64,000 nucleotides of DNA from Phycisphaerales bacterium (GTDB lineage Bacteria; Planctomycetota; Phycisphaerae; Phycisphaerales; UBA1924), in contig JAHDXL010000001.1 in the NCBI GenBank assembly GCA_023382935.1, forward strand, positions 531,003 to 595,002. The letters run 5' to 3'. The notes beneath the pieces are model-generated. The model saw only the letters and a list, made by a program, of their open reading frames with translations. It had not been told where the DNA came from and did not search any database. A program made the translations under genes and the position numbers. Each line of letters starts with the position of its first letter. Position 1 is the stretch's first letter. Positions 1 to 64,000 of this stretch are shown here, one piece after another.

Positions 1-33
1 GATGAAGGCCGCTCTCTCACGGTCGCGGCTCGT

Positions 34-1068
34 TCAGATGACTTGGGGCGGTTCGATTTTCGCCGTCGCGCCAGTCGCCATGGCCGTCATCACGTCGAGC
101 ACGTGCAGCGCCAGGGCGCCGCTGGCGCGGTGCGGGCGGTTCTCGGCGATGGCGACGGCCATGTCTTCGACGCCGAAGCCGCGTGCGTTGTGCGCAGGAG
201 CGTCGACCAGCGGGGCGTCGGACCAGTCCTGGTCGCCGGGCCTGAAGATGGAGACCGGGCCGCCGAAGCCGTTGGGGTCGGGCACGGCCAGCGCGCCCTC
301 GGTACCCCAGACCTCGATGTTGGCGCATCGCGAGCGATGCACGTCAAAGGAGAGCGTCGCGCTGACGCTGGCGCCCGAGGCGAACTCGAGGATGCCGACA
401 CAATGCGTGGCGACTTCGACGTCGATGGTCTGCCCGCGCCTGGGCGCGCTGGTGATGGTGCGCTGCGGGCGTGTCATGCGGGCGACGCTGCGCACGCCGG
501 CGACCGGCCCGAGAATGGTTACCAGCGCGGTGATGTAGTAGGGCCCCATGTCGAGCACAGGCCCGCCACCTTTCTTGTAGTAGAAGGCCGGATCGGGGTG
601 CCACGATTCGTGCCCCGGACAAAGCATGAAGGCCAGTCCGCCGACGGGCTTGCCGATGGCGCCGTCGGCCACGAGTTTACGGCTGGTCTGGATGCCCGCG
701 CCCAGCACCGTGTCGGGCGCGCAGCCGACACGGACACCTTTGCGCCGGGCCAGTTCGAGCAGGTTTCGGGCGCCGGCGGGATCAATGCACAGGGGCTTTT
801 CGTTGTAGACGTGCTTGCCGGCCTCGACGGCGCGGCGGGCCAGCGACTCGTGCGCATCGGGCGTAGTGAGATTGAGCACAATGTCAACGTCGCGCGCGTC
901 GATGAGTTCATCGACGGTGAGCGCGCGCCCGCCGTACTTGGCGGCGGCAGCCTTGGCGCGGGAGGCGTCGAGGTCGGCCATCGCCGCCACACGCACGCGA
1001 CGGGACTTGGTGAGGTTTTCGAGGTAGATGCCAGAGATGGCGCCGCAGCCGATGATGCCGATGTTCAT
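34..1068 (-). CDS. Gfo/Idh/MocA-family NAD(P)-dependent oxidoreductase
   Basis: A 344-residue cytosolic oxidoreductase, the usual length for the family. The N-terminal Rossmann fold starts at once with the dinucleotide loop GCGAISG (residues 7-13), and the family's EKP motif is seen as NEKPLC near residue 90. The C-terminal half is the substrate and oligomer domain. Family members oxidise or reduce sugars, inositols and related polyols; the substrate here cannot be read from sequence. It is divergent from the peptidase gene at 1162. The ATG at 1068 has no Shine-Dalgarno but sits 6 bases after TACGAT, suggesting a leaderless transcript. A second family member lies at 15033-16097. Confidence 0.93.
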   Translation of the reverse strand: MNIGIIGCGAISGIYLENLTKSRRVRVAAMADLDASRAKAAAAKYGGRALTVDELIDARDVDIVLNLTTPDAHESLARRAVEAGKHVYNEKPLCIDPAGARNLLELARRKGVRVGCAPDTVLGAGIQTSRKLVADGAIGKPVGGLAFMLCPGHESWHPDPAFYYKKGGGPVLDMGPYYITALVTILGPVAGVRSVARMTRPQRTITSAPRRGQTIDVEVATHCVGILEFASGASVSATLSFDVHRSRCANIEVWGTEGALAVPDPNGFGGPVSIFRPGDQDWSDAPLVDAPAHNARGFGVEDMAVAIAENRPHRASGALALHVLDVMTAMATGATAKIEPPQVI

Positions 1069-1074
1069 GTCCGA

Positions 1075-1080
1075 ATCGTA
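1075..1080 (-). promoter_or_regulatory. -10-like box TACGAT, leaderless start of the 1068 gene
   Basis: TACGAT on the minus strand ends 6 bases before the ATG at 1068. That spacing would put transcription start at or next to the start codon. No -35 resembling TTGACA is seen 16-18 bases upstream. Confidence 0.45.
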
Positions 1081-1147
1081 GGTGGCGAGCAGCCTTGGGA
1101 GCGACGCACAGGGTGCCGAGTATCCTGCTTCTTCGGGTCCATCCCTC

Positions 1148-1153
1148 TATGCT
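1148..1153 (+). promoter_or_regulatory. -10-like box TATGCT before the M14 peptidase
   Basis: TATGCT ends 8 bases before the ATG at 1162, and no Shine-Dalgarno is present. Together with the minus-strand box at 1075-1080 it makes this a divergent pair of probable leaderless promoters. Confidence 0.4.
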
Positions 1154-1161
1154 TGGCCTCC

Positions 1162-1935
1162 ATGCGAGCACTGCTGATCTTGATGTGCCTGGTGCTGGGC
1201 GCGTGTTCATCATCGCCGACGGGGCGCGCCGGGCGCGAGGTCGGGGTGGGCGCCCAGGTTGCGGTGGCGCGGTCGGACTGGCGAACGATCGGCACCAGCG
1301 TGCTGGGCGCGCCGATCGAGGCCGCGGAGTTCGGCTCAGGCCCGCCGCGCGTGCTCATCGTCGGCGGGATTCACGGAGACGAGAGGGAGGCGGCGCCGGC
1401 GGTCGAGGCGTTGCGGCGTCACCTCGTGATCTTCCCGCCACGGGCGCGGGTGGTGCTCATTCGAGACCTGAACCCCGACGGGACCAAGGCCGGCACGCGC
1501 GGCAACGCGCATGGGGTCGATCTCAACCGCAACTGGCCGGCACGGTCATTCCAAGCGAGCCTTGCGCACGGCAGCGCCGCGCTGAGCGAGCCGGAGGCGC
1601 GCGTGCTGCATGAACAGATCGAGGCATTTGACCCGCACTTGATGATCGTGCTCCATTCGGCGCGGGGGGGGCCTTTCGTGAACTTCGACGGGCCGGCGAT
1701 GGAATTGGCTCATCGCTTCGCCGCGGCCGCGCGGGTGAGCGACCATCGCTGGCACGTTCGCCCGGAGATGGGCTACGCCACACCGGGGTCGCTGGGTTCC
1801 TACATCGGGGTGGATCGGGGGATTCCGGTCCTGACGATCGAGTTTGCGCGCGGGCACGAGGCGGGGCCGGCGATGTTGGCGCTGATGGACGGAGTCACGG
1901 CCACGCTGGAGGGAGCAGCGGGACTGGCCAAGTAA
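1162..1935 (+). CDS. Secreted M14-family zinc carboxypeptidase (MpaA-like)
   Basis: A 257-residue zinc peptidase. It starts with a signal peptide whose lipobox-like end is LVLGACSS, so it is probably a lipoprotein. M14 motifs are seen in order: the zinc pair in GGIHGDE (about residue 70), the substrate arginine in DLNRNWP (about 121), the third zinc ligand in VLHS (about 163) and the catalytic glutamate in LTIEFARG (about 226). Short M14 enzymes of this type include MpaA, which cuts murein peptides; that substrate is inferred. The open frame extends far upstream but only as the antisense of the 34-1068 gene, so the start with the signal peptide was chosen. Its last 41 bases overlap the convergent gene at 1895. 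Confidence 0.85.
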   Translation: MRALLILMCLVLGACSSSPTGRAGREVGVGAQVAVARSDWRTIGTSVLGAPIEAAEFGSGPPRVLIVGGIHGDEREAAPAVEALRRHLVIFPPRARVVLIRDLNPDGTKAGTRGNAHGVDLNRNWPARSFQASLAHGSAALSEPEARVLHEQIEAFDPHLMIVLHSARGGPFVNFDGPAMELAHRFAAAARVSDHRWHVRPEMGYATPGSLGSYIGVDRGIPVLTIEFARGHEAGPAMLALMDGVTATLEGAAGLAK

Positions 1936-2470
1936 CCGATGGGTGCCGAGCGCGCGATCGGGCGAGTTCCTCGTTGATGAGAGCGAGCGCTTCCTCACGC
2001 GAGTAACATTTCACGTGCGCTTCGTTGAACACGATCAGAATGTGCTCCGTGTTCAGATCGGGGCTTTCGTACAGCAGGACGAACGCGGCCGAGAAGTCGT
2101 TGAGCCTCGGATCCGAAGCAAGATACCACCACGGTCCGTCAAAGCCCGGCGGCGCGAACTCGGGATCCATGAACTCAACCGCGTTCGAGCAGTTGAACAC
2201 CACGTGATCGATTGCCTCCTCGATTGACAGCGACGGCCGGGTCAGCGGTGCGCCCTTGTGTCCCGGCAATGGATAGTCGTCGCGGTTCTGATTCGCGAAG
2301 ACCGCGATGGCCTGAGCGATGTTGCGGCCGGCCGTCGATCGTCGCAGCAGGCTCCTGGTCTCCTGGTGCTGTTGCCAACGGGAGTAGCCGAAGATCGAGC
2401 CGCCGGCCGCCAGAACGAGCACGGACACCAGCATGATCACGCGCACGAGCCTTGATCGTGAGGGCTTCAT
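1895..2470 (-). CDS. Unknown membrane-anchored protein with pseudopilin-like layout
   Basis: A 191-residue protein of unrecognised family. A basic N-terminus (KPSRSRLVR) leads into one transmembrane segment at about residues 11-30 (IMLVSVLVLAAGGSIFGY). A soluble domain follows, with a helix and a RNIAQAIAVFANQNRDDYP stretch that recalls the region after the stalk helix in planctomycete prepilins, but no prepilin cleavage site is present. The start at 2470 was chosen because it puts the basic patch and membrane segment at the N-terminus; upstream codons in frame read low-complexity sequence. The stop lies 41 bases inside the convergent M14 gene. Function unknown. Confidence 0.6.
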   Translation of the reverse strand: MKPSRSRLVRVIMLVSVLVLAAGGSIFGYSRWQQHQETRSLLRRSTAGRNIAQAIAVFANQNRDDYPLPGHKGAPLTRPSLSIEEAIDHVVFNCSNAVEFMDPEFAPPGFDGPWWYLASDPRLNDFSAAFVLLYESPDLNTEHILIVFNEAHVKCYSREEALALINEELARSRARHPSVTWPVPLLPPAWP

Positions 2471-2590
2471 GCAATTTGGTACGCAGAGGAAGCCAGTGCG
2501 CGCCATTCGCTGGCCAGCCGATCCCAAGAATTCTCGCTGCCGCAGCCCGTTCGAGTAATGAAACTGGGCGCAAGCCCGGTGCTCTGGAAG

Positions 2591-2611
2591 AGACCGGTTG
2601 GAAACCGGTCT
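2591..2611. repeat. Inverted repeat, 9-bp stem
   Basis: AGACCGGTT at 2591-2599 pairs with AACCGGTCT at 2603-2611 around a 3-base loop. A smaller hairpin with a GCAA tetraloop (CTGGGC/GCCCGG) lies at 2564-2579. Both are in the 211-base gap between the 2470 gene and guaA, which otherwise shows no gene. Confidence 0.5.
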
Positions 2612-2654
2612 TACTGAAGAGAACCCCCTCAGTCGGCTGCGGCGCCGCCGAGAT

Positions 2655-2672
2655 CCCGCCCAGGTGGGCGGG
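2655..2672 (-). terminator. GC-rich hairpin after guaA
   Basis: CCCGCCC and GGGCGGG form a perfect 7-bp stem with a 4-base loop, about 10 bases downstream of the guaA stop. There is no T-tract, so it may act only as a 3' end stabiliser or a weak terminator. Confidence 0.4.
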
Positions 2673-2681
2673 GGTAACGGC

Positions 2682-4244
2682 TCACTCCCACTCAATGGTC
2701 GCGGGCGGCTTGCTTGAGATGTCGTAAACCACGCGGTTGACGCCGCGGACCTCGTTGATGATTCGGTTCGAGATCGTCGCCAGCACGTCGTAGGGCAGGC
2801 GGGCCCAGTCGGCGGTCATGAAGTCCTGCGTTTCGACCGCCCGCACGGCCACGGCGCTTTCATAGGTTCGACCGTCGCCCATTACGCCCACGGACTGCAC
2901 CGGCAGCAGCACCGCGAAGACCTGGCTGGTGCGCCGGTACAACTGGTTGGCCACGACTTCCTCGAGCAGGATCTCGTCGCAGTCGCGCAGCAGGTCGAGT
3001 TTGTCGCGCGTCACTTCGCCGAGCACGCGCACGGCCAGCCCGGGGCCGGGAAAGGGATGCCGCCAGACGATCTGGTCGGGCAGCCCGAGCACTTCGCCCA
3101 GTTTGCGCACCTCGTCCTTGAACAGGTCGCGCAGCGGCTCGATGAGTTCGAAGCCCAGATCCTCGGGCAGCCCCCCGACGTTGTGGTGCAGTTTGATGTT
3201 GGCGCTGTGCCCGGCGTGCCCGTGCCCGGACTCGATCACGTCCGGGTAGAGTGTGCCCTGCGCAAGGAAGCGTGCGTCCCTGATGTCAGCCGTCGCGGTC
3301 TTGAACACGTCGATGAAGCGGTGCCCGATGCGCCGGCGCTTCTCCTGCGGATCGCTGACGCCGGCCAGATCCGCGAGGAACTGCTCCGACGCATCAACCA
3401 CGCGCAGGTCGATCGCGAAGTGGTCGCGGAAGGTTGTCTCGACCAGGTGACGTTCGCTCTTGCGCAGCAGTCCGTTGTCGACGAAGACGCAGGTCAGTTG
3501 ATCGCCGATGGCCCGGTGGATGAGCACGGCCGCGACCGACGAATCAACCCCGCCCGACAACCCGCAGATGACGCGCGACGCACCGACGCGGGCGCGGATC
3601 TGCTCGATCGCCTCGCGGGCAAAGTCAGCCATGCGCCAGGAGCCCGAGCACCCGCAGATCTCATAGATGAAGTTGCGGAGCATGTCGATGCCGTGCGGCG
3701 TGTGCGTCACCTCGGGGTGAAACTGGACGCCGAAGAAGCGGCGCTGCCCCTGCCGGTAAGCCACGGCCGCGTGCGGGCAGGTGGGCGTGGTCGCCAGCGT
3801 GGTAAACCGCTGCGGGTCGAGGTCGCGCACCTGGTCGCCGTGCGACATCCAGACGGCGGTGCGCTGGGGAACCGCGTCGAGCAAGGCGCCGGGCTGGGTG
3901 ATGTGGAGGGCGGCGCGCCCGAACTCGCGCGACTCGGCCTTGTCGATGGTGGCGCCCAGAAGTTTGCACACCAGTTGCATGCCGTAGCAGATACCCAGGA
4001 CGGGCACGCCCAGGTCGAGGATGCCCAGGTCGCAGGTGGGCGCGCCGGCCTCCATTGTGCTGGCCGGCCCGCCCGAGAGGATGATCCCCCGGGGGTTCAT
4101 GGCCTTGATTTCGGCCAGAGAGATCGAGGGGCTGACCAGCACCGCGTAGGCACCCGTCTCACGCACCCGCCGGGCGATGAGTTGGGCGGTCTGCGAGCCG
4201 AAGTCGAGGATCGGGATGACGTCGTCGTGCGGGCGCTGTGACAT
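2682..4244 (-). CDS. guaA: GMP synthase (glutamine-hydrolysing)
   Basis: A 520-residue cytosolic enzyme that converts XMP to GMP using glutamine and ATP, the last step of guanine nucleotide synthesis. The N-terminal class I amidotransferase domain has the catalytic cysteine in GICYGMQ (about residue 87) and the His/Glu pair in FHPEVTH (about 175). The ATP-pyrophosphatase domain follows, with the PP-loop GLSGGVDSS at about 227. The C-terminal dimerisation domain ends in the family-typical PPATIEWE. Length and domain order match the family. The ATG at 4244 begins [20 protein letters not shown], where the amidotransferase fold starts properly. Confidence 0.98.
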
Positions 4245-4407
4245 GGTCTGGCCTGAGAAAAAGGGAACGCGAGTCTAGGCCGAAAGCCCGGATGCGGAAG
4301 GCGGTCGGTCTCTGGTGAGTCGAGTGGGGCGGCTGGCTCAGGCGGCTGGTGTCCGGGAGCGTGTCGGCAATGTCAGTCCCCGGGGTCGAAGGCAGAGGCG
4401 CAACCCT

Positions 4408-4427
4408 GAAGACAAGGCTGCCGGCAC
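4408..4427 (+). repeat. Copy of a dispersed intergenic repeat
   Basis: GAAGACAAGGCTGCCGGCAC matches 18 of 20 bases at 43907-43926, where the sequence is GAAGACACGGTTGCCGGCAC. Both lie between genes. The 263-base gap 4245-4507 otherwise shows only short GC hairpins. Confidence 0.45.
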
Positions 4428-4495
4428 GGTCGGGACTCCCTGGAGGAGGGTTGCTGCCCGGCGGCAGTCCCCCGCGCACGGGGTGGAGAGGCACC

Positions 4496-4501
4496 TACAC
4501 T
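4496..4501 (+). promoter_or_regulatory. -10-like box TACACT, leaderless start of the 4508 operon
   Basis: TACACT ends 6 bases before the GTG at 4508, and no Shine-Dalgarno is placed correctly. It would drive the lipoprotein, RsbW-like, STAS and MlaE genes. Confidence 0.45.
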
Positions 4502-4507
4502 TTGCCC

Positions 4508-4855
4508 GTGCATCGTCTGCCGCTGATTCCGGTGGTGCTGCTGGCGGGTTGTGCCCCCATCCCGATGGGCTTTGACGCCCCGTCGGAGACCAAGCGTCAG
4601 GATGCGATCGTGGCCGCTGCCGCGTCGGGAGATCGCAGCCCCCAGACCCTGCGCGGACTGATCTCGCAACTGGACAGCCCAGACCCGGCGACGCGGATGC
4701 TCGCGATCCGAACGCTGGAGCGCCTCACGGGGCAGACGTTCGGGTACGATTACAGCGATCCGTCCTGGAAGCGGGAGCGGTTCGTGCAGGCGTGGGTGGA
4801 TTGGTACGACTCGGAATATGGAACGGCCTCCGCACCGGAAGCAGACCATGGATGA
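4508..4855 (+). CDS. Small HEAT-like lipoprotein
   Basis: A 115-residue predicted lipoprotein. The GTG start gives a short signal sequence HRLPLIPVVLLAGC with a clear lipobox (LLAGC), so the mature protein begins at cysteine 15. The remainder holds one HEAT-like helical repeat (residues about 45-80: ALRGLISQLDSPDP-type spacing with RMLAIRTLERLTG) and a tryptophan-rich end. A longer frame starts at 4349, but it reads non-signal sequence and overlaps intergenic repeats. Its stop overlaps the start of the kinase gene at 4848, so the two are translationally coupled. The role is unknown; a membrane-side partner of the downstream switch or transporter is possible. Confidence 0.7.
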   Translation: MHRLPLIPVVLLAGCAPIPMGFDAPSETKRQDAIVAAAASGDRSPQTLRGLISQLDSPDPATRMLAIRTLERLTGQTFGYDYSDPSWKRERFVQAWVDWYDSEYGTASAPEADHG

Positions 4856-5333
4856 TCGGGCTCACATTCGCGTCGAACTGCTCAGCAACCCCGCCTATTT
4901 GAGCGGGGCACGCGAACTCATCTCTTCGGTGTGCAAGCGGCTGGGCTTTGACGACCTGACCTGCTCGAAGGTTGCGCTGGCGGTGGACGAGGCGCTGTGC
5001 AACGTGATCCGGCACGGGTACAAGCACTCGGAGGATCGCCCGATCTGGATCAGCCTGTGGCCGCTCTCCAATGAAGCCGGTCAGCCCGACGGGGTGAAAC
5101 TGGTGATCGAGGACGAGGCCGAGCAGGTGGACCCGGAGAAGATGAAGGGGCGGGAGTTGACCGACATTCGCCCCGGGGGGCTTGGGGTTCACATCATTCG
5201 CGACGTCATGGACGACGTGCGCTACGAGCGCAGGGAGCAGGTGGGCATGCGGCTGACGATGATCAAGCGCGTACCGCGTTGCTGCACGCCCGCGCGTCTA
5301 TCGGGCGGGATGGCCGCCGATCGAGGGGGTTGA
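4848..5333 (+). CDS. RsbW-like anti-sigma factor / HATPase serine kinase
   Basis: A 161-residue GHKL-fold protein. The N-box is seen as DEALCNVIRHGY (about residues 45-56) and the G2 box as GGLGVHIIRDVMD (about 109-121). Proteins of this type phosphorylate a STAS antagonist and release it from a partner. The G1 box is unusual: the position that normally reads DxGxGFD is EDEAEQVDP, without glycines, so nucleotide binding or phosphoryl transfer may be altered. Met at 4848 was chosen over 4818 because GGAAG precedes it and it couples to the upstream stop. A STAS gene follows after 7 bases, which fits a partner-switching pair. Confidence 0.8.
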   Translation: MDDRAHIRVELLSNPAYLSGARELISSVCKRLGFDDLTCSKVALAVDEALCNVIRHGYKHSEDRPIWISLWPLSNEAGQPDGVKLVIEDEAEQVDPEKMKGRELTDIRPGGLGVHIIRDVMDDVRYERREQVGMRLTMIKRVPRCCTPARLSGGMAADRGG

Positions 5334-5340
5334 GCATCAC

Positions 5341-5682
5341 ATGCCCGAGGAGCAGGTTCGAATAGCGCGCGAGGGGTCGGGCACGGTGATCGTGGCCCCG
5401 CGGGGCGACGTGGACATGAGTTGCTCGCCGGTGCTGCGGACCGCGCTGCGCGGGGAGCAAGATCGGCGCCCGCGCCGGCTGATCGTCGACCTGGCCGACG
5501 TGGGTTACATGGACAGCAGCGGGCTGGCCACGCTGGTGGAGGCGATGCGCACCGCCAAGCGCAACGGCACGCACATGGTGCTGTGCGGCATGAACGACAA
5601 GGTCCGCGCGATCTTCGAAATCGCCCGCCTGCACCAGTTTTTCACCATCGTCGAAGACCTTTCCAAGGCCCGGGAGGGTTGA
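5341..5682 (+). CDS. STAS-domain anti-sigma factor antagonist
   Basis: A 113-residue single-domain STAS protein of the SpoIIAA/RsbV size. The phosphorylatable serine lies in MDSSGLATL at about residues 58-66, in the expected loop after a beta strand (LIVDLADVGYM). It follows the RsbW-like kinase gene, the likely enzyme for that serine. It also lies 23 bases before an MlaE permease. In lipid ABC transporters the STAS protein MlaB sits beside MlaE, so this protein could be a transporter subunit, a switch protein, or both. Confidence 0.85.
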   Translation: MPEEQVRIAREGSGTVIVAPRGDVDMSCSPVLRTALRGEQDRRPRRLIVDLADVGYMDSSGLATLVEAMRTAKRNGTHMVLCGMNDKVRAIFEIARLHQFFTIVEDLSKAREG

Positions 5683-5705
5683 GCCGCCCCACCGGCTGAC
5701 GCGCC

Positions 5706-6551
5706 ATGCCCGAGACTCGAACACCCGGCGCCAAACTGCTCGGCACGTTGCTCTGGCCCATGGAGCGACTGGGCGCCGGCGCGCTGGCCACGCTGGAACA
5801 CATCGGCTCGATGGTGTGGCTGTTCATCGAGGCGGCCGCGTGGGTGCTGCGCGCCGTGTTCGGACGCCGCGTGCGCCTCGGACGCTTTGCCATCGTGTCG
5901 CAGATCGTGCGGGTGGGTGTGCGTAGCGTGTTCATCGTCACGCTGGTGTCGGGGGCGGTCGGGCTGATTCTTTCGATGCAGTTAGCGCCCCCGCTGGACC
6001 AGTTCGGGCAGCGGGCGCTGATCGCCAACATCATCAGCGTGGCCGTGCTGCGTGAACTGGGCCCGCTGATCGGCGCGATCGTGCTGACCGGGTTTGCCGG
6101 GGCCGCCATCGCCGCCGAGATCGGCACCATGGTGGTCAGTGAAGAGATCGAGGCCCTCGAGGCGCACGCGCTCAACCCGGTGCGCTTCCTTGTCGTGCCT
6201 CGTCTGACGGCCACGATCGTGAGCATGACCTGCCTGGGCGTACTGTCGAGTTTCGTCGCCATCGTCGCCTCGGTGGGCATCTCGGTCATCATGCTCGACA
6301 TCCCCCTGGAGACCTACTTCAAGAACATGGAGACCCAGACCAAGATGGTCGACTTCCTCACGGGCTTGTCCAAGGGCACCATCTTCGGGCTGCTGATCGG
6401 AATCATCGCCTGCGGCAACGGACTGAAGGTCACCGGGGGGGCGGCCGGCGTGGGCAACGCCACCACGCAGACGGTGGTTCAGTGCGTGGTGGCCATCGTC
6501 ATCGCCGACCTGGTGTTCACCGCGATCTTCTTTGCACTCAACTTGGTGTAG
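5706..6551 (+). CDS. MlaE-family ABC transporter permease
   Basis: A 281-residue inner-membrane permease of the MlaE/YrbE family, which moves phospholipid or other hydrophobic cargo across the envelope. The N-terminal amphipathic region is followed by about five to six membrane segments (around residues 70-95, 105-125, 140-165, 185-210, 220-245 and 255-280). The family's VPRLTATIVSM stretch lies near residue 162. Length is typical. The gene is last in the lipoprotein-RsbW-STAS operon. No MlaF-type ATPase or MlaD substrate-binding protein is in the window, so partners must be elsewhere. Confidence 0.9.
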   Translation: MPETRTPGAKLLGTLLWPMERLGAGALATLEHIGSMVWLFIEAAAWVLRAVFGRRVRLGRFAIVSQIVRVGVRSVFIVTLVSGAVGLILSMQLAPPLDQFGQRALIANIISVAVLRELGPLIGAIVLTGFAGAAIAAEIGTMVVSEEIEALEAHALNPVRFLVVPRLTATIVSMTCLGVLSSFVAIVASVGISVIMLDIPLETYFKNMETQTKMVDFLTGLSKGTIFGLLIGIIACGNGLKVTGGAAGVGNATTQTVVQCVVAIVIADLVFTAIFFALNLV

Positions 6552-6593
6552 ATCGGCGGTGCGTGGTTGCGATTCTTGGGCATTCCCTCACAC

Positions 6594-6607
6594 AACCTGA
6601 GCAGGTT
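6594..6607. promoter_or_regulatory. Perfect palindrome AACCTG-AG-CAGGTT
   Basis: A 6-2-6 perfect palindrome lies 40 bases before the start of the phosphoesterase gene and upstream of its -10-like box. The 2-base centre is too small for a hairpin, so a dimeric DNA-binding site is the better reading. A partial copy (GAACCT) follows within 10 bases. Confidence 0.3.
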
Positions 6608-6635
6608 CTGAATGAACCTCGTCGCCTGTCGACGA

Positions 6636-6641
6636 TAGCCT
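6636..6641 (+). promoter_or_regulatory. -10-like box TAGCCT, leaderless start of the 6648 gene
   Basis: TAGCCT ends 6 bases before the ATG at 6648, and no Shine-Dalgarno is seen. Confidence 0.4.
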
Positions 6642-6647
6642 GTGCCC

Positions 6648-8489
6648 ATGATTGCACAGACCCTGCTTGTTTGCCTTGTCATCGCGGCCCACGACGGGCC
6701 TGACCCGATCCTCTCCTACGCACTGCGACAGGACGACGTGCGCGGGCAGACGCTGCGCTCGGTGCTCGGACCCGAAGCCCGCCTGGCGCGAACACTCGAC
6801 TTCGTGCCCACCGAGGAGGGTGGCGGGGCCGAACTGTGCGCCGACGACCTCATCCTCATCGCCGAAGATCACACCAGCGTGCGTGAACTGCTGCCCACGC
6901 GGGAGATGACCGTGTCGGCGTGGGTCTCGGTGACCACTCCACGCCGCTGGGGAGGCATCGTCTCGGTGATCCAGGACAACGGCGAGGCAGAAAGGGGCTG
7001 GGTGCTCGGGTACGACACCGAGCACTTCACCTTCGGGCTGGCCACCACCGGCGCCGACGACGGCGACGGGCATATGACGTACCTGACCGGCAAGACACGA
7101 TACCGGGAAGGACGCCTCTACCATGTGGTGGCCACCTTCGACGGGCAGACCACGCGCTTGTTCGTCAACGGACGCCTCGACGCCGAATCCAGGGCCCAGG
7201 CCGGCAACATCCTCTACCCCGACCACGCACCCGTGGTGCTCGGGGCGTACAAGGACGCCGACGAGTTCTATCCGCATGAAGGACGCCTGATGGACGTGCG
7301 GGTCTACGACCTGGCGGCCGGCGCGTCGTGGGTAAGCGACCAGTTCGGGCATCACGCCGACCGCGCGTCGCTGGTGCGCCTGGCGCCGCAGCGCCCCGTG
7401 TCGGAAAGCCTCGGCTGGCAGGTGCCCCCGATTCTGCAGTACGCCACCGGACACTCGATCCGCGTGGTCTTCGAGACCACGCGACCAGTGACCGGGCGGG
7501 TCGACTTCGGCGAAAGCGAGAAGTTCGCGCGCGCAATCGCGATCGACGAACCGGTCATGCTGGGCGAGGTCGTGCTCGACGGGCTGAACCCCGACGAGCC
7601 GTACTTCTACAAGGTCGTCGTGACCGACGACCGGGGGCGCGAACTGACAACCGATGTGCTGACCTTCCAGACGGCCGCCCCGCGCGGAACCCCCGTCGCC
7701 TTCGCCGTCATCGGCGACACGCAGGACAACCCGGCGGTGGCGGGCACGCTGGCGGCCCACATCTGGGCCCAGCGTCCCGGCTTCGTGCTCCACGCGGGCG
7801 ACCTGACCGGCACCGGCTCGCGCAAGGGCGACTGGACCGAGGAGTTCTTCCCCAGCATGGGCCCGCTCATGTCGCGCGTCACGCTCTACCCCGTGCTTGG
7901 GAACCACGAAGAAAACGCTCGCCACTATTACAAGTACTTCTCCCTCCCCCAGCCGGAGTACTACTACTCGTTCAGCCAGGGCGACGTGGACTTCTTCATG
8001 ATCGACAGCAACCGGGAGGTGTCGCCGGGGTCCGAGCAGTATGTGTGGCTGGATCAGGCGCTCGGCTCGTCCGACGCAACGTGGAAGGTGGCAGTGCACC
8101 ACCATCCGCCCTATTCCTCGGACGAAGACGACTACGGCGACACCTGGAAGGGTCGCAGCACACGCGGCGATCTGCGCATCCGTTCACTGTCCGAACTCTA
8201 CGAAGCGCACGGGGTCGACCTGGTGCTCAACGGACACATCCACAGTTACGAGCGCACCTGGCCCATCGTGGGCGGCAAGGCCGTCACCGACGGCGGCGTG
8301 ATCTACGCCATCACCGGGGGCGGGGGCGGCGGGCTCGAAACCCCTGGCCCCACCCGCGCCAACTTCAGCAACACCGTCTACCGCGGACACCACTACTGCA
8401 TGGTCCGCGTCAACGGGCCGACGCTCGAGTTCTTTGCCTACGACCTGGAAGGCCGCCTGTTCGACCACATGAAGATCGAGAAGAAGTAG
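6648..8489 (+). CDS. Secreted LamG / purple-acid-phosphatase-like metallophosphoesterase
   Basis: A 613-residue exported protein with three parts. After a signal peptide (MIAQTLLVCLVIAAHDG) comes a LamG/concanavalin-like jelly-roll (about residues 30-225; VATFDGQTTRLFVNGRLD is typical). Next is a fibronectin-like purple acid phosphatase N-domain (about 255-345), then a calcineurin-like catalytic domain (about 350-560). Metal-binding motifs are visible: GDTQDN, HAGDLTGTG, GNHEEN, HHHPPYSS and NGHIHSYER. It probably hydrolyses phosphoester bonds outside the cytoplasm, with the LamG part binding carbohydrate; both are inferred from families. It is monocistronic. Confidence 0.9.
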   Translation: MIAQTLLVCLVIAAHDGPDPILSYALRQDDVRGQTLRSVLGPEARLARTLDFVPTEEGGGAELCADDLILIAEDHTSVRELLPTREMTVSAWVSVTTPRRWGGIVSVIQDNGEAERGWVLGYDTEHFTFGLATTGADDGDGHMTYLTGKTRYREGRLYHVVATFDGQTTRLFVNGRLDAESRAQAGNILYPDHAPVVLGAYKDADEFYPHEGRLMDVRVYDLAAGASWVSDQFGHHADRASLVRLAPQRPVSESLGWQVPPILQYATGHSIRVVFETTRPVTGRVDFGESEKFARAIAIDEPVMLGEVVLDGLNPDEPYFYKVVVTDDRGRELTTDVLTFQTAAPRGTPVAFAVIGDTQDNPAVAGTLAAHIWAQRPGFVLHAGDLTGTGSRKGDWTEEFFPSMGPLMSRVTLYPVLGNHEENARHYYKYFSLPQPEYYYSFSQGDVDFFMIDSNREVSPGSEQYVWLDQALGSSDATWKVAVHHHPPYSSDEDDYGDTWKGRSTRGDLRIRSLSELYEAHGVDLVLNGHIHSYERTWPIVGGKAVTDGGVIYAITGGGGGGLETPGPTRANFSNTVYRGHHYCMVRVNGPTLEFFAYDLEGRLFDHMKIEKK

Positions 8490-8542
8490 AGCACGCCGGA
8501 CGACTCGACCCCGGACTGTGAGCCCTCCAACGTGCGCTTCAA

Positions 8543-8596
8543 CGTGCCGGCCATTTTCTGACTCGGGAGTTGCTGCAACCGGTCGGCTGTCCGCGC
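8543..8596 (+). repeat. Dispersed intergenic repeat, copy 1
   Basis: This stretch aligns with 11762-11814 across about 53 bases with few gaps. Shared blocks are CGTGCCGGC, CTCGG, AGTTGCTGC, ACCGGTCG and CCGCGC. It lies in the 193-base gap between the phosphoesterase and the prenyltransferase, a gap with no convincing gene. Confidence 0.5.
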
Positions 8597-8682
8597 AAAG
8601 AGCCGCGGCGTGCAGATGGTGTTGCTGCCACGACGTCCGGCCGCTCCAGGATGCCCCGGGGAGCAAGACGCCGGCATTCTCC

Positions 8683-9660
8683 TCATCTCCGATATCCCAC
8701 GGGGTGCTCGACCAGCCCGTACAACTCGCGCATGACGTTCATGCCGATCACACCGGCCAGAGCCAGTCCGCTCATGATCGCCCCCTGCACCAGCAGCCCG
8801 CTTCCCAGAAGCCACGTGCACGCATACAGCGCCAGCCAGATCGTCCCGTGGCGGTGAATCTTCTCGGCCAGGCGCGGGCCCGGGCCCAGCGCGCGGGCAC
8901 GCCGATACACGTTCAGCCCGAACAACGCCGCCAGCACGACGCACACCACCGGGCCCGTCCACCCATGTGCCACCGGCGATTGAAGGCGATTCCCTTCAGG
9001 CGCTGGCAGCAGGAACAGCAGCACCGACCACAGCACCCAGCCCGCCAGCGCAAAGCCGATCGCACGCCGCGTCATTGGCGGGGTCTTGCGCCCCAGCACG
9101 TGCGCCAGCCCCGCCACCGCCAGCCCATGCGTCATCGCCAGCCAGACCGGCCACACAAACCTCAACTCCACGTTGGGCACCAGCATGTAGCCCGCGTAAA
9201 TCAGCCCGAGGAGCAGCAGACCAATCGCCGGGATGAACTTGCCCGTCGCGTTGAACGCCAGCACCGCCACCAGCAGCCCCACCATCAGCACCACCCCCAC
9301 CGTCCCGAACGTGGCCGCTCCCAGCACGGCGACGATCATCGTGACAGCCGTGCTCACCACCGCTGCGTCGATCCTGATGTTGCCCGACACCAAGGGCTTG
9401 CCCGGCTTGAGTTGTGCATCGCGGTGATAGTCAAGTATGTCGTTGAGGCAGGTGCCGAAGGCGTACAACCCCCCGGCGGCAAACGCACCCCCAACCAGCA
9501 GAATCCACAATTGCCCCTCGACGAGGCTCTCCGGCGGGTGCTCCCCCGGGGCCCCACGCGACCAGAGAATGACGAACCAGACGTTGGCCACGGCGGCAAA
9601 CGCGGTCGAAATCCGCGTCAGCCGCAGAATCGAGGCAACCTGGAGAAGTCTGTTCCTCAC
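8683..9660 (-). CDS. UbiA-family prenyltransferase
   Basis: A 325-residue integral membrane protein with about eight to nine hydrophobic segments. The first prenyl-diphosphate-binding aspartate motif is NDILDYHRDA near residue 85, followed by the family-typical LKPGKPLVSGNI. The second aspartate motif is not clear, so activity is less certain. UbiA enzymes attach polyprenyl chains to aromatic or other acceptors; the acceptor here is unknown. The open frame runs to 9771 without an ATG at the fold start. The GTG at 9660 was chosen because it sits 7 bases after TACCAT and avoids the divergent ribH gene. Confidence 0.82.
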   Translation of the reverse strand: MRNRLLQVASILRLTRISTAFAAVANVWFVILWSRGAPGEHPPESLVEGQLWILLVGGAFAAGGLYAFGTCLNDILDYHRDAQLKPGKPLVSGNIRIDAAVVSTAVTMIVAVLGAATFGTVGVVLMVGLLVAVLAFNATGKFIPAIGLLLLGLIYAGYMLVPNVELRFVWPVWLAMTHGLAVAGLAHVLGRKTPPMTRRAIGFALAGWVLWSVLLFLLPAPEGNRLQSPVAHGWTGPVVCVVLAALFGLNVYRRARALGPGPRLAEKIHRHGTIWLALYACTWLLGSGLLVQGAIMSGLALAGVIGMNVMRELYGLVEHPVGYRR

Positions 9661-9667
9661 CGGGTCG

Positions 9668-9673
9668 ATGGTA
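9668..9673 (-). promoter_or_regulatory. -10-like box TACCAT before the UbiA gene
   Basis: TACCAT ends 7 bases before the GTG at 9660. There is no Shine-Dalgarno, consistent with leaderless expression. Confidence 0.42.
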
Positions 9674-9737
9674 CCCGCCCCTCCGCAGCGGGAGGGGGGC
9701 ACGCCCCTCACCTCAAGACAACGGGCGCGTGCGGCTC

Positions 9738-9743
9738 TACGAT
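9738..9743 (+). promoter_or_regulatory. -10-like box TACGAT before ribH
   Basis: TACGAT ends 9 bases before the ATG at 9753. It would start the ribH-nusB-ftsY operon with a leader of 0-3 bases. Confidence 0.38.
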
Positions 9744-9752
9744 CGCGTTCCC

Positions 9753-10283
9753 ATGAGCCCCGCTTCCACACAAATGCCCCCGGTGGCGATCATCGTCAGC
9801 CGGTACAACGAGACCATCACCAGCGCCCTGTTGGAGGGGGCCCGCAGCACCTACCTGGCCGCTGGCGGAATCGCCGAACGCCTCGGCGTGATCGAAGCCC
9901 CGGGGGCCTTCGAGTTGCCGGTGCTGGCCAACGCGGCCGCCCAGAGCGGTCTCTATCGCGGCGTGGTCGCCCTCGGCTGCATCATCAAGGGCGAGACTCG
10001 GCATGACGAGTACATCGCCGGCGCCATTGCCCACGCCATCGCCGATATCGGGGTCAGAACGGGCGTGCCGGTGGCCTTCGGCGTGCTGACCACCGAGAAC
10101 ACCGAGCAGGCAAAGGCACGCGCCGGCGGCGACAAGGGCAACAAGGGCGCCGAAGCCATGATCGCCCTGCTCGAAACGCTCCACGCCCTCAAGTCCATCG
10201 GTGAGGCGGCCGACACGCACACCCCCGGCATCGCCTGCCGCATCAGGACGCCGGCGAGGGACAAATCGCGGGGGAACGGGTGA
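9753..10283 (+). CDS. ribH: 6,7-dimethyl-8-ribityllumazine synthase
   Basis: A 176-residue enzyme that joins the RibB product to the ribityl pyrimidine, the step before riboflavin. Family motifs are clear: the substrate loop SRYNETITSALLEGA, APGAFELPV, and the catalytic histidine region GCIIKGETRHDEYI (about residue 85). The core ends near residue 150 (LLETLHALKSIG); about 25 further residues (ADTHTPGIACRIR onward) are an extra tail. A GTG at 9729 is possible, but the ATG at 9753 fits the -10-like box. The TGA overlaps the nusB ATG (TGATG), so the two genes are coupled. The rest of riboflavin synthesis, apart from the gene at 56886, is not nearby. Confidence 0.95.
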   Translation: MSPASTQMPPVAIIVSRYNETITSALLEGARSTYLAAGGIAERLGVIEAPGAFELPVLANAAAQSGLYRGVVALGCIIKGETRHDEYIAGAIAHAIADIGVRTGVPVAFGVLTTENTEQAKARAGGDKGNKGAEAMIALLETLHALKSIGEAADTHTPGIACRIRTPARDKSRGNG

Positions 10284-10756
10284 TGGCCACGCCGCGGCTC
10301 ATCCGCAAACTGGCGCTGCTGGCGCTGTACCAACTCGACGCTCGCGGAGAGCAGGACGCCGAGCACGTCCGCGCTTCGCTCTCGGACGCCGAGAGCCTGG
10401 CCGAGGAAGGCCTGTGTTTCGATGAAAATGACGAGAAACTGACCGAGCGCGACTATGCCCGGGCCTATGAGATGGCGCTGAGGGCCTATCGCCTCCGCGG
10501 ACAGGCCGACCGCCTGCTTCTTGAACTGGCGCCCGACTGGCCCCCCCACCGCCAGGCGGCCATCGACCGCGCGATCCTGCGCCTCGGCTACTACGAGATC
10601 GTCTCAAACAAGGTTCCGTACCGCGACGCGATCAATGAGGCCGTCGAACTGGCTCGGTCGTTCAGCACCGAGAAATCTCCCACGTTCATCAAAGGGCTGC
10701 TGGCCGCCGTATACAAGCGGCACGCGGCCGGGAAGAACCCCGAGGCTTCGTCGTGA
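10283..10756 (+). CDS. nusB: Transcription antitermination factor NusB
   Basis: A 157-residue all-helical RNA-binding protein that, with NusE (S10), binds boxA RNA and supports rRNA antitermination. Family features are the N-terminal RKLALLALYQLD helix, the acidic central linker (about residues 30-60) and the C-terminal signature AILRLGYYEI, VPYRDAINEAVELARSFS and SPTFIKGLLAAVYK. It is coupled to ribH by TGATG and to ftsY by GTGA. The ribH-nusB pairing is a common bacterial arrangement. Confidence 0.95.
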   Translation: MATPRLIRKLALLALYQLDARGEQDAEHVRASLSDAESLAEEGLCFDENDEKLTERDYARAYEMALRAYRLRGQADRLLLELAPDWPPHRQAAIDRAILRLGYYEIVSNKVPYRDAINEAVELARSFSTEKSPTFIKGLLAAVYKRHAAGKNPEASS

Positions 10757-11670
10757 TCCGGTCGGTCTTCACCAAAATCAAGGGTGGCCTGGAGCGGACG
10801 CGGCAGGGCTTCGTGTCTCAGTTGCGCTCGCTGCTGCGCGGCCAGCGTCTGAGCCCCGAACTGATCAGCCAACTCGAAACCCGCCTGATCGAGTCCGACG
10901 TGGGCGTCCACGCGACGCGCCGGCTGATCGAAGGAATCCGCACCGACTTCAAGTCCGGCCACATGAGCAGAGGCGAGGATGCCCTGGAGTATCTCAAGCG
11001 CGAACTCAAAGCCATGTGGCCCGAGGCCGACCGTCGCCTGCGCCTGGCCGAAAGCAGTCCCACCGTGATCCTCGTCACCGGCGTGAACGGCGCGGGCAAG
11101 ACCACCAGCATCGCCAAACTCTGCCACGCGCTCAAGGCCGACGGCAGGAGCGTGATGCTCGGTGCGTGCGATACCTTTCGCGCTGGCGCGGTGCGCCAAC
11201 TGGAAATCTGGGCCGAAAGGCTCGGCGTGCCGGTGATCAAGGGCCAGCAGGGGGGCGACCCCGCGGCCGTGGCGTTTGACGCCTGCGGCGCAGCCAAGTC
11301 ACGCGGGGTCGACGTGCTCATCCTTGACACGGCCGGACGCCTGCACACGCAGGATCCACTGATGCGGCAACTCACCAAGATCCGCTCCGTGGCCGAGAAG
11401 CAGATCACCGGAGCGCCCCACGAGGTGCTGCTCGTGCTCGATGCGACGAGCGGGCAGAACGCGCTCCGCCAAGCCGAGGAGTTCTCCAAGGCCGTCGGCG
11501 TCACCGGCATCTTCCTGACCAAACTCGACGGCACGGCCAAGGGCGGCATCGTGGTCGCCGTGCGTGAGGCGACCGACATTCCGGTCAAGTTCATCGGCGT
11601 GGGCGAGCGACCCGAGGACATTCAGCCTTTCGACCCCGAGCAGTTCATCGAAGCGATGTTCGAGGAGTAG
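10753..11670 (+). CDS. ftsY: Signal recognition particle receptor FtsY
   Basis: A 305-residue SRP-family GTPase that receives the SRP-ribosome complex at the membrane. It has the N domain (about residues 15-95), then the G domain with P-loop GVNGAGKTTS (about 110-119), DTFRAGAVRQLE, DTAGR, TKLDGTAKGG and the C-terminal GVGERPEDIQPFDP. The acidic A domain of Escherichia coli FtsY is absent, which is common. The GTG start overlaps the nusB stop (GTGA). Confidence 0.96.
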   Translation: MIRSVFTKIKGGLERTRQGFVSQLRSLLRGQRLSPELISQLETRLIESDVGVHATRRLIEGIRTDFKSGHMSRGEDALEYLKRELKAMWPEADRRLRLAESSPTVILVTGVNGAGKTTSIAKLCHALKADGRSVMLGACDTFRAGAVRQLEIWAERLGVPVIKGQQGGDPAAVAFDACGAAKSRGVDVLILDTAGRLHTQDPLMRQLTKIRSVAEKQITGAPHEVLLVLDATSGQNALRQAEEFSKAVGVTGIFLTKLDGTAKGGIVVAVREATDIPVKFIGVGERPEDIQPFDPEQFIEAMFEE

Positions 11671-11683
11671 GCACGAAGAAGCG

Positions 11684-11701
11684 TCCCCGCCTCTCCGGGG
11701 A
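11684..11701. terminator. Hairpin between convergent ftsY and the pyruvate kinase gene
   Basis: TCCCCG and CGGGGA form a 6-bp stem around a 6-base loop, 14 bases after the ftsY stop. A second hairpin, CCCTCGC/GCGAGGG with loop CCAC, lies at 11743-11760. Neither has a T-tract. They may act as bidirectional ends for the converging transcripts. Confidence 0.35.
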
Positions 11702-11761
11702 GGGCAGCGCGACGAAGCGATGAAGGGGGATCACATCAGAGCCCCTCGCCCACGCGAGGGC

Positions 11762-11814
11762 CGTGCCGGCAATGCCCGCCCTCGGAGTTGCTGCGACCGG
11801 TCGCCCCGCCGCGC
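11762..11814 (+). repeat. Dispersed intergenic repeat, copy 2
   Basis: Aligns with 8543-8596 through CGTGCCGGC, CTCGG, AGTTGCTGC, ACCGGTCG and CCGCGC. It follows a 7-bp hairpin, and the same order (hairpin, then TGCCGGCA) is seen near 43871-43926. Confidence 0.5.
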
Positions 11815-11853
11815 GCCGGCAGAAGCCTCGGAAAGACGGGGCTCGCCGTCACA

Positions 11854-13404
11854 TCACCCCACGCCTTCCACCTGCGCCATGGCCACGTGCAGCGGGCGGA
11901 ACATGGACATCTTCTTCCGCTGGTGCGGCTCCATGCGCGTCAGAATGTCGCTCAGCGTCCGCACGGCGCTCAGGATCTCCGGTCCCTTGTTCAGCATCAC
12001 GCACTCGGCCCGCTGCGCCATCGCCGCGTCGGTGATTTCCGCGCGAGTCGGCCTGCCCTGCTTGGCCAGCGACGCCAGAACCTCGGTCGCCCAGATCACC
12101 GGCGTGTGCGCCGCCTCGCACAGCCACAGAATCTCCTCCTGAATCTCGGCCATGCGCTCGAACCCGCACTCGATTGCCAGATCCCCTCGCGCAATCATCA
12201 CGCCGCCCACCGGCGTGCGCATCAATTCAAACAGCAGCGAGGGCAGGTTGTGGAAGCCCTCGCGGGTTTCGATCTTGAGCACCTGCGCGATCAAACGATC
12301 CGTCACCTCCGCCAGCGCCATCCGCAGGTCGGCCACGTCCCTGGCCGTGCGCACAAACGACAGTGCCAGCCCATCCACGTGCGGCGCCAGCACGCGCATG
12401 GCCGCCCGATCCTCCTCGCTCAGCGCGGGCAGGTTGATCCGCGTGTCGGGAAGGTTCAGCCCCTTCTCCAGCCGCAGTTTCTGCCCGCCCGGCTTGGTGA
12501 ACTCCACGCGCAGCGTGGCGCCGCGCTCGTCCAGCGACGCGACCTCGGCCCCGATCTTGCCGTCGTCAAACCACACCTGGTGCCCAGGCCGCAATCCACT
12601 GAGCACCTCCGCGTGCGAGCAGCCCACCGCCGGTATCGGCAGCATCCTGCCCGGATCCTGCGTCTCGACTTCCAGGTCCGGCGAACTGTGCAGCAGCAGC
12701 GTGTCTCCCGCGTGCAGTCGAATGGCCTCGCGACGCTGTCCCTTCTTCACGATCGACGTGGTCCGCAGTTTCGGCCCGGAGAGATCGGCAAACACCCGGC
12801 AGTCGCGCCCCGTCGCGCGCCGCGCATCGCGCAGGTTCTCAATCATCGCCAACCACTCGTCCGGCCCGTCGTGTGCGGTGTTGATCCGCATCACGTTCAT
12901 TCCGCGCTCGACACATCCGCGCACGAACGACGTGTCCGTCGCCGCCTCGGTCGGCATGGTCACCATGATGCGGACGGTCCGCTCCCGAGGCCGCGGACCC
13001 AGCAACGCATCGGTCTGCCGATCGAGCAGCGATCGCCCCACCTCGAAAGGAAGTGCCCCCGCCCGCGCCCGCTCGGCCGGCAACGGCGGCTCGGCGAGGC
13101 GCGCGGCTGCATAGCGCACCGCCGAAATCGCCCACTCCACGCACGGCTCGGCCCGACCCAAACTCGACAGGCCCAGCGACGCCAGCCTCTTCTGCAACGG
13201 GCGCAGGTCGTGCTCGCGCATCGACAGGTAGTGCACCAGGTTGCGTGCGCTCTGCACCCGCGACGGAGACGCCGCCTCGATCCGCCCACGCTGCACTTCC
13301 TCCCGCCGCCAGGCCTCGGTCAGCAGGATCGAGAGGTCTTCATAGACGCGCCGCGCCGAGTCCGTCTGCGTCTCACCCGTGTGATTGGATAATGCGCTCC
13401 CCAT
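11854..13404 (-). CDS. Atypical pyruvate kinase-like protein with N-terminal extension
   Basis: A 516-residue protein. About 125 helical N-terminal residues include NLVHYLSMREHDLRPLQ and RLASLGLSSLGRAE. They precede a pyruvate kinase barrel with MRINTAHD, the active-site KIETREGF (about residue 376) and MIARGDLAIE (about 400). The usual C-terminal regulatory domain is missing; the sequence ends soon after the barrel. Conventional enzymes use phosphoenolpyruvate and ADP. The catalytic core appears mostly kept, but a different substrate or a regulatory role is possible. The start is supported by a TATGAT box 6 bases upstream. Monocistronic and convergent with ftsY. Confidence 0.8.
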   Translation of the reverse strand: MGSALSNHTGETQTDSARRVYEDLSILLTEAWRREEVQRGRIEAASPSRVQSARNLVHYLSMREHDLRPLQKRLASLGLSSLGRAEPCVEWAISAVRYAAARLAEPPLPAERARAGALPFEVGRSLLDRQTDALLGPRPRERTVRIMVTMPTEAATDTSFVRGCVERGMNVMRINTAHDGPDEWLAMIENLRDARRATGRDCRVFADLSGPKLRTTSIVKKGQRREAIRLHAGDTLLLHSSPDLEVETQDPGRMLPIPAVGCSHAEVLSGLRPGHQVWFDDGKIGAEVASLDERGATLRVEFTKPGGQKLRLEKGLNLPDTRINLPALSEEDRAAMRVLAPHVDGLALSFVRTARDVADLRMALAEVTDRLIAQVLKIETREGFHNLPSLLFELMRTPVGGVMIARGDLAIECGFERMAEIQEEILWLCEAAHTPVIWATEVLASLAKQGRPTRAEITDAAMAQRAECVMLNKGPEILSAVRTLSDILTRMEPHQRKKMSMFRPLHVAMAQVEGVG

Positions 13405-13410
13405 GCCCAG

Positions 13411-13416
13411 ATCATA
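13411..13416 (-). promoter_or_regulatory. -10-like box TATGAT before the pyruvate kinase gene
   Basis: TATGAT, five of six matches to TATAAT, ends 6 bases before the ATG at 13404. No Shine-Dalgarno is present. Confidence 0.48.
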
Positions 13417-13442
13417 TGAACGGGCACGATTCGGTCTGCGCT

Positions 13443-13473
13443 AAAAATGCGTCAGGTGTACCACTCGGTGCAC
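13443..13473 (-). terminator. Possible terminator of the sorted secreted protein gene
   Basis: GTGTACC (13456-13462) and GGTGCAC (13467-13473) form a 7-bp stem with one wobble pair. On the minus strand a run of five T (13443-13447) follows 8 bases later. It lies just after the stop at 13501. Confidence 0.35.
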
Positions 13474-13500
13474 AAGTCTGCATCGCCCAGACAACTCAGA

Positions 13501-14115
13501 TCACGAGTTCCATCGGCGCCGGCACCGTCCAAGCACGCTTCCGATCACCAGCAAGCCGGCCGTGCCCGGCGCCGGTACGCCGTAGAACTCGACCTCGCTG
13601 AGAAACACCCAAGGGTGCGTGCCGTCGTAGACCGTCAGCGTGATCGTGTCCGACGCCAGCGCCAGGTCGCTGATCGAAAACGTAATTGGATCGCCCGAAG
13701 CGCCGTCGGGAATCGCGTACACCGCGTCAAACGCCCCCGCCTGCACACGCACCGACCCGGGCGTGGAGACGCCGCCCCGACCGTTCGAGTCGTCGGCGTG
13801 GATCACGATGGTGTCGATGATCGTCCCCGGATTGAAGTGAAAGGTAATCGCCGGCTCCACCGTCCACCAACCGACATATGGGCTAGGCGTGATGTCCCAG
13901 TTGGTCGTGGCGATGATGCCGTCAGTCAGGTCGCCCAACCCGCCCGACAGCGGCGAGAGCGACTGCGTCGTGTTGCCCGTCCCGTTGTACGAGTCGTCCC
14001 AGTAGGTGAACGACCCGGTCTCGCCGTTGAGCATGTCGTAACTCAGCGGCATGACCTGACCAGACGCCGCCGCCGTGCCCGCCAGCACCATCGTGAGCAA
14101 CAATCGCTTTCGCAT
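13501..14115 (-). CDS. Secreted protein with PEP-CTERM-like C-terminal sorting tail
   Basis: A 204-residue exported protein of unknown function. A signal peptide (MRKRLLLTMVLAGTAAASGQ) is followed by a discoidin-like beta-sandwich style sequence (residues about 20-175) with NWDITPSPYVGWWTVEP and DTIVIHADDSNGRGG. The C-terminus has PAPGTAGLLVIGSVLG followed by RCRRRW, the proline-hydrophobic-arginine layout of exosortase substrates, in a diverged form. A frame runs upstream to 14574, but the start with the signal peptide is preceded by GAGAGGAAGCCCT, a good ribosome-binding site. No exosortase is in the window. Confidence 0.75.
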   Translation of the reverse strand: MRKRLLLTMVLAGTAAASGQVMPLSYDMLNGETGSFTYWDDSYNGTGNTTQSLSPLSGGLGDLTDGIIATTNWDITPSPYVGWWTVEPAITFHFNPGTIIDTIVIHADDSNGRGGVSTPGSVRVQAGAFDAVYAIPDGASGDPITFSISDLALASDTITLTVYDGTHPWVFLSEVEFYGVPAPGTAGLLVIGSVLGRCRRRWNS

Positions 14116-14234
14116 AGGGCTTCCTCTCTCAGCGCGCACACTTATGCACACGTTGATTCTAGAGCGAAATCGGTCGCATGCAACCCAATTCAGGGTGCCA
14201 CCGCGCGATCTTGGTCCGGTAACGCTCATGCTCG

Positions 14235-14960
14235 TTACGCCTGCTCGGGCATCTGCTTGACGTTCGGGCACACATCCACCCACTTCGCGCCCTGCGGCCT
14301 CGCCCAGCGCACCGCGTTGGCAATCACCCGCTGGATCTGCGGGTGGTGATACGTTGGGTAACTCTCGTGCCCTGGGCGGAAGTAGAAAATCCGCCCCGCT
14401 CCGCGCTGCCAGCACACCCCCGATCGGAAGACCTCGCCCCCCTTGAACCACGAGATGAACACCGTCTCCTCCGGCTCGGGGATTCCGAACGGCTCGCCGT
14501 ACATCTCCTCGCGATCGAGCACGATGCATCGGTCGATTCCGGCCGCGATCGGATGTGACGGATTGGTCACCCACAGCCGCTCACGTTCGTCGGCCTCGCG
14601 CCAGCACAGCGAACAGGTCGTTCCCATCAGCCGCTTGAAGATCTTCGAGTAGTGACCCGAGTGCAGCACGATCAGCCCCATGCCCTCGAGCACGCGCTTG
14701 TGCACGTGCTCGACGATCGCATCCTCAACCTTGTCATGGGCCATGTGCCCCCACCAGATCAGCACGTCGGTCGTGTCCAGCCGCTTCTGCGTCAGACCGT
14801 GCTCAACCTGTTCGAGCGTGGCCGTCGACACGGAAATTTCCGCGTCCTTCGCCAGCGCCGCGGCGATGCACCCGTGAATGCCCTCGGGATAGTTCTTCCG
14901 AATGTTCTCGTGCGTGCGCTCGTGGACGTTCTCGTTCCAGACAATGGTGTGGATGGGCAT
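14235..14960 (-). CDS. ThuA-domain protein
   Basis: A 241-residue cytosolic protein of the ThuA (trehalose utilisation) family, a class I glutamine amidotransferase-like fold. Visible family features are [12 protein letters not shown] (about residues 64-75), [19 protein letters not shown] (about 94-112) and the C-terminal [14 protein letters not shown] and VIANAVRWA. ThuA proteins occur with sugar oxidoreductases and are linked to disaccharide use; the reaction is not firmly known. The neighbour at 15033 is such an oxidoreductase, and another ThuA protein lies at 17208. Confidence 0.9.
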
Positions 14961-14965
14961 GGTGG

Positions 14966-14971
14966 ATCGTA
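14966..14971 (-). promoter_or_regulatory. -10-like box TACGAT before the ThuA gene
   Basis: TACGAT ends 5 bases before the ATG at 14960. No Shine-Dalgarno is present. Confidence 0.4.
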
Positions 14972-15032
14972 GCGGGGATTCGGTGTGCCACGACTCCGTG
15001 AGTCGTGCGATCCGCCGCGACCGATCTCCGTT

Positions 15033-16097
15033 TCACGCGATCGACGTTTCCGCCCACAGCCCGCTGTGGGCCGAGCGCTCGCATGAATCCAGGTAGAACT
15101 GGATCTGCGCCCCGCGGACCAGGTCCGGCTCGCCCGGGCGGTTCTCCCGAATGGCCGACACGAAGCGCTCGATGTTGTTCGGCGTCGGCGCCAGCCGCAC
15201 CGGCTCCCACTCCCCGCTGATCAACCCCACGCCCCGGCACACGCGCACCAGGTGCGGGTCTTCGGCCAGATCCACCATCACCGCCCCCTCGGTGCCAAAC
15301 AACTCGAGGCGCTCCTGGTTCGGCACGCCCGCGGCCCAGCGCGTCAGTTGCACCACTCCCACGCCCCCCTCGCTGGGAACGATCTCAATGATCGCCGAGT
15401 CGTTGGCGTCCAGCGGGCGGCCTTTATATTCCGTCACCGGCACGCCATCGAGCATCTTGGGCAGACATGCCAGCGTGCAGCGGATGCGCGCCAGCGGCCC
15501 GGCGACGGCCGACGCCAGATCGAGCATGTGGCTGCCGATATCCGTCAGTGCTCCGCCCTCGCCATGGTGAGGCTTGTGCAGGCGCCACAGCCAGTGCGGC
15601 TCGGTCCAGTGTCCCCACACGCGCGTCGCGATCCAACTCTGGAAGTAACTTGCGTGCAGGTAGCGGATATGCCCGAGCGCCCCCGAGCGCGCCAGCCGGA
15701 TGGCCTCCTGCACGGCGCTGGCGTTGCGCTTCGTGAAGTTGATCATGTGCACAACCGGCGCGTTGCGTGCCGCCTCGGCCACCGCGCGCGCTTCTTCCAC
15801 CGTCACGCACAGCGGTTTCTCGCACAGCACGTGCTTCCCGGCCGCCAGCGCCGAGAGCACGATCTCCGCGTGCACATCCTCCGGCGTGGTGATCGACACC
15901 GCATCGCAGGCGTCAAACACCTCTTCCCGTGTGGAAACCGAATGGGCGAACCCATGCTTTTCCGCAAACGCCCGCGCCCGCGCCGGGTCGATGTCGCAGC
16001 AGGCCGACAACTTCACCCCAGGCACCTCCGCATACCGCTCGGCGTGCCAGTTCGCGAAACCTCCCGTCCCGATGATGCCCACGCGCAGGTTGCTCAT
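15033..16097 (-). CDS. Gfo/Idh/MocA-family oxidoreductase
   Basis: A 354-residue NAD(P)-dependent sugar oxidoreductase. The Rossmann loop is GIIGTGGFANWH (about residues 7-18), the EKP motif is LCEKPLC (about 95), and a conserved GGALTDIGSHMLD lies near 180. The last residues form the C-terminal beta-sheet domain. The substrate is unknown. The open frame extends to 16640 across galE antisense; the ATG at 16097 places the Rossmann fold at the N-terminus and has a purine-rich GAGAGGGGCGAGC before it. It is divergent from galE and adjacent to two ThuA genes, which suggests one sugar-processing function. Confidence 0.94.
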   Translation of the reverse strand: MSNLRVGIIGTGGFANWHAERYAEVPGVKLSACCDIDPARARAFAEKHGFAHSVSTREEVFDACDAVSITTPEDVHAEIVLSALAAGKHVLCEKPLCVTVEEARAVAEAARNAPVVHMINFTKRNASAVQEAIRLARSGALGHIRYLHASYFQSWIATRVWGHWTEPHWLWRLHKPHHGEGGALTDIGSHMLDLASAVAGPLARIRCTLACLPKMLDGVPVTEYKGRPLDANDSAIIEIVPSEGGVGVVQLTRWAAGVPNQERLELFGTEGAVMVDLAEDPHLVRVCRGVGLISGEWEPVRLAPTPNNIERFVSAIRENRPGEPDLVRGAQIQFYLDSCERSAHSGLWAETSIA

Positions 16098-16169
16098 GTG
16101 CTCGCCCCTCTCAGATAGACCTATCGTAATCCGGCGCACGACGCGAGGCCGAATGGCGAGGGGAGGGGC

Positions 16170-17195
16170 ATGAACATCCTGGTGACCGGAGGCGCAGGGT
16201 ACATCGGCTCGCACGCCGTGCAGCGCCTGCTGCGCGACGGGAACACCGTCGTCTGCGTTGACAACCTCTTCCGCGGACACGCCCGGGCCATGCACCTGCT
16301 CGCCCCCTGCGAGCGGCTCGTGTTTGAACGAAGTGATGTTGGTGACGGCACGCGCATGGAGCGCCTCATGCTCGATCATGGCGTCGACACCATCCTCCAC
16401 TTCGCCGCGCTGGCCTACGTCGGCGAAAGCGTCGACCAGCCGCTCCTCTACTACGAGAACAACGTCGCCGCCCCGCTCCACCTGCTCGAGGCAGCCGACC
16501 GTGCCGGCGTCGGTCGCTTCATCTTCTCCTCCAGTTGCGCCACCTACGGCGAGCCCCCGGCCGACCAGGTGCCCATTCGCGAAACCTGCCCACAGAAACC
16601 GATCAGCCCCTACGGACAGACCAAACTCGACTTCGAGCACATCCTCCGCTCCTGGGGCCTCGCCCGCGCCCGCGCCGGCAGGCCCGTCGCCATTGCCATG
16701 CTCCGATACTTCAACGTGGCCGGCGCCGATCGCTCAGGCCTGCTCGGCGAAGATCACACGCCCGAAACTCACCTCATTCCCGTCGCCATACAGGCCGCGC
16801 TGGGCAAGCGCCAGGGCATGGCCATCTTCGGCACCGACTACCCCACCCCCGACGGCACCTGCGTGCGCGACTATGTCCACGTCGAAGACCTCATAGACGC
16901 CCATGTGCGCGTGATGGAGAAGATCAACCCGGGCGACCTCCGCGCCTACAACGTGGGCATTGGCAAGGGTTACTCCGTCCGCCAGGTGCTCGACTCGGTC
17001 CGCCGTGTGACCGGACGGAACTTTGAAATCCGCCAGGAGCCCCGCCGCTCAGGGGATCCCGCGGCCTTGTTCAACAACCCGACCCTCATCCGCCGCGAAC
17101 TCGGCTGGCAGGCGTCGGTCACCGATCTTGACGTCATCGTTGATTCGGCGTGGCAATGGATGAAGCGCCACCCCGATGGATACGCGACCAGATAG
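16170..17195 (+). CDS. galE: UDP-glucose 4-epimerase
   Basis: A 341-residue short-chain dehydrogenase-type epimerase that interconverts UDP-glucose and UDP-galactose through a 4-keto intermediate. It has TGGAGYIGSH at residues 6-15, FSSSCATYG with the catalytic serine (about 124), the YxxxK pair in SPYGQTK (about 148-154), and the GalE-typical RYFNVAGAD and TPDGTCVRDYVHV. GGGGAGGGGC before the ATG is a strong ribosome-binding site. It may feed the glycan locus 4 kb downstream. The ThuA gene follows after 12 bases. Confidence 0.93.
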   Translation: MNILVTGGAGYIGSHAVQRLLRDGNTVVCVDNLFRGHARAMHLLAPCERLVFERSDVGDGTRMERLMLDHGVDTILHFAALAYVGESVDQPLLYYENNVAAPLHLLEAADRAGVGRFIFSSSCATYGEPPADQVPIRETCPQKPISPYGQTKLDFEHILRSWGLARARAGRPVAIAMLRYFNVAGADRSGLLGEDHTPETHLIPVAIQAALGKRQGMAIFGTDYPTPDGTCVRDYVHVEDLIDAHVRVMEKINPGDLRAYNVGIGKGYSVRQVLDSVRRVTGRNFEIRQEPRRSGDPAALFNNPTLIRRELGWQASVTDLDVIVDSAWQWMKRHPDGYATR

Positions 17196-17207
17196 AAGGA
17201 TGGAATC

Positions 17208-17873
17208 ATGGCCAGGGCGCTTTTCGTGTGGGGCGGCTGGGACGGACACCAGCCTCAACAGTGCACCGAACTCATCGCCGACCGTGTCCGTGCACGCGGC
17301 ATCGACTGCGACATCTCCGACTCGCTGGCCGTCTTCGATGACGCCGACTCGCTCAAGAACTACAGCGTCATCGTTCCGTGCTGGACAATGGGCGAAATCG
17401 CCCACGAGCGCGTACAGGCGCTCGAGGCGGCTGTCCGCAATGGCTGCGGGCTGGCCGGCTGGCACGGCGGCATGGGCGACGCCTTCCGCATCTCCACCGA
17501 CTACCAGTTCATGGTCGGCGGACAGTTCGTCGCCCACCCCGGCAACATCATCAGGTACACCGTCGATGTCGCCAATACCCGCCACCCCATCACGCGCGGG
17601 CTGTTCGACGCCGGAAAACGCTCCTTCCGCGTCCACAGCGAGCAGTACTACATGCACGTCGATCCGGGCAATCGCGTGCTCGCCACCTCCACCTTCTCCG
17701 GAAAGCACGCCCCCTGGACCAAGGGCGTCAAGATGCCGGTCCTGTGGACGCGCCAGCACGGGCAGGGCCGCGTCGCCTACTGCTCCATCGGACACAACAC
17801 CACCGACCTGGGCACCAAGCCGGTCCCCGAACTGGTCACACGCTGCATTCTCTGGGCAGCGGGCGAAATGTGA
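17208..17873 (+). CDS. ThuA-like protein
   Basis: A 221-residue cytosolic ThuA-like domain. It begins with ALFVWGGWDGHQP, then has GLAGWHGGMGDAF (about residues 83-95), FMVGGQFVAHPG and the C-terminal RVAYCSIGHNTTDLG. The histidines and the GxHxxFxxG spacing follow the family. AAGGATGG precedes the ATG. It is probably co-transcribed with galE and may act on a related sugar, together with the ThuA/oxidoreductase pair at 14235-16097. The reaction is not known. Confidence 0.88.
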   Translation: MARALFVWGGWDGHQPQQCTELIADRVRARGIDCDISDSLAVFDDADSLKNYSVIVPCWTMGEIAHERVQALEAAVRNGCGLAGWHGGMGDAFRISTDYQFMVGGQFVAHPGNIIRYTVDVANTRHPITRGLFDAGKRSFRVHSEQYYMHVDPGNRVLATSTFSGKHAPWTKGVKMPVLWTRQHGQGRVAYCSIGHNTTDLGTKPVPELVTRCILWAAGEM

Positions 17874-17915
17874 GACCCGCCGACGGGGCCACCCCCGTCA
17901 CGGCCTCGCATGCCA

Positions 17916-18752
17916 TCACTTCCGCTCGATCTTCACGATCGACTGCGTAGCCATCTCCATCTTCACCCCGGCCTGATCCACCGTCCACCGCGCCTCGCTC
18001 ACCGTCTCGAGTTTCGACAACAGCCCGCGACCCGTGTCCCACGTCGCCTTGCCGGTCGTCTTCTCTTCCCGCCCTGAGGCCGGCTTGGCCTCGGGATCAG
18101 GCCCGACTTCGACCTCGGCCGCCTCCCCCCGCACGCTCCTGAGCGTCAACTCGTACCGACGCGCCTTCATCCCCAGCCCCGGCAGCGATCCCACCTCGTA
18201 GTACCACCGCTGCCCCACGCGCGTCTCCCCGCCCTCCAGCCGCATCGACAGCACCGGCTGAAACATCGCCCGAAACGCACGGGCGTCGAACAGGTCGCCG
18301 AACTGCAATGGCGTCACGCCCGCGGCCTTGATCTTTTCCAGCCCCTCCACGCCCTCGATTTTCCCGTGCTCTCCCACTTTCACCTTCAGTTCCTGTCCCA
18401 GCAGCGGACGGCACACCAGGTCAAGCGGATTCTTGTCGTCCGGGGCGTTCTTCGAATCAAACTCGCCCTGCAGCGCGCTGCCCGAAAACTTCACCTTCAT
18501 CGCCGTGAACTTCATCATCAGTTCCGGCGCCTGCCCGCTGATCTCAAACGTGGCCTCCATGCTCGCCTCGGTCGCCTGCTCCACATCACCCACGCCCGCG
18601 TGCAGCCCGGTATGGGCCAGGTAGGAAAACGTCGCGGGAAAAGTGCCGGGCCCGAGTTTCGGTTCGAGCGACACGCCCTGCGCCCTCGCCCAGCCGCACA
18701 TCAGCGTCAGGGCCGTCATCGCCACCGCCACAAACCACCCTGATCGACACAT
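17916..18752 (-). CDS. Secreted protein of unknown function
   Basis: A 278-residue exported protein. A signal peptide (residues 1-25, ending WARAQG) is followed by beta-rich sequence with alternating methionines (MMKFTAMKVKFSG, MKARRYELTLRSV). It resembles planctomycete secreted proteins of the DUF6263 style, but I do not claim membership. GAGGACGTGGCC before the ATG at 18752 supports that start over the GTG two codons upstream. Its start lies 22 bases downstream of the stop of the 18775 gene, so it may be the last gene of a three-gene unit. Confidence 0.65.
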   Translation of the reverse strand: MCRSGWFVAVAMTALTLMCGWARAQGVSLEPKLGPGTFPATFSYLAHTGLHAGVGDVEQATEASMEATFEISGQAPELMMKFTAMKVKFSGSALQGEFDSKNAPDDKNPLDLVCRPLLGQELKVKVGEHGKIEGVEGLEKIKAAGVTPLQFGDLFDARAFRAMFQPVLSMRLEGGETRVGQRWYYEVGSLPGLGMKARRYELTLRSVRGEAAEVEVGPDPEAKPASGREEKTTGKATWDTGRGLLSKLETVSEARWTVDQAGVKMEMATQSIVKIERK

Positions 18753-18774
18753 GGCCACGTCCTCCTCGCCGCGC

Positions 18775-19689
18775 TCATCGCCGCCCGAGCACGCGAATGA
18801 CCATCGACACCGTCCGTCCGCGCGCCAGCGCGATCACGCCCGGGTGAGCCGGGGCCGCCTCGCGCGACAAAGACGCGACCGCCCGCGCGCTGGCCAGCAG
18901 CGCCGCATCACCGGGCATCTCCACCATCCGCACGGACACTTCCCCGATCACCACGCGCACCTCGTCCGGGTCCGGCTCGCCCAGATTTGCCGCCGCCCGG
19001 TCAAACGCGCGCCGGTACGCCGTCGCCGCCCCGCGCACGTCCGCCTCGCGACTGCCCGCCCCCGTCTCGGCCAGCGCGTCGCGCAACGCGATCAACTCAG
19101 GCTCGAGTTTCTCGCGCGCCTCCAGCAATCGCTCGGCACGCCCCTCAATCAACACCGGCAGCGCCACGGTGGCCAGCGACTGCCACAGCCGCTCCTCATG
19201 TCGTTGCGCCAGCGACACCGGATGTCCCCGTACCACGACCATCTCATGCCGACCGGCGAAACGGTCCAGACCCGCCGCCATCGGGATCGTCAGCGCTGGG
19301 TCCGGGCCCCCGCGCAACAGATCGTGCGCCAAGGCCTGCAGATAACTCTGCTCATCGGGAAACTCGGCCAGCAGCGGGCGAATCTCCGCATACTCGGCGC
19401 GCGCCATGATCTCTCCGTGCGCCTCCTGCACGGCCTCTCCCACCGACAGCCCCTCCACCTCCGCGCACAGCACCCCCGCATTCCACAACGGAACGCTCCA
19501 ACTCCACGACTCGACCAGCCTCGCGTAGCGCGGCGCCCGCTCAGCCAGGCGCTCAGCCTGCAACCGCCCGTCGTTCCCCGCCGGCGCCGGCGCCATCGTC
19601 ACCACGCGATCGCACAGCAGCAGCGCCGCCATCGCCGGCGCCTCGCGCGTCGTCAGGTGATATGGGCTGACCACGCCGAACAGGCTCAT
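18775..19689 (-). CDS. Unknown cytosolic helical protein
   Basis: A 304-residue protein with no signal peptide or membrane segment. It is mostly helical and rich in Ala, Glu and Arg (AERLLEAREKLEPELIALRD), with a short beta-rich C-terminus (VRVVIGEVSVRMVEM). No catalytic motif was recognised. Its ATG overlaps the stop of the upstream lipoprotein hydrolase by 4 bases, so the two are translationally coupled and probably act together. Confidence 0.6.
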   Translation of the reverse strand: MSLFGVVSPYHLTTREAPAMAALLLCDRVVTMAPAPAGNDGRLQAERLAERAPRYARLVESWSWSVPLWNAGVLCAEVEGLSVGEAVQEAHGEIMARAEYAEIRPLLAEFPDEQSYLQALAHDLLRGGPDPALTIPMAAGLDRFAGRHEMVVVRGHPVSLAQRHEERLWQSLATVALPVLIEGRAERLLEAREKLEPELIALRDALAETGAGSREADVRGAATAYRRAFDRAAANLGEPDPDEVRVVIGEVSVRMVEMPGDAALLASARAVASLSREAAPAHPGVIALARGRTVSMVIRVLGRR

Positions 19690-21005
19690 TCCCGCGCCTC
19701 ACCCGTCGCCGCCTTGCCCGTCCCCAGGTGCTCATCCAGCCACTTGAGGATCGAAGGCGTGTAGTTGTTCAGCGTCAGGAACAGCAACTCGTGACCGGCC
19801 GCAAACATCCACCGCTCCGGCTGCCCCAGACGCTCCCACAACTGATCGCCGAACCGCGACGGCACCGCCTTGTCGGCCGAGCCCTGCAACACGAGCACCG
19901 GCTTGCCGCGCACCAGCGCTGCGAGGTGATACCCGTCCAGCGGCGCCCGCTCCATGTATGCATTCGACAACTCGGCCAGGTGCTTGTCCCCGTCGGCCAG
20001 ACGATCGAACGGCACCCCCCAATCCAGACGGATCGCCTGCACCCATCCCGCGTAGTTGCTCTCCTCATTAATCATCAGGAAGTTCGTTCCGCCGGCCACC
20101 AGCACCACCGCGTCGTACGCGTCCGGCTCCAGCGCGTGCACCGTCGGCCCGGCCATCGCTCCCCCGCTCATCCCGATCAGCACATGCGGCTCTTTCGCGA
20201 TCTCCGGGCGAATCTCATGCACATGCCGCACCCCCGCTTGGGCCGCATACGCCACCTCGGCCGCACGCTGCCCCAGTTCATCGGCAATGCGCTGCGCCGA
20301 CGCCCCCATGTCCGCAAACTCGATCGGAAACCGCGTGCGCTCCGTGAACCGCGACGGGTGCGCCAGCATCCGCAACACCGCCCACCCGTCCGCCACGCAC
20401 AACTCCACAAATCGGTCGTTCACCGGCTCCGGCACTCCAAACAGCCCCGGCACCATCACGATCAGCCCGCGACGCTGCATGCCCCCGCCCGCGTCGTAAT
20501 ACCCGAACCACGTCCGCTCGATCATCACCACTTCGACGCCGTTGGTCTTCCCCATCGGCCGACCCGATACGAAGCGAAACATGGCGTCGGGCCTGGAACT
20601 GGTCGAACGGCCCTTCAGAAACCGGTCGGCCTTGCGAAACACGAACGCGCCCGGACCTTCCAGCACGTACTGGTAACCCGTCTCCATCCGCGCCACCTTC
20701 GCCACGGCCGCCGCGTCGCTGGCATCCTCCGGAGCGCTCCGCAGATAGTGGTCCTCCCCCAGCCTGACCCCTACCCAGTCCGCCAGCGTCCCCTCCATTG
20801 GGATGATCGCTCCGCGCACGTTCTCGCTCTTCGACCAGCGCTGTGGCCAGATCGATGCCCGATTCTGCGGCACCGGCTCGCGCGTCGGCGACGACCCACC
20901 GCCTTGCTCGAGTTGCAGCGGTACGGCTTCCTGGATGCGCAGACACCCGGCCAGCACCGCCGCGACCATCCCGGCCCACACGCACCACCCACGTCGTGCT
21001 TTCAT
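19686..21005 (-). CDS. Alpha/beta-hydrolase lipoprotein
   Basis: A 439-residue predicted lipoprotein with lipobox MVAAVLAGC (cysteine about residue 21). The second half is an alpha/beta-hydrolase: RGLIVMVPGLFGVPEP forms the oxyanion region, LIGMSGGAMAG is the nucleophile elbow (serine near 270), VLVLQGSADKAVPS holds the acid, and the late histidine is in AAGHELLFL. It is likely an esterase or lipase facing the periplasm; the substrate is unknown. The start at 21005 rather than 21014 is favoured because TACGAT at 21013-21018 would then lie 7 bases before the ATG. Confidence 0.8.
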   Translation of the reverse strand: MKARRGWCVWAGMVAAVLAGCLRIQEAVPLQLEQGGGSSPTREPVPQNRASIWPQRWSKSENVRGAIIPMEGTLADWVGVRLGEDHYLRSAPEDASDAAAVAKVARMETGYQYVLEGPGAFVFRKADRFLKGRSTSSRPDAMFRFVSGRPMGKTNGVEVVMIERTWFGYYDAGGGMQRRGLIVMVPGLFGVPEPVNDRFVELCVADGWAVLRMLAHPSRFTERTRFPIEFADMGASAQRIADELGQRAAEVAYAAQAGVRHVHEIRPEIAKEPHVLIGMSGGAMAGPTVHALEPDAYDAVVLVAGGTNFLMINEESNYAGWVQAIRLDWGVPFDRLADGDKHLAELSNAYMERAPLDGYHLAALVRGKPVLVLQGSADKAVPSRFGDQLWERLGQPERWMFAAGHELLFLTLNNYTPSILKWLDEHLGTGKAATGEARE

Positions 21006-21012
21006 GCGCTGC

Positions 21013-21018
21013 ATCGTA
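21013..21018 (-). promoter_or_regulatory. -10-like box TACGAT before the lipoprotein hydrolase
   Basis: TACGAT ends 7 bases before the ATG at 21005 and overlaps the alternative ATG at 21014. No Shine-Dalgarno is present. Confidence 0.42.
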
Positions 21019-21135
21019 TCGACCCAACCCGTCCGTTCGATCGGGGAATCGCCGGAACTGTGCCCGCAACTTTGTCCGCTCGGTTGCTGCCACCCGGGCG
21101 ATTCAGCAGCGTCCGGAGTCGGACGTCGCCGGCAC

Positions 21136-22116
21136 TCACCTTTTTGTCCCGATCACGTAGAACCCCTGGCTCACCTTCAACAACTCGTACACCGCCAGCG
21201 GGTCACTCGGGCCCTGGCTCGCGCTGGTGTTGATCGACACCTCAAGACCCAGCGACTCAAACCGGCCCGCGAACCAGAACGGATCCGTCACGTTCCCGGC
21301 CGCCATGCCGGTGATCGGGTTGACCGGCGCCCTCTCCCAGCCTCCGACGAACGGGCTCGCGGGCGCCACCCCCGCCGAGACATAGGCCCGCACCGCCTGC
21401 TCCAGTTCCGGCCCCCCCATGTAGCAGGTGTTCCGCGCCAAACGCTCGGCCGCTGCTGATGCTGGCCCCACACGCAGCATCGACGCAATGTGCTCCCGCC
21501 GCACAACGTGCAATACGCCGCCCGGACGCTGTTCGCTCCCCTCGCCGATTTCGCGCTGCCGGTACACTCGCTCCAGGCGCTCCAGCGTGGCTGGACAGTG
21601 CGGGTTGTTCGAGTCGCAGAACACCAGCCGTCCCCCAGGCCGCAGGATCCGGGCGATCTCCGCGGTGGCCACCTCAAACCCGTCCGGACGCATGTTGCAA
21701 AACACCTGGTTGACGTACACCCAATCGACCGACCGGCTGGGCAGCGGCACAATGCCGCCCGCGTTCCAGACAAAGTGCACGCTCTCGAGGCCGAACTGCT
21801 TCGTCCACCGTTCCGCGAACATCGCCGTGCTCGGGTTAATCTCCACCCCGATCACGCGCCGCGGGCCCAGCATGCTCAGGATCCACGAACCCAGGCCCGT
21901 CCAGCATCCGAAGTCCACGCCCGTCGTCCCGTCCACCGATCCAATCACCGGTATCACGCTCGACTCATACAACGCCACCCAGCCGCGAATCTTCTCGTCG
22001 TCGTCGAATCCCGCAAGGTGCGCCGCCACGTCCCGCGCGTGCGCCCCGGACTCGGCGTGGTCGAGCATCCAGTCTCGCACCTCGCCCACGCGCGCGATCA
22101 GTTCCTGCTCGCTCAT
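21136..22116 (-). CDS. SAM-dependent methyltransferase (class I)
   Basis: A 326-residue methyltransferase. Motif I appears in a variant form, GVDFGCWTGLGSW (about residues 67-79), followed by the acidic residue in IGVEINPS and the motif IV/post region WVYVNQVFCNMRP and ILRPGGRLVFCDSNN. It acts on an unknown acceptor, most likely a sugar or glycan given the neighbours. AAAGG lies upstream of the ATG at 22116; an upstream extension of the frame reads antisense of the next gene. It is the last gene of the minus arm of the glycan locus, 10 bases after the deacetylase-hydrolase fusion. Confidence 0.88.
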   Translation of the reverse strand: MSEQELIARVGEVRDWMLDHAESGAHARDVAAHLAGFDDDEKIRGWVALYESSVIPVIGSVDGTTGVDFGCWTGLGSWILSMLGPRRVIGVEINPSTAMFAERWTKQFGLESVHFVWNAGGIVPLPSRSVDWVYVNQVFCNMRPDGFEVATAEIARILRPGGRLVFCDSNNPHCPATLERLERVYRQREIGEGSEQRPGGVLHVVRREHIASMLRVGPASAAAERLARNTCYMGGPELEQAVRAYVSAGVAPASPFVGGWERAPVNPITGMAAGNVTDPFWFAGRFESLGLEVSINTSASQGPSDPLAVYELLKVSQGFYVIGTKR

Positions 22117-22126
22117 GCGCGGCCTT

Positions 22127-24121
22127 TCAGAGCGCATCGGACAGCAGAGGCCCCAGCGCGTCATACAGCGCCCGCCCCGCCAGCCGATGCCCGGTGTGAC
22201 TCCATGTGCCCGACGCACGCCAGTGCGTCGGCGCGCCGCGGTGCGACAGAAAACGCTCATACGGGTCGACCAGTTCCACTCCCGCCGCCCGCACCCACGC
22301 TCCCACCACCTCCAGCGTGTGCTGGTGCGCCGCCGCGTCGTCCGTGCAGCGCCCCCGCCAGTATCCCGCCGACTCGCCGCACTCGCACAGCAGACACAGC
22401 ACCCGTGCCCCACTTGCTCGCACTGCCCCGGCGTAATGCGTCAGGCAGGCACCGATCTTTTCCATGTCCCTGCCGCCGCGACCGTGCAGACTCTCCGGTT
22501 CGGCCAGCGAAGGACGCAACTCCGGCGTCTGCGGGCGACCGCGCCGGATCAACGCCCCCCTTGACCGCCCCACCACGCGCACCGCACCATCCTCTCCCAC
22601 CCACAGATACTCCCCGCCCGGGTGCGACACGCTCCAGCCGCTGTGCGCTGTCCACAGGTCCGGGCGCGAGTTGAGCACTTCGTCGGCCCCCACGCCGATC
22701 ACCACCACGTCATGCCGCTCACGCTGGCTCACCCGCTCAAACCACCCGTAATGCCGACACAGCCCCATCCCCGGAAACGCCAGTTTCCGCACCCGCACCT
22801 TCACGCCCAGCGCCTCACTCAGCCGGGCGCCCGCCTGCATATGACAGTGCTCCGGGATTCCCACCTCGAACCCATCAAGATTGCGCCCGCCCAGCACCAA
22901 CACGCGCTTCTCATCCGCCCCGACGCTGGCGGGCGGCGGCACATCGAGCATCCCGCGCTCGTCGGCGTAGTTCAGACTCTGATACTCCACCCGCCCGTCC
23001 ACCTCGCCGAAATCAGCCTGTACCGTGTGCGGCTCGTAGGTGTCCCAACCAAGGTCGGAGTTTGCAGCCACGCTGCGCTGGCGCGTCCGCACAGCCGGAG
23101 CGCTCGTGCGCGCGTGGCGCGCCCCGTAATACAGCGGATGCACGTTGAGAATCAGCCAGTAGCCCGGGTCAAACGAGCGGATCTGCTCGATCATCCGCTC
23201 CTGGTCGATGAACCTGTCCTCGCCCGGATCCTTGTGCTTGCGCCACTCCTTCAGGTGGTGATCCCAGCGCCACCGGTTCAGGTAGCGTGTCGCTCCGTAC
23301 TCGATCCGCACGTCCTTGCGCCGGAAAAAGTCGTTGCCCTCGTAGGCGAGTCCCAGTTCGGCCTCGTCGAGCACACCCAGCGGCGCCCACTTGCCCTCGT
23401 GCACGATTTCGTCCAGCAGCGCGTCGCCCGGCTCGCCGCGCGAGCCCAGCGCCAGCCCGCGCCGGTTCTTTCCCCTGAAGATCGCGAAGTTCTCGATCCC
23501 GTAGATCGGCGCGGAGTTGTGCGCCACGGTCCCGGTGATCCGCAGCCCCTGCGCGCGCAGCCAGGCGATTTCCTCGCGCACCGCCTGCGCACCGTCCAGT
23601 TTCATGTTCTGATACAGGTGCAGTGGATCGGTATGCAGCGCCATTTCATGGCCCAGATCCTGGATCTGCCTGTACAGGTGCGCCATGCACCCGTTGCGAT
23701 AATGCACCCCGTCGACCCACGACCCGTAGTACGGGGCCGTGTGCAGGATGAAGTAACTCGTGCGCGCGCCGTACGCCCTTTCGATCTCCGCCTCGGCCAG
23801 GGCTGCCCGCATGTCCGCGTCCACGTCGTGACGGATCGAGCACACCACCTCTCCGGGCGGGCACCCGTAGTCGTTCAACTCGGTGTGCGGCACGAACACC
23901 AGGTTCGGAATCGACGCCAGTTCGCGGATCAACTTCTCATATTGCGCCAGCGTGTCCACCGTCACGCGCCCCTGGTCCGGGTGAGGCCCGGCGCGCAGGT
24001 CGGGCCCGTAGCACTCGAAGCAACTCAGGTTCACCTGCGCCAGCACGTCGCGCACACTGCGCCCGCTGTCGATTACTCGGTAAGGCGCGATTCCGTGCTC
24101 CCGCTCGATGGCCACGCTCAT
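22127..24121 (-). CDS. NodB-like deacetylase fused to an SGNH-type hydrolase
   Basis: A 664-residue two-domain protein. The N-terminal half (about residues 1-370) is a polysaccharide-deacetylase fold of the WbmS-like type, with the metal-binding SIRHDVDAD (about 95-103), EMALHTDPLH and GTVAHNSAPIYG. The C-terminal half (about 410-664) looks like an SGNH/GDSL hydrolase: a Rossmann-like VLVLGGRNLDG start, GVGADEVLNS and a final SGTWSHTGHRLAG with the block V histidine. The block I serine is not obvious. It probably removes acyl groups from a sugar or glycan. The ATG at 24121 overlaps the sulfotransferase stop (ATGA). Its N-terminal domain is paralogous to the gene at 26863. Confidence 0.75.
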   Translation of the reverse strand: MSVAIEREHGIAPYRVIDSGRSVRDVLAQVNLSCFECYGPDLRAGPHPDQGRVTVDTLAQYEKLIRELASIPNLVFVPHTELNDYGCPPGEVVCSIRHDVDADMRAALAEAEIERAYGARTSYFILHTAPYYGSWVDGVHYRNGCMAHLYRQIQDLGHEMALHTDPLHLYQNMKLDGAQAVREEIAWLRAQGLRITGTVAHNSAPIYGIENFAIFRGKNRRGLALGSRGEPGDALLDEIVHEGKWAPLGVLDEAELGLAYEGNDFFRRKDVRIEYGATRYLNRWRWDHHLKEWRKHKDPGEDRFIDQERMIEQIRSFDPGYWLILNVHPLYYGARHARTSAPAVRTRQRSVAANSDLGWDTYEPHTVQADFGEVDGRVEYQSLNYADERGMLDVPPPASVGADEKRVLVLGGRNLDGFEVGIPEHCHMQAGARLSEALGVKVRVRKLAFPGMGLCRHYGWFERVSQRERHDVVVIGVGADEVLNSRPDLWTAHSGWSVSHPGGEYLWVGEDGAVRVVGRSRGALIRRGRPQTPELRPSLAEPESLHGRGGRDMEKIGACLTHYAGAVRASGARVLCLLCECGESAGYWRGRCTDDAAAHQHTLEVVGAWVRAAGVELVDPYERFLSHRGAPTHWRASGTWSHTGHRLAGRALYDALGPLLSDAL

Positions 24122-25284
24122 CCGAACACCCCTGACGCCGCCATGAGCGACAGCACCCCCAACACCACCGCCAACGCGATCACCGCGATGACCGCGCCGG
24201 GCGCCCCCGTGCGTGCACCCGTCACGCCGCTGGCGCCCCGCCCCGACATCGCAGACGCCAACAGAGGCGAAGGCGGCTCGAGCGCACGGACCGTCGACCC
24301 CGACGCCACCGTCGCCGGCTCGATCGGTGCGAGCACCGGGGGTGCCGCGCTCGGCGTCGGCTCGACCGGTCCAGCCGATGAAGATTCCACCGCTGGCTGG
24401 CCCGACTCCAGCGCCCACTCCGCGCTGAAGGTCGCCCACTCCTCAGCCGTGAACCGGTCGCGCTCGTATCCAAACTCAGCGTTCCGCCGGCCACAGATCA
24501 CATCGAAGAGAAACAACTCGCGTGTTGAGCGGCGTTCGCGCCAGCGGTCTGCCTCAAATTGGTGGCCTGGATTCTCGATCAGTTTGCGGTACTGCTCCTC
24601 ATAGAACGCCCGGTCGCGCGCGTGGGACGACACCGAGATGCCCTGGAACTGCTTGATCATGAAGATCGGGCCTTGGTTTCCGGCGGCCGGATGGTGGTCG
24701 AACTCCCAGAACCGCAGCGCCCGCTCGTCATAGCGCAGTCCGACGAACCGTCCGACCCGCTCCAGCATCCCGCACTGGTCGGCCAAGACGTCCTCATAGC
24801 GCAGACACAGGCGATCGGGGTCATCTGGATCCCACTGAAACTGGTGGAATGAGGGAGCCAGCCAGTCGCGGCACACCTCCAAAAAGGCCAGGTTGGGAAA
24901 CTTGGAAGCGTAACTGTCGGCCACCGCGCGACCGTCGCGGATCAGATAGATCGGCTTGACCACCACATCAGGGTGTTCGAGCGATTTGGCTGCCCCTTGA
25001 GGCAGTGGGTTGTTGGTGACAATGACGCGTTTTCCGGAGGAGCGGGCGAGGTGGAGGAAGAAGTTTGCGCCTTCCGGCCAAGTCTCGTAAAACCTGGGCC
25101 AGAATGGGCAGGACGTCCCGTGAACCCGGCAGGCTTCGACCGCTTTGTCCGGCGTGAGCCCGAGGGGACGATCGCAGGGTCCGAGCGCAAAGGCGTCGGG
25201 GTGCGACCCGAGCACAAAGTTGAGCCAGGTGGTGCCCGTGTAACTGAGTGAGTAGATCACGACCACCGTGACGGGTTGGTTCAT
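24118..25284 (-). CDS. Sulfotransferase with C-terminal membrane anchor
   Basis: A 388-residue PAPS-type sulfotransferase. The 5'-phosphosulfate loop is YSLSYTGTTWLN (residues 12-23) and the 3'-phosphate region is KPIYLIRDGRAVADSY (about 110-125). The catalytic region ends near residue 300. It is followed by a Pro/Ser/Ala linker and one hydrophobic segment (VIAVIALAVVLGVLSLM) at the very C-terminus, the layout of a tail-anchored protein. AGAGGA before the ATG at 25284 marks the start. It is the first gene of the minus arm, divergent from a second sulfotransferase at 25391. Confidence 0.85.
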   Translation of the reverse strand: MNQPVTVVVIYSLSYTGTTWLNFVLGSHPDAFALGPCDRPLGLTPDKAVEACRVHGTSCPFWPRFYETWPEGANFFLHLARSSGKRVIVTNNPLPQGAAKSLEHPDVVVKPIYLIRDGRAVADSYASKFPNLAFLEVCRDWLAPSFHQFQWDPDDPDRLCLRYEDVLADQCGMLERVGRFVGLRYDERALRFWEFDHHPAAGNQGPIFMIKQFQGISVSSHARDRAFYEEQYRKLIENPGHQFEADRWRERRSTRELFLFDVICGRRNAEFGYERDRFTAEEWATFSAEWALESGQPAVESSSAGPVEPTPSAAPPVLAPIEPATVASGSTVRALEPPSPLLASAMSGRGASGVTGARTGAPGAVIAVIALAVVLGVLSLMAASGVFG

Positions 25285-25377
25285 GGAATCCTCTTTGGGG
25301 TGCGGCCGGGGCAGTATAGACGCCGACCCTTGAAACCCCCGTGGAAAGCGCCTCCAGGGGGTGGGACTCGTGTACCC

Positions 25378-25383
25378 TATCCT
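25378..25383 (+). promoter_or_regulatory. -10-like box TATCCT, leaderless start of the plus arm
   Basis: TATCCT ends 7 bases before the ATG at 25391, and no Shine-Dalgarno is present. The minus arm has a separate TATACT about 25 bases before its start plus an AGAGGA site, so the two divergent arms appear to start translation in different ways. Confidence 0.45.
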
Positions 25384-25390
25384 CCTGCGT

Positions 25391-26866
25391 ATGAGGCCGT
25401 TCTTCGTCCTTTCCAGCGCGCGGGCGGGTTCAACCTCGCTGGCGACGATCCTTGACGGTGCCCGAAATGGGTGCTGCCTGGTGGAGCCTTCGCCCAATCT
25501 GAACCGCGAGACACGGCTGGCGATGGAGGGGCGTCTGTCCGACCCCGGGGCGGTGGTGCGCGACGTGATCGTGCCGCGCGTTCGGGCATCGGGCAGGGAC
25601 ATTCACGGCGAGAAAAACGTGACCTACGGGCCGTTCATCCCGCACCTGCACGAGCAACTGGGCGCCCGCTTCGTGCTGCTGACGCGTGACGGGCGTGACG
25701 TGGTGCGATCACTGATGGACTGGCACGAGCGGCTGTTCGGGACGGTGTATAGGGAGGCGGTGGACGCTGGCGTGCTGTCGGGAGAGGCGCGCAAGGCGGC
25801 CGGCGCGTTGCCGGTGCATCTGGACACCTCGGACTTTGCCCGCCCGCGTCCGCTCCCCGGCGAGCGGATGTACGAGCGATGGTCGAGGGCGACGCGATTC
25901 GAGATGTGCTGCTACTACTGGGCCCGCATCTACGAGTTGTACCTGGATGAACTCGAGCGTCTGCCGATGGATGCCTGGACGCGGATTGACTACACGAGCG
26001 CGACGGCCGAGGACGTGCTGCGCGTGGCCGATTTCCTGGGCCTGAGCGGGCTGGAACGTTGGCGCGTGCAGGGGCTGCTCGACCGGCGCGTCAACTCGTT
26101 GAAGGACCGGTGCGACGAGGAGGCTCGCTACCCGGCGTGGCCGGACTGGGACGGGCGGCAGCGGGCCGCCTTTGACGAGATCGCCGGCGCGACGATGCGG
26201 CGGCTGGCATACTCCAGCGACGAGGCGACGCGCTGGAAGCCGGCGGGATACGGGCGGTGCTGGCACGAGAAGGGCGCCGACCTGGGGTGGTACGAGTGGA
26301 TGTACGACGGGCGTCGGCGGATGCACGAGGAGGCCATTGCGTGGGTGCGCGGTCGCGGCGACGTGCGCAGCGTGATGGATCTGGGCTGCGGACTGGGCGT
26401 GGGGTACGCGGACGGTTTTTCGGATCTGGAGTATGTCGGCGTGGACCTCTCGCCCAGGTCGATCGAGTGGTGCCGGTCGAATCGACGGAACTCGCTGCAT
26501 CGGTATGAAGCGCGCGACTTTGTGGAAAGGCCCTTCGAGAAGCAGGCCGACGTGGTGATGTCGAGCGGGACGATTGACAATGCCTATGACCCGGAGGCCT
26601 ACCTGGATGCGATGATTCGCGCGTCGAAGCGATACATCTATCTGACGTGCTATCGGGGCTGGTTTGATGAACTGCAGGATCACCGGTTCGCGTTCAACCG
26701 GGAGCACGGGTGTTTCTACGCGGACCTATCGCCGCGGCGGCTGCGTGAGCATCTGGAGCGGCGCGGATGCAGCGACATCGTGATCGAGCCGAGGGCGACG
26801 GGTCGGACGGACATCCCCGCTGAGACACGGGTGATCGCGCGGGTGCCGCAGGAGGCGGGTGCATGA
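25391..26866 (+). CDS. Sulfotransferase-methyltransferase fusion
   Basis: A 491-residue two-domain protein. Residues about 1-270 are a sulfotransferase with FFVLSSARAGSTSLA (5-19) and the 3'-phosphate region FVLLTRDGRDVVRSL (about 97-111). Residues about 310-491 are a class I SAM methyltransferase with VMDLGCGLGVGYADG (about 327) and an acidic residue in YVGVDLSP. One polypeptide would thus sulfate and methylate the same or neighbouring sugar positions; this is inferred. No stop or frameshift separates the halves. The next gene begins at the overlapping ATGA. Confidence 0.85.
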   Translation: MRPFFVLSSARAGSTSLATILDGARNGCCLVEPSPNLNRETRLAMEGRLSDPGAVVRDVIVPRVRASGRDIHGEKNVTYGPFIPHLHEQLGARFVLLTRDGRDVVRSLMDWHERLFGTVYREAVDAGVLSGEARKAAGALPVHLDTSDFARPRPLPGERMYERWSRATRFEMCCYYWARIYELYLDELERLPMDAWTRIDYTSATAEDVLRVADFLGLSGLERWRVQGLLDRRVNSLKDRCDEEARYPAWPDWDGRQRAAFDEIAGATMRRLAYSSDEATRWKPAGYGRCWHEKGADLGWYEWMYDGRRRMHEEAIAWVRGRGDVRSVMDLGCGLGVGYADGFSDLEYVGVDLSPRSIEWCRSNRRNSLHRYEARDFVERPFEKQADVVMSSGTIDNAYDPEAYLDAMIRASKRYIYLTCYRGWFDELQDHRFAFNREHGCFYADLSPRRLREHLERRGCSDIVIEPRATGRTDIPAETRVIARVPQEAGA

Positions 26867-28023
26867 GGAGTGAGTCGGAAGTCAAGCCGGTCAGGCGGCG
26901 CGATCGCATGGCACAACTGGAGCGCGATCTGGCGATTGAACGTGAGCGTGCCAAGATGCTGCGTGAAGACCTGCGACAGGCGCTGCGCGAGTTGAATGCG
27001 ATGCACGCGGCCATGGACATCACCGGCACGCGCCCACCGGGGCTTGCCGACCTGTCGGGCAAGCCGGTGCGTCCGCTGGCGATCAACGAGATGGACCTGG
27101 CCGATTATTTCCGTCAGGTGGACCACAACTACCGCGGCTACGCCAATCCGTTTCATCATTACGAGCAGTTGCTGACGATGCTCGAGTCGCACGCGCGGGT
27201 GACGCTGGCGCCGTGCTACGAGTTGGCGGCCGCGCCGCGGGGAACCTCGGTGCAGGTGGCGCTGCGGCACGATATTGACGCGGACCCGGTGACGGCGGTC
27301 CGAATGGCGCGGCTGCTGGCGCAGCGCGGCATCGGCTCCACCTTCTACCTGCTGCACACGGCGATCTACTACGGGCAGTTTTTCGGGTCGCTGTTCTTCC
27401 GTCACCGCGAACTGCCGCGCTGGGTCGAGCAGATGCTGGTAGCCGGTTGTGAACTGGGCGTGCACAACGACGCGCTGGGGGCGCACCGGCGGCTGGGGGT
27501 GGACGGCCCGGCGGCGCTGGTGCAGGAGATCGAGTGGCTGCGCACACAGGGAGCGACCATCCGGGGCACGGCGGGGCACAACAGCGCGCCGGTGTACCAG
27601 GCCGAGAACTCGGAAGTTTTCCGCGGGCGCGTGCTGTGGAACACGGATGACGTGGTGCGCGGGCGTCTGCCGCTGGGTGTGCTCGATGAACAGGCGCTGG
27701 GGCTGTCCTACGAAGGCACGTTCGCGGCGCGCCGTCGCACGACGAGCGGGGCGAGTGCCTTTGCCGGGGACCGGGCGTCGGCCGACATCCGCAGCCCGTC
27801 GTGGATGAAAACGTACCTGTGTGAGAACCCGTGCTGCGAGTGGCAGGTGGACATGCAGGTGTGGGTGGTCGGGCAGAACCGTTGGGTCGCCGGCGGACGG
27901 CTGGGCGGGGAAGTCTATTTTCGAGATGGCCTAACGCTGGCGGACCTGCGCTCGGTGATGGATGACCTGCCGGGCGGGGGGCGGTGCCTGTTCGTGCTGC
28001 ACCCGGAGTATTTCAGAGCGTGA
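26863..28023 (+). CDS. NodB-like polysaccharide deacetylase (WbmS-like)
   Basis: A 386-residue protein. A coiled-coil-like N-terminus (residues about 10-55, ERDLAIERERAKMLREDLRQ) precedes a deacetylase fold with ALRHDIDAD (about 131-139), TFYLLHTAIYYG, GVHNDALG and GTAGHNSAPVY. The aspartate and histidines fit metal binding by the family. It is paralogous to the N-terminal half of the 22127 gene: RHDxDAD, HTAxYYG, GHNSAP or AHNSAP, and GVLDExxLGLxYEG all recur. It lacks a signal peptide, so it should act in the cytoplasm on a nucleotide- or lipid-linked intermediate. Starts at ATGA overlap. Confidence 0.82.
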   Translation: MRSESEVKPVRRRDRMAQLERDLAIERERAKMLREDLRQALRELNAMHAAMDITGTRPPGLADLSGKPVRPLAINEMDLADYFRQVDHNYRGYANPFHHYEQLLTMLESHARVTLAPCYELAAAPRGTSVQVALRHDIDADPVTAVRMARLLAQRGIGSTFYLLHTAIYYGQFFGSLFFRHRELPRWVEQMLVAGCELGVHNDALGAHRRLGVDGPAALVQEIEWLRTQGATIRGTAGHNSAPVYQAENSEVFRGRVLWNTDDVVRGRLPLGVLDEQALGLSYEGTFAARRRTTSGASAFAGDRASADIRSPSWMKTYLCENPCCEWQVDMQVWVVGQNRWVAGGRLGGEVYFRDGLTLADLRSVMDDLPGGGRCLFVLHPEYFRA

Positions 28024-28031
28024 CGGCGACC

Positions 28032-30047
28032 ATGACTCCAACCGAGCCGCTCATCGAACCAAAGCCCGCGCCGCGCCCGGAGCGCTGGACGCCCGAGCCG
28101 TCGGCCTTCGACTGGGAGGGGTGGCTCAAGCACTTCGAGGCTGCGCACGGGCGGCGGCCTCGCATCCTGCACATCGGCAACGTGGCCAACAACGGATACA
28201 ACAACGCCAAGGTGCTGGTGGAGGCGGGTTTTGACTGCGACGCCCTGTGCTACGACTACTACCACATCATGGGCTGCCCGGAGTGGGAAGACGCCGATTT
28301 CGCGGGCATGGTGCGGGATCACTTCATGCCGAACTGGCGTGACGTGGACCTGCGCGGATTTCAGCGGCAGCACTGGTTTGCGCAGGGCCCGCGCTACTGG
28401 GCCATCGGGTATCTGCTGGCACGGAGGGCCGGGCGGGCGCGCCAGGCGGCGATTCTGTGGCGCATCCTGTCGTTCGGACAGTGGATGGCGTCCAAGCGTC
28501 CGTCGCGGTGGTACAAGTTCGCCAAACGCTCCTGGATATTCGCCGTTCAGCAGTACGAGCGCCTCCGCGTCGTGGGCCCGCGCGTGTCGCAGACGATTTC
28601 ACGGGGGATGAGATGGACGCGGAACCGCGTCGCGGCCGTGGTGAGCGCCGCCGTACCCGACTATCGTCACCTGCGCAGGACCGCGATCTGGCGGGCGCGC
28701 CGGCAGCGTCGTCTATGGCGCATGGCATGGAAGAAGTGGCGTGCCTGGGGCGCGCACTGGCGCTGGCCTCTGGCCACGATTTGGAAAGTGCTGCTGCAAC
28801 TGCTGCTCACGCCCCTGTTGCTTGTCGGGCTGGTGGTGCTGGTCGCCTGTATCCCGCTGGTGCTTCTCGACTCGCTCGGACGCCGCATCCACAAGCGTCA
28901 GAGGCACCAGGCGCGGCCCCGGGCGGCCAGGCCGGTTTCCACTGGACTGCCGCTGTCGTTCCGGTTGTCACGGCGGTTGATGGGCTGGCGGCATGGCATC
29001 TTTGCACGACTGACCGGAGTCGACCCGCGCGCGCTCGACACACCTGCGTTTGAGGCTGAGTTTCAGGCGCGCTGCGCCGAACTGATCGCCGACTTTGATC
29101 GGCGCTTTCCCAATCGCCCGGACCGGCTCGTGATGCTCGACATGCTGCCCTATCGCAGCGTCCTCCCGCTGTGGAAAGAACTGTTCAGTCGATACGACCT
29201 TGTCGAGGCCTACGCGACCGATCCGATCCTGACGATGCTCACCGGCTATCAGCCCTGTGTCGCGTATGAGCATGGCACCATCCGCGAGATTCCCTTCGCC
29301 GACAATCCCACGGCCCGGCTGACAGCGCTCGCGTATGCGCGCTGCGATGCAGTGGTGATCACCAACCCGGACTGCCGCGAGGCCGCCGACAGGCTGGGCG
29401 TGAAGAGGTTCGTGCCCATTCCGCACTTGATCGACCGCAAGTACTACGACCCGGGCATCGCCGACGACGGGCCTCTGCCTCCGGAAGTGTGTCCGCCGTA
29501 CATCTTCAGCCCGGCGCGGCACGACTGGGACGTGAAGGGGACGGACATTCTGATCCGGGCCTTCGCGGCCATTGCGCACGAGTATCCAGACCTGCAACTG
29601 GTCACTCCCTCCTGGGGCATGGACGTGCAGCGTTCGCGCGACCTGATCGCACAACTGGGGCTGAGCGACCGGGTCGCGATGATCGAGCCGCTGAACATTC
29701 ACAACCTCATCCGCGTGACGCGCGGGGCGCGAGCGCTGGTCGACCAGTTCCGTTTCGGCGTGTTCGGGGGCATCGGCCCGACGGCACTGGCGGTGGGAAC
29801 GCCGCTGATCACTCACCTTGATCACGACAAGAGCGACTGGTGCATGGAGCCGCCGCCCTATTTTCAGGCCCACGACGTGGCGACCTGCGTGCAGGCGCTG
29901 CGTGCGGCGCTGGAGTGTGATCCCGGCTCGCTGCGGGCATCGCTGCGCGCGTGGATGCGGCGCAACTACTGGCACGGGCAGGTGGTGGAGCGTCACGCCA
30001 CGCTGTTCGCACGATTGATCGACCAATATCCGAGGAGCACGCCATGA
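28032..30047 (+). CDS. Glycosyltransferase with basic membrane insertion
   Basis: A 671-residue protein. The N-terminal Rossmann half starts with RILHIGNVANNGYNNAKVLV (residues 44-63) and CYDYYHIMGCPEWED. A second glycosyltransferase half is seen at about 480-670, with SPARHDWDVKGTDILI, VAMIEPLNI and the donor-binding GVFGGIGPTALAVGTPLITH. Between them lie about 180 residues rich in Arg and Trp plus one clear membrane segment at about 250-280 (LLLTPLLLVGLVVLVACIPL). ATG at 28032 was chosen; a GTG at 28020 overlaps the previous stop and is possible. It probably acts at the inner membrane on a lipid-linked glycan. Confidence 0.78.
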   Translation: MTPTEPLIEPKPAPRPERWTPEPSAFDWEGWLKHFEAAHGRRPRILHIGNVANNGYNNAKVLVEAGFDCDALCYDYYHIMGCPEWEDADFAGMVRDHFMPNWRDVDLRGFQRQHWFAQGPRYWAIGYLLARRAGRARQAAILWRILSFGQWMASKRPSRWYKFAKRSWIFAVQQYERLRVVGPRVSQTISRGMRWTRNRVAAVVSAAVPDYRHLRRTAIWRARRQRRLWRMAWKKWRAWGAHWRWPLATIWKVLLQLLLTPLLLVGLVVLVACIPLVLLDSLGRRIHKRQRHQARPRAARPVSTGLPLSFRLSRRLMGWRHGIFARLTGVDPRALDTPAFEAEFQARCAELIADFDRRFPNRPDRLVMLDMLPYRSVLPLWKELFSRYDLVEAYATDPILTMLTGYQPCVAYEHGTIREIPFADNPTARLTALAYARCDAVVITNPDCREAADRLGVKRFVPIPHLIDRKYYDPGIADDGPLPPEVCPPYIFSPARHDWDVKGTDILIRAFAAIAHEYPDLQLVTPSWGMDVQRSRDLIAQLGLSDRVAMIEPLNIHNLIRVTRGARALVDQFRFGVFGGIGPTALAVGTPLITHLDHDKSDWCMEPPPYFQAHDVATCVQALRAALECDPGSLRASLRAWMRRNYWHGQVVERHATLFARLIDQYPRSTP

Positions 30048-31168
30048 AACGCGACGCGCTTCCCCTTCTCCGCGATCCGCTGACCGGAGCCCGGCTCGAA
30101 CTCGAGGTTTTCGAGTCGCGTGATGGCGAGATCATCGAGGCGCTGCTCACCAGCCCCGCCAACTGGTACCCGGTCAGCGAGGGCGTGCCGAGGCTGCTGA
30201 CCGGCGACGTGCGCGGCGACGACTCGGCCTTTCTCACGCGCCACCGACTGCACGAACGACTCGGCGTGCAGCCTCGCCCCGCCTCCACCAGCACTCAGGT
30301 TGAGACCAACAAGACCTTCTCCGACAAGTGGCGACGGTTCAGGAACTACGGCTTCGAGGCCGAGCACCAGAAGTTTCTCGGCGGCTGGTTCGTCAAGAAG
30401 TTCGGGCTCTCATCTCCGGATGAATTGCCGCCGTTTTACAGGCAATTCAGGAGCATTCTCGAGATCGGGCCGGGCTCGGGCTTCAATACGCGCTTCATGG
30501 CCGAGCACTGCGCGGGCACGGTGATGTCGGTCGACATCTCCGAGGCCGCGGACACCACCTACGGCAACGTGGGGGCAATGCCCAACGTGCACGTGGTGCA
30601 GGCCGACTGCAACCTCGTGCCGTGCGAGGATGGGGTGTTCGATTTTGCGATCGCCGACGGAGTGCTGCATCACACGCCGAACACGCGGGAGGCCGTGGCC
30701 AACGTACTGCGCAAGGTGCGTCCGGGCGGGCAGTTTTTCTTCTATGTCTACAAGCAGATGGGTGCGGCCCGTCGCTTCTGCGATCGGCACCTGCGCGAGC
30801 ACCTGTCGCCGCTTGAGCCGGAAGACTGCTATGCCGCGTGCGAGGGCATCACGGAACTGGGGCGTGAACTCAGCCGCCTGAACGCGACGGTGCGGCTGGA
30901 GAAGGGGATCCCCCTGCTGGGCATTCCGCCGGGCGAGCACAACGTGCAGCGACTGCTCTACTACAACTTCCTCAAGTGCTTCTGGAATGACGCGTTCGAC
31001 TGGGAGACCAACAACATGGTCAACTTCGACTGGTATCACCCGCACGACGCCTGGCAGCACACCGAGGAGGAAGTCCGGGGGTGGCTGGCCGATCTGGGGG
31101 TGCGCGACTACGCCATCCATGACGCCAACCCCAACGGCATCTCGGTGCTGTTGCTCAAGCCGGAATGA
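30044..31168 (+). CDS. SAM-dependent methyltransferase
   Basis: A 374-residue methyltransferase. The first 55 residues resemble a Trm112-like strand pair without the usual cysteines (LLRDPLTGARLELEVFES and NWYPVSEGVPRLLTG). Motif I is ILEIGPGSGFNTRFM (about 142), with an acidic partner in MSVDISEAAD and the post-motif ADGVLHHTPNTREAV and RKVRPGGQFFFYV. The ATG overlaps the previous stop (ATGA). As third gene of the plus arm it most likely methylates a sugar or glycan intermediate. Confidence 0.88.
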   Translation: MKRDALPLLRDPLTGARLELEVFESRDGEIIEALLTSPANWYPVSEGVPRLLTGDVRGDDSAFLTRHRLHERLGVQPRPASTSTQVETNKTFSDKWRRFRNYGFEAEHQKFLGGWFVKKFGLSSPDELPPFYRQFRSILEIGPGSGFNTRFMAEHCAGTVMSVDISEAADTTYGNVGAMPNVHVVQADCNLVPCEDGVFDFAIADGVLHHTPNTREAVANVLRKVRPGGQFFFYVYKQMGAARRFCDRHLREHLSPLEPEDCYAACEGITELGRELSRLNATVRLEKGIPLLGIPPGEHNVQRLLYYNFLKCFWNDAFDWETNNMVNFDWYHPHDAWQHTEEEVRGWLADLGVRDYAIHDANPNGISVLLLKPE

Positions 31169-31177
31169 CTACCCGCC

Positions 31178-32344
31178 ATGCGCCGCTTCCTGCGCACCGT
31201 CGCGGTCCTTGTGCTCAGCCTGCTCGTCGCTCCGGTGGCGATGATCGCCGGGAAGGCGATCCGTCGCGGGCGACCTCTGCGCAGTCTGTGGGCCGTGCAT
31301 CCGGTGCCGACGGTGCCTCTCAAGGCGCGGGCCGAGCGCAGCCTTGGGGTGGAAGTGGAGACGCTGGCCTTCGAGACCAACCGACTTGTGGATCAGTTCG
31401 ATCATGTGCTGTCGCGGCGCGGGAATCGGCTGTGGAGCGGCGTGGCGGCCTTCATTGCCTTTGTGTGGAGCGTGCGCCGGTTTGATCGCCTGCACTTCTT
31501 CTTCGACCGCGGCCTGCTGCCCGGGCTGCGCCCGCGCCAGTTCAACCCGGTCGAATTGTGGGTGTATCGCGTGCTCGGCAAGCAGGCTTTCTTCTGGGCC
31601 TACGGGGCCGACGTGCGCACGCGGCAGTCCACGCTCGGGCTGTCCGCGCCCAACTGCTGCCTGGCCTGCCCGCAGCCGGGTCGATTCTGCGTCTGCCATG
31701 ATCAGGCGGCGGAAAGATGCCAGCGGCGCATCGCGCGCACCGCCGCCGCAACATTCTCCCTCGGCGACATGAAGCGATACACGCCGGGAAGCATCAACGA
31801 CCTGTTCTACTGGCCGATCGACCTGGCCGAGCCAGCCTTCGATCCGGCCTATCCCGATTCGGCGTCCCGCGCCCCGCTGCTGGTGGTGCATGCGCCCAAC
31901 CACCGCTTCTTCAAGGGCACCGACCATCTCCTGGACGCGATCGAGCAGTTGAAAGGGCGCGGCGTCGAGATCGAACTCGACCTGATCGAGGGACTGCCCC
32001 GCGACCAGGCCTTGCTCCGCTATCGTCGGGCCGACGTGGTGTTCGACCAGTGCCTGATCGGCTTCCACGGATATTTCGCGCTCGAGGTGATGGGCATGGG
32101 CAAGCCGGTGCTGTGCTTCCTTCGTGATCCGCAGGCGGACCTGCTCGCGCCCGACCAGTGCCCCATCATCAATGTGCGGCCCGAGACCATCGCCGGGCAA
32201 CTCGAGCGTCTGGCGTGCGATCGCGTGCTGGCTCACCAACTCGGGCGGCAGGGCCGCGCGTACGTTGGGCGCTACTACACTGTGGAGGCGTTCGCCGAAC
32301 GACTGGCCGCTACATACGCCAGGCTGGGGGTCCGCACATCATGA
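31178..32344 (+). CDS. Glycosyltransferase with C-x2-C-x6-C cluster
   Basis: A 388-residue protein. An N-terminal membrane segment (residues about 7-25) is followed by a GT-B-like body. A cysteine cluster begins after YGADVRTR: C161-x2-C164-x6-C171, with further Cys at 160, 173 and 181. The C-terminal donor half has VVHAPNHRFFKGTDHLLDAI, ELDLIEGLPRDQALLRYRRA and FHGYFALEVMGMGKPVLCF. It is clearly paralogous to the gene at 33219 in both the cluster and the donor half. It starts 9 bases after the previous stop. Likely transfers a sugar during assembly of the locus glycan. Confidence 0.8.
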   Translation: MRRFLRTVAVLVLSLLVAPVAMIAGKAIRRGRPLRSLWAVHPVPTVPLKARAERSLGVEVETLAFETNRLVDQFDHVLSRRGNRLWSGVAAFIAFVWSVRRFDRLHFFFDRGLLPGLRPRQFNPVELWVYRVLGKQAFFWAYGADVRTRQSTLGLSAPNCCLACPQPGRFCVCHDQAAERCQRRIARTAAATFSLGDMKRYTPGSINDLFYWPIDLAEPAFDPAYPDSASRAPLLVVHAPNHRFFKGTDHLLDAIEQLKGRGVEIELDLIEGLPRDQALLRYRRADVVFDQCLIGFHGYFALEVMGMGKPVLCFLRDPQADLLAPDQCPIINVRPETIAGQLERLACDRVLAHQLGRQGRAYVGRYYTVEAFAERLAATYARLGVRTS

Positions 32345-33222
32345 ACTCGGCCATCATCGGAGCAACGGGTTTCATCGGCAGGCACCTGGCGCGTGAACTG
32401 TCGCGCCTCGGGCACTGCGCCGGCTATGACCTGCACGCGGCCGATCTGGGCGAGACGCGCGTCGAAGTCTGTGACATCGCGCGGCAGGCGCCGGTGCTTC
32501 CCGCCGACACCGACGCGGTGTTTTACCTCGCGCAGTATCCGGGCTATCGCAGTTTCCCGACACGCGGAGGTGACCTCTGGGGCGTGAATGCAGGGGGCGC
32601 GTTGCGTGCCGTCGAGGCCGCCCGGGTCGTCGGGGCGCGAGCGTTCATCTACGCTTCGACCGGCACCGTCTACGCGCCCTCGTTTGCGCCCCTGTCAGAA
32701 TCGGCGCCGGTGCGGCGCGACCAGCCCTATGCCCTTTCCAAGGTGGCTGGCGAGGAAGCGTTGGCGTTGATTGACCAGCCTCGAACCTGCTGCGTGCGCC
32801 TCTTCGGCGTGTTCGGGCCGCGACAGACGACCATGCTCGTGCCCGCCATTGCCAACCGCATCCGCCAGGGCCAGCCTGTCACCATCGAGCCGCATCCGAC
32901 CGATCCGGGGGACCGCGACGGGCTGCGGATCAGCCTGACCGACGTCGGCGATGTGTGCGCCGGCATGATCGCACTGGCCCGTCGCCTGCTCGACGGAAGT
33001 GACGTGCCGCGGGTGGTCAACCTCGCGGCCCCACGGGCAGTGTCCATCCGGCAACTGGGCCAGACCATCGCACGCACGCTGGGCACGGAAGCCTGCTTCG
33101 AGACGGCCGCACAGCCGCGAGCAGGCGACTACATCGCCGACATCACGCTGCTGCGTGGCACTGTGAGCCTGTCATTCACCGCCTTTGACGCCGGCATCGC
33201 GCGCGCCCTGCTCGACCAATGA
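32341..33222 (+). CDS. NAD-dependent epimerase/dehydratase
   Basis: A 293-residue short-chain dehydrogenase-type sugar-nucleotide enzyme. The dinucleotide motif is IIGATGFIGRH (residues 5-15), the serine/threonine region is FIYASTGTVYAPS (about 100), and the YxxxK pair is QPYALSK (about 131-137). The C-terminal part has the usual SLTDVGDVCAGMIAL. The exact epimerisation or dehydration is unknown. ATG overlaps the previous stop (ATGA). It probably supplies the donor sugar for the flanking glycosyltransferases. Confidence 0.88.
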   Translation: MNSAIIGATGFIGRHLARELSRLGHCAGYDLHAADLGETRVEVCDIARQAPVLPADTDAVFYLAQYPGYRSFPTRGGDLWGVNAGGALRAVEAARVVGARAFIYASTGTVYAPSFAPLSESAPVRRDQPYALSKVAGEEALALIDQPRTCCVRLFGVFGPRQTTMLVPAIANRIRQGQPVTIEPHPTDPGDRDGLRISLTDVGDVCAGMIALARRLLDGSDVPRVVNLAAPRAVSIRQLGQTIARTLGTEACFETAAQPRAGDYIADITLLRGTVSLSFTAFDAGIARALLDQ

Positions 33223-34292
33223 CCTCCAAGGCCCGACCTCTGCGCGTGCTTCACTGCCCGACCGACGTGGGAGGGCATCCCTGCGAACTGGCGCGCGCGG
33301 AGCGCCGAATCGGGCTGGACAGCACCGTCGCGGTCACGCGCCGCGGCCCGTTCGACTATCCGGTCGACATCGACCTCGGACTGGCCGGCGCCTCGCGCCT
33401 GCGTCGGCTGATCGGGCGCGTGCAGTTGCTTGCGCACGCCTTCGGGCGCTATGACGTGATCCACTTCAACTTCGGACAGCGCCTGCTGCCCATGCTCGGG
33501 CCGGTGTGTCTCGATCTGCCGCTGCTGCGGGCGGCCGGGGCGCGCCTTTTCACAACCTTCCAGGGCTGCGATGTCCGCCTGCCCACCCACTGCCCGATCT
33601 GTCGCAATGGAAACGGCCGGTGCGCGCTCAAACTGGCACGCACGCGCCTGCGGGCGGCCCGCGCGTCGGCGCGGTGGAGCGAGCGAACGTTTGCCCTCAA
33701 CCCCGATCTGCTGGACACCGTGCCCGGCGCGGTCTTTCTGCCCTACGCACGTCTCGATCCGCGCACGGTGCAGCCGGTGTATCCCTCGCAGCACGCCGGA
33801 CCTCTGCGCGTCGCCCACGCCCCCACCAACCGCATGGTCAAGGGGACAGAGGCGGTGCTCGACGCGGCGCGGCAACTCGGCGGATTGATCGAACTGGACC
33901 TCGTCGAAGGCGTCACGAACCAGCAGGCGCTCGATCGCATCGCCCGGGCCGACGTGGTGGTCGATCAACTGCGACTGGGTTGGTATGGAGGGCTGGCAGC
34001 CGAGGCGATGGCGCTGGGCAAACCGGTGATCGCCTTCATCGACCCGCGCGCCCGCAAGCGCATTCCGCGCGCGATGGCCACGGAAATGCCAATCATCTCC
34101 GCCGAGCCACGCTCCCTGCACGCGACGCTGGAAGGCCTGGCGTCGGAGGCGCGTTCGACGCTGCCCGATCGCGGCATGGCCTCCCGCCGGTTTGTCGAGC
34201 GCTGGCACGACCCGATCGCCATTGCGCGATGGATGGCGCGGGTGTATGCCGAGCCTGCGGCCGCCGACGGTGGCTTCATGCCGGAAGCGTGA
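33219..34292 (+). CDS. Glycosyltransferase with C-x2-C-x6-C cluster, paralog
   Basis: A 357-residue cytosolic GT-B-like protein without the N-terminal membrane segment of its paralog at 31178. The shared cysteine cluster is C125-x2-C128-x6-C135 (CPICRNGNGRC) just after FQGCDVRLP. The donor half has VAHAPTNRMVKGTEAVL, ELDLVEGVTNQQALDRIARA and WYGGLAAEAMALGKPVIAF, matching the paralog block by block. ATG overlaps the previous stop (ATGA). It is the last gene of the plus arm. Confidence 0.82.
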   Translation: MTSKARPLRVLHCPTDVGGHPCELARAERRIGLDSTVAVTRRGPFDYPVDIDLGLAGASRLRRLIGRVQLLAHAFGRYDVIHFNFGQRLLPMLGPVCLDLPLLRAAGARLFTTFQGCDVRLPTHCPICRNGNGRCALKLARTRLRAARASARWSERTFALNPDLLDTVPGAVFLPYARLDPRTVQPVYPSQHAGPLRVAHAPTNRMVKGTEAVLDAARQLGGLIELDLVEGVTNQQALDRIARADVVVDQLRLGWYGGLAAEAMALGKPVIAFIDPRARKRIPRAMATEMPIISAEPRSLHATLEGLASEARSTLPDRGMASRRFVERWHDPIAIARWMARVYAEPAAADGGFMPEA

Positions 34293-34416
34293 AGAGACGA
34301 AGAGACGGAGCGGGGTCATGCCGAGGCCTCCTGCGCCCGGCGGGCGGTGCCGATTCCGAAGCGGGAGAAGATGAAACCGGCCCGACCGGCGGCACGAGAG
34401 GTCGAATCACCCGCGA

Positions 34417-34451
34417 GAAAAGAACAAGGCCGCCGCTGGCGTGGCGACCTT
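34417..34451 (-). terminator. Intrinsic terminator of the 34484 PEP-CTERM gene
   Basis: On the minus strand, AAGGTCGCC and GGCGGCCTT form a 9-bp stem (one wobble) around an 8-base loop (plus-strand positions 34426-34434 and 34443-34451), followed by GTTCTTTTCTC. It begins 33 bases after the stop. The rest of the 190-base gap 34293-34483 shows no gene. Confidence 0.65.
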
Positions 34452-34483
34452 GCGAAGAGCCATGAGCGACCGAACCTCGAAAC

Positions 34484-35227
34484 TCAGCGACGACGACGGC
34501 CCGAGAGCAGGCCCGCACCGACGAGCAGCGTGGCGCCCGCGGCCGGGGTCGGGATGACCACGAACACGCTGGTGCCGCCCGCGCTGTCGTTGGCCGTCAG
34601 GCGGAAAGCCCACTGAATGCCCATTTCGCTGAGAGGCCCGGCAAAGGCGGCGAAGTTGCCGGCGCCAGCGGGATACTCATCGCTGGTGGTGCGGGAATCG
34701 AACGGCGTTCCGAACCCGAAGGGGCCCGAGATCAGGTTGGCAAACACCGCACCGGCGTCGTAGTACGCCTCGTACATGGTGCCGCCGGCCTGCAAGCCGG
34801 TCAGGGTGGCGCCATTGCCGTTCGTGTCGGTCAGCGTGACACCGGCCGAGGCGCGACCCAACGGGTTGGCGATGTTCGGCGTCGAGACGATGCCACTGCC
34901 GAGGCTGAAGTTGGTGTCCGCATTGCCCGCCTGGACCACGAAACTGTGGCTGACGTTGCCGGACGTGGTGAACATGAGCGAACCGAACAGGACCGACGCG
35001 ATGGTGGCGCCATTGCCCGAGTCGACGATCTGCACTGGGGAACTAAGCACCCAGATGAACGTTCCGTCGGGAAGGGTGACGCCGTCATCGGTCGAAACCT
35101 GGAAAGAGCCGGCGCCGAACGAAGACGACGCTTGAATGGTCAAGGCGACGTCCGCGCTCGCGGTTGCTGCAGCGAAACCAGCAACACCGGCGACGAGCCA
35201 ACCGCTCCGCATGCTGAGCCCGTGCAT
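34484..35227 (-). CDS. PEP-CTERM-like secreted protein (paralog A)
   Basis: A 247-residue exported protein. Signal peptide at about residues 1-25 (ends ATASADV), a beta-rich body, and a C-terminal sorting tail PTPAAGATLLVGAGLLSG ending RRRR. The body repeats blocks of its neighbour at 35438: LGRASAGVTLTDTNGNGATL versus WGRASAGVSVTDTLGNGATL, and the SVFxVxPxPA approach to the tail. Function is unknown; such proteins are sorted to the envelope by an exosortase. GGAGG sits 6 bases before the ATG at 35227, which decides the start. No exosortase is in the window. Confidence 0.82.
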   Translation of the reverse strand: MHGLSMRSGWLVAGVAGFAAATASADVALTIQASSSFGAGSFQVSTDDGVTLPDGTFIWVLSSPVQIVDSGNGATIASVLFGSLMFTTSGNVSHSFVVQAGNADTNFSLGSGIVSTPNIANPLGRASAGVTLTDTNGNGATLTGLQAGGTMYEAYYDAGAVFANLISGPFGFGTPFDSRTTSDEYPAGAGNFAAFAGPLSEMGIQWAFRLTANDSAGGTSVFVVIPTPAAGATLLVGAGLLSGRRRR

Positions 35228-35293
35228 TACTTGCCTCCACCCGGACCTGTGCCGGGCACACTCTCTCTCATTCCCCGAAGAGCCCCGACTCGA

Positions 35294-35320
35294 GGCGGAA
35301 CGTGGAAACGGCGTTCCGCC
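35294..35320. terminator. 9-bp hairpin between the PEP-CTERM paralogs
   Basis: GGCGGAACG (35294-35302) and CGTTCCGCC (35312-35320) pair perfectly around a 9-base loop. It lies in the 210-base gap between the paralogs and could end the upstream transcript or form the leader of the downstream one. There is no T-tract. Confidence 0.45.
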
Positions 35321-35437
35321 CTCTCTCCGACCCGGTGCCGCTCTTCTCTCTTGTCTCTCAAACTCCCTGACTCGGACAACGCGAACTCGCCGCGAGCGCC
35401 GGAGGAACCAGCGCTCGAGGCGGGTGATCGGACAGAC

Positions 35438-36154
35438 TCACCGACGACGACGCATGGCCAGGCCGCCCAACCCGAGCAGCGCCAGGCTGGCCGGAGCGGG
35501 AACAACCGTGAACACGCTGGTGCCGGACGCGATGTCGAAGGCGGAGACAGCAAAGGTCCACTCAGCGCTGATGTCGGCCACCGAGCCGGCGACCGGGCCG
35601 AACAGCCCGCCGCCCGGGAACTCAGCCGAAGCCGTGGCCGTCGAGAACGCACCGGCGACCACCGATCCGTTCAACAGGCTGGCAAAGGTCGAGCCGAAGG
35701 CGTTGTAGTAGGCGGTGTAGGCCGCACCACCGACGGCGGCGAGCGTCGCGCCGTTGCCCAGCGTATCGGTCACGCTCACGCCGGCCGAAGCGCGACCCCA
35801 CGCGGTGGGATACGCGGCCCCGAACTGGGCGCTGGTCACCTGGAAGACGGTATTGGAAGCGCCGGCGGCAACGTTGAAGTTCAGCGTCACAGTCTGCCCG
35901 GCCACCCGGCTCCCGCTTCCCATGCTGGCGGAAATCGACTCGATCAGCCCAACTCCATCGAGGTCCATCGATTGGTTGAGTTCGTAGACCCACATGCTCC
36001 CTTCCCAACGACCGTCCTCGAAGTTGACGACGAACGACGCGCTCTCACCGTTGCTGCTTGCGGTGATGCGGAACGCTTCGGTCAGATCGGCCTGTGCGCA
36101 TGTCGCAGCACCCGCAACCAGAGCCACAGCGGCTTTCACAATCGTCTTGGTCAT
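35438..36154 (-). CDS. PEP-CTERM secreted protein (paralog B)
   Basis: A 238-residue exported protein. Signal peptide at residues 1-22 (TKTIVKAAVALVAGAATCAQA), beta-rich body with Gly/Ala/Ser repeats, and a textbook PEP-CTERM-like tail VPAPASLALLGLGGLAM ending RRRR. It is a tandem paralog of the 34484 gene. The ATG at 36154 follows AGAGAAG, and a TTG further upstream is less likely. It is divergent from the subtilase gene at 36490. Confidence 0.83.
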   Translation of the reverse strand: MTKTIVKAAVALVAGAATCAQADLTEAFRITASSNGESASFVVNFEDGRWEGSMWVYELNQSMDLDGVGLIESISASMGSGSRVAGQTVTLNFNVAAGASNTVFQVTSAQFGAAYPTAWGRASAGVSVTDTLGNGATLAAVGGAAYTAYYNAFGSTFASLLNGSVVAGAFSTATASAEFPGGGLFGPVAGSVADISAEWTFAVSAFDIASGTSVFTVVPAPASLALLGLGGLAMRRRR

Positions 36155-36489
36155 GGCTTCTCTCTTCTCCCTGTGTCCGGGGTCTCTCAACCCGGCTCCT
36201 TCTCTCTCGTCCTACACCCCGGGGGGGCGGAAGCCCCCGGAGACTCTCACAGGCTCGCAGGTTCTTTTCCAGATGTCAAGCAATTTTGAGATAAATCCAC
36301 AAAATGCGGGCCAAGCCTTTGCCTCGAAATTTCCACCGTTTCTGGTGATTGCAAATCCTGCTTTGCCAAGTGCTTGTCATTCCGCACAAAAATGGCGCTC
36401 GCATGTCGGTTATCGAGTCGGTACACTGCCCACCCGGGCGGCCAGGCGTGGGTGCCCGCGTGCGGTCGATAAGAAGAGAGAGAGAAGAG
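36155..36489. other. 335-base divergent regulatory region
   Basis: No gene seen. It is visibly richer in A and T (36270-36400) than its surroundings. On the minus strand a perfect TTGACA -35 (36274-36279) is followed after 17 bases by GAGCCT with an extended TG one base upstream, a possible promoter of paralog B. A hairpin GGGGGC/GCCCCC with GGAA loop lies at 36223-36238 in the predicted leader. On the plus strand TACACT (36422-36427) could be the -10 of the subtilase gene, leaving a leader of about 55-60 bases with AAGAAGAGAGAGAGAAGAG before the ATG. Confidence 0.5.
36251..36279 (-). promoter_or_regulatory. Candidate sigma-70-type promoter of PEP-CTERM paralog B
   Basis: TTGACA is a perfect -35. 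The -10 (GAGCCT at 17-base spacing) is poor but has an extended TGC before it. Transcription would give a leader of about 90 bases containing the GGGGGC/GCCCCC hairpin. Confidence 0.35.
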
Positions 36490-38043
36490 ATGCGTTGGTC
36501 GACCTCGGCTCGGCTTTTGTCGGGGTTGGCAATCCTGTCGGGTTGCCAGGTTGCGGTGGGCCAGGCCTTGAGCACTCCCGAGGCCCCACAGCCCCGCATC
36601 ATCGTTCGAGTGCGACCCGGCGTGGTCGCCTTGTCCGGGCAGGTGGGGTTCACCGGCCCCGGAGTATCGTCCCGACAAGTGGACGCCTGTGCTCGTGCGC
36701 TTGAGTCATCTCACGCCTTGAGCGTGCGGCGTGCTGTGCAAGCGCTCGACTCCGAACTTGCGGCCCGGATCGGGCTTGACCGATACTACGCGGTTGAAGT
36801 TCCAGACGAGGCACGCTTGCTTGCCCAGGTTCTGACCGAGTTCGACGAGATGTTTGAGGTTGTGGAGGTCGACGTGCCGGTGCAGGCCGCTCTCGGGCTG
36901 AACTCGCCGCCGCCAGAGGGAACCGCGGACGCGCTGGTGAATGACCCGATGTTCGACCAGCAATGGTCGCTCGAGAACACGGGGCAACTGATCCGAGGGG
37001 TGTGGGGCACGCCCGGGGCCGATGTGGGGGCCTTCGCAGCATGGACCTACACGCGCGGAAGGCACGACGTCGTCGTTGCCGTGCTCGATTCGGGCATCAG
37101 TTTGAGCCATCCAGAACTGGTTGGACAGTTGGTGGAGGGCATCAACCTAACCAGCACCAATGCGGCGGACGTGGACGATCCGTGGGTTTCACACGGGACG
37201 TTCATCTCGGGGATCATCGCGGCGCGGCAGGGGAACCAGGAGGGCATTTCAGGCTTGGCACCGGGCTGCCGCATCATGCCTGTGCGGATCATCAACCGGT
37301 TCAACTGGACCCTGGAGCAGTGGCTGGCGCAGGGAGTGGTGTGGGCAACCGACCACGGGGCGTCGGTCCTGAACATCAGCCTGGGATTTCCTTCAGCGAC
37401 GGCGATGCAGCGCGACGCGATCCGGTACGCCTTCGAACGTGACGTGGTGATCTGCGCTTCATCGGGCAATATCGCAACTGATCCGATCGGCTTTCCTGCA
37501 CGCCTCGACGAGACGATCGCGGTGGGCGCGACGGACAACCGCGACGGGGTGACGTCGTTCACTTCGACCGGACCGGCGTTGACGTTGTGCGCGCCGGGCC
37601 GGGACATCATTTCGACTTGGGACACCGGTTCGACACCTGACACCTACGTGGTGCAATCGGGGACGTCGTTTGCGGTGCCGCATGTGGCGGCGGCGGCGGC
37701 ATTGGTCCGTTCGCTGAACCCTCGACTGACCGGGCCTCAGGTCCGGCGGGTGCTGTCGGTGACCTGCCGCGACTTGGGGTCGCCGGGCAGGGACCACCAG
37801 TCCGGGTGGGGTCGGCTGGACGTACCGGCGGCCCTGGAACTTGCGTTGAGTTACCCCGTTGGAGTCGATGCGACTTGCGCGAGCGATTTCAATGGCGATG
37901 GGCACGTGGACTTCCTGGATCTGCAGATTTTTCTTGAGGCCTTCGCGGATGGGGAGAGACTGGGTGACTGGAACAACGACGGGCTTTTCACCTTTCACGA
38001 CATTCTCGGATACTTGACTGCATACGAGCGAGGCTGCCCCTGA
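36490..38043 (+). CDS. Secreted subtilisin-family (S8) peptidase with dockerin-like tail
   Basis: A 517-residue serine protease. The signal sequence ends LAILSGC, a lipobox-like site, so export as a lipoprotein is possible. The catalytic triad is seen in AVLDSGIS (Asp), SHGTFISGI (His) and SGTSFAVPH (Ser). A propeptide-like region covers about residues 30-190. The last 55 residues (463-517) start at a cysteine and hold two EF-hand loops, DFNGDGHVDFLD and DWNNDGLFTFHD, ending RGCP. The tail may bind calcium and anchor or cross-link the enzyme. AGAGAAGAG before the ATG at 36490 decides the start over the upstream ATG at 36349. Confidence 0.92.
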   Translation: MRWSTSARLLSGLAILSGCQVAVGQALSTPEAPQPRIIVRVRPGVVALSGQVGFTGPGVSSRQVDACARALESSHALSVRRAVQALDSELAARIGLDRYYAVEVPDEARLLAQVLTEFDEMFEVVEVDVPVQAALGLNSPPPEGTADALVNDPMFDQQWSLENTGQLIRGVWGTPGADVGAFAAWTYTRGRHDVVVAVLDSGISLSHPELVGQLVEGINLTSTNAADVDDPWVSHGTFISGIIAARQGNQEGISGLAPGCRIMPVRIINRFNWTLEQWLAQGVVWATDHGASVLNISLGFPSATAMQRDAIRYAFERDVVICASSGNIATDPIGFPARLDETIAVGATDNRDGVTSFTSTGPALTLCAPGRDIISTWDTGSTPDTYVVQSGTSFAVPHVAAAAALVRSLNPRLTGPQVRRVLSVTCRDLGSPGRDHQSGWGRLDVPAALELALSYPVGVDATCASDFNGDGHVDFLDLQIFLEAFADGERLGDWNNDGLFTFHDILGYLTAYERGCP

Positions 38044-38158
38044 CAAGTTCCGGACGTCAATGATCTTGACGCAACCGGCGAATGCTCTTTCGCGAAGGCT
38101 CCGCTGCCGATAGCATGTGGATGGGGTGATACGTCCCGTGGGCGGAAAGGAACTGAAC

Positions 38159-39157
38159 ATGAAGGTCGGCGTGATTCTGGCAGGTCTGACGGTGTGGGTG
38201 GGGCTGGCGGCGTCGATGGCTGTGGCCCAGACTTCCCCGTCGGCGCCTGTCGTTGGCACGGCTCCGGGGCAGTTGGAGCGAGACACGATCACCAAGATGC
38301 TCCGCCCAGTGACGGTGGAGTTCTCCGGGCATCGCCTGGCCGACGTGATGGACTACATCACAACTGTCACCGGCGCCGAAATGGAAGTGCTGTGGATCGA
38401 CGACAGCGCCAGTGGGATCGGGCTGGATCCGGAGGCGACGATCACGCTTCGGGCGCGCAATGTATCGGCGCTGGCGCTGCTGGAGCGGGTGCTCGAGCAG
38501 GCAGGCAGCCAGATGGGCGAGCCGGACTCGAACACTTGGCAGTTCACCGAGGACGGGCTTTTCGAGGTCGGTCCCAAGGAACGCCTCAACGCGCACCGTC
38601 GCATCGAGATGTATGACATCAACGACCTGCTCTTTGAAGTGCCGGACTATGCCGACGCGCCGCAGTTTGACCTCAACAGCGCGTTTCAGAACACGGGCGG
38701 GGGACGCGGGGGTGGTGGCGGCGGAGGCGGCGGCCGCAGCCCGTTCACACAGACCGGTCAGGGGCAGCAGAACCAGGCCAACCGACCCACGCGCGAGGAA
38801 CTGGCGGACAATCTGATTGACATGATCACGTCGCTGGTCGAGACCGACCAGTGGCAGGAGAATGGCGGCGAGGCGGGCAGCATCCGCTTCTTCCAGGGGC
38901 ACCTGATCATCAACGCGCCGGACTACATGCATCGCGGCGTGAACGGGTATCGCTGGTGGCCGAGCCGCCTGACCACGCGCTACGGGAGCGCCGACGAGCG
39001 GCGCGGTGTGACGCTGACGAGCAACGAGATCCGCAAACTCCGTCGCGATTCCGAACTGGTCGATCCGCGCCAGCCAAAGGCCCCGGCGCGAGGCGAAGGT
39101 GCGACCGAACCGGGCGAGGCTTCCAAGCCTGCCAAGAAGACCCGCGTTCCCGATTGA
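38159..39157 (+). CDS. Secreted STN/secretin-N-like protein with poly-glycine linker
   Basis: A 332-residue exported protein. A signal peptide (residues 1-23, ends AVAQ) is followed by an STN-like domain (about 45-120): VTVEFSGHRLADVMDYITTV and ITLRARNVSALALLERVLEQ are the short secretin/TonB style fold. A second alpha/beta stretch and a glycine run with one arginine (about residues 181-195) come next, then another helical-beta unit with a hydrophobic strand (IRFFQGHLIINAP). The C-terminus is charged. AAAGGA precedes the ATG at 38159. It may be a periplasmic adaptor of a secretion or envelope complex; function is not known. Confidence 0.7.
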   Translation: MKVGVILAGLTVWVGLAASMAVAQTSPSAPVVGTAPGQLERDTITKMLRPVTVEFSGHRLADVMDYITTVTGAEMEVLWIDDSASGIGLDPEATITLRARNVSALALLERVLEQAGSQMGEPDSNTWQFTEDGLFEVGPKERLNAHRRIEMYDINDLLFEVPDYADAPQFDLNSAFQNTGGGRGGGGGGGGGRSPFTQTGQGQQNQANRPTREELADNLIDMITSLVETDQWQENGGEAGSIRFFQGHLIINAPDYMHRGVNGYRWWPSRLTTRYGSADERRGVTLTSNEIRKLRRDSELVDPRQPKAPARGEGATEPGEASKPAKKTRVPD

Positions 39158-39182
39158 CGGTCGAAATCATGAATGCCGCACC

Positions 39183-39217
39183 AGCGGGCACGTCCAAGGG
39201 CGTGCCCGCTCGTGTTT
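39183..39217 (+). terminator. Terminator-like hairpin after the STN-like gene
   Basis: AGCGGGCACG (39183-39192) and CGTGCCCGCT (39201-39210) form a perfect 10-bp stem with an 8-base loop, followed by CGTGTTTTG. It lies 26 bases after the stop. Confidence 0.6.
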
Positions 39218-39259
39218 TGTGCTGCTACTCTGTGGCGGGAATCTGTGAAGGGGTGAAGC

Positions 39260-40606
39260 ATGCGGACCTGGCTTGCCTGTCTGACGGCCTTGGTCGCCCC
39301 GGCATGGGCGCAGACGATGCTGGTGGACGGGAAATTCGGCGACTGGCCGAGGGAGGCGGCGTGCGTGGTCGATCCGTCGGGTGACTCGACGGGCGAACTC
39401 GATGCGACGCTGCTCAAGGGGGTGCTGGCCGGCAACACCGTGCATGTGTGTCTGGAGATTGCGGAGACGCGAAACATCCAGGCGGGGGCACAGACCGACC
39501 CTGACCTGATGCTGCGCATCGAGCCCGACGGGCTGCCCGCGCTGGAGATGGCCTGCCGCGGACGGGTGATTCGTCGCATGGATAACGGGCAGGCGGTGCG
39601 ATGGGACGCGGTGCGATTTGCCGGCGCGCCGACTTTTGCGGCTGAGCGTTTCGAGATGCGTTTTGACCTGTCGGTGCTGGGGACGGTGGGACCGGAGGGC
39701 GTGCGGCTGAGTTTGTCGGGCTGCGACGAGTTGTCCGAGGTCGTGGTGCTTCGTGAGGCCGCACGCGAGGAGTTGCCCGCGCCGGCGGCGATCGAGCCGG
39801 AGGGCAAGCCGTCGCTGCGTCTGGCGAGTTTGAACACCTGGCGGACGGGGCTGCTGGCACCCGCGCAGGCGCCACAACTGACGCGGCTGCTCAAAGCGAC
39901 TGAGGCCGACGTGTATTTGTTGCAGGAGGAGTACAACTCGTCGGCAGCGCAGTTGATGTCGATTTTCAACACCATGCGCCCGCTGCCCGGGGGTGCGAGT
40001 TGGCAGGTGCACAAGCGCGGCGATACGGCGGTGGTGTCGCGCTTTCCGCTGATCGTGCTGCCGAACTACGACACGAGTTACTCGGCCGCGGCGATACAGA
40101 CCGGGCAGGGCCCCGTGGTGGTCGCCAGTGTGCATCCCAAGTGCTGCGGATACATCGGGAGCACCGAGGACCAGCAGCGGATCACGCAGGCGGGGCTGGC
40201 GGCCAGACTGATCGAGGAGATTCGTGCGGGGCAGCACAATGGACAGGCGGGCTTGTCGGAGGCGCCGGTCATCATCGGGGGCGACTGGAACCTCGTCGGG
40301 TCGCGAGGCCCGCTGGACCGGCTGACCGACCCGCAACTGGCGGACATGGCCGAACTGGGGCTGGTCCGAACCGGGGCTGCGGATACGGCAACGTGGCGTG
40401 AACCGGGGGGGCTGGGCTTTGCGCCCGGACGGCTGGACCTGGTGGTGTATGACCGGCAGCGGCTGAAGGCCTTGAAGGCGGAGATTTGGGACACGTCGCT
40501 GATGAGCGAGGAAACACTCGCGCGACTCGGCTTGCGGGGCAACGACAGCGACGGGTCAGACCATTTTCTGCTGGTGGCGGAGTTTGCGTTCAAGGCCGGT
40601 TCGTAA
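39260..40606 (+). CDS. Secreted endonuclease/exonuclease/phosphatase-family protein
   Basis: A 448-residue exported protein with signal peptide at residues 1-18 (ends APAWAQ). The N-terminal domain (about 20-190) is beta-rich and resembles a CBM9-like fold (VDGKFGDWPRE opening). The C-terminal domain (about 195-448) has the EEP motifs: SLNTWRTG, YLLQEEY, VVASVHPKC, GGDWNLVG and GSDHFLLV. Likely a Mg-dependent phosphodiesterase or nuclease outside the cytoplasm. GAAGGGGTGAAGC before the ATG is a good ribosome-binding site. Confidence 0.85.
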   Translation: MRTWLACLTALVAPAWAQTMLVDGKFGDWPREAACVVDPSGDSTGELDATLLKGVLAGNTVHVCLEIAETRNIQAGAQTDPDLMLRIEPDGLPALEMACRGRVIRRMDNGQAVRWDAVRFAGAPTFAAERFEMRFDLSVLGTVGPEGVRLSLSGCDELSEVVVLREAAREELPAPAAIEPEGKPSLRLASLNTWRTGLLAPAQAPQLTRLLKATEADVYLLQEEYNSSAAQLMSIFNTMRPLPGGASWQVHKRGDTAVVSRFPLIVLPNYDTSYSAAAIQTGQGPVVVASVHPKCCGYIGSTEDQQRITQAGLAARLIEEIRAGQHNGQAGLSEAPVIIGGDWNLVGSRGPLDRLTDPQLADMAELGLVRTGAADTATWREPGGLGFAPGRLDLVVYDRQRLKALKAEIWDTSLMSEETLARLGLRGNDSDGSDHFLLVAEFAFKAGS

Positions 40607-41996
40607 GGGAACCTTGTCGTCCACGAGGCCGGGGTGCGGCTTGGGGCGGTTCAGTGCGCGCGGGTCGTCCCGTTGGAACCGCTTGTGTCCGGGCGACGTA
40701 ACGGCATCGGCAACCCACCCCAGCGCTCCCACGGCGGGAGCGCCGGGCCCCGCGGCGACAGCAAGCCCACCGAGCGCCGCACAGGGGGCCCAAACCGGCA
40801 TCGCGAGCGGACGACCACCCCGGAGGTGGACGTGCGCGCGGGCCCTCTGCCGTCGCCGCCTGACGGCGCGAAGGCAGAGTCGAAACAGCCCAGACCCCCT
40901 CTTCTCCTGTTCGCCCAGGTCGATCGATCGCGGGCGGGCAGAGAACCCCTTGTGCGCGCCCGCCCCATCGCGGGCGCGCGCTTTGCCGGGAGCGGCCGGC
41001 GCGCAGTTCGCGAGCACCTTCGATCACGCGGTCCCAGTCAAAGGCCGGACCGGGGTCGACCTTGTTCTGCTGCACATGAAAGTGCCCAAGAAGCCCGGCA
41101 TAGCCGTTCCATTCATCGTCGTTGAGCACGCGGGTGATCAGGCGGCCCTGCTCGTCGCGCGGGTAATCGCAGGCAAGGAGCGGGAAGATCTCGGTCAGCG
41201 CGGCCGTGAGTTGGATCAACGCCTGGTACTGGGCGTCGGTCAGGTCGCACATTTCGAGGGTCTGGCCCTGCACGATGCCTCGCACCGGAAGAGAGCGTGC
41301 GGGGCGTGCGACGAAACCGGGTGTGCGCACGCCGCCGTCGCCCCCGCCGGGGATGGTCATGCGTGGGCCGATTGCATCGTGCGTGTACCAACGGTCGAGC
41401 GTCGCGTCGCCGGGGGGATAGGCGCCGATGTTGGCGATCTCGATGCCGATGGAGCGTGAGTTGGCCTTGGTGGCGTGCCAGGCGCGTTCCTTGAGATCGA
41501 GCGTCTGGTAGATCGTGCCGTCGACGTCGAGCATGAAGTGGACAGAGAGTCCGCGCATGTCGTGGAGGACGCGGAAGCAGCGCTGGCTGGTGCCGCACGC
41601 GTCGTAGTGGATGACGAACTGATTGACGACGCCCTGAAGTTGATGCAGGGTCCAGCCGCCGCCGCGAACATGCTCGAAGAGGGCCGGGTCTGCCACGTCG
41701 CGGATGCCGTAGCGGTTGGGGGTTTCGAGCGAGGCGCTGCTGACGTTCCACGCGGCCTGGTCGGGCGGAACGAAGCGTCGCTCGACGCGGTAGGCGTCGT
41801 AGCCGCCGGGGTCGGTCCACAGGACGACGGGCGTGCCGGTGTGGAAGAGTTGTCCGCAGACCATGATTTCGTCGCCACGGCGATCGAGGCGCTGTGCGAC
41901 GACGGGGCGCTGCGGGCGTGCGCAGCCGGTGGAAACGGTGGCCAGCGTGATGGCCGCCAGACCGAGGACCGCGTACCTGATGGAGAGGTGCGTCAT
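40590..41996 (-). CDS. N-acetylmuramoyl-L-alanine amidase lipoprotein with anomalous C-terminal tail
   Basis: A 468-residue open frame. The lipobox is LATVSTGC (cysteine about residue 25). The amidase-2 domain (about 110-290) has VIHYDACG, HFMLDVDGTIYQTLDL, HATKANSRSIGIEIANIG and a late zinc region in LGHFHVQQNKVDPGPAFDW. Family members cut the amide bond between muramic acid and the stem peptide. Domain homology appears to end near FDWDRVIEGARELRAG (about residue 328). The remaining 140 residues are Arg/Pro/Gly-rich low-complexity sequence that runs into the 3' end of the 39260 gene and spans a strong inverted repeat. The natural stop may have been lost or a frameshift may be present. Confidence 0.8.
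   Translation of the reverse strand: MTHLSIRYAVLGLAAITLATVSTGCARPQRPVVAQRLDRRGDEIMVCGQLFHTGTPVVLWTDPGGYDAYRVERRFVPPDQAAWNVSSASLETPNRYGIRDVADPALFEHVRGGGWTLHQLQGVVNQFVIHYDACGTSQRCFRVLHDMRGLSVHFMLDVDGTIYQTLDLKERAWHATKANSRSIGIEIANIGAYPPGDATLDRWYTHDAIGPRMTIPGGGDGGVRTPGFVARPARSLPVRGIVQGQTLEMCDLTDAQYQALIQLTAALTEIFPLLACDYPRDEQGRLITRVLNDDEWNGYAGLLGHFHVQQNKVDPGPAFDWDRVIEGARELRAGRSRQSARPRWGGRAQGVLCPPAIDRPGRTGEEGVWAVSTLPSRRQAATAEGPRARPPPGWSSARDAGLGPLCGARWACCRRGARRSRRGSAGVGCRCRYVARTQAVPTGRPARTEPPQAAPRPRGRQGSLTNRP
40954..40979. terminator. 10-bp inverted repeat inside the amidase tail
   Basis: GCGCGCCCGC (40954-40963) and GCGGGCGCGC (40970-40979) pair perfectly around a 6-base loop, just after the amidase domain ends. 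Such a hairpin is typical of a gap between convergent genes and argues that the reading frame beyond it is not functional coding sequence. Confidence 0.5.
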
Positions 41997-42002
41997 GCGG
42001 GC

Positions 42003-42008
42003 AGCGTA
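42003..42008 (-). promoter_or_regulatory. -10-like box TACGCT before the amidase gene
   Basis: TACGCT ends 6 bases before the ATG at 41996 without a Shine-Dalgarno. The same hexamer serves the divergent symporter gene. Confidence 0.45.
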
Positions 42009-42024
42009 GACCGCGTCGTACCGC

Positions 42025-42030
42025 TACGCT
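42025..42030 (+). promoter_or_regulatory. -10-like box TACGCT before the symporter gene
   Basis: TACGCT ends 7 bases before the ATG at 42038 without a Shine-Dalgarno. The whole divergent gap is 41 bases. Confidence 0.45.
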
Positions 42031-42037
42031 GTGCCGC

Positions 42038-43714
42038 ATGGGTGAAGGGCGATTGCTGACGCTCGACTGGATCGTCCTGCTGGGCTATTTCGGGCTGTTG
42101 GTGGCGTCGGGGCTGTGGTTCAGCCGGCGCAGGCAGGTCGACACCGAGGATTATTTTTTGGCGGGGCGACGGATGCCGGCGTGGGCGGTGTCGGTGTCGA
42201 TCGTGGCCACGTCGATGTCAGCCGCGTCTTTCATCGGGGTGCCGCAGTCGAGTTACAACGGCAACCTGACGTACCTGGCGACGAACATCGGCATGGTGAT
42301 CGCGGCGGTGGTCATCGCGCTGGTGTTCATCCCGGCGTTTTACCGGGAGCGGGTGCAGACCATCTACGAACTGTTGGGGGCGCGCTTTGGGCCGGGCGCT
42401 GCGACCAGCGCCAGCGTGGCGTTCATGCTGGGGCGCGTGATGGCCAGCGGGGCGCGCATCTACATCGGTGCGATTCCGGCTTCGATCGTGGTGTTCGGCG
42501 ATCTCGAACCGGGGCACCTGGTGCTGGCCATCGCGCTGCTGGCGATCATCGGCATCGTCTATACGCTGGTTGGGGGCGTCAGCAGCGTGATCTGGACGGA
42601 CGTGATACAGATGGGAGTGTTCATCGGTGCGTGCGTCGTGGCCATCGCGCTCATCGCCGGGCACATCGAGGCGCCGTGGTCAGAAGTCCTGGCGGCGTTG
42701 CGCGACAACGGGGGCGGAGGGTCGAAACTCATGCTCATCGACCCGGGTGTGCGCCCGGGGGGCCTTGACTGGTGGTCCCCCTTTACGCTGCCGGCCTGCA
42801 TCATCGGTTTCACGATCATGGGCGTGGGCTCGTACGGCGTCGACCACGACCTGGTGCAGCGCATGCTCACCTGCCGCGACGCCAGGCGCGGCAGCGCGTC
42901 CGTCATCGGCGGAATCCTGCTGGGCATGCCGTCGGTGGCGCTGTTTCTGATGGTCGGGCTGCTGCTGTGGGTGTTCTACCAGAGGCCGGACCTGACCGAT
43001 GCGCACGCCGTAGCACCGGCCGACACGCGGCGGGTGTTTCTCAATTTCATCATCGAGCAGATGCCGGCGGGCGTGAGCGGACTGATGCTCTCGGGCCTGT
43101 TTGCCGCGGGACTCTCCAGCGTGAACAGCACGATCAACGCGATGAGCGCCACGTTCGTCAACGACGTGTACCGCAAGATCGCGCGCGGGCGTGAGGAGAA
43201 GCACTACCTGGCCGCCGGGCGGCTGTGCGTGGTCGGGTGGGGCGTGGTGCTCGGCGCCTTTGCATGCCTGTGCGTGTTCTGGCAGCAGCACGGCGGGCGC
43301 TTCAACGAGTCGTCGGGCCTGCTCGATTTCGCGCTGTCGGTGATGACGTTCGCATACGCCGGGCTGGTGGCGGTATTTCTGACGGCCCTGCTCACGCGGC
43401 GCGGCACCAGCGCCAGCGCGATCGCGGCATTGGTCGTGGGCTTTCTTGGCGTGCTGCTGCTCGATCCGCTGTTTTGGCGACTGTTCGTCGATCTCGATGC
43501 CATGAAGCAGACCTTCGCGGAGACAGGACACCGGCCAATGCTGCTGGCGCTGGTGTCGCTTGCTTTTGTGTGGAAACTGGTGCTGGCCGCATCTGCCGCG
43601 ATGATCGTGTGCCTGCTGCCGCGCGGGAAAGACGCGCACAGGCGCAGAGCCGATGCACAACGAGCCCGCAGCCCCGGCGAGGGTGGAGTCAACCGCGTAG
43701 AGCCGACAACCTGA
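42038..43714 (+). CDS. Sodium/solute symporter (SSS family)
   Basis: A 558-residue inner-membrane transporter with about 13 membrane segments, the usual SSS size. Typical sequences include EDYFLAGRRMPAWAVSVSIV (about residues 34-53), the sodium-site region ATSMSAASFIG, IYTLVGGVSSVIWTDVIQM-type segment 6 (about 180-200) and SGLFAAGLSSVNSTINAMSA (about 350-370). It would import a solute such as a sugar or organic acid with sodium; the substrate is unknown. The cytosolic C-terminus is short and basic. Confidence 0.92.
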   Translation: MGEGRLLTLDWIVLLGYFGLLVASGLWFSRRRQVDTEDYFLAGRRMPAWAVSVSIVATSMSAASFIGVPQSSYNGNLTYLATNIGMVIAAVVIALVFIPAFYRERVQTIYELLGARFGPGAATSASVAFMLGRVMASGARIYIGAIPASIVVFGDLEPGHLVLAIALLAIIGIVYTLVGGVSSVIWTDVIQMGVFIGACVVAIALIAGHIEAPWSEVLAALRDNGGGGSKLMLIDPGVRPGGLDWWSPFTLPACIIGFTIMGVGSYGVDHDLVQRMLTCRDARRGSASVIGGILLGMPSVALFLMVGLLLWVFYQRPDLTDAHAVAPADTRRVFLNFIIEQMPAGVSGLMLSGLFAAGLSSVNSTINAMSATFVNDVYRKIARGREEKHYLAAGRLCVVGWGVVLGAFACLCVFWQQHGGRFNESSGLLDFALSVMTFAYAGLVAVFLTALLTRRGTSASAIAALVVGFLGVLLLDPLFWRLFVDLDAMKQTFAETGHRPMLLALVSLAFVWKLVLAASAAMIVCLLPRGKDAHRRRADAQRARSPGEGGVNRVEPTT

Positions 43715-43816
43715 ACTCTGCCCGACCGGAAGGACAGTTCGTCGCACGCACGAAGGGACCAAGACGCAAGGCGAGATTGAACCACAGCCTCCTGCACGAG
43801 TGGAGGTCGAAGCACT

Positions 43817-43926
43817 CCCGGCTTGCGCCGGGGGCCCTGACGATGAGGCCCGAGCCGCGCCGGCCAGAGCCTCCCGCGTCAGCGGGAGAGGGCATGCAGC
43901 AAGTCCGAAGACACGGTTGCCGGCAC
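43817..43926 (+). repeat. Hairpin cluster with a dispersed repeat copy
   Basis: Two hairpins, CCCGGC/GCCGGG with TTGC loop (43817-43832) and CTCCCGC/GCGGGAG with GTCA loop (43871-43888), are followed by GAAGACACGGTTGCCGGCAC (43907-43926), the second copy of the 4408-4427 sequence. They fill the 236-base gap between the convergent symporter and ROK kinase genes. Confidence 0.5.
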
Positions 43927-43950
43927 AATACACCCGAAGCATCGACTGAC

Positions 43951-44808
43951 TCACGCATCTTGCATCGCCAGCCATCCGGCTCCCGCAGCGGCGTGGTGGT
44001 CGCTGTCTCCCACCTCGAGCGTCCAGCCGGGCTGAGCGACGCAGGTGAGTTCCGTGGCGACGGCGGCACGGATGGCTTCCAATCGCGGTGCCAGGCGAAT
44101 CCCCACGCCCCCGAGCAGCACCACGCGCGCGGGGCGATAGATCGCGTGGCAGATGCGCACGGCCCGCACGAGCGCCTTCATCGGCGGCTCATCGATCGCA
44201 AGCGTGCCGAGGCGCTCGTCAACGTGCTCGCCATAGCGTTCCCGCAGCGCCTCGACGCCCAGGTAGCCCTCGAGGCTGTTGCGTCCCCCGTCGGGTCCGA
44301 GCGGCTGGTCCTGTCCGCATGGGCCGACATCGATTTGTCCAACATGTCCCGACGAGCCGCCGGTGACGCCAAGCCAGGCTCCGGCGTCGAGCACACAGGC
44401 GCCCACTCCGGTGCCCAGCGCCAGCCCGAGCAGTCGGTCGGCGCTGGGGTGGACCTTCCAGTAGCCGAAGGCGCTGGCGTGCGCGTCGTTGACCACGCGC
44501 ACCCTCACCTGGCGCCCCAGCACCGCGGCCACCAGTTCACGCAGAAGCACACCTTCGATACCAGGGATGTTCACCGCCCTGAGCACCATCGAGCGATCAG
44601 GCGCGAGAATGCCGGGCAGGCAGAGTCCGACGGCCTGGACGGCGCGGGCGCCGGGCAGCGCGTCGCAGCAGGCTGTCAGACCGGCCTCCAGTTGCGCCCG
44701 ATCTGGCCGCAGATAGGCCTGGCTGCGTGCGGTGCCGATGATGGACGCCTGTTCCACCAGGGCGGCCTTGATCGAGGTGCCTCCGATGTCCAGCCCGAGG
44801 GCTCTCAA
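43951..44808 (-). CDS. ROK-family sugar kinase-like protein
   Basis: A 285-residue ROK protein. The ATP-phosphate motif is GLDIGGTSIKAALVE (residues 5-19), the catalytic aspartate lies in VVNDAHASAFG (about 105), and the ROK region is GGSSGHVGQIDVGPCG (about 137-152). The usual CxCGxxGCxE zinc motif is not kept; a single cysteine remains before a changed GGRNSLEGYLG. It may phosphorylate glucose or another hexose, or may have lost full activity. The TTG start is inferred because it overlaps the upstream stop (TTGA) and starts exactly at the ROK fold. Confidence 0.8.
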   Translation of the reverse strand: MRALGLDIGGTSIKAALVEQASIIGTARSQAYLRPDRAQLEAGLTACCDALPGARAVQAVGLCLPGILAPDRSMVLRAVNIPGIEGVLLRELVAAVLGRQVRVRVVNDAHASAFGYWKVHPSADRLLGLALGTGVGACVLDAGAWLGVTGGSSGHVGQIDVGPCGQDQPLGPDGGRNSLEGYLGVEALRERYGEHVDERLGTLAIDEPPMKALVRAVRICHAIYRPARVVLLGGVGIRLAPRLEAIRAAVATELTCVAQPGWTLEVGDSDHHAAAGAGWLAMQDA

Positions 44809-46043
44809 GGTTTGCGCTCGCTCTCGCGGCGGATATAGGGGCGCAGGCCTTCGCGCATGTTGCGGCGCTGGTCCCTGGCGGCCTGGGTCTTCGACTCGGC
44901 CGGGTTGGCGCTGTCGAAGATGGTCGCGTAGGCGAACAGGGCATAGCCGACCGGGCTTTTGGCGATCTCGATCTGCCGCACCGTCTGTGCCGGGCTCTTG
45001 TGCTTGTAGACTCCGATGCCGGGCACGATGCGATCGGCGCCGGCGGCGGCCTTCCACGCCTCGTAGTCGGCGCGGAACATCGCGTCGTCGTCGGTGTAGA
45101 TCATGGGCATGACCAGGTCGAGGGTGCCCTCCTTGACCCACAGGGCCGCATCCTGGAGATACTGGATCTGCCCGATGCTCGGGTCGCGCCACACGGCGGC
45201 GGTGTACATCACGCCGGAGCGCCGTTCCACCGCTTCCTTCTTGATCCGGCGCACCAGGTCGGTGATGCGGTTGCGCTTCCACGCGCGGAAGGCCCGCTGG
45301 TCATCTTCGCTCACCAGCCCGCGACGCCCGGTCGCCTTGGTGAACAGCCCGATGGAACGCGGGTCGCCGGGGTAGGTCGCCTTGGAATCCATGGCTTCTG
45401 AGACGAAGCGGATGTAATCCAGATGCACGCCGTCGACGTCGTATCGCACCACGATGTCGGCCACCACGCGCACGATGTAGTCCTGCACCTCTTCGAGCAC
45501 GGGGTTTGCGATCACATAGTGGTCGCCCAGTTCCTGCATGTGCCCGCTCTGGTCGTAGAGGCGCCATTCCGGGTGCGCGTTCCAGGGGTGTTCAGGCGAC
45601 TTGGGCGGGGTCTTGCCCTTCCACAACGGCATCACGTTGATCCACGCGTGCAGGCGCATCCCCTTGAGGTGGGCCTGCACCACCGCTAATTCCAGCGGGT
45701 CGAAGCCGGGGTCGCGCGTGCCTCTGGGCAGATCGGCCAGCAAATCCTCGCCCCACGGCTCGATCCGGCTGCGGTAAAACGCATCTCCCTGTCCGCGCAC
45801 CTGCCAGAAGATGTCGGTCACACCAAGCGCCGCGGCCCGGTCAATGGCCTCGGTCACATCTTTCGGCGTGCGATAGTCCCAGCGCGTGATCCACAGCCCG
45901 CGCATCGGGCCCTTGGCCAGTACCGCCGGGCGCTGAGGCTCCTTTGTGGTCCCCCCGAAATCAATAGTCGGAAGCGACACGCTCTCGCAGGCCGCCAGCC
46001 CGACCAGAAGCACCGACAGTAGCGCCGCGATCCAGTATTTCAT
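44805..46043 (-). CDS. GHL10-type (DUF187-like) glycoside hydrolase lipoprotein
   Basis: A 412-residue predicted lipoprotein: signal sequence KYWIAALLSVLLVGLAAC with cysteine 19. The body is a TIM-barrel of the glycosyl-hydrolase-like 10 family, with GLWITRWDY, AAALGVTDIFWQVRGQGD, GMRLHAWINVMPLW, DGVHLDYIRFV and LDLVMPMIYTDDD. It probably acts on cell-envelope or environmental glycans. The ATG at 46043 sits 6 bases after TACCAT. The next gene, ROK kinase, starts in the overlapping TTGA, so the two may link sugar release with phosphorylation; that link is inference. Confidence 0.88.
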   Translation of the reverse strand: MKYWIAALLSVLLVGLAACESVSLPTIDFGGTTKEPQRPAVLAKGPMRGLWITRWDYRTPKDVTEAIDRAAALGVTDIFWQVRGQGDAFYRSRIEPWGEDLLADLPRGTRDPGFDPLELAVVQAHLKGMRLHAWINVMPLWKGKTPPKSPEHPWNAHPEWRLYDQSGHMQELGDHYVIANPVLEEVQDYIVRVVADIVVRYDVDGVHLDYIRFVSEAMDSKATYPGDPRSIGLFTKATGRRGLVSEDDQRAFRAWKRNRITDLVRRIKKEAVERRSGVMYTAAVWRDPSIGQIQYLQDAALWVKEGTLDLVMPMIYTDDDAMFRADYEAWKAAAGADRIVPGIGVYKHKSPAQTVRQIEIAKSPVGYALFAYATIFDSANPAESKTQAARDQRRNMREGLRPYIRRESERKP

Positions 46044-46049
46044 CGCGTG

Positions 46050-46055
46050 ATGGTA
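46050..46055 (-). promoter_or_regulatory. -10-like box TACCAT before the GHL10 gene
   Basis: TACCAT ends 6 bases before the ATG at 46043, in the 26-base gap after pyrD. No Shine-Dalgarno is present. Confidence 0.45.
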
Positions 46056-46069
46056 TTGCCATCCGTGCA

Positions 46070-47023
46070 TCATGGACGCTCCAATCGTCCGACCAGTTCG
46101 CCGATGCTCGCCGCTCCGTGGCGGAGCACCCAGGACTCCAGTCCCCTCATCACTCTCATCGGCGTTTTGGTGTCGATGAAAAGACCCGTACCGATTCCCA
46201 CGGCCGAGGCACCCGCCAGCACGAAGGCAGCCGCGTCCTCCCACCGCGTCACCCCGCCCAGTCCGATGATCGGCACACCCGCTTCGCGGGCGAACCCTTG
46301 GAACACCATGTGAATCAAGCGCGTCACGATGGGGTGGATCGCCGGTCCCGACAGCCCTCCTGTCACGTTGGCCAGGCGCGGGCGACGTTCGTCCACGTTG
46401 ATCGACATGGCCGGCACGGTGTTGCACAGGGTCAGCACGTCGGCTCCGCCCTCCACCGCCGCCTGCGCCAGGTCCACGATGCCGGTCGGAGTTCCGATCA
46501 CGACCGGAGGGAGTTTGACAATCAGAGGCCTGGCGCCCCAAGCCTCCCGGCAGGCCCCGACCAGTTCGCGCATCGCCCCCGCATCGGCCCCGAACTCGAT
46601 TCCCCCGTGTACGTTGGGGCATGAGACGTTGAGTTCGACGGCGGCCATTTTTTCGGCCAACGCGAAGCCCGACACCACGTGCACGTAGTCCTCGATGGAG
46701 AATCCGGCCGCCGAACCGATCACGCGACAGGGCACACCCCCGATGCGCGGGGCATACTCGCGGAGGAAGCCATCAATGCCCGGGTTGGCCAGCCCGATGG
46801 CGTTGAGCATGGCGCCTCGCTCGGGCAGCACACGCCAGGGCGCGTTGCCCGCTCGCGGCTGCGGCGTGATGGACTTGGTCACCACCGCGCCGATGCGGGC
46901 GAGGTCGAGGATGTCGGCGGTTTCGCTCAGGACGCCGGCCGTGCCGGCCGCCAGCACGATCGGCGAGGCGAGGTCGATTCCCGCCAGCGTGGTCCGCAGG
47001 TTGGAGTCGCGGCGCCCGGTCAT
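46070..47023 (-). CDS. pyrD: Dihydroorotate dehydrogenase (class 1-like)
   Basis: A 317-residue flavoprotein that oxidises dihydroorotate to orotate in pyrimidine synthesis. The N-terminal substrate loop is AAGTAGVLSETADI, VVTKSITPQPRAGN follows, and the catalytic cysteine is in ELNVSCPNVHGG (about residue 126-137), as in cytosolic class 1 enzymes. The flavin phosphate region is IGLGGVTRWEDAAAF and AVGIGTGLF. The start at 47023 gives a normal N-terminus; an upstream extension to 47062 is possible. No PyrK partner is nearby. Confidence 0.92.
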   Translation of the reverse strand: MTGRRDSNLRTTLAGIDLASPIVLAAGTAGVLSETADILDLARIGAVVTKSITPQPRAGNAPWRVLPERGAMLNAIGLANPGIDGFLREYAPRIGGVPCRVIGSAAGFSIEDYVHVVSGFALAEKMAAVELNVSCPNVHGGIEFGADAGAMRELVGACREAWGARPLIVKLPPVVIGTPTGIVDLAQAAVEGGADVLTLCNTVPAMSINVDERRPRLANVTGGLSGPAIHPIVTRLIHMVFQGFAREAGVPIIGLGGVTRWEDAAAFVLAGASAVGIGTGLFIDTKTPMRVMRGLESWVLRHGAASIGELVGRLERP

Positions 47024-47182
47024 GCTGCGGACAAGGTACGCCCGCCCCGACCCCGCGTCCACGCGACGCTATCGTTGGGCAGGCCGGGGAAACTGGCAGA
47101 GTGGCAGAGCAAGGAAGGTGGCGCAGGCGTCCGGCCCGCGTCGGGCGCCGATGACCGGAGCCCCGAGGCCAAGGGAGCAATT

Positions 47183-47917
47183 ATGGATCTGAACGAACGC
47201 ATCGCACGCTTCGAGGCACTGGTCGAGCAGGATCCCGAGAACGACATGGCCTACTTCTCGCTGGGAGGGGCGTACAACCAGAACTCCCAGTTCGACAAGG
47301 CGGCGGCGGCCTACATCCGCTGCACCGAACTCAACCCGTCGATGAGCAAGGCCTACCAGTTGGCTGGCGCCGCGCTCATGGCGGCCCAGGATGTCGAACG
47401 GGCCAAGGCGGTGCTGACCGAGGGGTACAAGGTCGCGGCCGGGCGTGGGGATCTGATGCCGCAGAAGGGCATCGCCGAACTGCTCGAGAAACTCGGCGTT
47501 CCGGTCCCCGAGGCCGGGAAGGCGGCAGCGCCCGCACCCACGGACGGCTTCATCTGCCGCAAGACCGGGCGCCCCGGGCACCGGATGGTCCGCCCGCCGT
47601 ACAACACGCCACTGGGCAAGTGGATCCAGGACCATATCGCGCAGGAGACTTTCTACGACGGGTGGCTGCCCACGGGCACGAAGATCATCAACGAGTTGCG
47701 TCTGGACCTGACGCGCGACCCCGACGCGGCGATCTACGACCACGCGATGCGAGCGTACCTGGGCATCGACACGAAGACCTACCAGCAGGTCACGGGGCGC
47801 GAGCCGAAGCCCGTCGACCCGCAGTCACGTGACATGATCGAGCGCATGTTCGGCAACCCGGACGAAATCGCCCAGTACAAGGGCGGACTACGCGAAATGG
47901 TTGAACGCGGGAAGTAA
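47183..47917 (+). CDS. TPR protein fused to a YggX-like Fe(II)-trafficking domain
   Basis: A 244-residue cytosolic protein. Residues about 1-110 are TPR repeats (NDMAYFSLGGAYNQNSQFDK and SKAYQLAGAALMAAQDVERA). Residues 123 to about 205 match the YggX family: the single cysteine in ICRKTGR (C125), then PPYNTPLGKWIQDHIAQE and TKIINELRLDLTRDPDA. YggX protects iron-sulfur clusters from oxidation and is normally a stand-alone protein of about 90 residues. The fusion would give a protein-binding module. GGGAG before the ATG fixes the start. About 40 further residues follow the domain. Confidence 0.8.
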   Translation: MDLNERIARFEALVEQDPENDMAYFSLGGAYNQNSQFDKAAAAYIRCTELNPSMSKAYQLAGAALMAAQDVERAKAVLTEGYKVAAGRGDLMPQKGIAELLEKLGVPVPEAGKAAAPAPTDGFICRKTGRPGHRMVRPPYNTPLGKWIQDHIAQETFYDGWLPTGTKIINELRLDLTRDPDAAIYDHAMRAYLGIDTKTYQQVTGREPKPVDPQSRDMIERMFGNPDEIAQYKGGLREMVERGK

Positions 47918-47944
47918 AGCGTTTCGAGCCACAGAGAACGCGCC

Positions 47945-48475
47945 TCACATCGCCGAGCCGAGTCCCATGCAGCGCCGCCATGTGCTCACCTGCCCCAGGT
48001 GCATCATCGGGTGTCCGGCCGCGTAGAAGTTCACCGCTCCACCGATGTTGGGGAACAACTCGGCCATGCGCCCGCCCGTCGTAATCGCACCTTCCAGCAC
48101 GCGGTCATCGACGTGGTCCAGCGCCGCGGCCACTCGCTCGGTCCAATCGAGGAGCGATTGGACCAGCACATCCTTGCCGGGGTAGATGCTCGCGTGCGGG
48201 TCGTTGCGACACTCGACTCCGGCGGCGAACAACTCCGCCCACTCCGCCGGCGGCCTCATGCCCGAGGCATCCTGCCCGATCATCTCCATTGCCCGCGACG
48301 GGTACATCGCCAGGTGCCCGTACACGAAGGCCGGGTGATTGGTCTGCACCTCGCGCCCGTCGATGACGGGTCGCACACCAAACCTCTTCGGCTCGATTCC
48401 CTCGGCCAGGAGCCCGCCGAGCCGCACCACCATCCGCGCATTGGCCGCAATCGCCTTGCCCATCGCACCCATCAT
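47945..48475 (-). CDS. DinB-like helical protein
   Basis: A 176-residue DinB/YfiT-type four-helix protein. Conserved histidines that could form the metal triad are in FVYGHLAMYP (about residues 50-59) and NFYAAGHPMMHLGQ (about 150-163). Many family members are thiol-dependent metalloenzymes; the role here is unknown. GGAGGGGGCA before the ATG at 48475 is a strong ribosome-binding site. Confidence 0.75.
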   Translation of the reverse strand: MMGAMGKAIAANARMVVRLGGLLAEGIEPKRFGVRPVIDGREVQTNHPAFVYGHLAMYPSRAMEMIGQDASGMRPPAEWAELFAAGVECRNDPHASIYPGKDVLVQSLLDWTERVAAALDHVDDRVLEGAITTGGRMAELFPNIGGAVNFYAAGHPMMHLGQVSTWRRCMGLGSAM

Positions 48476-48565
48476 TGCCCCCTCCGAAATTCGCCCCGGG
48501 GCGAGTCTTGCGCTTCAGCAAGCGATCGCCCCTGCCCGCTCTCTCACCGTCGCACTGATTGTCTC

Positions 48566-49618
48566 TCACGTTCCGACATACCGAGCATAGATCGCCCGCG
48601 CCCGCTCGGGCGAGCGCACGCCGCGCACCACGGCCCGCCCGTCGGCGAACACCGTCAATCCCACCGGCTCGCCGCGCTCGCCGCGTTCCTCGCCCAGCGT
48701 GCCGCTCACGAGAAACTCGGTCAGACGAAACGAACCCACCCCCGTCAGCCGCTCGTGCAGCCGCTCGAGTTCCATCGTCATTTCCTGTGGCGGGGTGATC
48801 TGCACGGCTCCCTGTCCGCACAGCGACGCCACCGCGCCCGCGTCCGCGGCGTCGAGATAGTCGAACCGCCTGTGCACACAGCAGCGGCAGTCGGGATCAC
48901 GCGGCGGCTCGAGGCGCGTTCGACGCCCCTGCCAGAGATCAAAACTGAGCAGCGAGCGCAGCAAGCGATCGTGCAGCCCGAGCAGGATTTTCATCGCCTC
49001 GCCCGCCTGGTAGCCCGCGACGATCGACACCGCAGGCCCGAACACCCCGGCCGTGTCGCAGGTCGGCTGCGAGCCGGGAGGCGGCGGTTCGGCAAAAACG
49101 CAGCGCAGGCAGGCCGTCTGCCCGGGAATCACCAGCAGGGCCATCCCGCCGGCGCCCACCACGCCCGCGTAGACGAAGGGAATGCCGTGCCTGACCGCCG
49201 CGTCATTGATGAGGAAGCGCGTCTCGAAGTTGTCCGTGCCGTCGAGGATGATGTCGGGCCGGTGCTCGGCGATGATGCGGGTGGCGCAGCGCGGCGCGAA
49301 ATCAGCAACCAGCGCGTGCACCTGGACGTCGGAGTTCACGTCATTCAGGCGTCGCCTGGCCGCAACGGCCTTGGGCGTCGCGTCGCGCGCGTCGCGCTGA
49401 TCGAAGAGCGTCTGCCGCTGAAGATTGGTCCACTCCACCACGTCGCGGTCGATGATGACCAGCCGCCCGACGCCCGCTCGGCAGAGCAGGTCGGCCGAAG
49501 CGCAGCCGAGCGCGCCGCAGCCGACGATGAGGGCACACTGCTGTCGCAGACGCCGCTGCCCTTCGGCGCCGACGCCGGGGAGCAACTCCTGCCTGTGATA
49601 TCGGCCAGGACTGGACAT
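48566..49618 (-). CDS. ThiF/MoeB-family adenylyltransferase
   Basis: A 350-residue E1-like enzyme that adenylates the C-terminus of a small sulfur-carrier protein (ThiS or MoaD type). The nucleotide fold is IVGCGALGCASADLL (residues 31-45), followed by DRDVVEWTNLQRQTLFDQ and DGTDNFETRFLIND. Zinc cysteines appear as CLRC and CRCC. PTCDTAGVFGPAVSIVAGYQ is the family pattern before the last helix. The last 80 residues form an extra domain ending in a MoeZ-like or unknown fold without a clear rhodanese cysteine. Confidence 0.88.
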   Translation of the reverse strand: MSSPGRYHRQELLPGVGAEGQRRLRQQCALIVGCGALGCASADLLCRAGVGRLVIIDRDVVEWTNLQRQTLFDQRDARDATPKAVAARRRLNDVNSDVQVHALVADFAPRCATRIIAEHRPDIILDGTDNFETRFLINDAAVRHGIPFVYAGVVGAGGMALLVIPGQTACLRCVFAEPPPPGSQPTCDTAGVFGPAVSIVAGYQAGEAMKILLGLHDRLLRSLLSFDLWQGRRTRLEPPRDPDCRCCVHRRFDYLDAADAGAVASLCGQGAVQITPPQEMTMELERLHERLTGVGSFRLTEFLVSGTLGEERGERGEPVGLTVFADGRAVVRGVRSPERARAIYARYVGT

Positions 49619-49624
49619 CGTGCA

Positions 49625-49630
49625 ACTTTA
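49625..49630 (-). promoter_or_regulatory. -10-like box TAAAGT before the ThiF/MoeB gene
   Basis: TAAAGT ends 6 bases before the ATG at 49618. No Shine-Dalgarno is present. The 114-base gap to 49733 also holds a GGAGGGCGGAAGCCTCC hairpin at 49685-49701. Confidence 0.38.
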
Positions 49631-49732
49631 TGGCACAAGCCCAACGGGGCCGGAATCACCAGCCGGGCGGAATTTCCACACCATGGAGGGCGGAAGCCTC
49701 CGCTCCTGCCCCATCGAACATACCGGGCGGAC

Positions 49733-50974
49733 TCAGTTGCCGAACACACGCTCGATCCGGTCGAGTCCGACGCCGAGCACCTGCCTGGCGATGGCATCCA
49801 GGGCCGCGCGATCGCCTTCGAAGTGCATCACCCGCTCGATATGCACCGCGCGCTCGCCGGGCTTGAGGGCCAGGGCCGGGCTGGAAGTTTCGATCTCGTA
49901 GAACGGGCCCAGTGGGGGCTGCCCCGGCCCGGTCGGGCCGTCGTTGTAACTGTTGACCACGTCGCCCGCGTAAGGGTCGCGCTGCTGGCGCCATTCCGAG
50001 TTGACGTAGTCGGTGGCACCCGCAGGCCGGTTGAACTGCACAAACGTCAGCACCCCGCGCGCCGCGTCCCAACTGCCCGCGGTCGGCTTGACCCGCTGGG
50101 GCTTGATCCCGATCTTGGTGCGGTATTCCCCGTCGCAGCGGAAGAAGATCACCCCGTCGTCGACCACCAGCCGATCGGGCGGGGCCTTGCCGAAGTATGA
50201 GTCGTTGTAAACCGGTCCGAGTGTGGCCTCATCGCCCTCGACAAACGGAATCACCACCGTCGTTTTCGGGCCGGGCGTGAACATGCACAGCATCCACACG
50301 CTGAGCAGCCCGGTGTCCTTCTTCCATGCCTCGCGTCCGCGATTGGTGACGCCGTTGATGCTCTCATACGCCACCGCGTGGACACCCTGCGGCACGGGCA
50401 CGCCCAGCATCGCGCCCGTCTCCACCGCGCTGAGCAGGCGCACCGTGCGATCGACGCCGACGAGGAAGCGCGTGCCCGACCAGTTGGTCAGGTCGGCCGA
50501 GCCGGAGAAGGTCGCGCTGCGGTCGCTGTGCGAGGTGAGGCTGAACGGCTCGGTGTCGATGAAGGCGGGCACCTGCCAGTGCTCGAACTCGAACGGCTTG
50601 CCCGGAGGGAAGTAGATGGAAAACTGTCCGCCCTCGGGCCCCATCCAGAAGCGCTCCTCCCCGCCGAACACGTTCATGTGCGGCACCAACTCGCCCTTCT
50701 CGATGAACGAGCGGTTGATCCATCCGTAACTGGTTCCCGCGTCGCCCCCGGCGGTGCTGGTCATCACCCGGGCCTGCCACTCGGGCACGATCACGACGCG
50801 GGCGTCGCCGTCTTGCAGGACGACGGTGTTCACGTATCCATCGAGGAAACGGACATCATCCCCGAACGAGCCGGCGCCGATCCTGTCTGAAGTCTGGTGG
50901 TCCCGCTTCACGCCCGAGCACCCCGCCAGCAGCGCGCCGAGCAATGCTGCGCCTGCGACCAGTCTGTTCATCAT
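49733..50974 (-). CDS. Lipoprotein of unknown function (DUF6786-like)
   Basis: A 413-residue lipoprotein with lipobox ALLAGC (cysteine about residue 19). The body is beta-rich, resembling a planctomycete lipoprotein of the DUF6786 style, with GWINRSFIEKGELVPHMNVF, WMGPEGGQFSIYF, FDWDA-free loops and many aromatic residues, suggesting a sugar-mutarotase-like sandwich. I do not claim a substrate. GGAGG stands 3 bases before the first ATG and 6 before the second (50971), so the start could be either. TACACT further upstream suggests a leadered promoter. Confidence 0.75.
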   Translation of the reverse strand: MMNRLVAGAALLGALLAGCSGVKRDHQTSDRIGAGSFGDDVRFLDGYVNTVVLQDGDARVVIVPEWQARVMTSTAGGDAGTSYGWINRSFIEKGELVPHMNVFGGEERFWMGPEGGQFSIYFPPGKPFEFEHWQVPAFIDTEPFSLTSHSDRSATFSGSADLTNWSGTRFLVGVDRTVRLLSAVETGAMLGVPVPQGVHAVAYESINGVTNRGREAWKKDTGLLSVWMLCMFTPGPKTTVVIPFVEGDEATLGPVYNDSYFGKAPPDRLVVDDGVIFFRCDGEYRTKIGIKPQRVKPTAGSWDAARGVLTFVQFNRPAGATDYVNSEWRQQRDPYAGDVVNSYNDGPTGPGQPPLGPFYEIETSSPALALKPGERAVHIERVMHFEGDRAALDAIARQVLGVGLDRIERVFGN

Positions 50975-51019
50975 GCACCTCCGAGACGTGTCAGTGTACC
51001 AGGCGTCGCCGCGGCGCTC

Positions 51020-52162
51020 TCAGCGGCGCGACATCTCGGTCGCCAAGTCACCCACATCCTGCCCGTCGTTCAACTTGCGCATCGAGAGATAGAGCACCGA
51101 CGAGGCCGACCCGATGTAACTGACCACGAACGAGGCAACCACCAGCGACAGAAGCGAGCGCCAGAAGTCGAGCACCGCCGCGGCGGCGGCGCGCGTGCCT
51201 TCCAGCGGCGGGTCACCCGGGCTGGGCGTGACAATCGCCGAGTCCTCGGCCGCCAGCAGCAGGCTCATGCTCCGCGTGGCCAGTTCGTGTCCGGCGTGCA
51301 GCACCAGTTCCACCACGGCGGTGAGCAGCACGCCCATGACGACCAGCAGCGCGACGTAGATGACATAGCGCAGCGGGCGTCCGAGGACATAGGCCATGGA
51401 CCGCTGAATCGCGTCGAAGGCATCCGGTCCTTCGCAGGCCAGCGCCGGGGGCACCAGCAGGAGCCCGGCTGCCCACAGCGCGGCCACGAAGGCCATCGCC
51501 ACGCACAGGACCAGCCCGAGGCCCCACAGCACGGCCGACAGCACATCGAGGACCGGAAAGGAGATCAGCAGCCACCCGCCGCCGGCGATCACCGCCAGCA
51601 GGATGCCGATCAGCGCCGGCACGCCGAACACGCCGAGCATCATCGACCCGAGGCGCTGCACCCCGCGCGCCACGCTGACGGTCCATGCCTCGGGCGCATG
51701 GACGCCGAATTCCCAGGCTGCCGAACGCGCGATGGCAAACCAGCCGACCAGGAACAACATGACCATCGGCAGGCCCAGCACGACCGAACTGACGGGAAAC
51801 TCTCGCAGCAATTGGGCCGGTGCGTGCAGAAAAACCGCCTGCGCGCCGATCCACAATCGCGGCAGCGGCAACTGCCAGATCCGCATCAGGTCGATCGACC
51901 CAATCGTGTCGCCCAGGCGCTCGAACGCCCCCCCGAACACTTCGCCGGCCCGCGATCCGAACGAAACCTCCGACCACAGGCGATTCAGCGAGCCAAGCAC
52001 CCCCACCCCCACCAGCGTGCAGGCCGCCAAGAACAGTCGCTGCGGCGAGAACGCCAGTCCCCCTGCCTGCAACAGCCGCGGCCAGACCAACTCGTTCAGG
52101 AGGTCCGCCAGCGTCAGATCTGGAAAGCGGGCCCGACCCTTCGGTTCATTTCCGTTCGACAT
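51020..52162 (-). CDS. Polytopic membrane protein of unknown function
   Basis: A 380-residue inner-membrane protein with about six hydrophobic segments (about residues 40-60, 120-145, 165-200, 205-240, 265-290, 335-360). No catalytic motif was recognised. GGAG sits 5 bases before the ATG at 52162. The frame continues far upstream but only as low-complexity antisense of the next gene. It faces that gene, another membrane protein, divergently across 51 bases. Confidence 0.65.
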   Translation of the reverse strand: MSNGNEPKGRARFPDLTLADLLNELVWPRLLQAGGLAFSPQRLFLAACTLVGVGVLGSLNRLWSEVSFGSRAGEVFGGAFERLGDTIGSIDLMRIWQLPLPRLWIGAQAVFLHAPAQLLREFPVSSVVLGLPMVMLFLVGWFAIARSAAWEFGVHAPEAWTVSVARGVQRLGSMMLGVFGVPALIGILLAVIAGGGWLLISFPVLDVLSAVLWGLGLVLCVAMAFVAALWAAGLLLVPPALACEGPDAFDAIQRSMAYVLGRPLRYVIYVALLVVMGVLLTAVVELVLHAGHELATRSMSLLLAAEDSAIVTPSPGDPPLEGTRAAAAAVLDFWRSLLSLVVASFVVSYIGSASSVLYLSMRKLNDGQDVGDLATEMSRR

Positions 52163-52213
52163 CGTCGCTCCGCAGGCTTGCCATCCGCCCTCGAACCGCC
52201 CAAGATCCGTTCC

Positions 52214-53095
52214 ATGGTACGAACTGTTGGACGCTGGATGCTGCCGGTCCTGGCCCTGTTCCTCGTGGGCCCGGTCATCACCCTTCCACTGGCCGGCCTC
52301 CGCGGGATCGACGCGGGGCATGATGTCTCGCTCCTGGTCGGCTCCAGCCCGGCGCTGGGGGTGATCCTCGGGCTGGCGCTGCTCGCGGCCACGACTGTTT
52401 ACGGGCTGCTCTCGGCCCGGTTCGTGGACGCCCGCACCGGCACCCTTTCGGCCGGCTTCGTGCTGGCCTGGGGAGCCTGGCGCACGGGAAACATGGAATG
52501 GCTTTTCCGCCTCGAGCCTTCGGCGGGCACGCTGATCCGGCTGTCCGTGGAAGCGGGCATGGTCGGCGTCGGCGCAATGCTGATCGCCCTGCTCATCGCC
52601 TCCTCGGGTCGCCCGCGATCGGAAACTCCGCACGCTGACCTGCCCGGCCCGCACCTGGGCAGCCTCCGGCAACTCGTTCAACCTCAGGTTCTCGCAGGAG
52701 TTGCAGCCGGTGCCCTGGCCGGGCTGGTCATCGCCCATCTGGTCGCCTTCAATCCCCTGCGGGGTCAGGCTCTGGTCGCCTCGGTATTCGCTTCGATCGC
52801 CGCCGGAGCGGTTGCCAGGCTTGTCATCCGCGCCGCGGCCAACCGCGAGGCCCCGTCGGCCTCGCCCTACGCGGCCGTCCTGCTGGCGGGCATGGCCGGG
52901 CCCCTGATCGGATTCATCAAGCCCGGGGCTGCCCATCTGGAGGACGCCGCACTGCAAGGGACGCTGCTGGGGCCCCTGCTTGTGCAGCCGCTGGACTGGG
53001 CCGCGGGCATGCTCATCGGCACCCCCATCGGCCTGGCCTGGGCGGGGGCGGCCGTTCACAAGGCGCATGACGTCGAATCTGCGTCATCGCGCTGA
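52214..53095 (+). CDS. Membrane protein of unknown function
   Basis: A 293-residue protein with about six to seven hydrophobic segments (about residues 8-30, 40-65, 105-130, 160-180, 190-205, 220-240, 250-280). Glycine- and alanine-rich helices (GLVIAHLVAFNP, GMAGPLIGFIKPG) resemble transporter-like segments, but no family was recognised. No Shine-Dalgarno or clear -10 box is seen before the ATG. Confidence 0.6.
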   Translation: MVRTVGRWMLPVLALFLVGPVITLPLAGLRGIDAGHDVSLLVGSSPALGVILGLALLAATTVYGLLSARFVDARTGTLSAGFVLAWGAWRTGNMEWLFRLEPSAGTLIRLSVEAGMVGVGAMLIALLIASSGRPRSETPHADLPGPHLGSLRQLVQPQVLAGVAAGALAGLVIAHLVAFNPLRGQALVASVFASIAAGAVARLVIRAAANREAPSASPYAAVLLAGMAGPLIGFIKPGAAHLEDAALQGTLLGPLLVQPLDWAAGMLIGTPIGLAWAGAAVHKAHDVESASSR

Positions 53096-53134
53096 ACGAA
53101 GACGGGCGGGCCTGCAGCCCCCACGAGGATCACC

Positions 53135-53944
53135 ATGACTCCCCCCGCCAAAGACGCCTCCGCCATTCCCGACGTCCAGGCGTCGGCCGACATCCGCCAG
53201 GTACCCATTGACAAGGTGGGCGTCAAGGACGTCACCTACCCCGTCCGCCTGCGCAATCGCGACGGCGGCGAGCAGACCACCGTCGCATCCATCAACATGT
53301 ACGTCGCCCTGCCCCATACCCAGAAGGGCACGCACATGAGCCGTTTCCTCGAGGTGCTCAATGATCACACCGGAGAGCCGGTCACGCCCGACCGCATCCC
53401 GGTCATCACCCGCGCCATCTGCCATCGCCTCGAGGCCGAGGAGGCTCACTTCGAGGCCCGCTTCACCTACTTCATCAAGAAGTTTGCTCCCGTCACCCGC
53501 CAGCCCGGGCTGATGAACTACGAAGTGGTCTTCGAGTGCACCGCCAACAGCCACGAGGACTTCATCCTCTCCGTGTCGGCCCCGGCCACCAGCCTGTGCC
53601 CGTGCTCGAAGGAAATCTCCGAGTACGGCGCCCACAACCAGCGCTGCCGCATCGAGGCCAAGGTTCGCTTCAACGGCACCCTGTGGATCGAGGATCTCGT
53701 TGAACTGCTGGAAGGAGCCGCGTCACACCCCGTCTACGCCGTGCTCAAGCGCCCGGACGAAAAGTTCGTGACCGAGAAGGCCTTTGAGAACCCCAAGTTC
53801 GTCGAGGACATCGTCCGCGACCTGGCGCTGGCCCTGGAAGACGACCCGCGCATCACCTGGTACTCGATCAACTCGGAGAACTACGAGTCGATCCACAGCC
53901 ACAACGCGTATGCCCAACTCACGCGGACCAAACCCAGAGGCTGA
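53135..53944 (+). CDS. folE2: GTP cyclohydrolase IB (FolE2)
   Basis: A 269-residue enzyme that converts GTP to 7,8-dihydroneopterin triphosphate for folate and other pterins. Family hallmarks are ALPHTQKGTHMSRFLEVL (about residues 59-76), EAHFEARFTYF, the metal-binding cysteine in SLCPCSKEISEYGAHNQR (about 151-168) and the C-terminal SINSENYESIHSHNAYA. Length is typical. Some family members replace zinc with other metals. GAGGATCACC precedes the ATG. It is independent of the RibBA-like gene at 56886, which also uses GTP-derived chemistry in other species. Confidence 0.95.
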   Translation: MTPPAKDASAIPDVQASADIRQVPIDKVGVKDVTYPVRLRNRDGGEQTTVASINMYVALPHTQKGTHMSRFLEVLNDHTGEPVTPDRIPVITRAICHRLEAEEAHFEARFTYFIKKFAPVTRQPGLMNYEVVFECTANSHEDFILSVSAPATSLCPCSKEISEYGAHNQRCRIEAKVRFNGTLWIEDLVELLEGAASHPVYAVLKRPDEKFVTEKAFENPKFVEDIVRDLALALEDDPRITWYSINSENYESIHSHNAYAQLTRTKPRG

Positions 53945-53969
53945 AGGCGTACGGCGAGTCGCGGAGATC

Positions 53970-53995
53970 ACGCGGAGGACGCGTGCCCTCCGCGT
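53970..53995. terminator. Bidirectional hairpin between folE2 and the 54002 gene
   Basis: ACGCGGAGG (53970-53978) and CCTCCGCGT (53987-53995) form a perfect 9-bp stem with an 8-base loop in the 57-base gap between convergent genes. No T-tract is seen. Confidence 0.5.
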
Positions 53996-54001
53996 GCCTC
54001 G

Positions 54002-55702
54002 TTACGGGCATCCCGCGCTGAAGGCCCCCAGGAACGCCTGCACGTCGAAGAAGTTGAACTGTCCGTCATCGACAAAGTCGGCCCGGTCATCGTGCGCGCT
54101 GAACAACGCCAGGAACTGCTGCACGTCAAAGAAGTTCAGCACCCCGTCATCGTTCATGTCGGCCGCGCACGGCGCTGCAATCAGCACGATCCCGGCCGCG
54201 CTCGGCCCGCCCAGCCCCGCAATCTCCGCGCCCGTCAGCGCCGTGTCCGCGAAGTAGTAGTTGGCCAGGTACACCACCTCCGACCGCCCGCCGGCAAGGT
54301 CGGCGAACAGGGAGAAGGTCGATGACAGCAGCGTCGGGCCTGTCGAACCCGGATGATTCCCGCTCGACTGTGCCCACGGATTGGGAAAACCGCCCCAACT
54401 CGACCAGGCCGCCGGGCTGACCGGCTCGTCATCGCCGTACGTTGGCGCCGTCGGATCGACCGCGCAATACAGCCAGTCGGCCTCGATGTTGCCCACGTAC
54501 ACGCCGTTGAGATACACCCGGCTGGCGCTGGCCGTGAAGTAATCGCACGCCACCGCCAAGCGGAACCATTGATTGGGCCCGATGCCGATGGGGATGTACT
54601 GCGAGAAGTCGTCGCTGTTGTACCCGATCCGGGTCACGCCGCCCGAGTTGCGAATGAACAGGTCGGCCGAACTGTTGTTGTTGGCGCTGTCCTCGAGCAG
54701 GGCCACGGGAAACTCGCGCACCACGGTGTTGGCCGGATAGTCGGCGTACCAACTTGACGCGGGGATGTACATGTCCCAGATCATGGTCCACTGCCCGAAG
54801 AACTCGCCGGGGAACTCCGGCCGCAGCATCGGCCCCACGCTCAGCCCGATGCCGCGCCGGTCCTTGGCCAGCCCCGTGGTCAGGTTGCGTGCCGGGCTGG
54901 TGACGTACACCGTGTCCACCTGGCCGCCCGGACCAGGAATGCCCAGGGCCGTGGTGGTCGCAAAACTCGACTGCGCGTCGGTGACGCCCACGGGAGTCGT
55001 CGGATCGGGCGTATCGAGACTGCCGACCCCGCCGAGAATGGGCGCAAAGGCCGGGTCGTCCATGTAGCGCATCATCCCACCCGCGCTTCCGGGAGCCGAG
55101 TCGAGCGAACCGTCAAAGTGCCACTCGCTCTCCTGAGGGGCCGACGGAGCCCAGGTCTGGATGGTCGCCGACCCGCTGGTGACTTCCATCGAGCCGGCCA
55201 AGATGCCCAACGGGATGTTGATGTCGTAGACGCGGAACTGTCCCACGCCGGTGTTGCTCACGGCCACCGACATCGACAGGCCCATCTGGATGCCGGAAAA
55301 CTCGCCCTGGTACCGCTGCATGAACACCTGGTTGACCGGGTTGGGCAGCCCGCCGGCATAATTGCGGCTGAACCCGTGCAGGACGCGCGAGCCGCCGGGC
55401 TGAATGGCGTCCAGCGCCTGGTCAAGCGTCGAGCCGTTGGGAATGAACGAGCCCATCAACCCGCTGGTGGCCACCACGCCGGCAATGTCGTAGCGGTAGC
55501 CCGAAGCGGGGAGGATGTACTGCGGCGTGCCCGGGGGCAGGGGATTGGCGAAACTGTCGCGGTACTGGTCCGGGAAGCAGGGCCCGAACAACTGGCAGCG
55601 CAGCGACACCCCGGCCGCATTCACCACCACGTCGTTGTCCGCCTGCCCCAGCGCCGAAGCCGCAAGACCGCACGCCAACGCCACACACCAGGTTCCCCGC
55701 AT
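54002..55702 (-). CDS. Secreted protein with dockerin-like tail (LamG-like body)
   Basis: A 566-residue exported protein. Signal peptide [18 protein letters not shown]. The central part (about residues 300-490) looks like a concanavalin/LamG sandwich ([46 protein letters not shown]). The last 55 residues (512-566) begin with cysteine and hold two EF-hand-like loops, [12 protein letters not shown] and [12 protein letters not shown], ending AGCP. It probably binds carbohydrate or protein outside the cell and is tethered by the tail. GGAGG stands 8 bases before the ATG at 55702, which decides the start among several nearby ATGs. Confidence 0.82.
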
Positions 55703-55796
55703 TCCCATCTCCTCCATCTTGACGTCAACCCTCATCAACCCCGGCCAGGGGCTGGACAGTGTACCCGCTGGGCGCCAACTCCCAATGCGATTTGTG

Positions 55797-55802
55797 TACA
55801 CT
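55797..55802 (+). promoter_or_regulatory. Possible -10 box TACACT upstream of the prepilin gene
   Basis: TACACT lies 35 bases before the ATG at 55838. No convincing -35 is seen at 17 bases. Confidence 0.25.
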
Positions 55803-55837
55803 ACACGCGCACACCCGCACGGGGGATTTCCCGACCG

Positions 55838-56788
55838 ATGACCAGAAGCCGCGCTTTCACGCTCATCGAACTGCTGGTGGTGATCGCGATCATCGCGCTG
55901 CTCATCGGTATCCTGCTGCCCGCCCTAGCCCGCGCGCGCGACGCCGCCCGGCGGTCCGTGTGCCTGTCCAACACGCGCCAACTGGCGATGGCGTGCAACA
56001 CCTACTCGGGCGATAACACCCGGCAGCTCTACATGCCCACCTTCTTCTCGTGGGAGGACAACATCGGGTGGCTCTTCCCCGACTACATCTCGACGTATGA
56101 CGTGGCCATCTGCCCCAGCACCCGCAACCGCATCGAGCCGAACAACATGCTCTCCGACGTGTCGATGCTGGCCGACATCGAACTGCTCTACGGGCGCGAC
56201 TTCCCCTTCGACCTGTTCTTTCCCGCGCACGACGCGGCCGACGACTCCGGAGGACACTCCTACGAGACGTTCATCTGGTTCATGCCCGGCAAGTATCCCG
56301 ACGGACAACTAATGCCACCGCCCCCCTTCAACGGCTCGATCGGCAGCCAACTGGGGTGGCGCGCCCCCTCCGGCGTCGGCGGGGTCGGCATTCTCGCCGA
56401 GCCGGCGCCCTCGCCCGTGAAGACGCAGAACTCCGTCAAGTTCCCCTCGCGCACGCTGCTCATCCTCGACAACGACAACGACGACAACTCCAACCCCGTC
56501 GGCGTAGCGCTGGGCGTGGTCCGGCCCGAGGGCGGCACCACCAACTGGCCCGATGAGTGGAACAACCACAAGGCCGATGGACTTCACGCCGGCTTTGCGG
56601 ATGGCTCGGCCCGCTTCGTCAAGACCGGCGAAGATCTCGTCGAAACCTACATCGGCTCGCTTGAAGGCCCCGGCAGCGGCCCCAACCCCTCGTGGCCCAC
56701 CCAGTTTCTCGAACAGTACTCCCGCTACCGCATGCGCCCCTACACCTATCAGAACCGCTCGATCGACGAGTACTACCGCGTCGACTGA
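55838..56788 (+). CDS. Type IV pilin-like prepilin with planctomycete H-X9-DG-type end
   Basis: A 316-residue prepilin-like protein. The class III cleavage site and stalk helix are textbook: [20 protein letters not shown] at residues 5-24, with the glutamate at +5. The conserved [16 protein letters not shown] follows. Near the C-terminus the motif [19 protein letters not shown] is the H-X9-DG layout of planctomycete DUF1559-type proteins. Such proteins are processed by a prepilin peptidase and act in pseudopili or secretion. No peptidase or secretion genes are nearby. Confidence 0.88.
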
Positions 56789-56885
56789 GATGCGGTCCGA
56801 TCGACTTCTTCCCGCCGGCGATGCCGGGGAGGGAAGGGGACGCGGCATCGTCCGGCATGGAGCGCCTGTCTGAATCACACAGCGC

Positions 56886-58070
56886 TTACCGCCGCGTGAG
56901 CCCGACGGGAACCGCCACGCGCTCGACGATTTCTAGCCCGAACGCCCGCAGTTGCGGATAGTCCACATCGCTGTTGGTCAGCAGGCGCAACTTCGAGAGC
57001 CCCAGCGCCCGCAGGATCTGGCTGCCCACCCCATATTCGAGCACCGCGGGCGATACCGACAGGTGCGGGCGGTCCTGCTCGCTGCGATCGAGCAGCCGCG
57101 TCAGATGCCCCGACAGCCCGTCGCCCGTGTTGCTCGGTCGCAGGTACACGATCGCGCCGCGTCCCTCAGCCTGGATCATCCGCATCGACGCTCGCAGCGT
57201 CTGCCCCGTCGAAATCCCGCCGCCCGAATCAAGATCGTCGAAGATGTCGCCCAGCAGGTCGCGCCGATGCACACGCACCAGCGTCGGCTCGGGCGAGCCG
57301 ATGACGCTCCCGTCCTCGTCCAGCCGCCCCACGTCTCCGACCGTCAACGCGATGTGGGGCAGCGGATCAACGACGGCCCGGAACGCAAACAGGCGAAACA
57401 CCCCGTCCGGTGTCGCGATTGGGCTTCCGTGGCGCGGCTCCAGGCGCTCGATGATGTGCGACTGGCTCATCCGGTGCTCAATGATCTGCCGCACCGTGCA
57501 CATCTTGAGCCGGTGTCTGGCGCTGAACTCAGCCAGACTCTGCCCTCGCAGCATCTCCCCGTCGTCACCCATGATTTCGATGATGCAGGCCGCCGGATAC
57601 AGGCCCGCCAGGCGGCACAGGTCCAGCGATCCCTCTGTCTGACCGATGCGCACCAACACGCCCCCGTCGCGGCTGCGCAGCGGGTTGATGTGCCCGGGGC
57701 GCACGAAGTCCGAAGGCCCGGTCTTCGGATCGATAAGCATCTGGATCGTCCTGGCCCGCTCCCGAGCCGACACGCCGGTCGTGAACCCGTGCCTAGGGTG
57801 CCCGTCAACGGAGACCGTGAATGGCGTGCCGCGCATGGAGGTGTTCACCGCCGCCTGCGGGCTCAACTCAAGCCGATCGCAGTCGTGCTCAGTCAGGCTC
57901 AGGCACAGGTACCCACGGGCGGCCGTGAGCATGAACGTCACCGCCTCGGGTGTGACAAACTGGGCCGGGAGCACCAGGTCGCCCTCGTTCTCGCGGTCCT
58001 CGTCGTCGGCCAGCACGATCATCCGACCGGCTCGCAGTTCGTCGAGAATCTCGTCAATCGGGCTGAACAT
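56886..58070 (-). CDS. ribB: RibB (DHBP synthase) fused to a degraded RibA-like domain
   Basis: A 394-residue RibBA-length protein. The N-terminal half (about residues 1-205) is 3,4-dihydroxy-2-butanone-4-phosphate synthase, which makes the four-carbon donor of riboflavin: DDEDRENEGDL (about 22-32), RPGHINPLRSRDGG and GQTEGSLDLCRLAGLYPA are intact. The C-terminal GTP cyclohydrolase II-like half keeps ALTVGDV and EYGVGSQILRALGLSKLRLL but has lost the zinc cysteines: the VHxxC...CDC region reads VRVHRRDLLGDIFDDLDSGG. The catalytic QEGRGIG is PSNTGDG. It therefore looks like RibB with a structural RibA remnant. TACCAT ends 6 bases before the ATG. Confidence 0.9.
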   Translation of the reverse strand: MFSPIDEILDELRAGRMIVLADDEDRENEGDLVLPAQFVTPEAVTFMLTAARGYLCLSLTEHDCDRLELSPQAAVNTSMRGTPFTVSVDGHPRHGFTTGVSARERARTIQMLIDPKTGPSDFVRPGHINPLRSRDGGVLVRIGQTEGSLDLCRLAGLYPAACIIEIMGDDGEMLRGQSLAEFSARHRLKMCTVRQIIEHRMSQSHIIERLEPRHGSPIATPDGVFRLFAFRAVVDPLPHIALTVGDVGRLDEDGSVIGSPEPTLVRVHRRDLLGDIFDDLDSGGGISTGQTLRASMRMIQAEGRGAIVYLRPSNTGDGLSGHLTRLLDRSEQDRPHLSVSPAVLEYGVGSQILRALGLSKLRLLTNSDVDYPQLRAFGLEIVERVAVPVGLTRR

Positions 58071-58076
58071 GCTGCG

Positions 58077-58105
58077 ATGGTAGCCTGTTCTCGCAGAGGT
58101 CCCAA
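58077..58105 (-). promoter_or_regulatory. Promoter of the RibBA-like gene
   Basis: TACCAT (58077-58082) ends 6 bases before the ATG at 58070. TTGGGA (58100-58105), a partial -35, is placed 17 bases upstream. This is the best -35/-10 pair among the leaderless-type starts. Confidence 0.5.
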
Positions 58106-58145
58106 CGGGCTCATCGGACCCGTGCCGCGGCGAACGGCTCGCTTC

Positions 58146-59330
58146 TCAGAACATGTCCGGCATGCTCGAACCGCTCGCCGGGAAGACGACATCGAGCGCA
58201 TCGACCTGCGCATCGTCGCCCTCGATTAGACCCATCAGTCGCAACTGTCGCGCCGAAAGGTGCCCGCCACAGAGCGCCGCCAGCGCCCGGTCGGTCAGCC
58301 TGGCCCCGTCGTGTCCACCGCGGGATACATGCCCGCCCCCGCCTTCCAATTCCAGCCTCCAGTGCCCACTCTGTTCTTCAAAGACCTGATCGACCAGTTC
58401 AAACGACGCCGCGCCACGCAGCCCGCGCGCATACCCGCGCCCCTCGAGCGCACGCCGCACATCGATCACCCGCAGCATCCAGTGGTCTGTCAGGTCCATC
58501 GCATAGCGCCGATCGTCGAGCATGCCCAGCAGCGGGTGCGAGGGGCCCCCGAAGAAGGTCACCCTGCCCGCGATGGAGGAAAATCCGCCAAGGAACGCCA
58601 TCAGCGCGCGCATACCACCGGGCGTTCGGGCCCCCAGATCGGTCACCTCCAGCACCTGCGGCTGGCAGGGGTCGGCCGACCCCGCCTGGTGCAGGTACAC
58701 ATACGCCTCGATTTCGCCTCGATCATCGCGCGTGACAAACCCGCGCATGGGTGTCCCGCGCCAGTTCTCGATGCGTGCCCACACGTAGGGGCCTCGATCC
58801 AAGTGCCCGTCACACCGCGAAGCCCACGCCTGGTAGCAGTTCTTCACCTGCTCGACCGCGCCGGTCGGCAGTTCTTCAAACTGCCGCGACCCGCCTGGCA
58901 GCAGGTGCAGCGGCACACTGATCCTGAACCGGCATCCGGCCTGCTCAAATCCCACAGACCGGTACAGCGGGTGCATCGCCGAGTACAGACCCGATAACGC
59001 CGCCCCCTCACGTCCCATTTCGCGCACGGCTTCGTGCATCATCCAGCGAGCCACTCCGCGCCCACGGAAGCCGGGGTCCACCGCCACGCCGGCCACCCCG
59101 GTCAGGGGCACGCTGCGCCCCCCGTAGTAGATCCCCATCGGGATGAGCATCAGCACCGACGCCACGCGGTCCCCGGCCATCACCCGCCGGAACAGGGTGC
59201 GCCCAGACCGCTCAATCCACTCGCGGGCCTTTTCCGGGCTCATCCCGAACGCGATCGCCAGAATCTTTGCTTCGGCGTCAAGGTCGCTACCCAAAGGCAA
59301 CGTTTCGTATCGCAGTCCGACATCACCCAT
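58146..59330 (-). CDS. Eis-like GNAT N-acetyltransferase
   Basis: A 394-residue acetyltransferase of the Eis type: an N-terminal GNAT domain, a second GNAT-like domain and a sterol-carrier-like C-terminal domain. The acetyl-CoA loop is VAVDPGFRGRGVARWM (about residues 82-97). SAMHPLYRSVGF (about 117-128) carries the family tyrosine used as general acid. The chain ends in SSMPDMF; in mycobacterial Eis the carboxylate of a C-terminal phenylalanine serves as general base. The substrate, amines or aminoglycoside-like compounds in the family, is unknown here. GGGGAGAAG precedes the ATG. Confidence 0.85.
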   Translation of the reverse strand: MGDVGLRYETLPLGSDLDAEAKILAIAFGMSPEKAREWIERSGRTLFRRVMAGDRVASVLMLIPMGIYYGGRSVPLTGVAGVAVDPGFRGRGVARWMMHEAVREMGREGAALSGLYSAMHPLYRSVGFEQAGCRFRISVPLHLLPGGSRQFEELPTGAVEQVKNCYQAWASRCDGHLDRGPYVWARIENWRGTPMRGFVTRDDRGEIEAYVYLHQAGSADPCQPQVLEVTDLGARTPGGMRALMAFLGGFSSIAGRVTFFGGPSHPLLGMLDDRRYAMDLTDHWMLRVIDVRRALEGRGYARGLRGAASFELVDQVFEEQSGHWRLELEGGGGHVSRGGHDGARLTDRALAALCGGHLSARQLRLMGLIEGDDAQVDALDVVFPASGSSMPDMF

Positions 59331-59397
59331 CGTGCGCTTCTCCCCGGCAGGCGGGCCAATGCGGATTCATAGGTCCGTTCATTGGCCCCTCGTGCTC

Positions 59398-59901
59398 TCA
59401 ACCATGTGCGGGATACTCGACAAACCCGAGATGCATGGCTGCATGCTTGAGATGCAAATGCAACCACTGTTCGTGCGTCAAGGAGCCAAAAAGCGGACTT
59501 GGCTGTCGCATTTGTTCGCCCGAATGGATGCGTGCCAACTGCGTGCGCAGCAACGCGATGCCGGCTCCATGGGTGATGTCCGGGTCAGGCAGGCTGGACA
59601 CCGCGTCCTTCGGAAGCCGGATCCCGCGCGGCACGGGTCCGTCACCCATCGCAAGGCGCTTGAACACCAAGCGACCGAGCACTCGCACCGGCAGGGGCGG
59701 GCGGCCGTCAAAGCCGTCATACGAGCAACGGACAAACTTGCCCAGATGCTCGCAAATCTGCCCGAGCGTCCAGTTTCCCGTCGTGCGAAGGGTTCCCGCC
59801 GCCGAAGCCGCTTCGATACGGGCCAGTTCGGCCTCCAGAGATTCCAGCGAGCCGAATCGCAGGCTTCGGTGAGCCGCCGTTCTGGTGTTGATCGTCGCCA
59901 T
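59398..59901 (-). CDS. DUF1569 protein
   Basis: A 167-residue protein of the DUF1569/DinB-like fold, with GNWTLGQICEHLGKFVRCSYDG (two segments; His about residue 52) and the C-terminal HLHLKHAAMHLGFVEYP. The spaced histidines suggest a metal site as in DinB-like proteins. Function is unknown. GGGGAGG lies upstream of the ATG at 59901, about 9 bases away. Confidence 0.78.
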   Translation of the reverse strand: MATINTRTAAHRSLRFGSLESLEAELARIEAASAAGTLRTTGNWTLGQICEHLGKFVRCSYDGFDGRPPLPVRVLGRLVFKRLAMGDGPVPRGIRLPKDAVSSLPDPDITHGAGIALLRTQLARIHSGEQMRQPSPLFGSLTHEQWLHLHLKHAAMHLGFVEYPAHG

Positions 59902-60037
59902 GGTGCCATTCCTCCCCGATCGGGGCGTCGCCCGTGTGCCCCTTTGGCGGCCGATCCTCGTCGCGCCGGACCATGCGCCGAAACGCCGCGTGAGTCAGGG
60001 CGCCCGATTTCGCTTTCTGTGTGCGCAGACCACTTTC

Positions 60038-60055
60038 AGCGGAGAGGCCTCCGCT
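60038..60055. repeat. Hairpin AGCGGAG/CTCCGCT
   Basis: A 7-bp stem with a 4-base AGGC loop lies in the 230-base gap between the divergent DUF1569 and S1 peptidase genes. A related GCGGAAGCCTCCGC element lies near 49690. No gene is seen in the gap. Confidence 0.4.
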
Positions 60056-60131
60056 TCCGTCGCGTGATGATGAAGAGAGCAGGATCCGTTCGGGTTCCGC
60101 ACGTCCACATTCAGTAGAGGGAGCATTCACA

Positions 60132-62516
60132 ATGTCCGTGATCGTACCGCTTCAGCGAGTTCTCCTCGCGGCGGGCCTGGGAGTTCTGGCCGGCGTCTCG
60201 CCGGCCCAGGTCATCCCACAGCCCATTCCCACGCCTATGCAGACGGTTTCGCCGGTGGGCGGACAGCACATTGTCTCGCCCTTCGTGCCGAGCGCCGACC
60301 TGCGGATCGCGCGCCCCGAGCATCCCCCGTTTGACCAGATTCCCCCGATGCCGCTGCCGGACTCGTCGGACTATGTGCCCAGCGCCCATCCCACCGGGAC
60401 GGTGATGATGCACGACTCCACCACCGGGCAGACCACGCTTCTCCCCGCTGTTCGCAGGTTCTCGCGTTCCGACTGGACCGTCTCCCCCGAGGGCGACTAT
60501 CCCGGCGCGGACAACTACGTCGAGGGCGAGCCCAACACCCGCGGCTTCGGCACCATGGTCGCTGCCGGTTCGCTGGACACCTGGCCTCGCTCGGGCAACG
60601 TCAAACTGGTGATGGAGTTCATCGACCAGAACGGCATCGCCCGCTGGTTCACCGCCTCCGGCTCGATGCAGGACGCCGGCGTGGTGCTCACCGCGGCCCA
60701 CTGCGTCTATGCGCGCAATCCCAACGGCATCAACATCTTTGACTGGGCCGACCGCATCTACATCTACCCCGGCTGGGACGGCGACGCATCCATCCCGCAG
60801 TTCGGCGAGGTCGCCAGTGACGCTGTCGTGCAATACTTCGGCTTCTGCCGCGGCGACGTTTTCCAAGCCGGTTCGGATTACGTAAACAACGGCGACTTCG
60901 ACGCCGACGTCGGCACCATCCGCATCAACCGCGGCTCGTCCCGCAACATCGGCATGCTCACCGGGTGGTTCGCCTGGGCCTACGGCGGCTCATGCTCCTA
61001 TCACCAGGGTCTGACTTACAACAACTTCTCGTACCCCGCCGAAACGTGCAGCGGCAGTCTCCACACCGGCCGCACCATGTACTACTGGTCGGGCACATGG
61101 GACTCCTGCCCGGGCAACCAGATGCACTTGGACACCACGCCCGGCTGCTTCACCGCGGTCTGGGGCGGCATGTCCGGCTCCGGGGCCTACTACATCGAAA
61201 ACGACAATCGTTATATCCACGCCGTCTGCTCCAACTCCAACCGCTCCACGTCGGGCAACTACGCCCGCCTGTGGGAAGGGTACGTCAATGCGATGATCGA
61301 CTTTGAGAACACAACCCGCGGCAACGTCTTCGACCTCGAACTGCTGCGTTGCCGTGCCACGGGGAGCACAACCATCCAGGCCGGCACCAGCGCCAACGCC
61401 CAGTTCCAGGTCTACGTCGCCAACGCGACCAACAACAACCCGGCCGCCGGTAGTTACACCCTCCGCGTGTACCTCTCCACCAACAACAACATCTCGGATG
61501 CCGACACGCTGCTGGCCACGTGGATCTACAACTACGATTTCGCGGCCATGGGTGGCGCGACCTTCAACATTCCCGCGCCGTTCATCCCCGCCACGGTCCC
61601 TCCGGGCACCTACTGGATCGGCGCCATTCTTGACAGCGGCACCGACACCATCCCTGACAACAACGACACCGACACCTGGGACGCCCAGCAGGTGACCATC
61701 ACGCTGGCCCTGCCCGACGCGCCCACGATTCTCAGCCCGGCCAACAACTCGACGGGCAACAACATCAACGTTGACCTAGACTGGAACGCGGCCGCCCGCG
61801 CTACCTCGTACGACGTGTACTTCGGCACCGATTCGACCCCCGACGCGGGCGAGTACGTCGGCAACACCACTTCGACCGCCTGGGCGCTGGGCACGCTGGC
61901 CCTTGACACCCAGTACTACTGGCAGATCGTCTCCCGCAACAGTGCCGGCACAACCGCCGGACCGGTCTGGACGTTCCGCACCGAGCCAGCCATCGTCGAC
62001 CTGGCCAGCATCTCGTGCGACGCGGACTCGGGAACCTACTATCGCGGCCAATCGATTCCGGTGGACTTCGTGGTGCAGAACATCGGCAACACCGCCAGCG
62101 GCTCCTACGTCGCCGAAGTGCGCCTGTCCAGCAACCGGATCATCTCCCTTTCCGATGCGCTCATGGCCACCAACAACTACTCCGGGCTCAATCCCGGCGC
62201 CACGCGCACCGTCACCAACCTCATGGTGCAGATCCCCCTGGACACCTACCCTGGCATCTACTATGTCGGAGAGCGCCACACCGGAGGCGGTGACGCCTCG
62301 ACCGGCAACAACTACATCGCCGACGTGGACACCATCACCGTCCTCTCCTGCGACGCCGACTTTGCCGCGCCCTACGGCGTCCTCAACTTCTTCGACGTGC
62401 AGACCTTCCTCAACTACTTCAGCGCCCACGACGCGCGGGCCGACGTCAACAACGACGGGCAGTGGAACTTCTTCGACGTGCAGACCTACCTCAACTGGTT
62501 CAGCGGCGGCTGCTAA
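60132..62516 (+). CDS. Secreted S1-family serine peptidase with CARDB/Fn3 and dockerin-like tail
   Basis: A 794-residue exported protein. Signal peptide ends VSPAQ (about residue 26). The trypsin-like domain (about 130-420) has the histidine in TAAHC, the aspartate in DADVGTIRI and the serine in GGMSGSGAYY. It is followed by a CARDB-like domain (about 430-540), a fibronectin-like domain (about 545-640), a second CARDB-like domain (about 655-735) and a 55-residue tail from C740 to C794. The second EF loop DVNNDGQWNFFD is canonical; the first (DFAAPYGVLNFFD) has an insertion and lost ligands. GGGAG 8 bases upstream marks the ATG. A strong terminator follows. Confidence 0.88.
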   Translation: MSVIVPLQRVLLAAGLGVLAGVSPAQVIPQPIPTPMQTVSPVGGQHIVSPFVPSADLRIARPEHPPFDQIPPMPLPDSSDYVPSAHPTGTVMMHDSTTGQTTLLPAVRRFSRSDWTVSPEGDYPGADNYVEGEPNTRGFGTMVAAGSLDTWPRSGNVKLVMEFIDQNGIARWFTASGSMQDAGVVLTAAHCVYARNPNGINIFDWADRIYIYPGWDGDASIPQFGEVASDAVVQYFGFCRGDVFQAGSDYVNNGDFDADVGTIRINRGSSRNIGMLTGWFAWAYGGSCSYHQGLTYNNFSYPAETCSGSLHTGRTMYYWSGTWDSCPGNQMHLDTTPGCFTAVWGGMSGSGAYYIENDNRYIHAVCSNSNRSTSGNYARLWEGYVNAMIDFENTTRGNVFDLELLRCRATGSTTIQAGTSANAQFQVYVANATNNNPAAGSYTLRVYLSTNNNISDADTLLATWIYNYDFAAMGGATFNIPAPFIPATVPPGTYWIGAILDSGTDTIPDNNDTDTWDAQQVTITLALPDAPTILSPANNSTGNNINVDLDWNAAARATSYDVYFGTDSTPDAGEYVGNTTSTAWALGTLALDTQYYWQIVSRNSAGTTAGPVWTFRTEPAIVDLASISCDADSGTYYRGQSIPVDFVVQNIGNTASGSYVAEVRLSSNRIISLSDALMATNNYSGLNPGATRTVTNLMVQIPLDTYPGIYYVGERHTGGGDASTGNNYIADVDTITVLSCDADFAAPYGVLNFFDVQTFLNYFSAHDARADVNNDGQWNFFDVQTYLNWFSGGC

Positions 62517-62545
62517 GCCTCACCACTGATCCGACTCGACACGAA

Positions 62546-62584
62546 GGGAGGTCGCGGCCATCCGCGGCCTCCCTCGCTTTTTTT
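62546..62584 (+). terminator. Intrinsic terminator of the S1 peptidase gene
   Basis: GGGAGGTCGCGG and CCGCGGCCTCCC form a 12-bp stem (one wobble) with a 4-base loop, followed by CTCGC and seven T. It starts 30 bases after the stop and is the clearest terminator in the window. Confidence 0.85.
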
Positions 62585-62613
62585 GCCATTCCCCGCCGGC
62601 GCGTGCCTCGTGC

Positions 62614-63888
62614 CTAGTTGAACCAGAACGAGAACCGGAACACGCGCTGGTCGAAGACATCCACCAGCCGCGCCCACGTCCCGTCGCTGGTGAACTCGCC
62701 TTCACGCAAGTACGGCCCGGCCGCCGATCCCTGGATCCAGTACAGCAGGTCAAACTCGCGCGGCTGTTCGAACACCTTCACCACGTCGATTCCCTGGGTT
62801 CCGTGACCGCGCCAGAACCGCAGCACCTTGCGCCCGGCCAGCAGGTCGTCGCACTCGCCGAGGAACAGCAGCCAGGCCTCGCGCATCTCCGCGTCCACCT
62901 CGACGCCGAGCACGCCGGCGTGCTGGCCTGGATTGGGGATCCACTCGCGATCGTCGTCCGTCTCCGCGTCGTAGCGCGTCCACATTTCCTTCCCATGCAC
63001 CACGGTTGCGCGGAAGTGTTCCAGTGCCGCCTTCATCCGCGCCGGCTCGTCCACCGGCATTTCGAAGTTCCCGATCATCGCGATTAGATCGGTCACGTCG
63101 AACGGCGTCGGCGTTCGGTCACCCATCGCCTCGATGAAAAACGTCGAGTCCTTCAGGAAGTCGCACCTCATCTGCGCATCCGGAAACAGCACGTGCCCGG
63201 TCCGGTCAAACCAGTCCTGCCCGTCGTGCGCCAGCCACACCTCCCCCACGCCCATCAGGAAGTGGCAATACCCGCGCAGCCACGACGCGTCGCCGTGATC
63301 GAAGGCGATGGTCAACTCCTCCGGCACCAGCGGCACCTCCACGTACCGCTCCTCCCGCTCGTCATACACCCATCGCGCCGGCAACGCGCCCATCAGTGCG
63401 CCGATGCCTTCCTTCTCATCGGCCCGGCCGTCGGAGTTCACATCGAAGCGGATCGCCGGCACGTTGATCGCGCACTTGAACGGACCGAGCGCAGCCAGCT
63501 GCTCCTCGGCCCGCCCCAGCATCGAAACAAACCCCTGCACCGCCGCGTCCATGTCGGCGTAACTCGTGGGCGCGGACTGGTCATTGAAGATCCAAGACAC
63601 CAGGTTGCCCGCGCCGGTCATTGCAGCCACCGGGCGCATGGTGCTGAGAAAGCCGTGCCGGTGCGCCGCCTGCACCAGCCCCTCGCCGGCCATCAGGAAG
63701 TCCACCGCGGAGATCGCAAACTTCACTGCGTCGTCGCCCGCGTCACTGGCCAGCGTCGCCCGCACCTGCGCCAGCGTCGCACCCTGCAACTGCATCGCGA
63801 ACGCCGCGTCGATCTTCTCCTGCACGTCGCCCGGCGCTGCCCCGCAGCACCACACCAATGCGCCCGCCGCCCCGATCATCGTCTTCAT
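62614..63888 (-). CDS. Secreted protein with EF-hand, unknown function
   Basis: A 424-residue exported protein. Signal peptide KTMIGAAGALVWCCGAAPG. The mature protein is helical and acidic, with one EF-hand-like loop RFDVNSDGRADEKEG (about residues 149-163) and aromatic-rich stretches (WLRGYCHFLMGVGEVWLAHD). No family was recognised. AAAGGACGACGA before the ATG at 63888 supports this start over the upstream one at 63978. Confidence 0.65.
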   Translation of the reverse strand: MKTMIGAAGALVWCCGAAPGDVQEKIDAAFAMQLQGATLAQVRATLASDAGDDAVKFAISAVDFLMAGEGLVQAAHRHGFLSTMRPVAAMTGAGNLVSWIFNDQSAPTSYADMDAAVQGFVSMLGRAEEQLAALGPFKCAINVPAIRFDVNSDGRADEKEGIGALMGALPARWVYDEREERYVEVPLVPEELTIAFDHGDASWLRGYCHFLMGVGEVWLAHDGQDWFDRTGHVLFPDAQMRCDFLKDSTFFIEAMGDRTPTPFDVTDLIAMIGNFEMPVDEPARMKAALEHFRATVVHGKEMWTRYDAETDDDREWIPNPGQHAGVLGVEVDAEMREAWLLFLGECDDLLAGRKVLRFWRGHGTQGIDVVKVFEQPREFDLLYWIQGSAAGPYLREGEFTSDGTWARLVDVFDQRVFRFSFWFN

Positions 63889-63942
63889 TCGTCGTCCTTT
63901 CAAGGCCCCGCTGTCATCGTACAGCGCTGCGGCCCTGCACCC

Positions 63943-63948
63943 TATCCT
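63943..63948 (+). promoter_or_regulatory. -10-like box TATCCT before the gene at the window end
   Basis: TATCCT ends 6 bases before the ATG at 63955, the same hexamer and nearly the same spacing as at 25378-25383. Confidence 0.4.
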
Positions 63949-63954
63949 CCACGC

Positions 63955-64000
63955 ATGACCTGGGCCGTACCGGTGCATCTCGAGAACCAGTTTGCCGTCC
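63955..64000 (+). CDS. Partial gene running off the window end
   Basis: The frame MTWAVPVHLENQFAV is open to the last base, with 15 complete codons. It is supported mainly by the -10-like box 6 bases upstream and by its divergent position relative to the 63888 gene. No product can be named. Confidence 0.35.
   Translation, partial: MTWAVPVHLENQFAV

Follow-up and report, generated by a model that had tools for sequence, protein, structure and literature searches.

Two putative deacetylase–sulfotransferase modules in a divergent surface-glycan locus of a Phycisphaerales bacterium

Contig JAHDXL010000001.1 of an uncultured Phycisphaerales bacterium carries a glycan locus with two deacetylases and two sulfotransferases, which raises the question of whether these enzymes act as pairs, and on what glycan. 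The window, which is the whole 64,000-nucleotide stretch of DNA analysed, contains the locus at positions 21136–34292. The locus is composed of ten ORFs, three on the minus and seven on the plus strand (Table 1); all ten, as proposed in an earlier note on this DNA, are real and correctly positioned. The overlap by ATGA at most junctions was also confirmed: six of the eight same-strand junctions overlap by 4 bp, five through ATGA and one through GTGA, and the last of them (EPI/GT3) holds only for the GT3 start at 33219. Junctions 22116/22127 and 31168/31178 do not overlap. A sigma-70-like promoter was looked for in the gap between the divergent arms and was not found.

Table 1. Genes of the locus and the gap between its arms, in window positions
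Feature	Position	Strand	Assignment
MT1	21136-22116	-	class I SAM-dependent methyltransferase; Pfam Methyltransf_11 47 bits
DAC1-SGNH	22127-24121	-	CE4-like deacetylase domain (~aa 45-340) and SGNH-fold domain (~aa 402-662), no GDS-type Ser
ST1	24118-25284	-	sulfotransferase; Sulfotransfer_3 30.1 bits, Sulfotransfer_1 23.8 bits, both over Pfam cut-off
Intergenic gap between divergent arms	25285-25369	.	85 bp
ST2-MT2	25370-26866	+	sulfotransferase (~aa 3-290) fused to SAM methyltransferase (~aa 290-495)
DAC2	26863-28023	+	CE4-like deacetylase, DAC1 paralog
GT1	28020-30047	+	GT4-like glycosyltransferase; Glycos_transf_1 E 9e-5, below cut-off
MT3	30044-31168	+	SAM methyltransferase, Trm112-like N-terminus; Methyltransf_11 61 bits
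GT2	31178-32344	+	glycosyltransferase; NCBIfam GT4-type models, below cut-off
EPI	32341-33222	+	NAD-dependent epimerase/dehydratase; Pfam Epimerase 104 bits
GT3	33219 (ATG) or 33246 (GTG)-34292	+	glycosyltransferase, GT2 paralog; one weak NCBIfam match, E 0.037

MT1, MT3, EPI and ST1 have Pfam matches above cut-off; ST2 falls below it (23.6 versus 27 bits), the sole Pfam match of DAC1 is GDSL, under cut-off, and GT2, GT3 and DAC2 have none. The N-terminus of MT3 matches the Trm112 model NF038101 with 33 bits, again below cut-off. GT2 and GT3 are paralogs (34% over 341 aa), and GT2 has a hydrophobic helix at its N-terminus. By hydropathy, GT1 contains one internal hydrophobic helix (aa 265–283) and ST1 one C-terminal helix (aa 364–382), the latter kept in the genes of the four relatives checked. 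The model of ST2-MT2 has a pLDDT of 84.2; its ST2 part superimposes on TPST1 (Z 16.4, 220 residues, 3.6 Å) and its MT2 part on a methyltransferase (Z 17.9, 191 residues, 3.3 Å). As judged from the model, ST2 has the PAPS-sulfotransferase fold. The window genome encodes an APS kinase. The assignment of the locus to a sulfated, methylated and deacetylated glycan, as put forward in the earlier note, is well supported.

The CE4 polysaccharide deacetylases include a WbmS-like subgroup. The profile of the DAC family aligned to CE4 profiles with hhalign probabilities of 85–91% (E 6e-6 to 1e-6), only over 70–104 columns around the first two motifs; of the 12 loci taken for the CE4 profiles, those whose proteins had a recognisable frame supplied 4 proteins for A8 and 8 for A9, and L124, L130, L131 and L132 were left out. 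The match to one single CE4 protein is weaker (70%, 40 columns), and that to the window genome's other, weak PF01522 protein fails (0.5%). PF01522 itself matches 2 of 17 DAC members (best E 0.014), and a PF01522 search of the window genome found two other loci, neither window deacetylase being among them. In the CE4 profile alignment, DAC carries NodB-like motifs 1 and 2: TFDDG of CE4 aligns with RHDVD of DAC, and motif 2, GHE..H, aligns as well. Different from the CE4 metal triad D-H-H with HxxxH, DAC keeps the Asp and the first His, whereas the second motif-2 His is at no fixed place; judged from the alignment, H239 of DAC2 may replace it. R135, H136, D137, D139, H201, H239 and H380 of DAC2 are invariant in 12 rows, across 25 rows no variation is seen at the candidate active-site positions R, D, D, H, H, H, and the motif columns of DAC1 lie around D99, D101, H163, H201 and H328.

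The DAC1-SGNH AlphaFold model has a pLDDT of 87.5, and its SGNH domain resembles TesA (Z 15.3, 178 residues, 2.8 Å). The top VIA row of the fold search is CgnD (8a2n; Z 18.6, 246 residues, spanning model residues 58–657). The matches listed were filled by the SGNH domain, and therefore neither CE4 nor NDST/Agd3 structures are among them. As for the deacetylase–SGNH fusion described in the earlier note, the SGNH fold is borne out by the model, whereas the canonical Ser is absent. With the register read from sequence, none of the 10 rows covering the SGNH/GDSL block has the GDS-type catalytic Ser; GGR, GGK, DGG, DGA, GGA or GCQ stands in its place. Since the fold lacks the canonical Ser, the domain is not clearly an enzyme.

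The arms had been described as mirrored, with paralogous deacetylases. The deacetylases are indeed paralogs (36% over 210 aa, BLAST E 3e-31), whereas ST1 and ST2 have no BLAST match to each other at E<=1, and therefore neither arm is a copy of the other. MT1, MT2 and MT3 match one another weakly (E 0.12–0.7), and one relative (G099) has the same kinds of genes all on one strand. An inverted duplication of one arm was rejected on the last three of these observations.

Conserved gene order, which the earlier note had set as a test of its proposal, was found in 4 of the 149 relatives searched: all ten genes occur in the same order in G002, G026 and G069, and in G001 split over two contigs. The MT1 orthologs of these four match at 54–63%. 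According to a ClpC-like marker (one gene, no tree), 20 family genomes without the locus score above G026 against the window, so the five locus genomes are not simply the five nearest. The GC content is even across the window (0.63–0.69), the flanks of the window contain housekeeping genes, among them GMP synthase, riboflavin genes and an SRP-type GTPase, and no plasmid match to ST2-MT2 or the DAC2 domain was found (tblastn, E<=1e-5); all three argue against a plasmid or viral element. DAC relatives were found on twelve viral contigs, and the ST profiles used detected no sulfotransferase beside them.

The pairing of deacetylase and sulfotransferase recurs in other genomes. We examined 69 DAC genes from genome collections: 11 form a fusion with a sulfotransferase, 25 are adjacent to one and 33 have none nearby by the profiles used; these 33 are mostly distant and include 14 from Bacteroidota and 11 of the 12 weak phylum-level matches. 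In the group that holds both window deacetylases, 26 of 27 members are ST-linked. The tree of the family (quick, midpoint-rooted, with SH-aLRT support only) gives an ST2 partner to 13/13 DAC2-type rows and an ST1 partner to 11/12 other rows; L056 and L066 complete the 27 beside these 25 rows and were placed by identity and ST partner, outside the tree. The fusions occur in both domain orders and with three ST types: DAC-SGNH-ST1 (906 aa, G099), ST1-DAC (1005 aa, L060), ST2-MT-DAC (848 aa, L062), DAC-ST2 (G118, G200, G462, G413, L085, L086 and G797) and ST3-DAC (G413, truncated by the contig start). As background, a sulfotransferase match was found in 9 of 528 genes lying more than 5 genes from any DAC; six of the nine come from regions fetched for their sulfotransferase, and two (G000sec, L066) are at loci with a DAC missed by the gene caller.

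The 69 genes comprise 51 from the main count (10 fused, 19 adjacent, 22 neither), the window's two, four recovered (L056 and L066 adjacent, L075 and L089 neither) and 12 later-fetched matches (G797 fused, 11 neither); among the 22, G001 (via L053) and L055_462 were reassigned to adjacent. The purpose-made gene caller had overlooked the DACs of L056, L066, L137, L075 and L089, as well as ST fragments at L053 and L055, which a six-frame search recovered. Two weaker DAC-like matches beside sulfotransferases (L086 12919-14742 and L089 1511-4159) were under cut-off and uncounted. The coupling of deacetylase and sulfotransferase is a point that the earlier note did not have.

Our best reading, to which we give an even chance, is that of an NDST-like module in which N-deacetylation of an amino sugar is followed by sulfation, tailoring a carrier-linked surface glycan. 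In the route that we infer, the glycan would be made in the cytoplasm on a membrane carrier and destined for the surface, with sugars supplied and joined by the three GT-like proteins and the epimerase. Two separate modules, DAC1 with ST1 and DAC2 with ST2-MT2, would tailor it. The CE4-like domain would deacetylate an N-acetylated sugar; with PAPS as donor, the partner sulfotransferase would then sulfate that residue, most likely at the amine thus exposed; the two steps would be coupled by analogy with animal NDST. MT1, MT2 and MT3 would add methyl groups, and ST2-MT2 may possibly cap the chain as well. Export would proceed via Wzm/Wzt in many relatives, and in the window's lineage perhaps via a Wzx encoded elsewhere beside a further sulfotransferase.

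Like NDST, the proposed module combines a deacetylase domain with a PAPS sulfotransferase, and the DAC-ST2 fusions unite both in a single polypeptide in which the deacetylase precedes the sulfotransferase. Different from NDST, the window's deacetylases and sulfotransferases are separate genes, fusion being seen in 11 of the 69 DACs elsewhere, and the window proteins carry extra SGNH-fold or MT domains. By their sequences, the window enzymes are not an NDST: no NDST family model is among the Pfam matches of 17 DAC members, and the DAC profile matched no PDB chain at E<=10. The accessible text of one study gives the NDST1 deacetylase residues as D320/H389/H393 and describes homology to fungal Agd3 (PMC10864358); NDST1 uses H389/H393, whereas DAC keeps only one motif-2 His. 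NDST-type deacetylases are reported, in the part of another paper that is accessible, to group with CE18, not CE4 (PMC13353177).

A possible, less probable explanation is that deacetylases and sulfotransferases act at different positions of the same glycan, leaving a free or methylated amine and an O-sulfate, so that fusion and adjacency reflect a shared substrate, not two steps on one nitrogen. It would fit the sulfotransferase neighbours of the ST2 model, which among the matches listed are tyrosylprotein (O-) sulfotransferases, the three methyltransferase domains of the locus, one of them fused to ST2, and the existence of DACs without a sulfotransferase. However, the link to sulfotransferases, the partner type that was counted, persists for three ST types and whichever domain comes first in the fusion.

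The remaining explanations concern the size and export of the product. Of the 55 predicted window genes, 49 were scanned, 40 of them with Pfam and 9 with NCBIfam alone; in agreement with the earlier note, no flippase, polymerase or polysaccharide exporter was recognised among these 49, several of which match no family. An MlaE-type lipid permease at 5760–6551 is a different system. The missing exporter is explained in part: of the 9 other loci with the DAC2/ST2 pair, 7 have a Wzm/Wzt exporter immediately upstream of it, and in G167 Wzt, ST2 and MT2 form a single protein. By contrast, a search of the window genome for Wzt_C gave no match, and the Wzm profile matched none of the three ABC-2 membrane regions compared with it, out of the four in this genome. 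Away from the locus, the window genome encodes a Wzx flippase beside which lies another sulfotransferase; the five genomes that have this pair are those that have the ten-gene locus, a co-occurrence to which the result with the ClpC-like marker applies. It is conceivable, though we consider it unlikely, that the product is a glycolipid or a protein-linked oligosaccharide and not a polymer; the absence of a recognised polymerase among the window genes scanned, the Wzx-linked sulfotransferase and the presence of only three glycosyltransferases would fit a short sulfated oligosaccharide, whereas the Wzm/Wzt neighbours in relatives favour polysaccharides, and Wzy was looked for within the window only.

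More improbable still is that ST2-MT2 is a WbdD-like chain-terminating cap for Wzm/Wzt, which would sulfate and methylate the non-reducing end, halt growth of the chain and label it for the carbohydrate-binding domain of Wzt: the Wzm/Wzt neighbours and the G167 fusion speak for it, as does the account of WbdD, a bifunctional kinase/methyltransferase, as the enzyme setting the chain length of O9a (PMC3482155), whereas the ABC-2 and Wzt_C results for the window genome speak against it, and no mention of a sulfotransferase was found among the papers that our search listed on WbdD-type caps. Relatives resemble WbdD-type, ABC-transporter-dependent O-antigen clusters in having a bifunctional methyltransferase enzyme beside Wzm/Wzt; different from these, ST2-MT2 has a sulfotransferase where WbdD has a kinase, and the window locus has no exporter.

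The NDST-like reading can be set beside other sulfated bacterial glycans. Pontiella (Kiritimatiellae), which belongs to the same superphylum, makes a GAG-like sulfated EPS whose amino sugars carry sulfate, as the NDST-like reading would have it for the window's glycan; 75–80% N-sulfation was measured, and the enzymes are still to be identified (PMC7356697). Different from our locus, the putative Pontiella cluster is described there by a sulfotransferase, glycosyltransferases and an aminotransferase, and no Pontiella locus is among the DAC matches of the collection search. Synechan (xss), of cyanobacteria, is alike by description: it is a sulfated EPS, and its paper mentions sulfotransferases (PMC8205485). 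Among the open-licence papers listed in our searches, no description of a bacterial deacetylase–sulfotransferase fusion stood out.

For heparin biosynthesis, the accessible text of PMC13353177 calls active NDST expression in bacteria a key bottleneck, which an artificial fusion was built to circumvent. The natural bacterial fusions, of about 600–1005 aa, are candidates for expression and assay, and therefore the question of the N-sulfation enzyme becomes testable. The two enzyme pairs of the window appear to be bacterial counterparts of the enzyme with which animals initiate the sulfation of heparin. We tentatively propose, with somewhat more doubt than confidence, that bacterial equivalents of NDST may have been built several times from a CE4-like deacetylase and different sulfotransferases, making N-sulfated, GAG-like surface glycans, and that the two modules of the window may set two sulfation marks on one glycan.

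The strongest result of our analysis is the module of CE4-like deacetylases (DAC) and sulfotransferases (ST), which was overlooked in the earlier note. With DAC and ST profiles built from the first loci, we examined 51 non-redundant DAC genes; an ST was present in the same protein for 10 and in a neighbouring gene for 19, and neither for 22. Six-frame searching where the gene caller failed reassigned two of the 22 as adjacent and added four loci, L056 and L066 (adjacent) and L075 and L089 (neither). Twelve further phylum-search matches were fetched, which yielded one more DAC-ST2 fusion (genome G797); the other 11 are weak matches that lack an ST. In the final tally, window genes DAC1 and DAC2 included, 36 of 69 DAC genes are ST-linked. 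Those without ST are mostly distant: 14 from Bacteroidota, the 11 weak matches, L087, L088, L089, G222b, G256, G390, G428 and one of the two L055 genes. In eight Bacteroidota loci (L072, L073, L076–L080, L082), the DAC relative lies between conserved 869-aa and 927–934-aa proteins. Twelve IMG/VR viral contigs (L133–L144) carry short DAC relatives (221–264 aa where called), for which the ST profiles used found no sulfotransferase.

In a 49-row DAC tree, both window DACs fall inside a 25-row group (SH-aLRT 99), whose sole ST-less row after correction is L055_2501; with L056 and L066, 26 of 27 are ST-linked. Within this group, DAC2-type rows occur with ST2 (13/13) and the other rows with ST1 (11/12). 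DAC-ST fusions show both domain orders and three ST types. By record title, ST-linked loci come from Phycisphaerae, Gamma- and Betaproteobacteria, Anaerolineales, Denitrovibrio and Coleofasciculus MAGs, some titles being doubtful; RHKP01 (L052, L058) shares its genes with the same-genus relative G002, which makes the RHKP01 title, Cyanobacteria bacterium CYA N2_1, doubtful. Four mutually similar proteins of 559–694 aa (24–25% to the first) adjoin DAC-ST fusions; the three checked contain several hydrophobic helices and read as ABC-exporter-like, and the L030 member, the sole one scanned, gave no Pfam match.

Residues R, D, D, H, H and H-P of the DACs are invariant across 25 rows. The DAC family resembles CE4 when compared with profiles of PF01522 proteins from the window's genome and related ones, scoring 91% (E 1e-6, 70 columns) and 85% (E 6e-6, 104 columns), and against single proteins it scored 70% and 0.5%; the DAC profile had no match among PDB sequences. 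The sole Pfam match of DAC1 is GDSL, below cut-off. In the DAC1-SGNH model (25 sequences, pLDDT 87.5), the C-terminal part matches SGNH hydrolases (TesA, Z 15.3, 178 residues, 2.8 Å). The Ser of the GDS block is absent, replaced by GGR, GGK, DGG and similar in the 10 covering rows, and the domain may therefore serve for binding instead of cleavage. ST1 is above two Pfam sulfotransferase cut-offs; ST2 is below the cut-off and followed by a methyltransferase domain, MT2. The ST2-MT2 model (11 sequences, pLDDT 84.2) matches PAPS sulfotransferases (TPST1, Z 16.4 over 220 residues, 3.6 Å) as well as SAM methyltransferases (Z 17.9 over 191 residues, 3.3 Å). The methyltransferases MT1 and MT3 and the epimerase (EPI) have clear Pfam assignments. 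Among the glycosyltransferases, GT1 is a weak Pfam GT4 match, GT2 has sub-threshold GT4-type NCBIfam matches, and GT2 and GT3 are paralogs (34%); the Pfam scan gave no match for DAC2, GT2 or GT3. Hydrophobic helices, C-terminal in ST1, internal in GT1 and N-terminal in GT2, are retained in the relatives checked, which fits a location of these putative enzymes at the inner membrane.

Coordinates of the gene block and associated features
Feature	Location	Strand
Window	G000:C1:531003-595002	
Ten-gene block	window 21136-34292	3 genes minus, 7 plus
Two proteins with PEP-CTERM/anchor-like tails	window 34484-36154	-
Second ST1-type/DAC1-SGNH-type pair	G000:C3 about 266462-269499 (L041:2463-5500)	
Flippase gene and linked sulfotransferase	L100:9310-11960 (G000:C4)	
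559-694-aa protein	L030:9359-11230	
559-694-aa protein	L060:10717-12486	
559-694-aa protein	L048:7405-9084	
559-694-aa protein	L044:5826-7910	

The window's genome (3.72 Mb, 35 contigs, 95.4% complete) carries these genes as a block with 85 bp between its arms, and the neighbours are unrelated to it. To the left are a gene with weak resemblance to hydrolases, one without any match and a DUF6263 gene; to the right are two related proteins whose PEP-CTERM/anchor-like tails score below cut-off, a subtilase and a member of the endonuclease/phosphatase family. The tailed pair directly adjoins the block, also in relatives G002, G026 and G069; one member was seen in G001 near a contig end. A search of 150 genomes gave DAC2 matches in 7, the window's genome among them, and a profile search gave matches in 14 of 397 at class level (E<=1e-8) and 17 of 392 at phylum level (E<=1e-10). 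All ten genes keep order and orientation in G002, G026 and G069, and are spread across two contigs in G001; the gene block described in the earlier note is borne out and is more than chance. Its reading of the arms as mirrored holds for DAC1 and DAC2, which are paralogs (36%), whereas ST1 and ST2 have no sequence match to each other and the set is one-stranded in relative G099 (Wzm, Wzt, DAC1-SGNH-ST1, ST2-MT2, DAC2, GT1, GT2, EPI, GT3), so the mirror is mostly appearance. There DAC1 and ST1 share one 906-aa chain, and MT1 and MT3 orthologs were not seen. As locus L067 is also one-stranded (ST2-MT2, DAC2, GT1, GT2, EPI, GT3), the divergent layout is not a fixed property of the system. In three genomes, G000 (the window's genome), G002 and G026 (together loci L041, L042 and L057), another ST1-type/DAC1-SGNH-type pair lies elsewhere, its genes overlapping by 4 bp in G000 and G002; no glycosyltransferase was recognised among the neighbours scanned. 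Near it are plsY-like and thymidylate-kinase-like genes (G002) and a conserved protein of 834–850 aa that carries a DASGS motif and reads as vWA-like.

Outside the family, the ABC exporter genes Wzm and Wzt lie directly upstream of ST2/DAC2 in seven of nine such loci (G099, G167, G222, L061, L062, L063, L065; five Pfam-confirmed, two by our own profiles only), with the fused DAC1-ST1 gene intervening in G099; they were not seen in L067 and L066 (11.9-kb contig). In G167, a single 918-aa protein combines ABC ATPase, Wzt_C, ST2 and MT2. A Wzt_C search of the window's genome gave no match, the same search being positive in 2 of 14 control genomes. The single PF01943 flippase gene of this genome, of the Wzx family, overlaps a further sulfotransferase gene by 4 bp. 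Orthologs of this sulfotransferase with at least 75% identity occur only in G000, G001, G002, G026 and G069 (5/150; next best 45%), the same five genomes with the ten-gene block, and adjoin the flippase gene in each; one marker gene suggests that close relationship alone does not single out these five. A PF02397 initiating transferase and APS kinase are encoded elsewhere in the window's genome.

N-sulfated glycans have been reported in bacteria (excerpt of PMC7356697); Pontiella gave no match among the DAC hits, and the link is therefore conceptual only. Sequence similarity to animal N-deacetylase/N-sulfotransferase (NDST) was tested and not found, so the protein is not classed as NDST. Two serious rivals concern the role of the module, namely O-sulfation instead of N-sulfation, and a chain-capping role for ST2-MT2 like that of the kinase-methyltransferase WbdD. 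Recurrent fusion of two enzymes usually points to consecutive steps on one substrate. In NDST, GlcNAc is deacetylated and the amine is then sulfated, a known precedent for joining the two activities (excerpt of PMC10864358). Taken together, the recurrent DAC-ST fusion and this precedent favour an NDST-like function, which by analogy the DAC-ST module would have with about an even chance.
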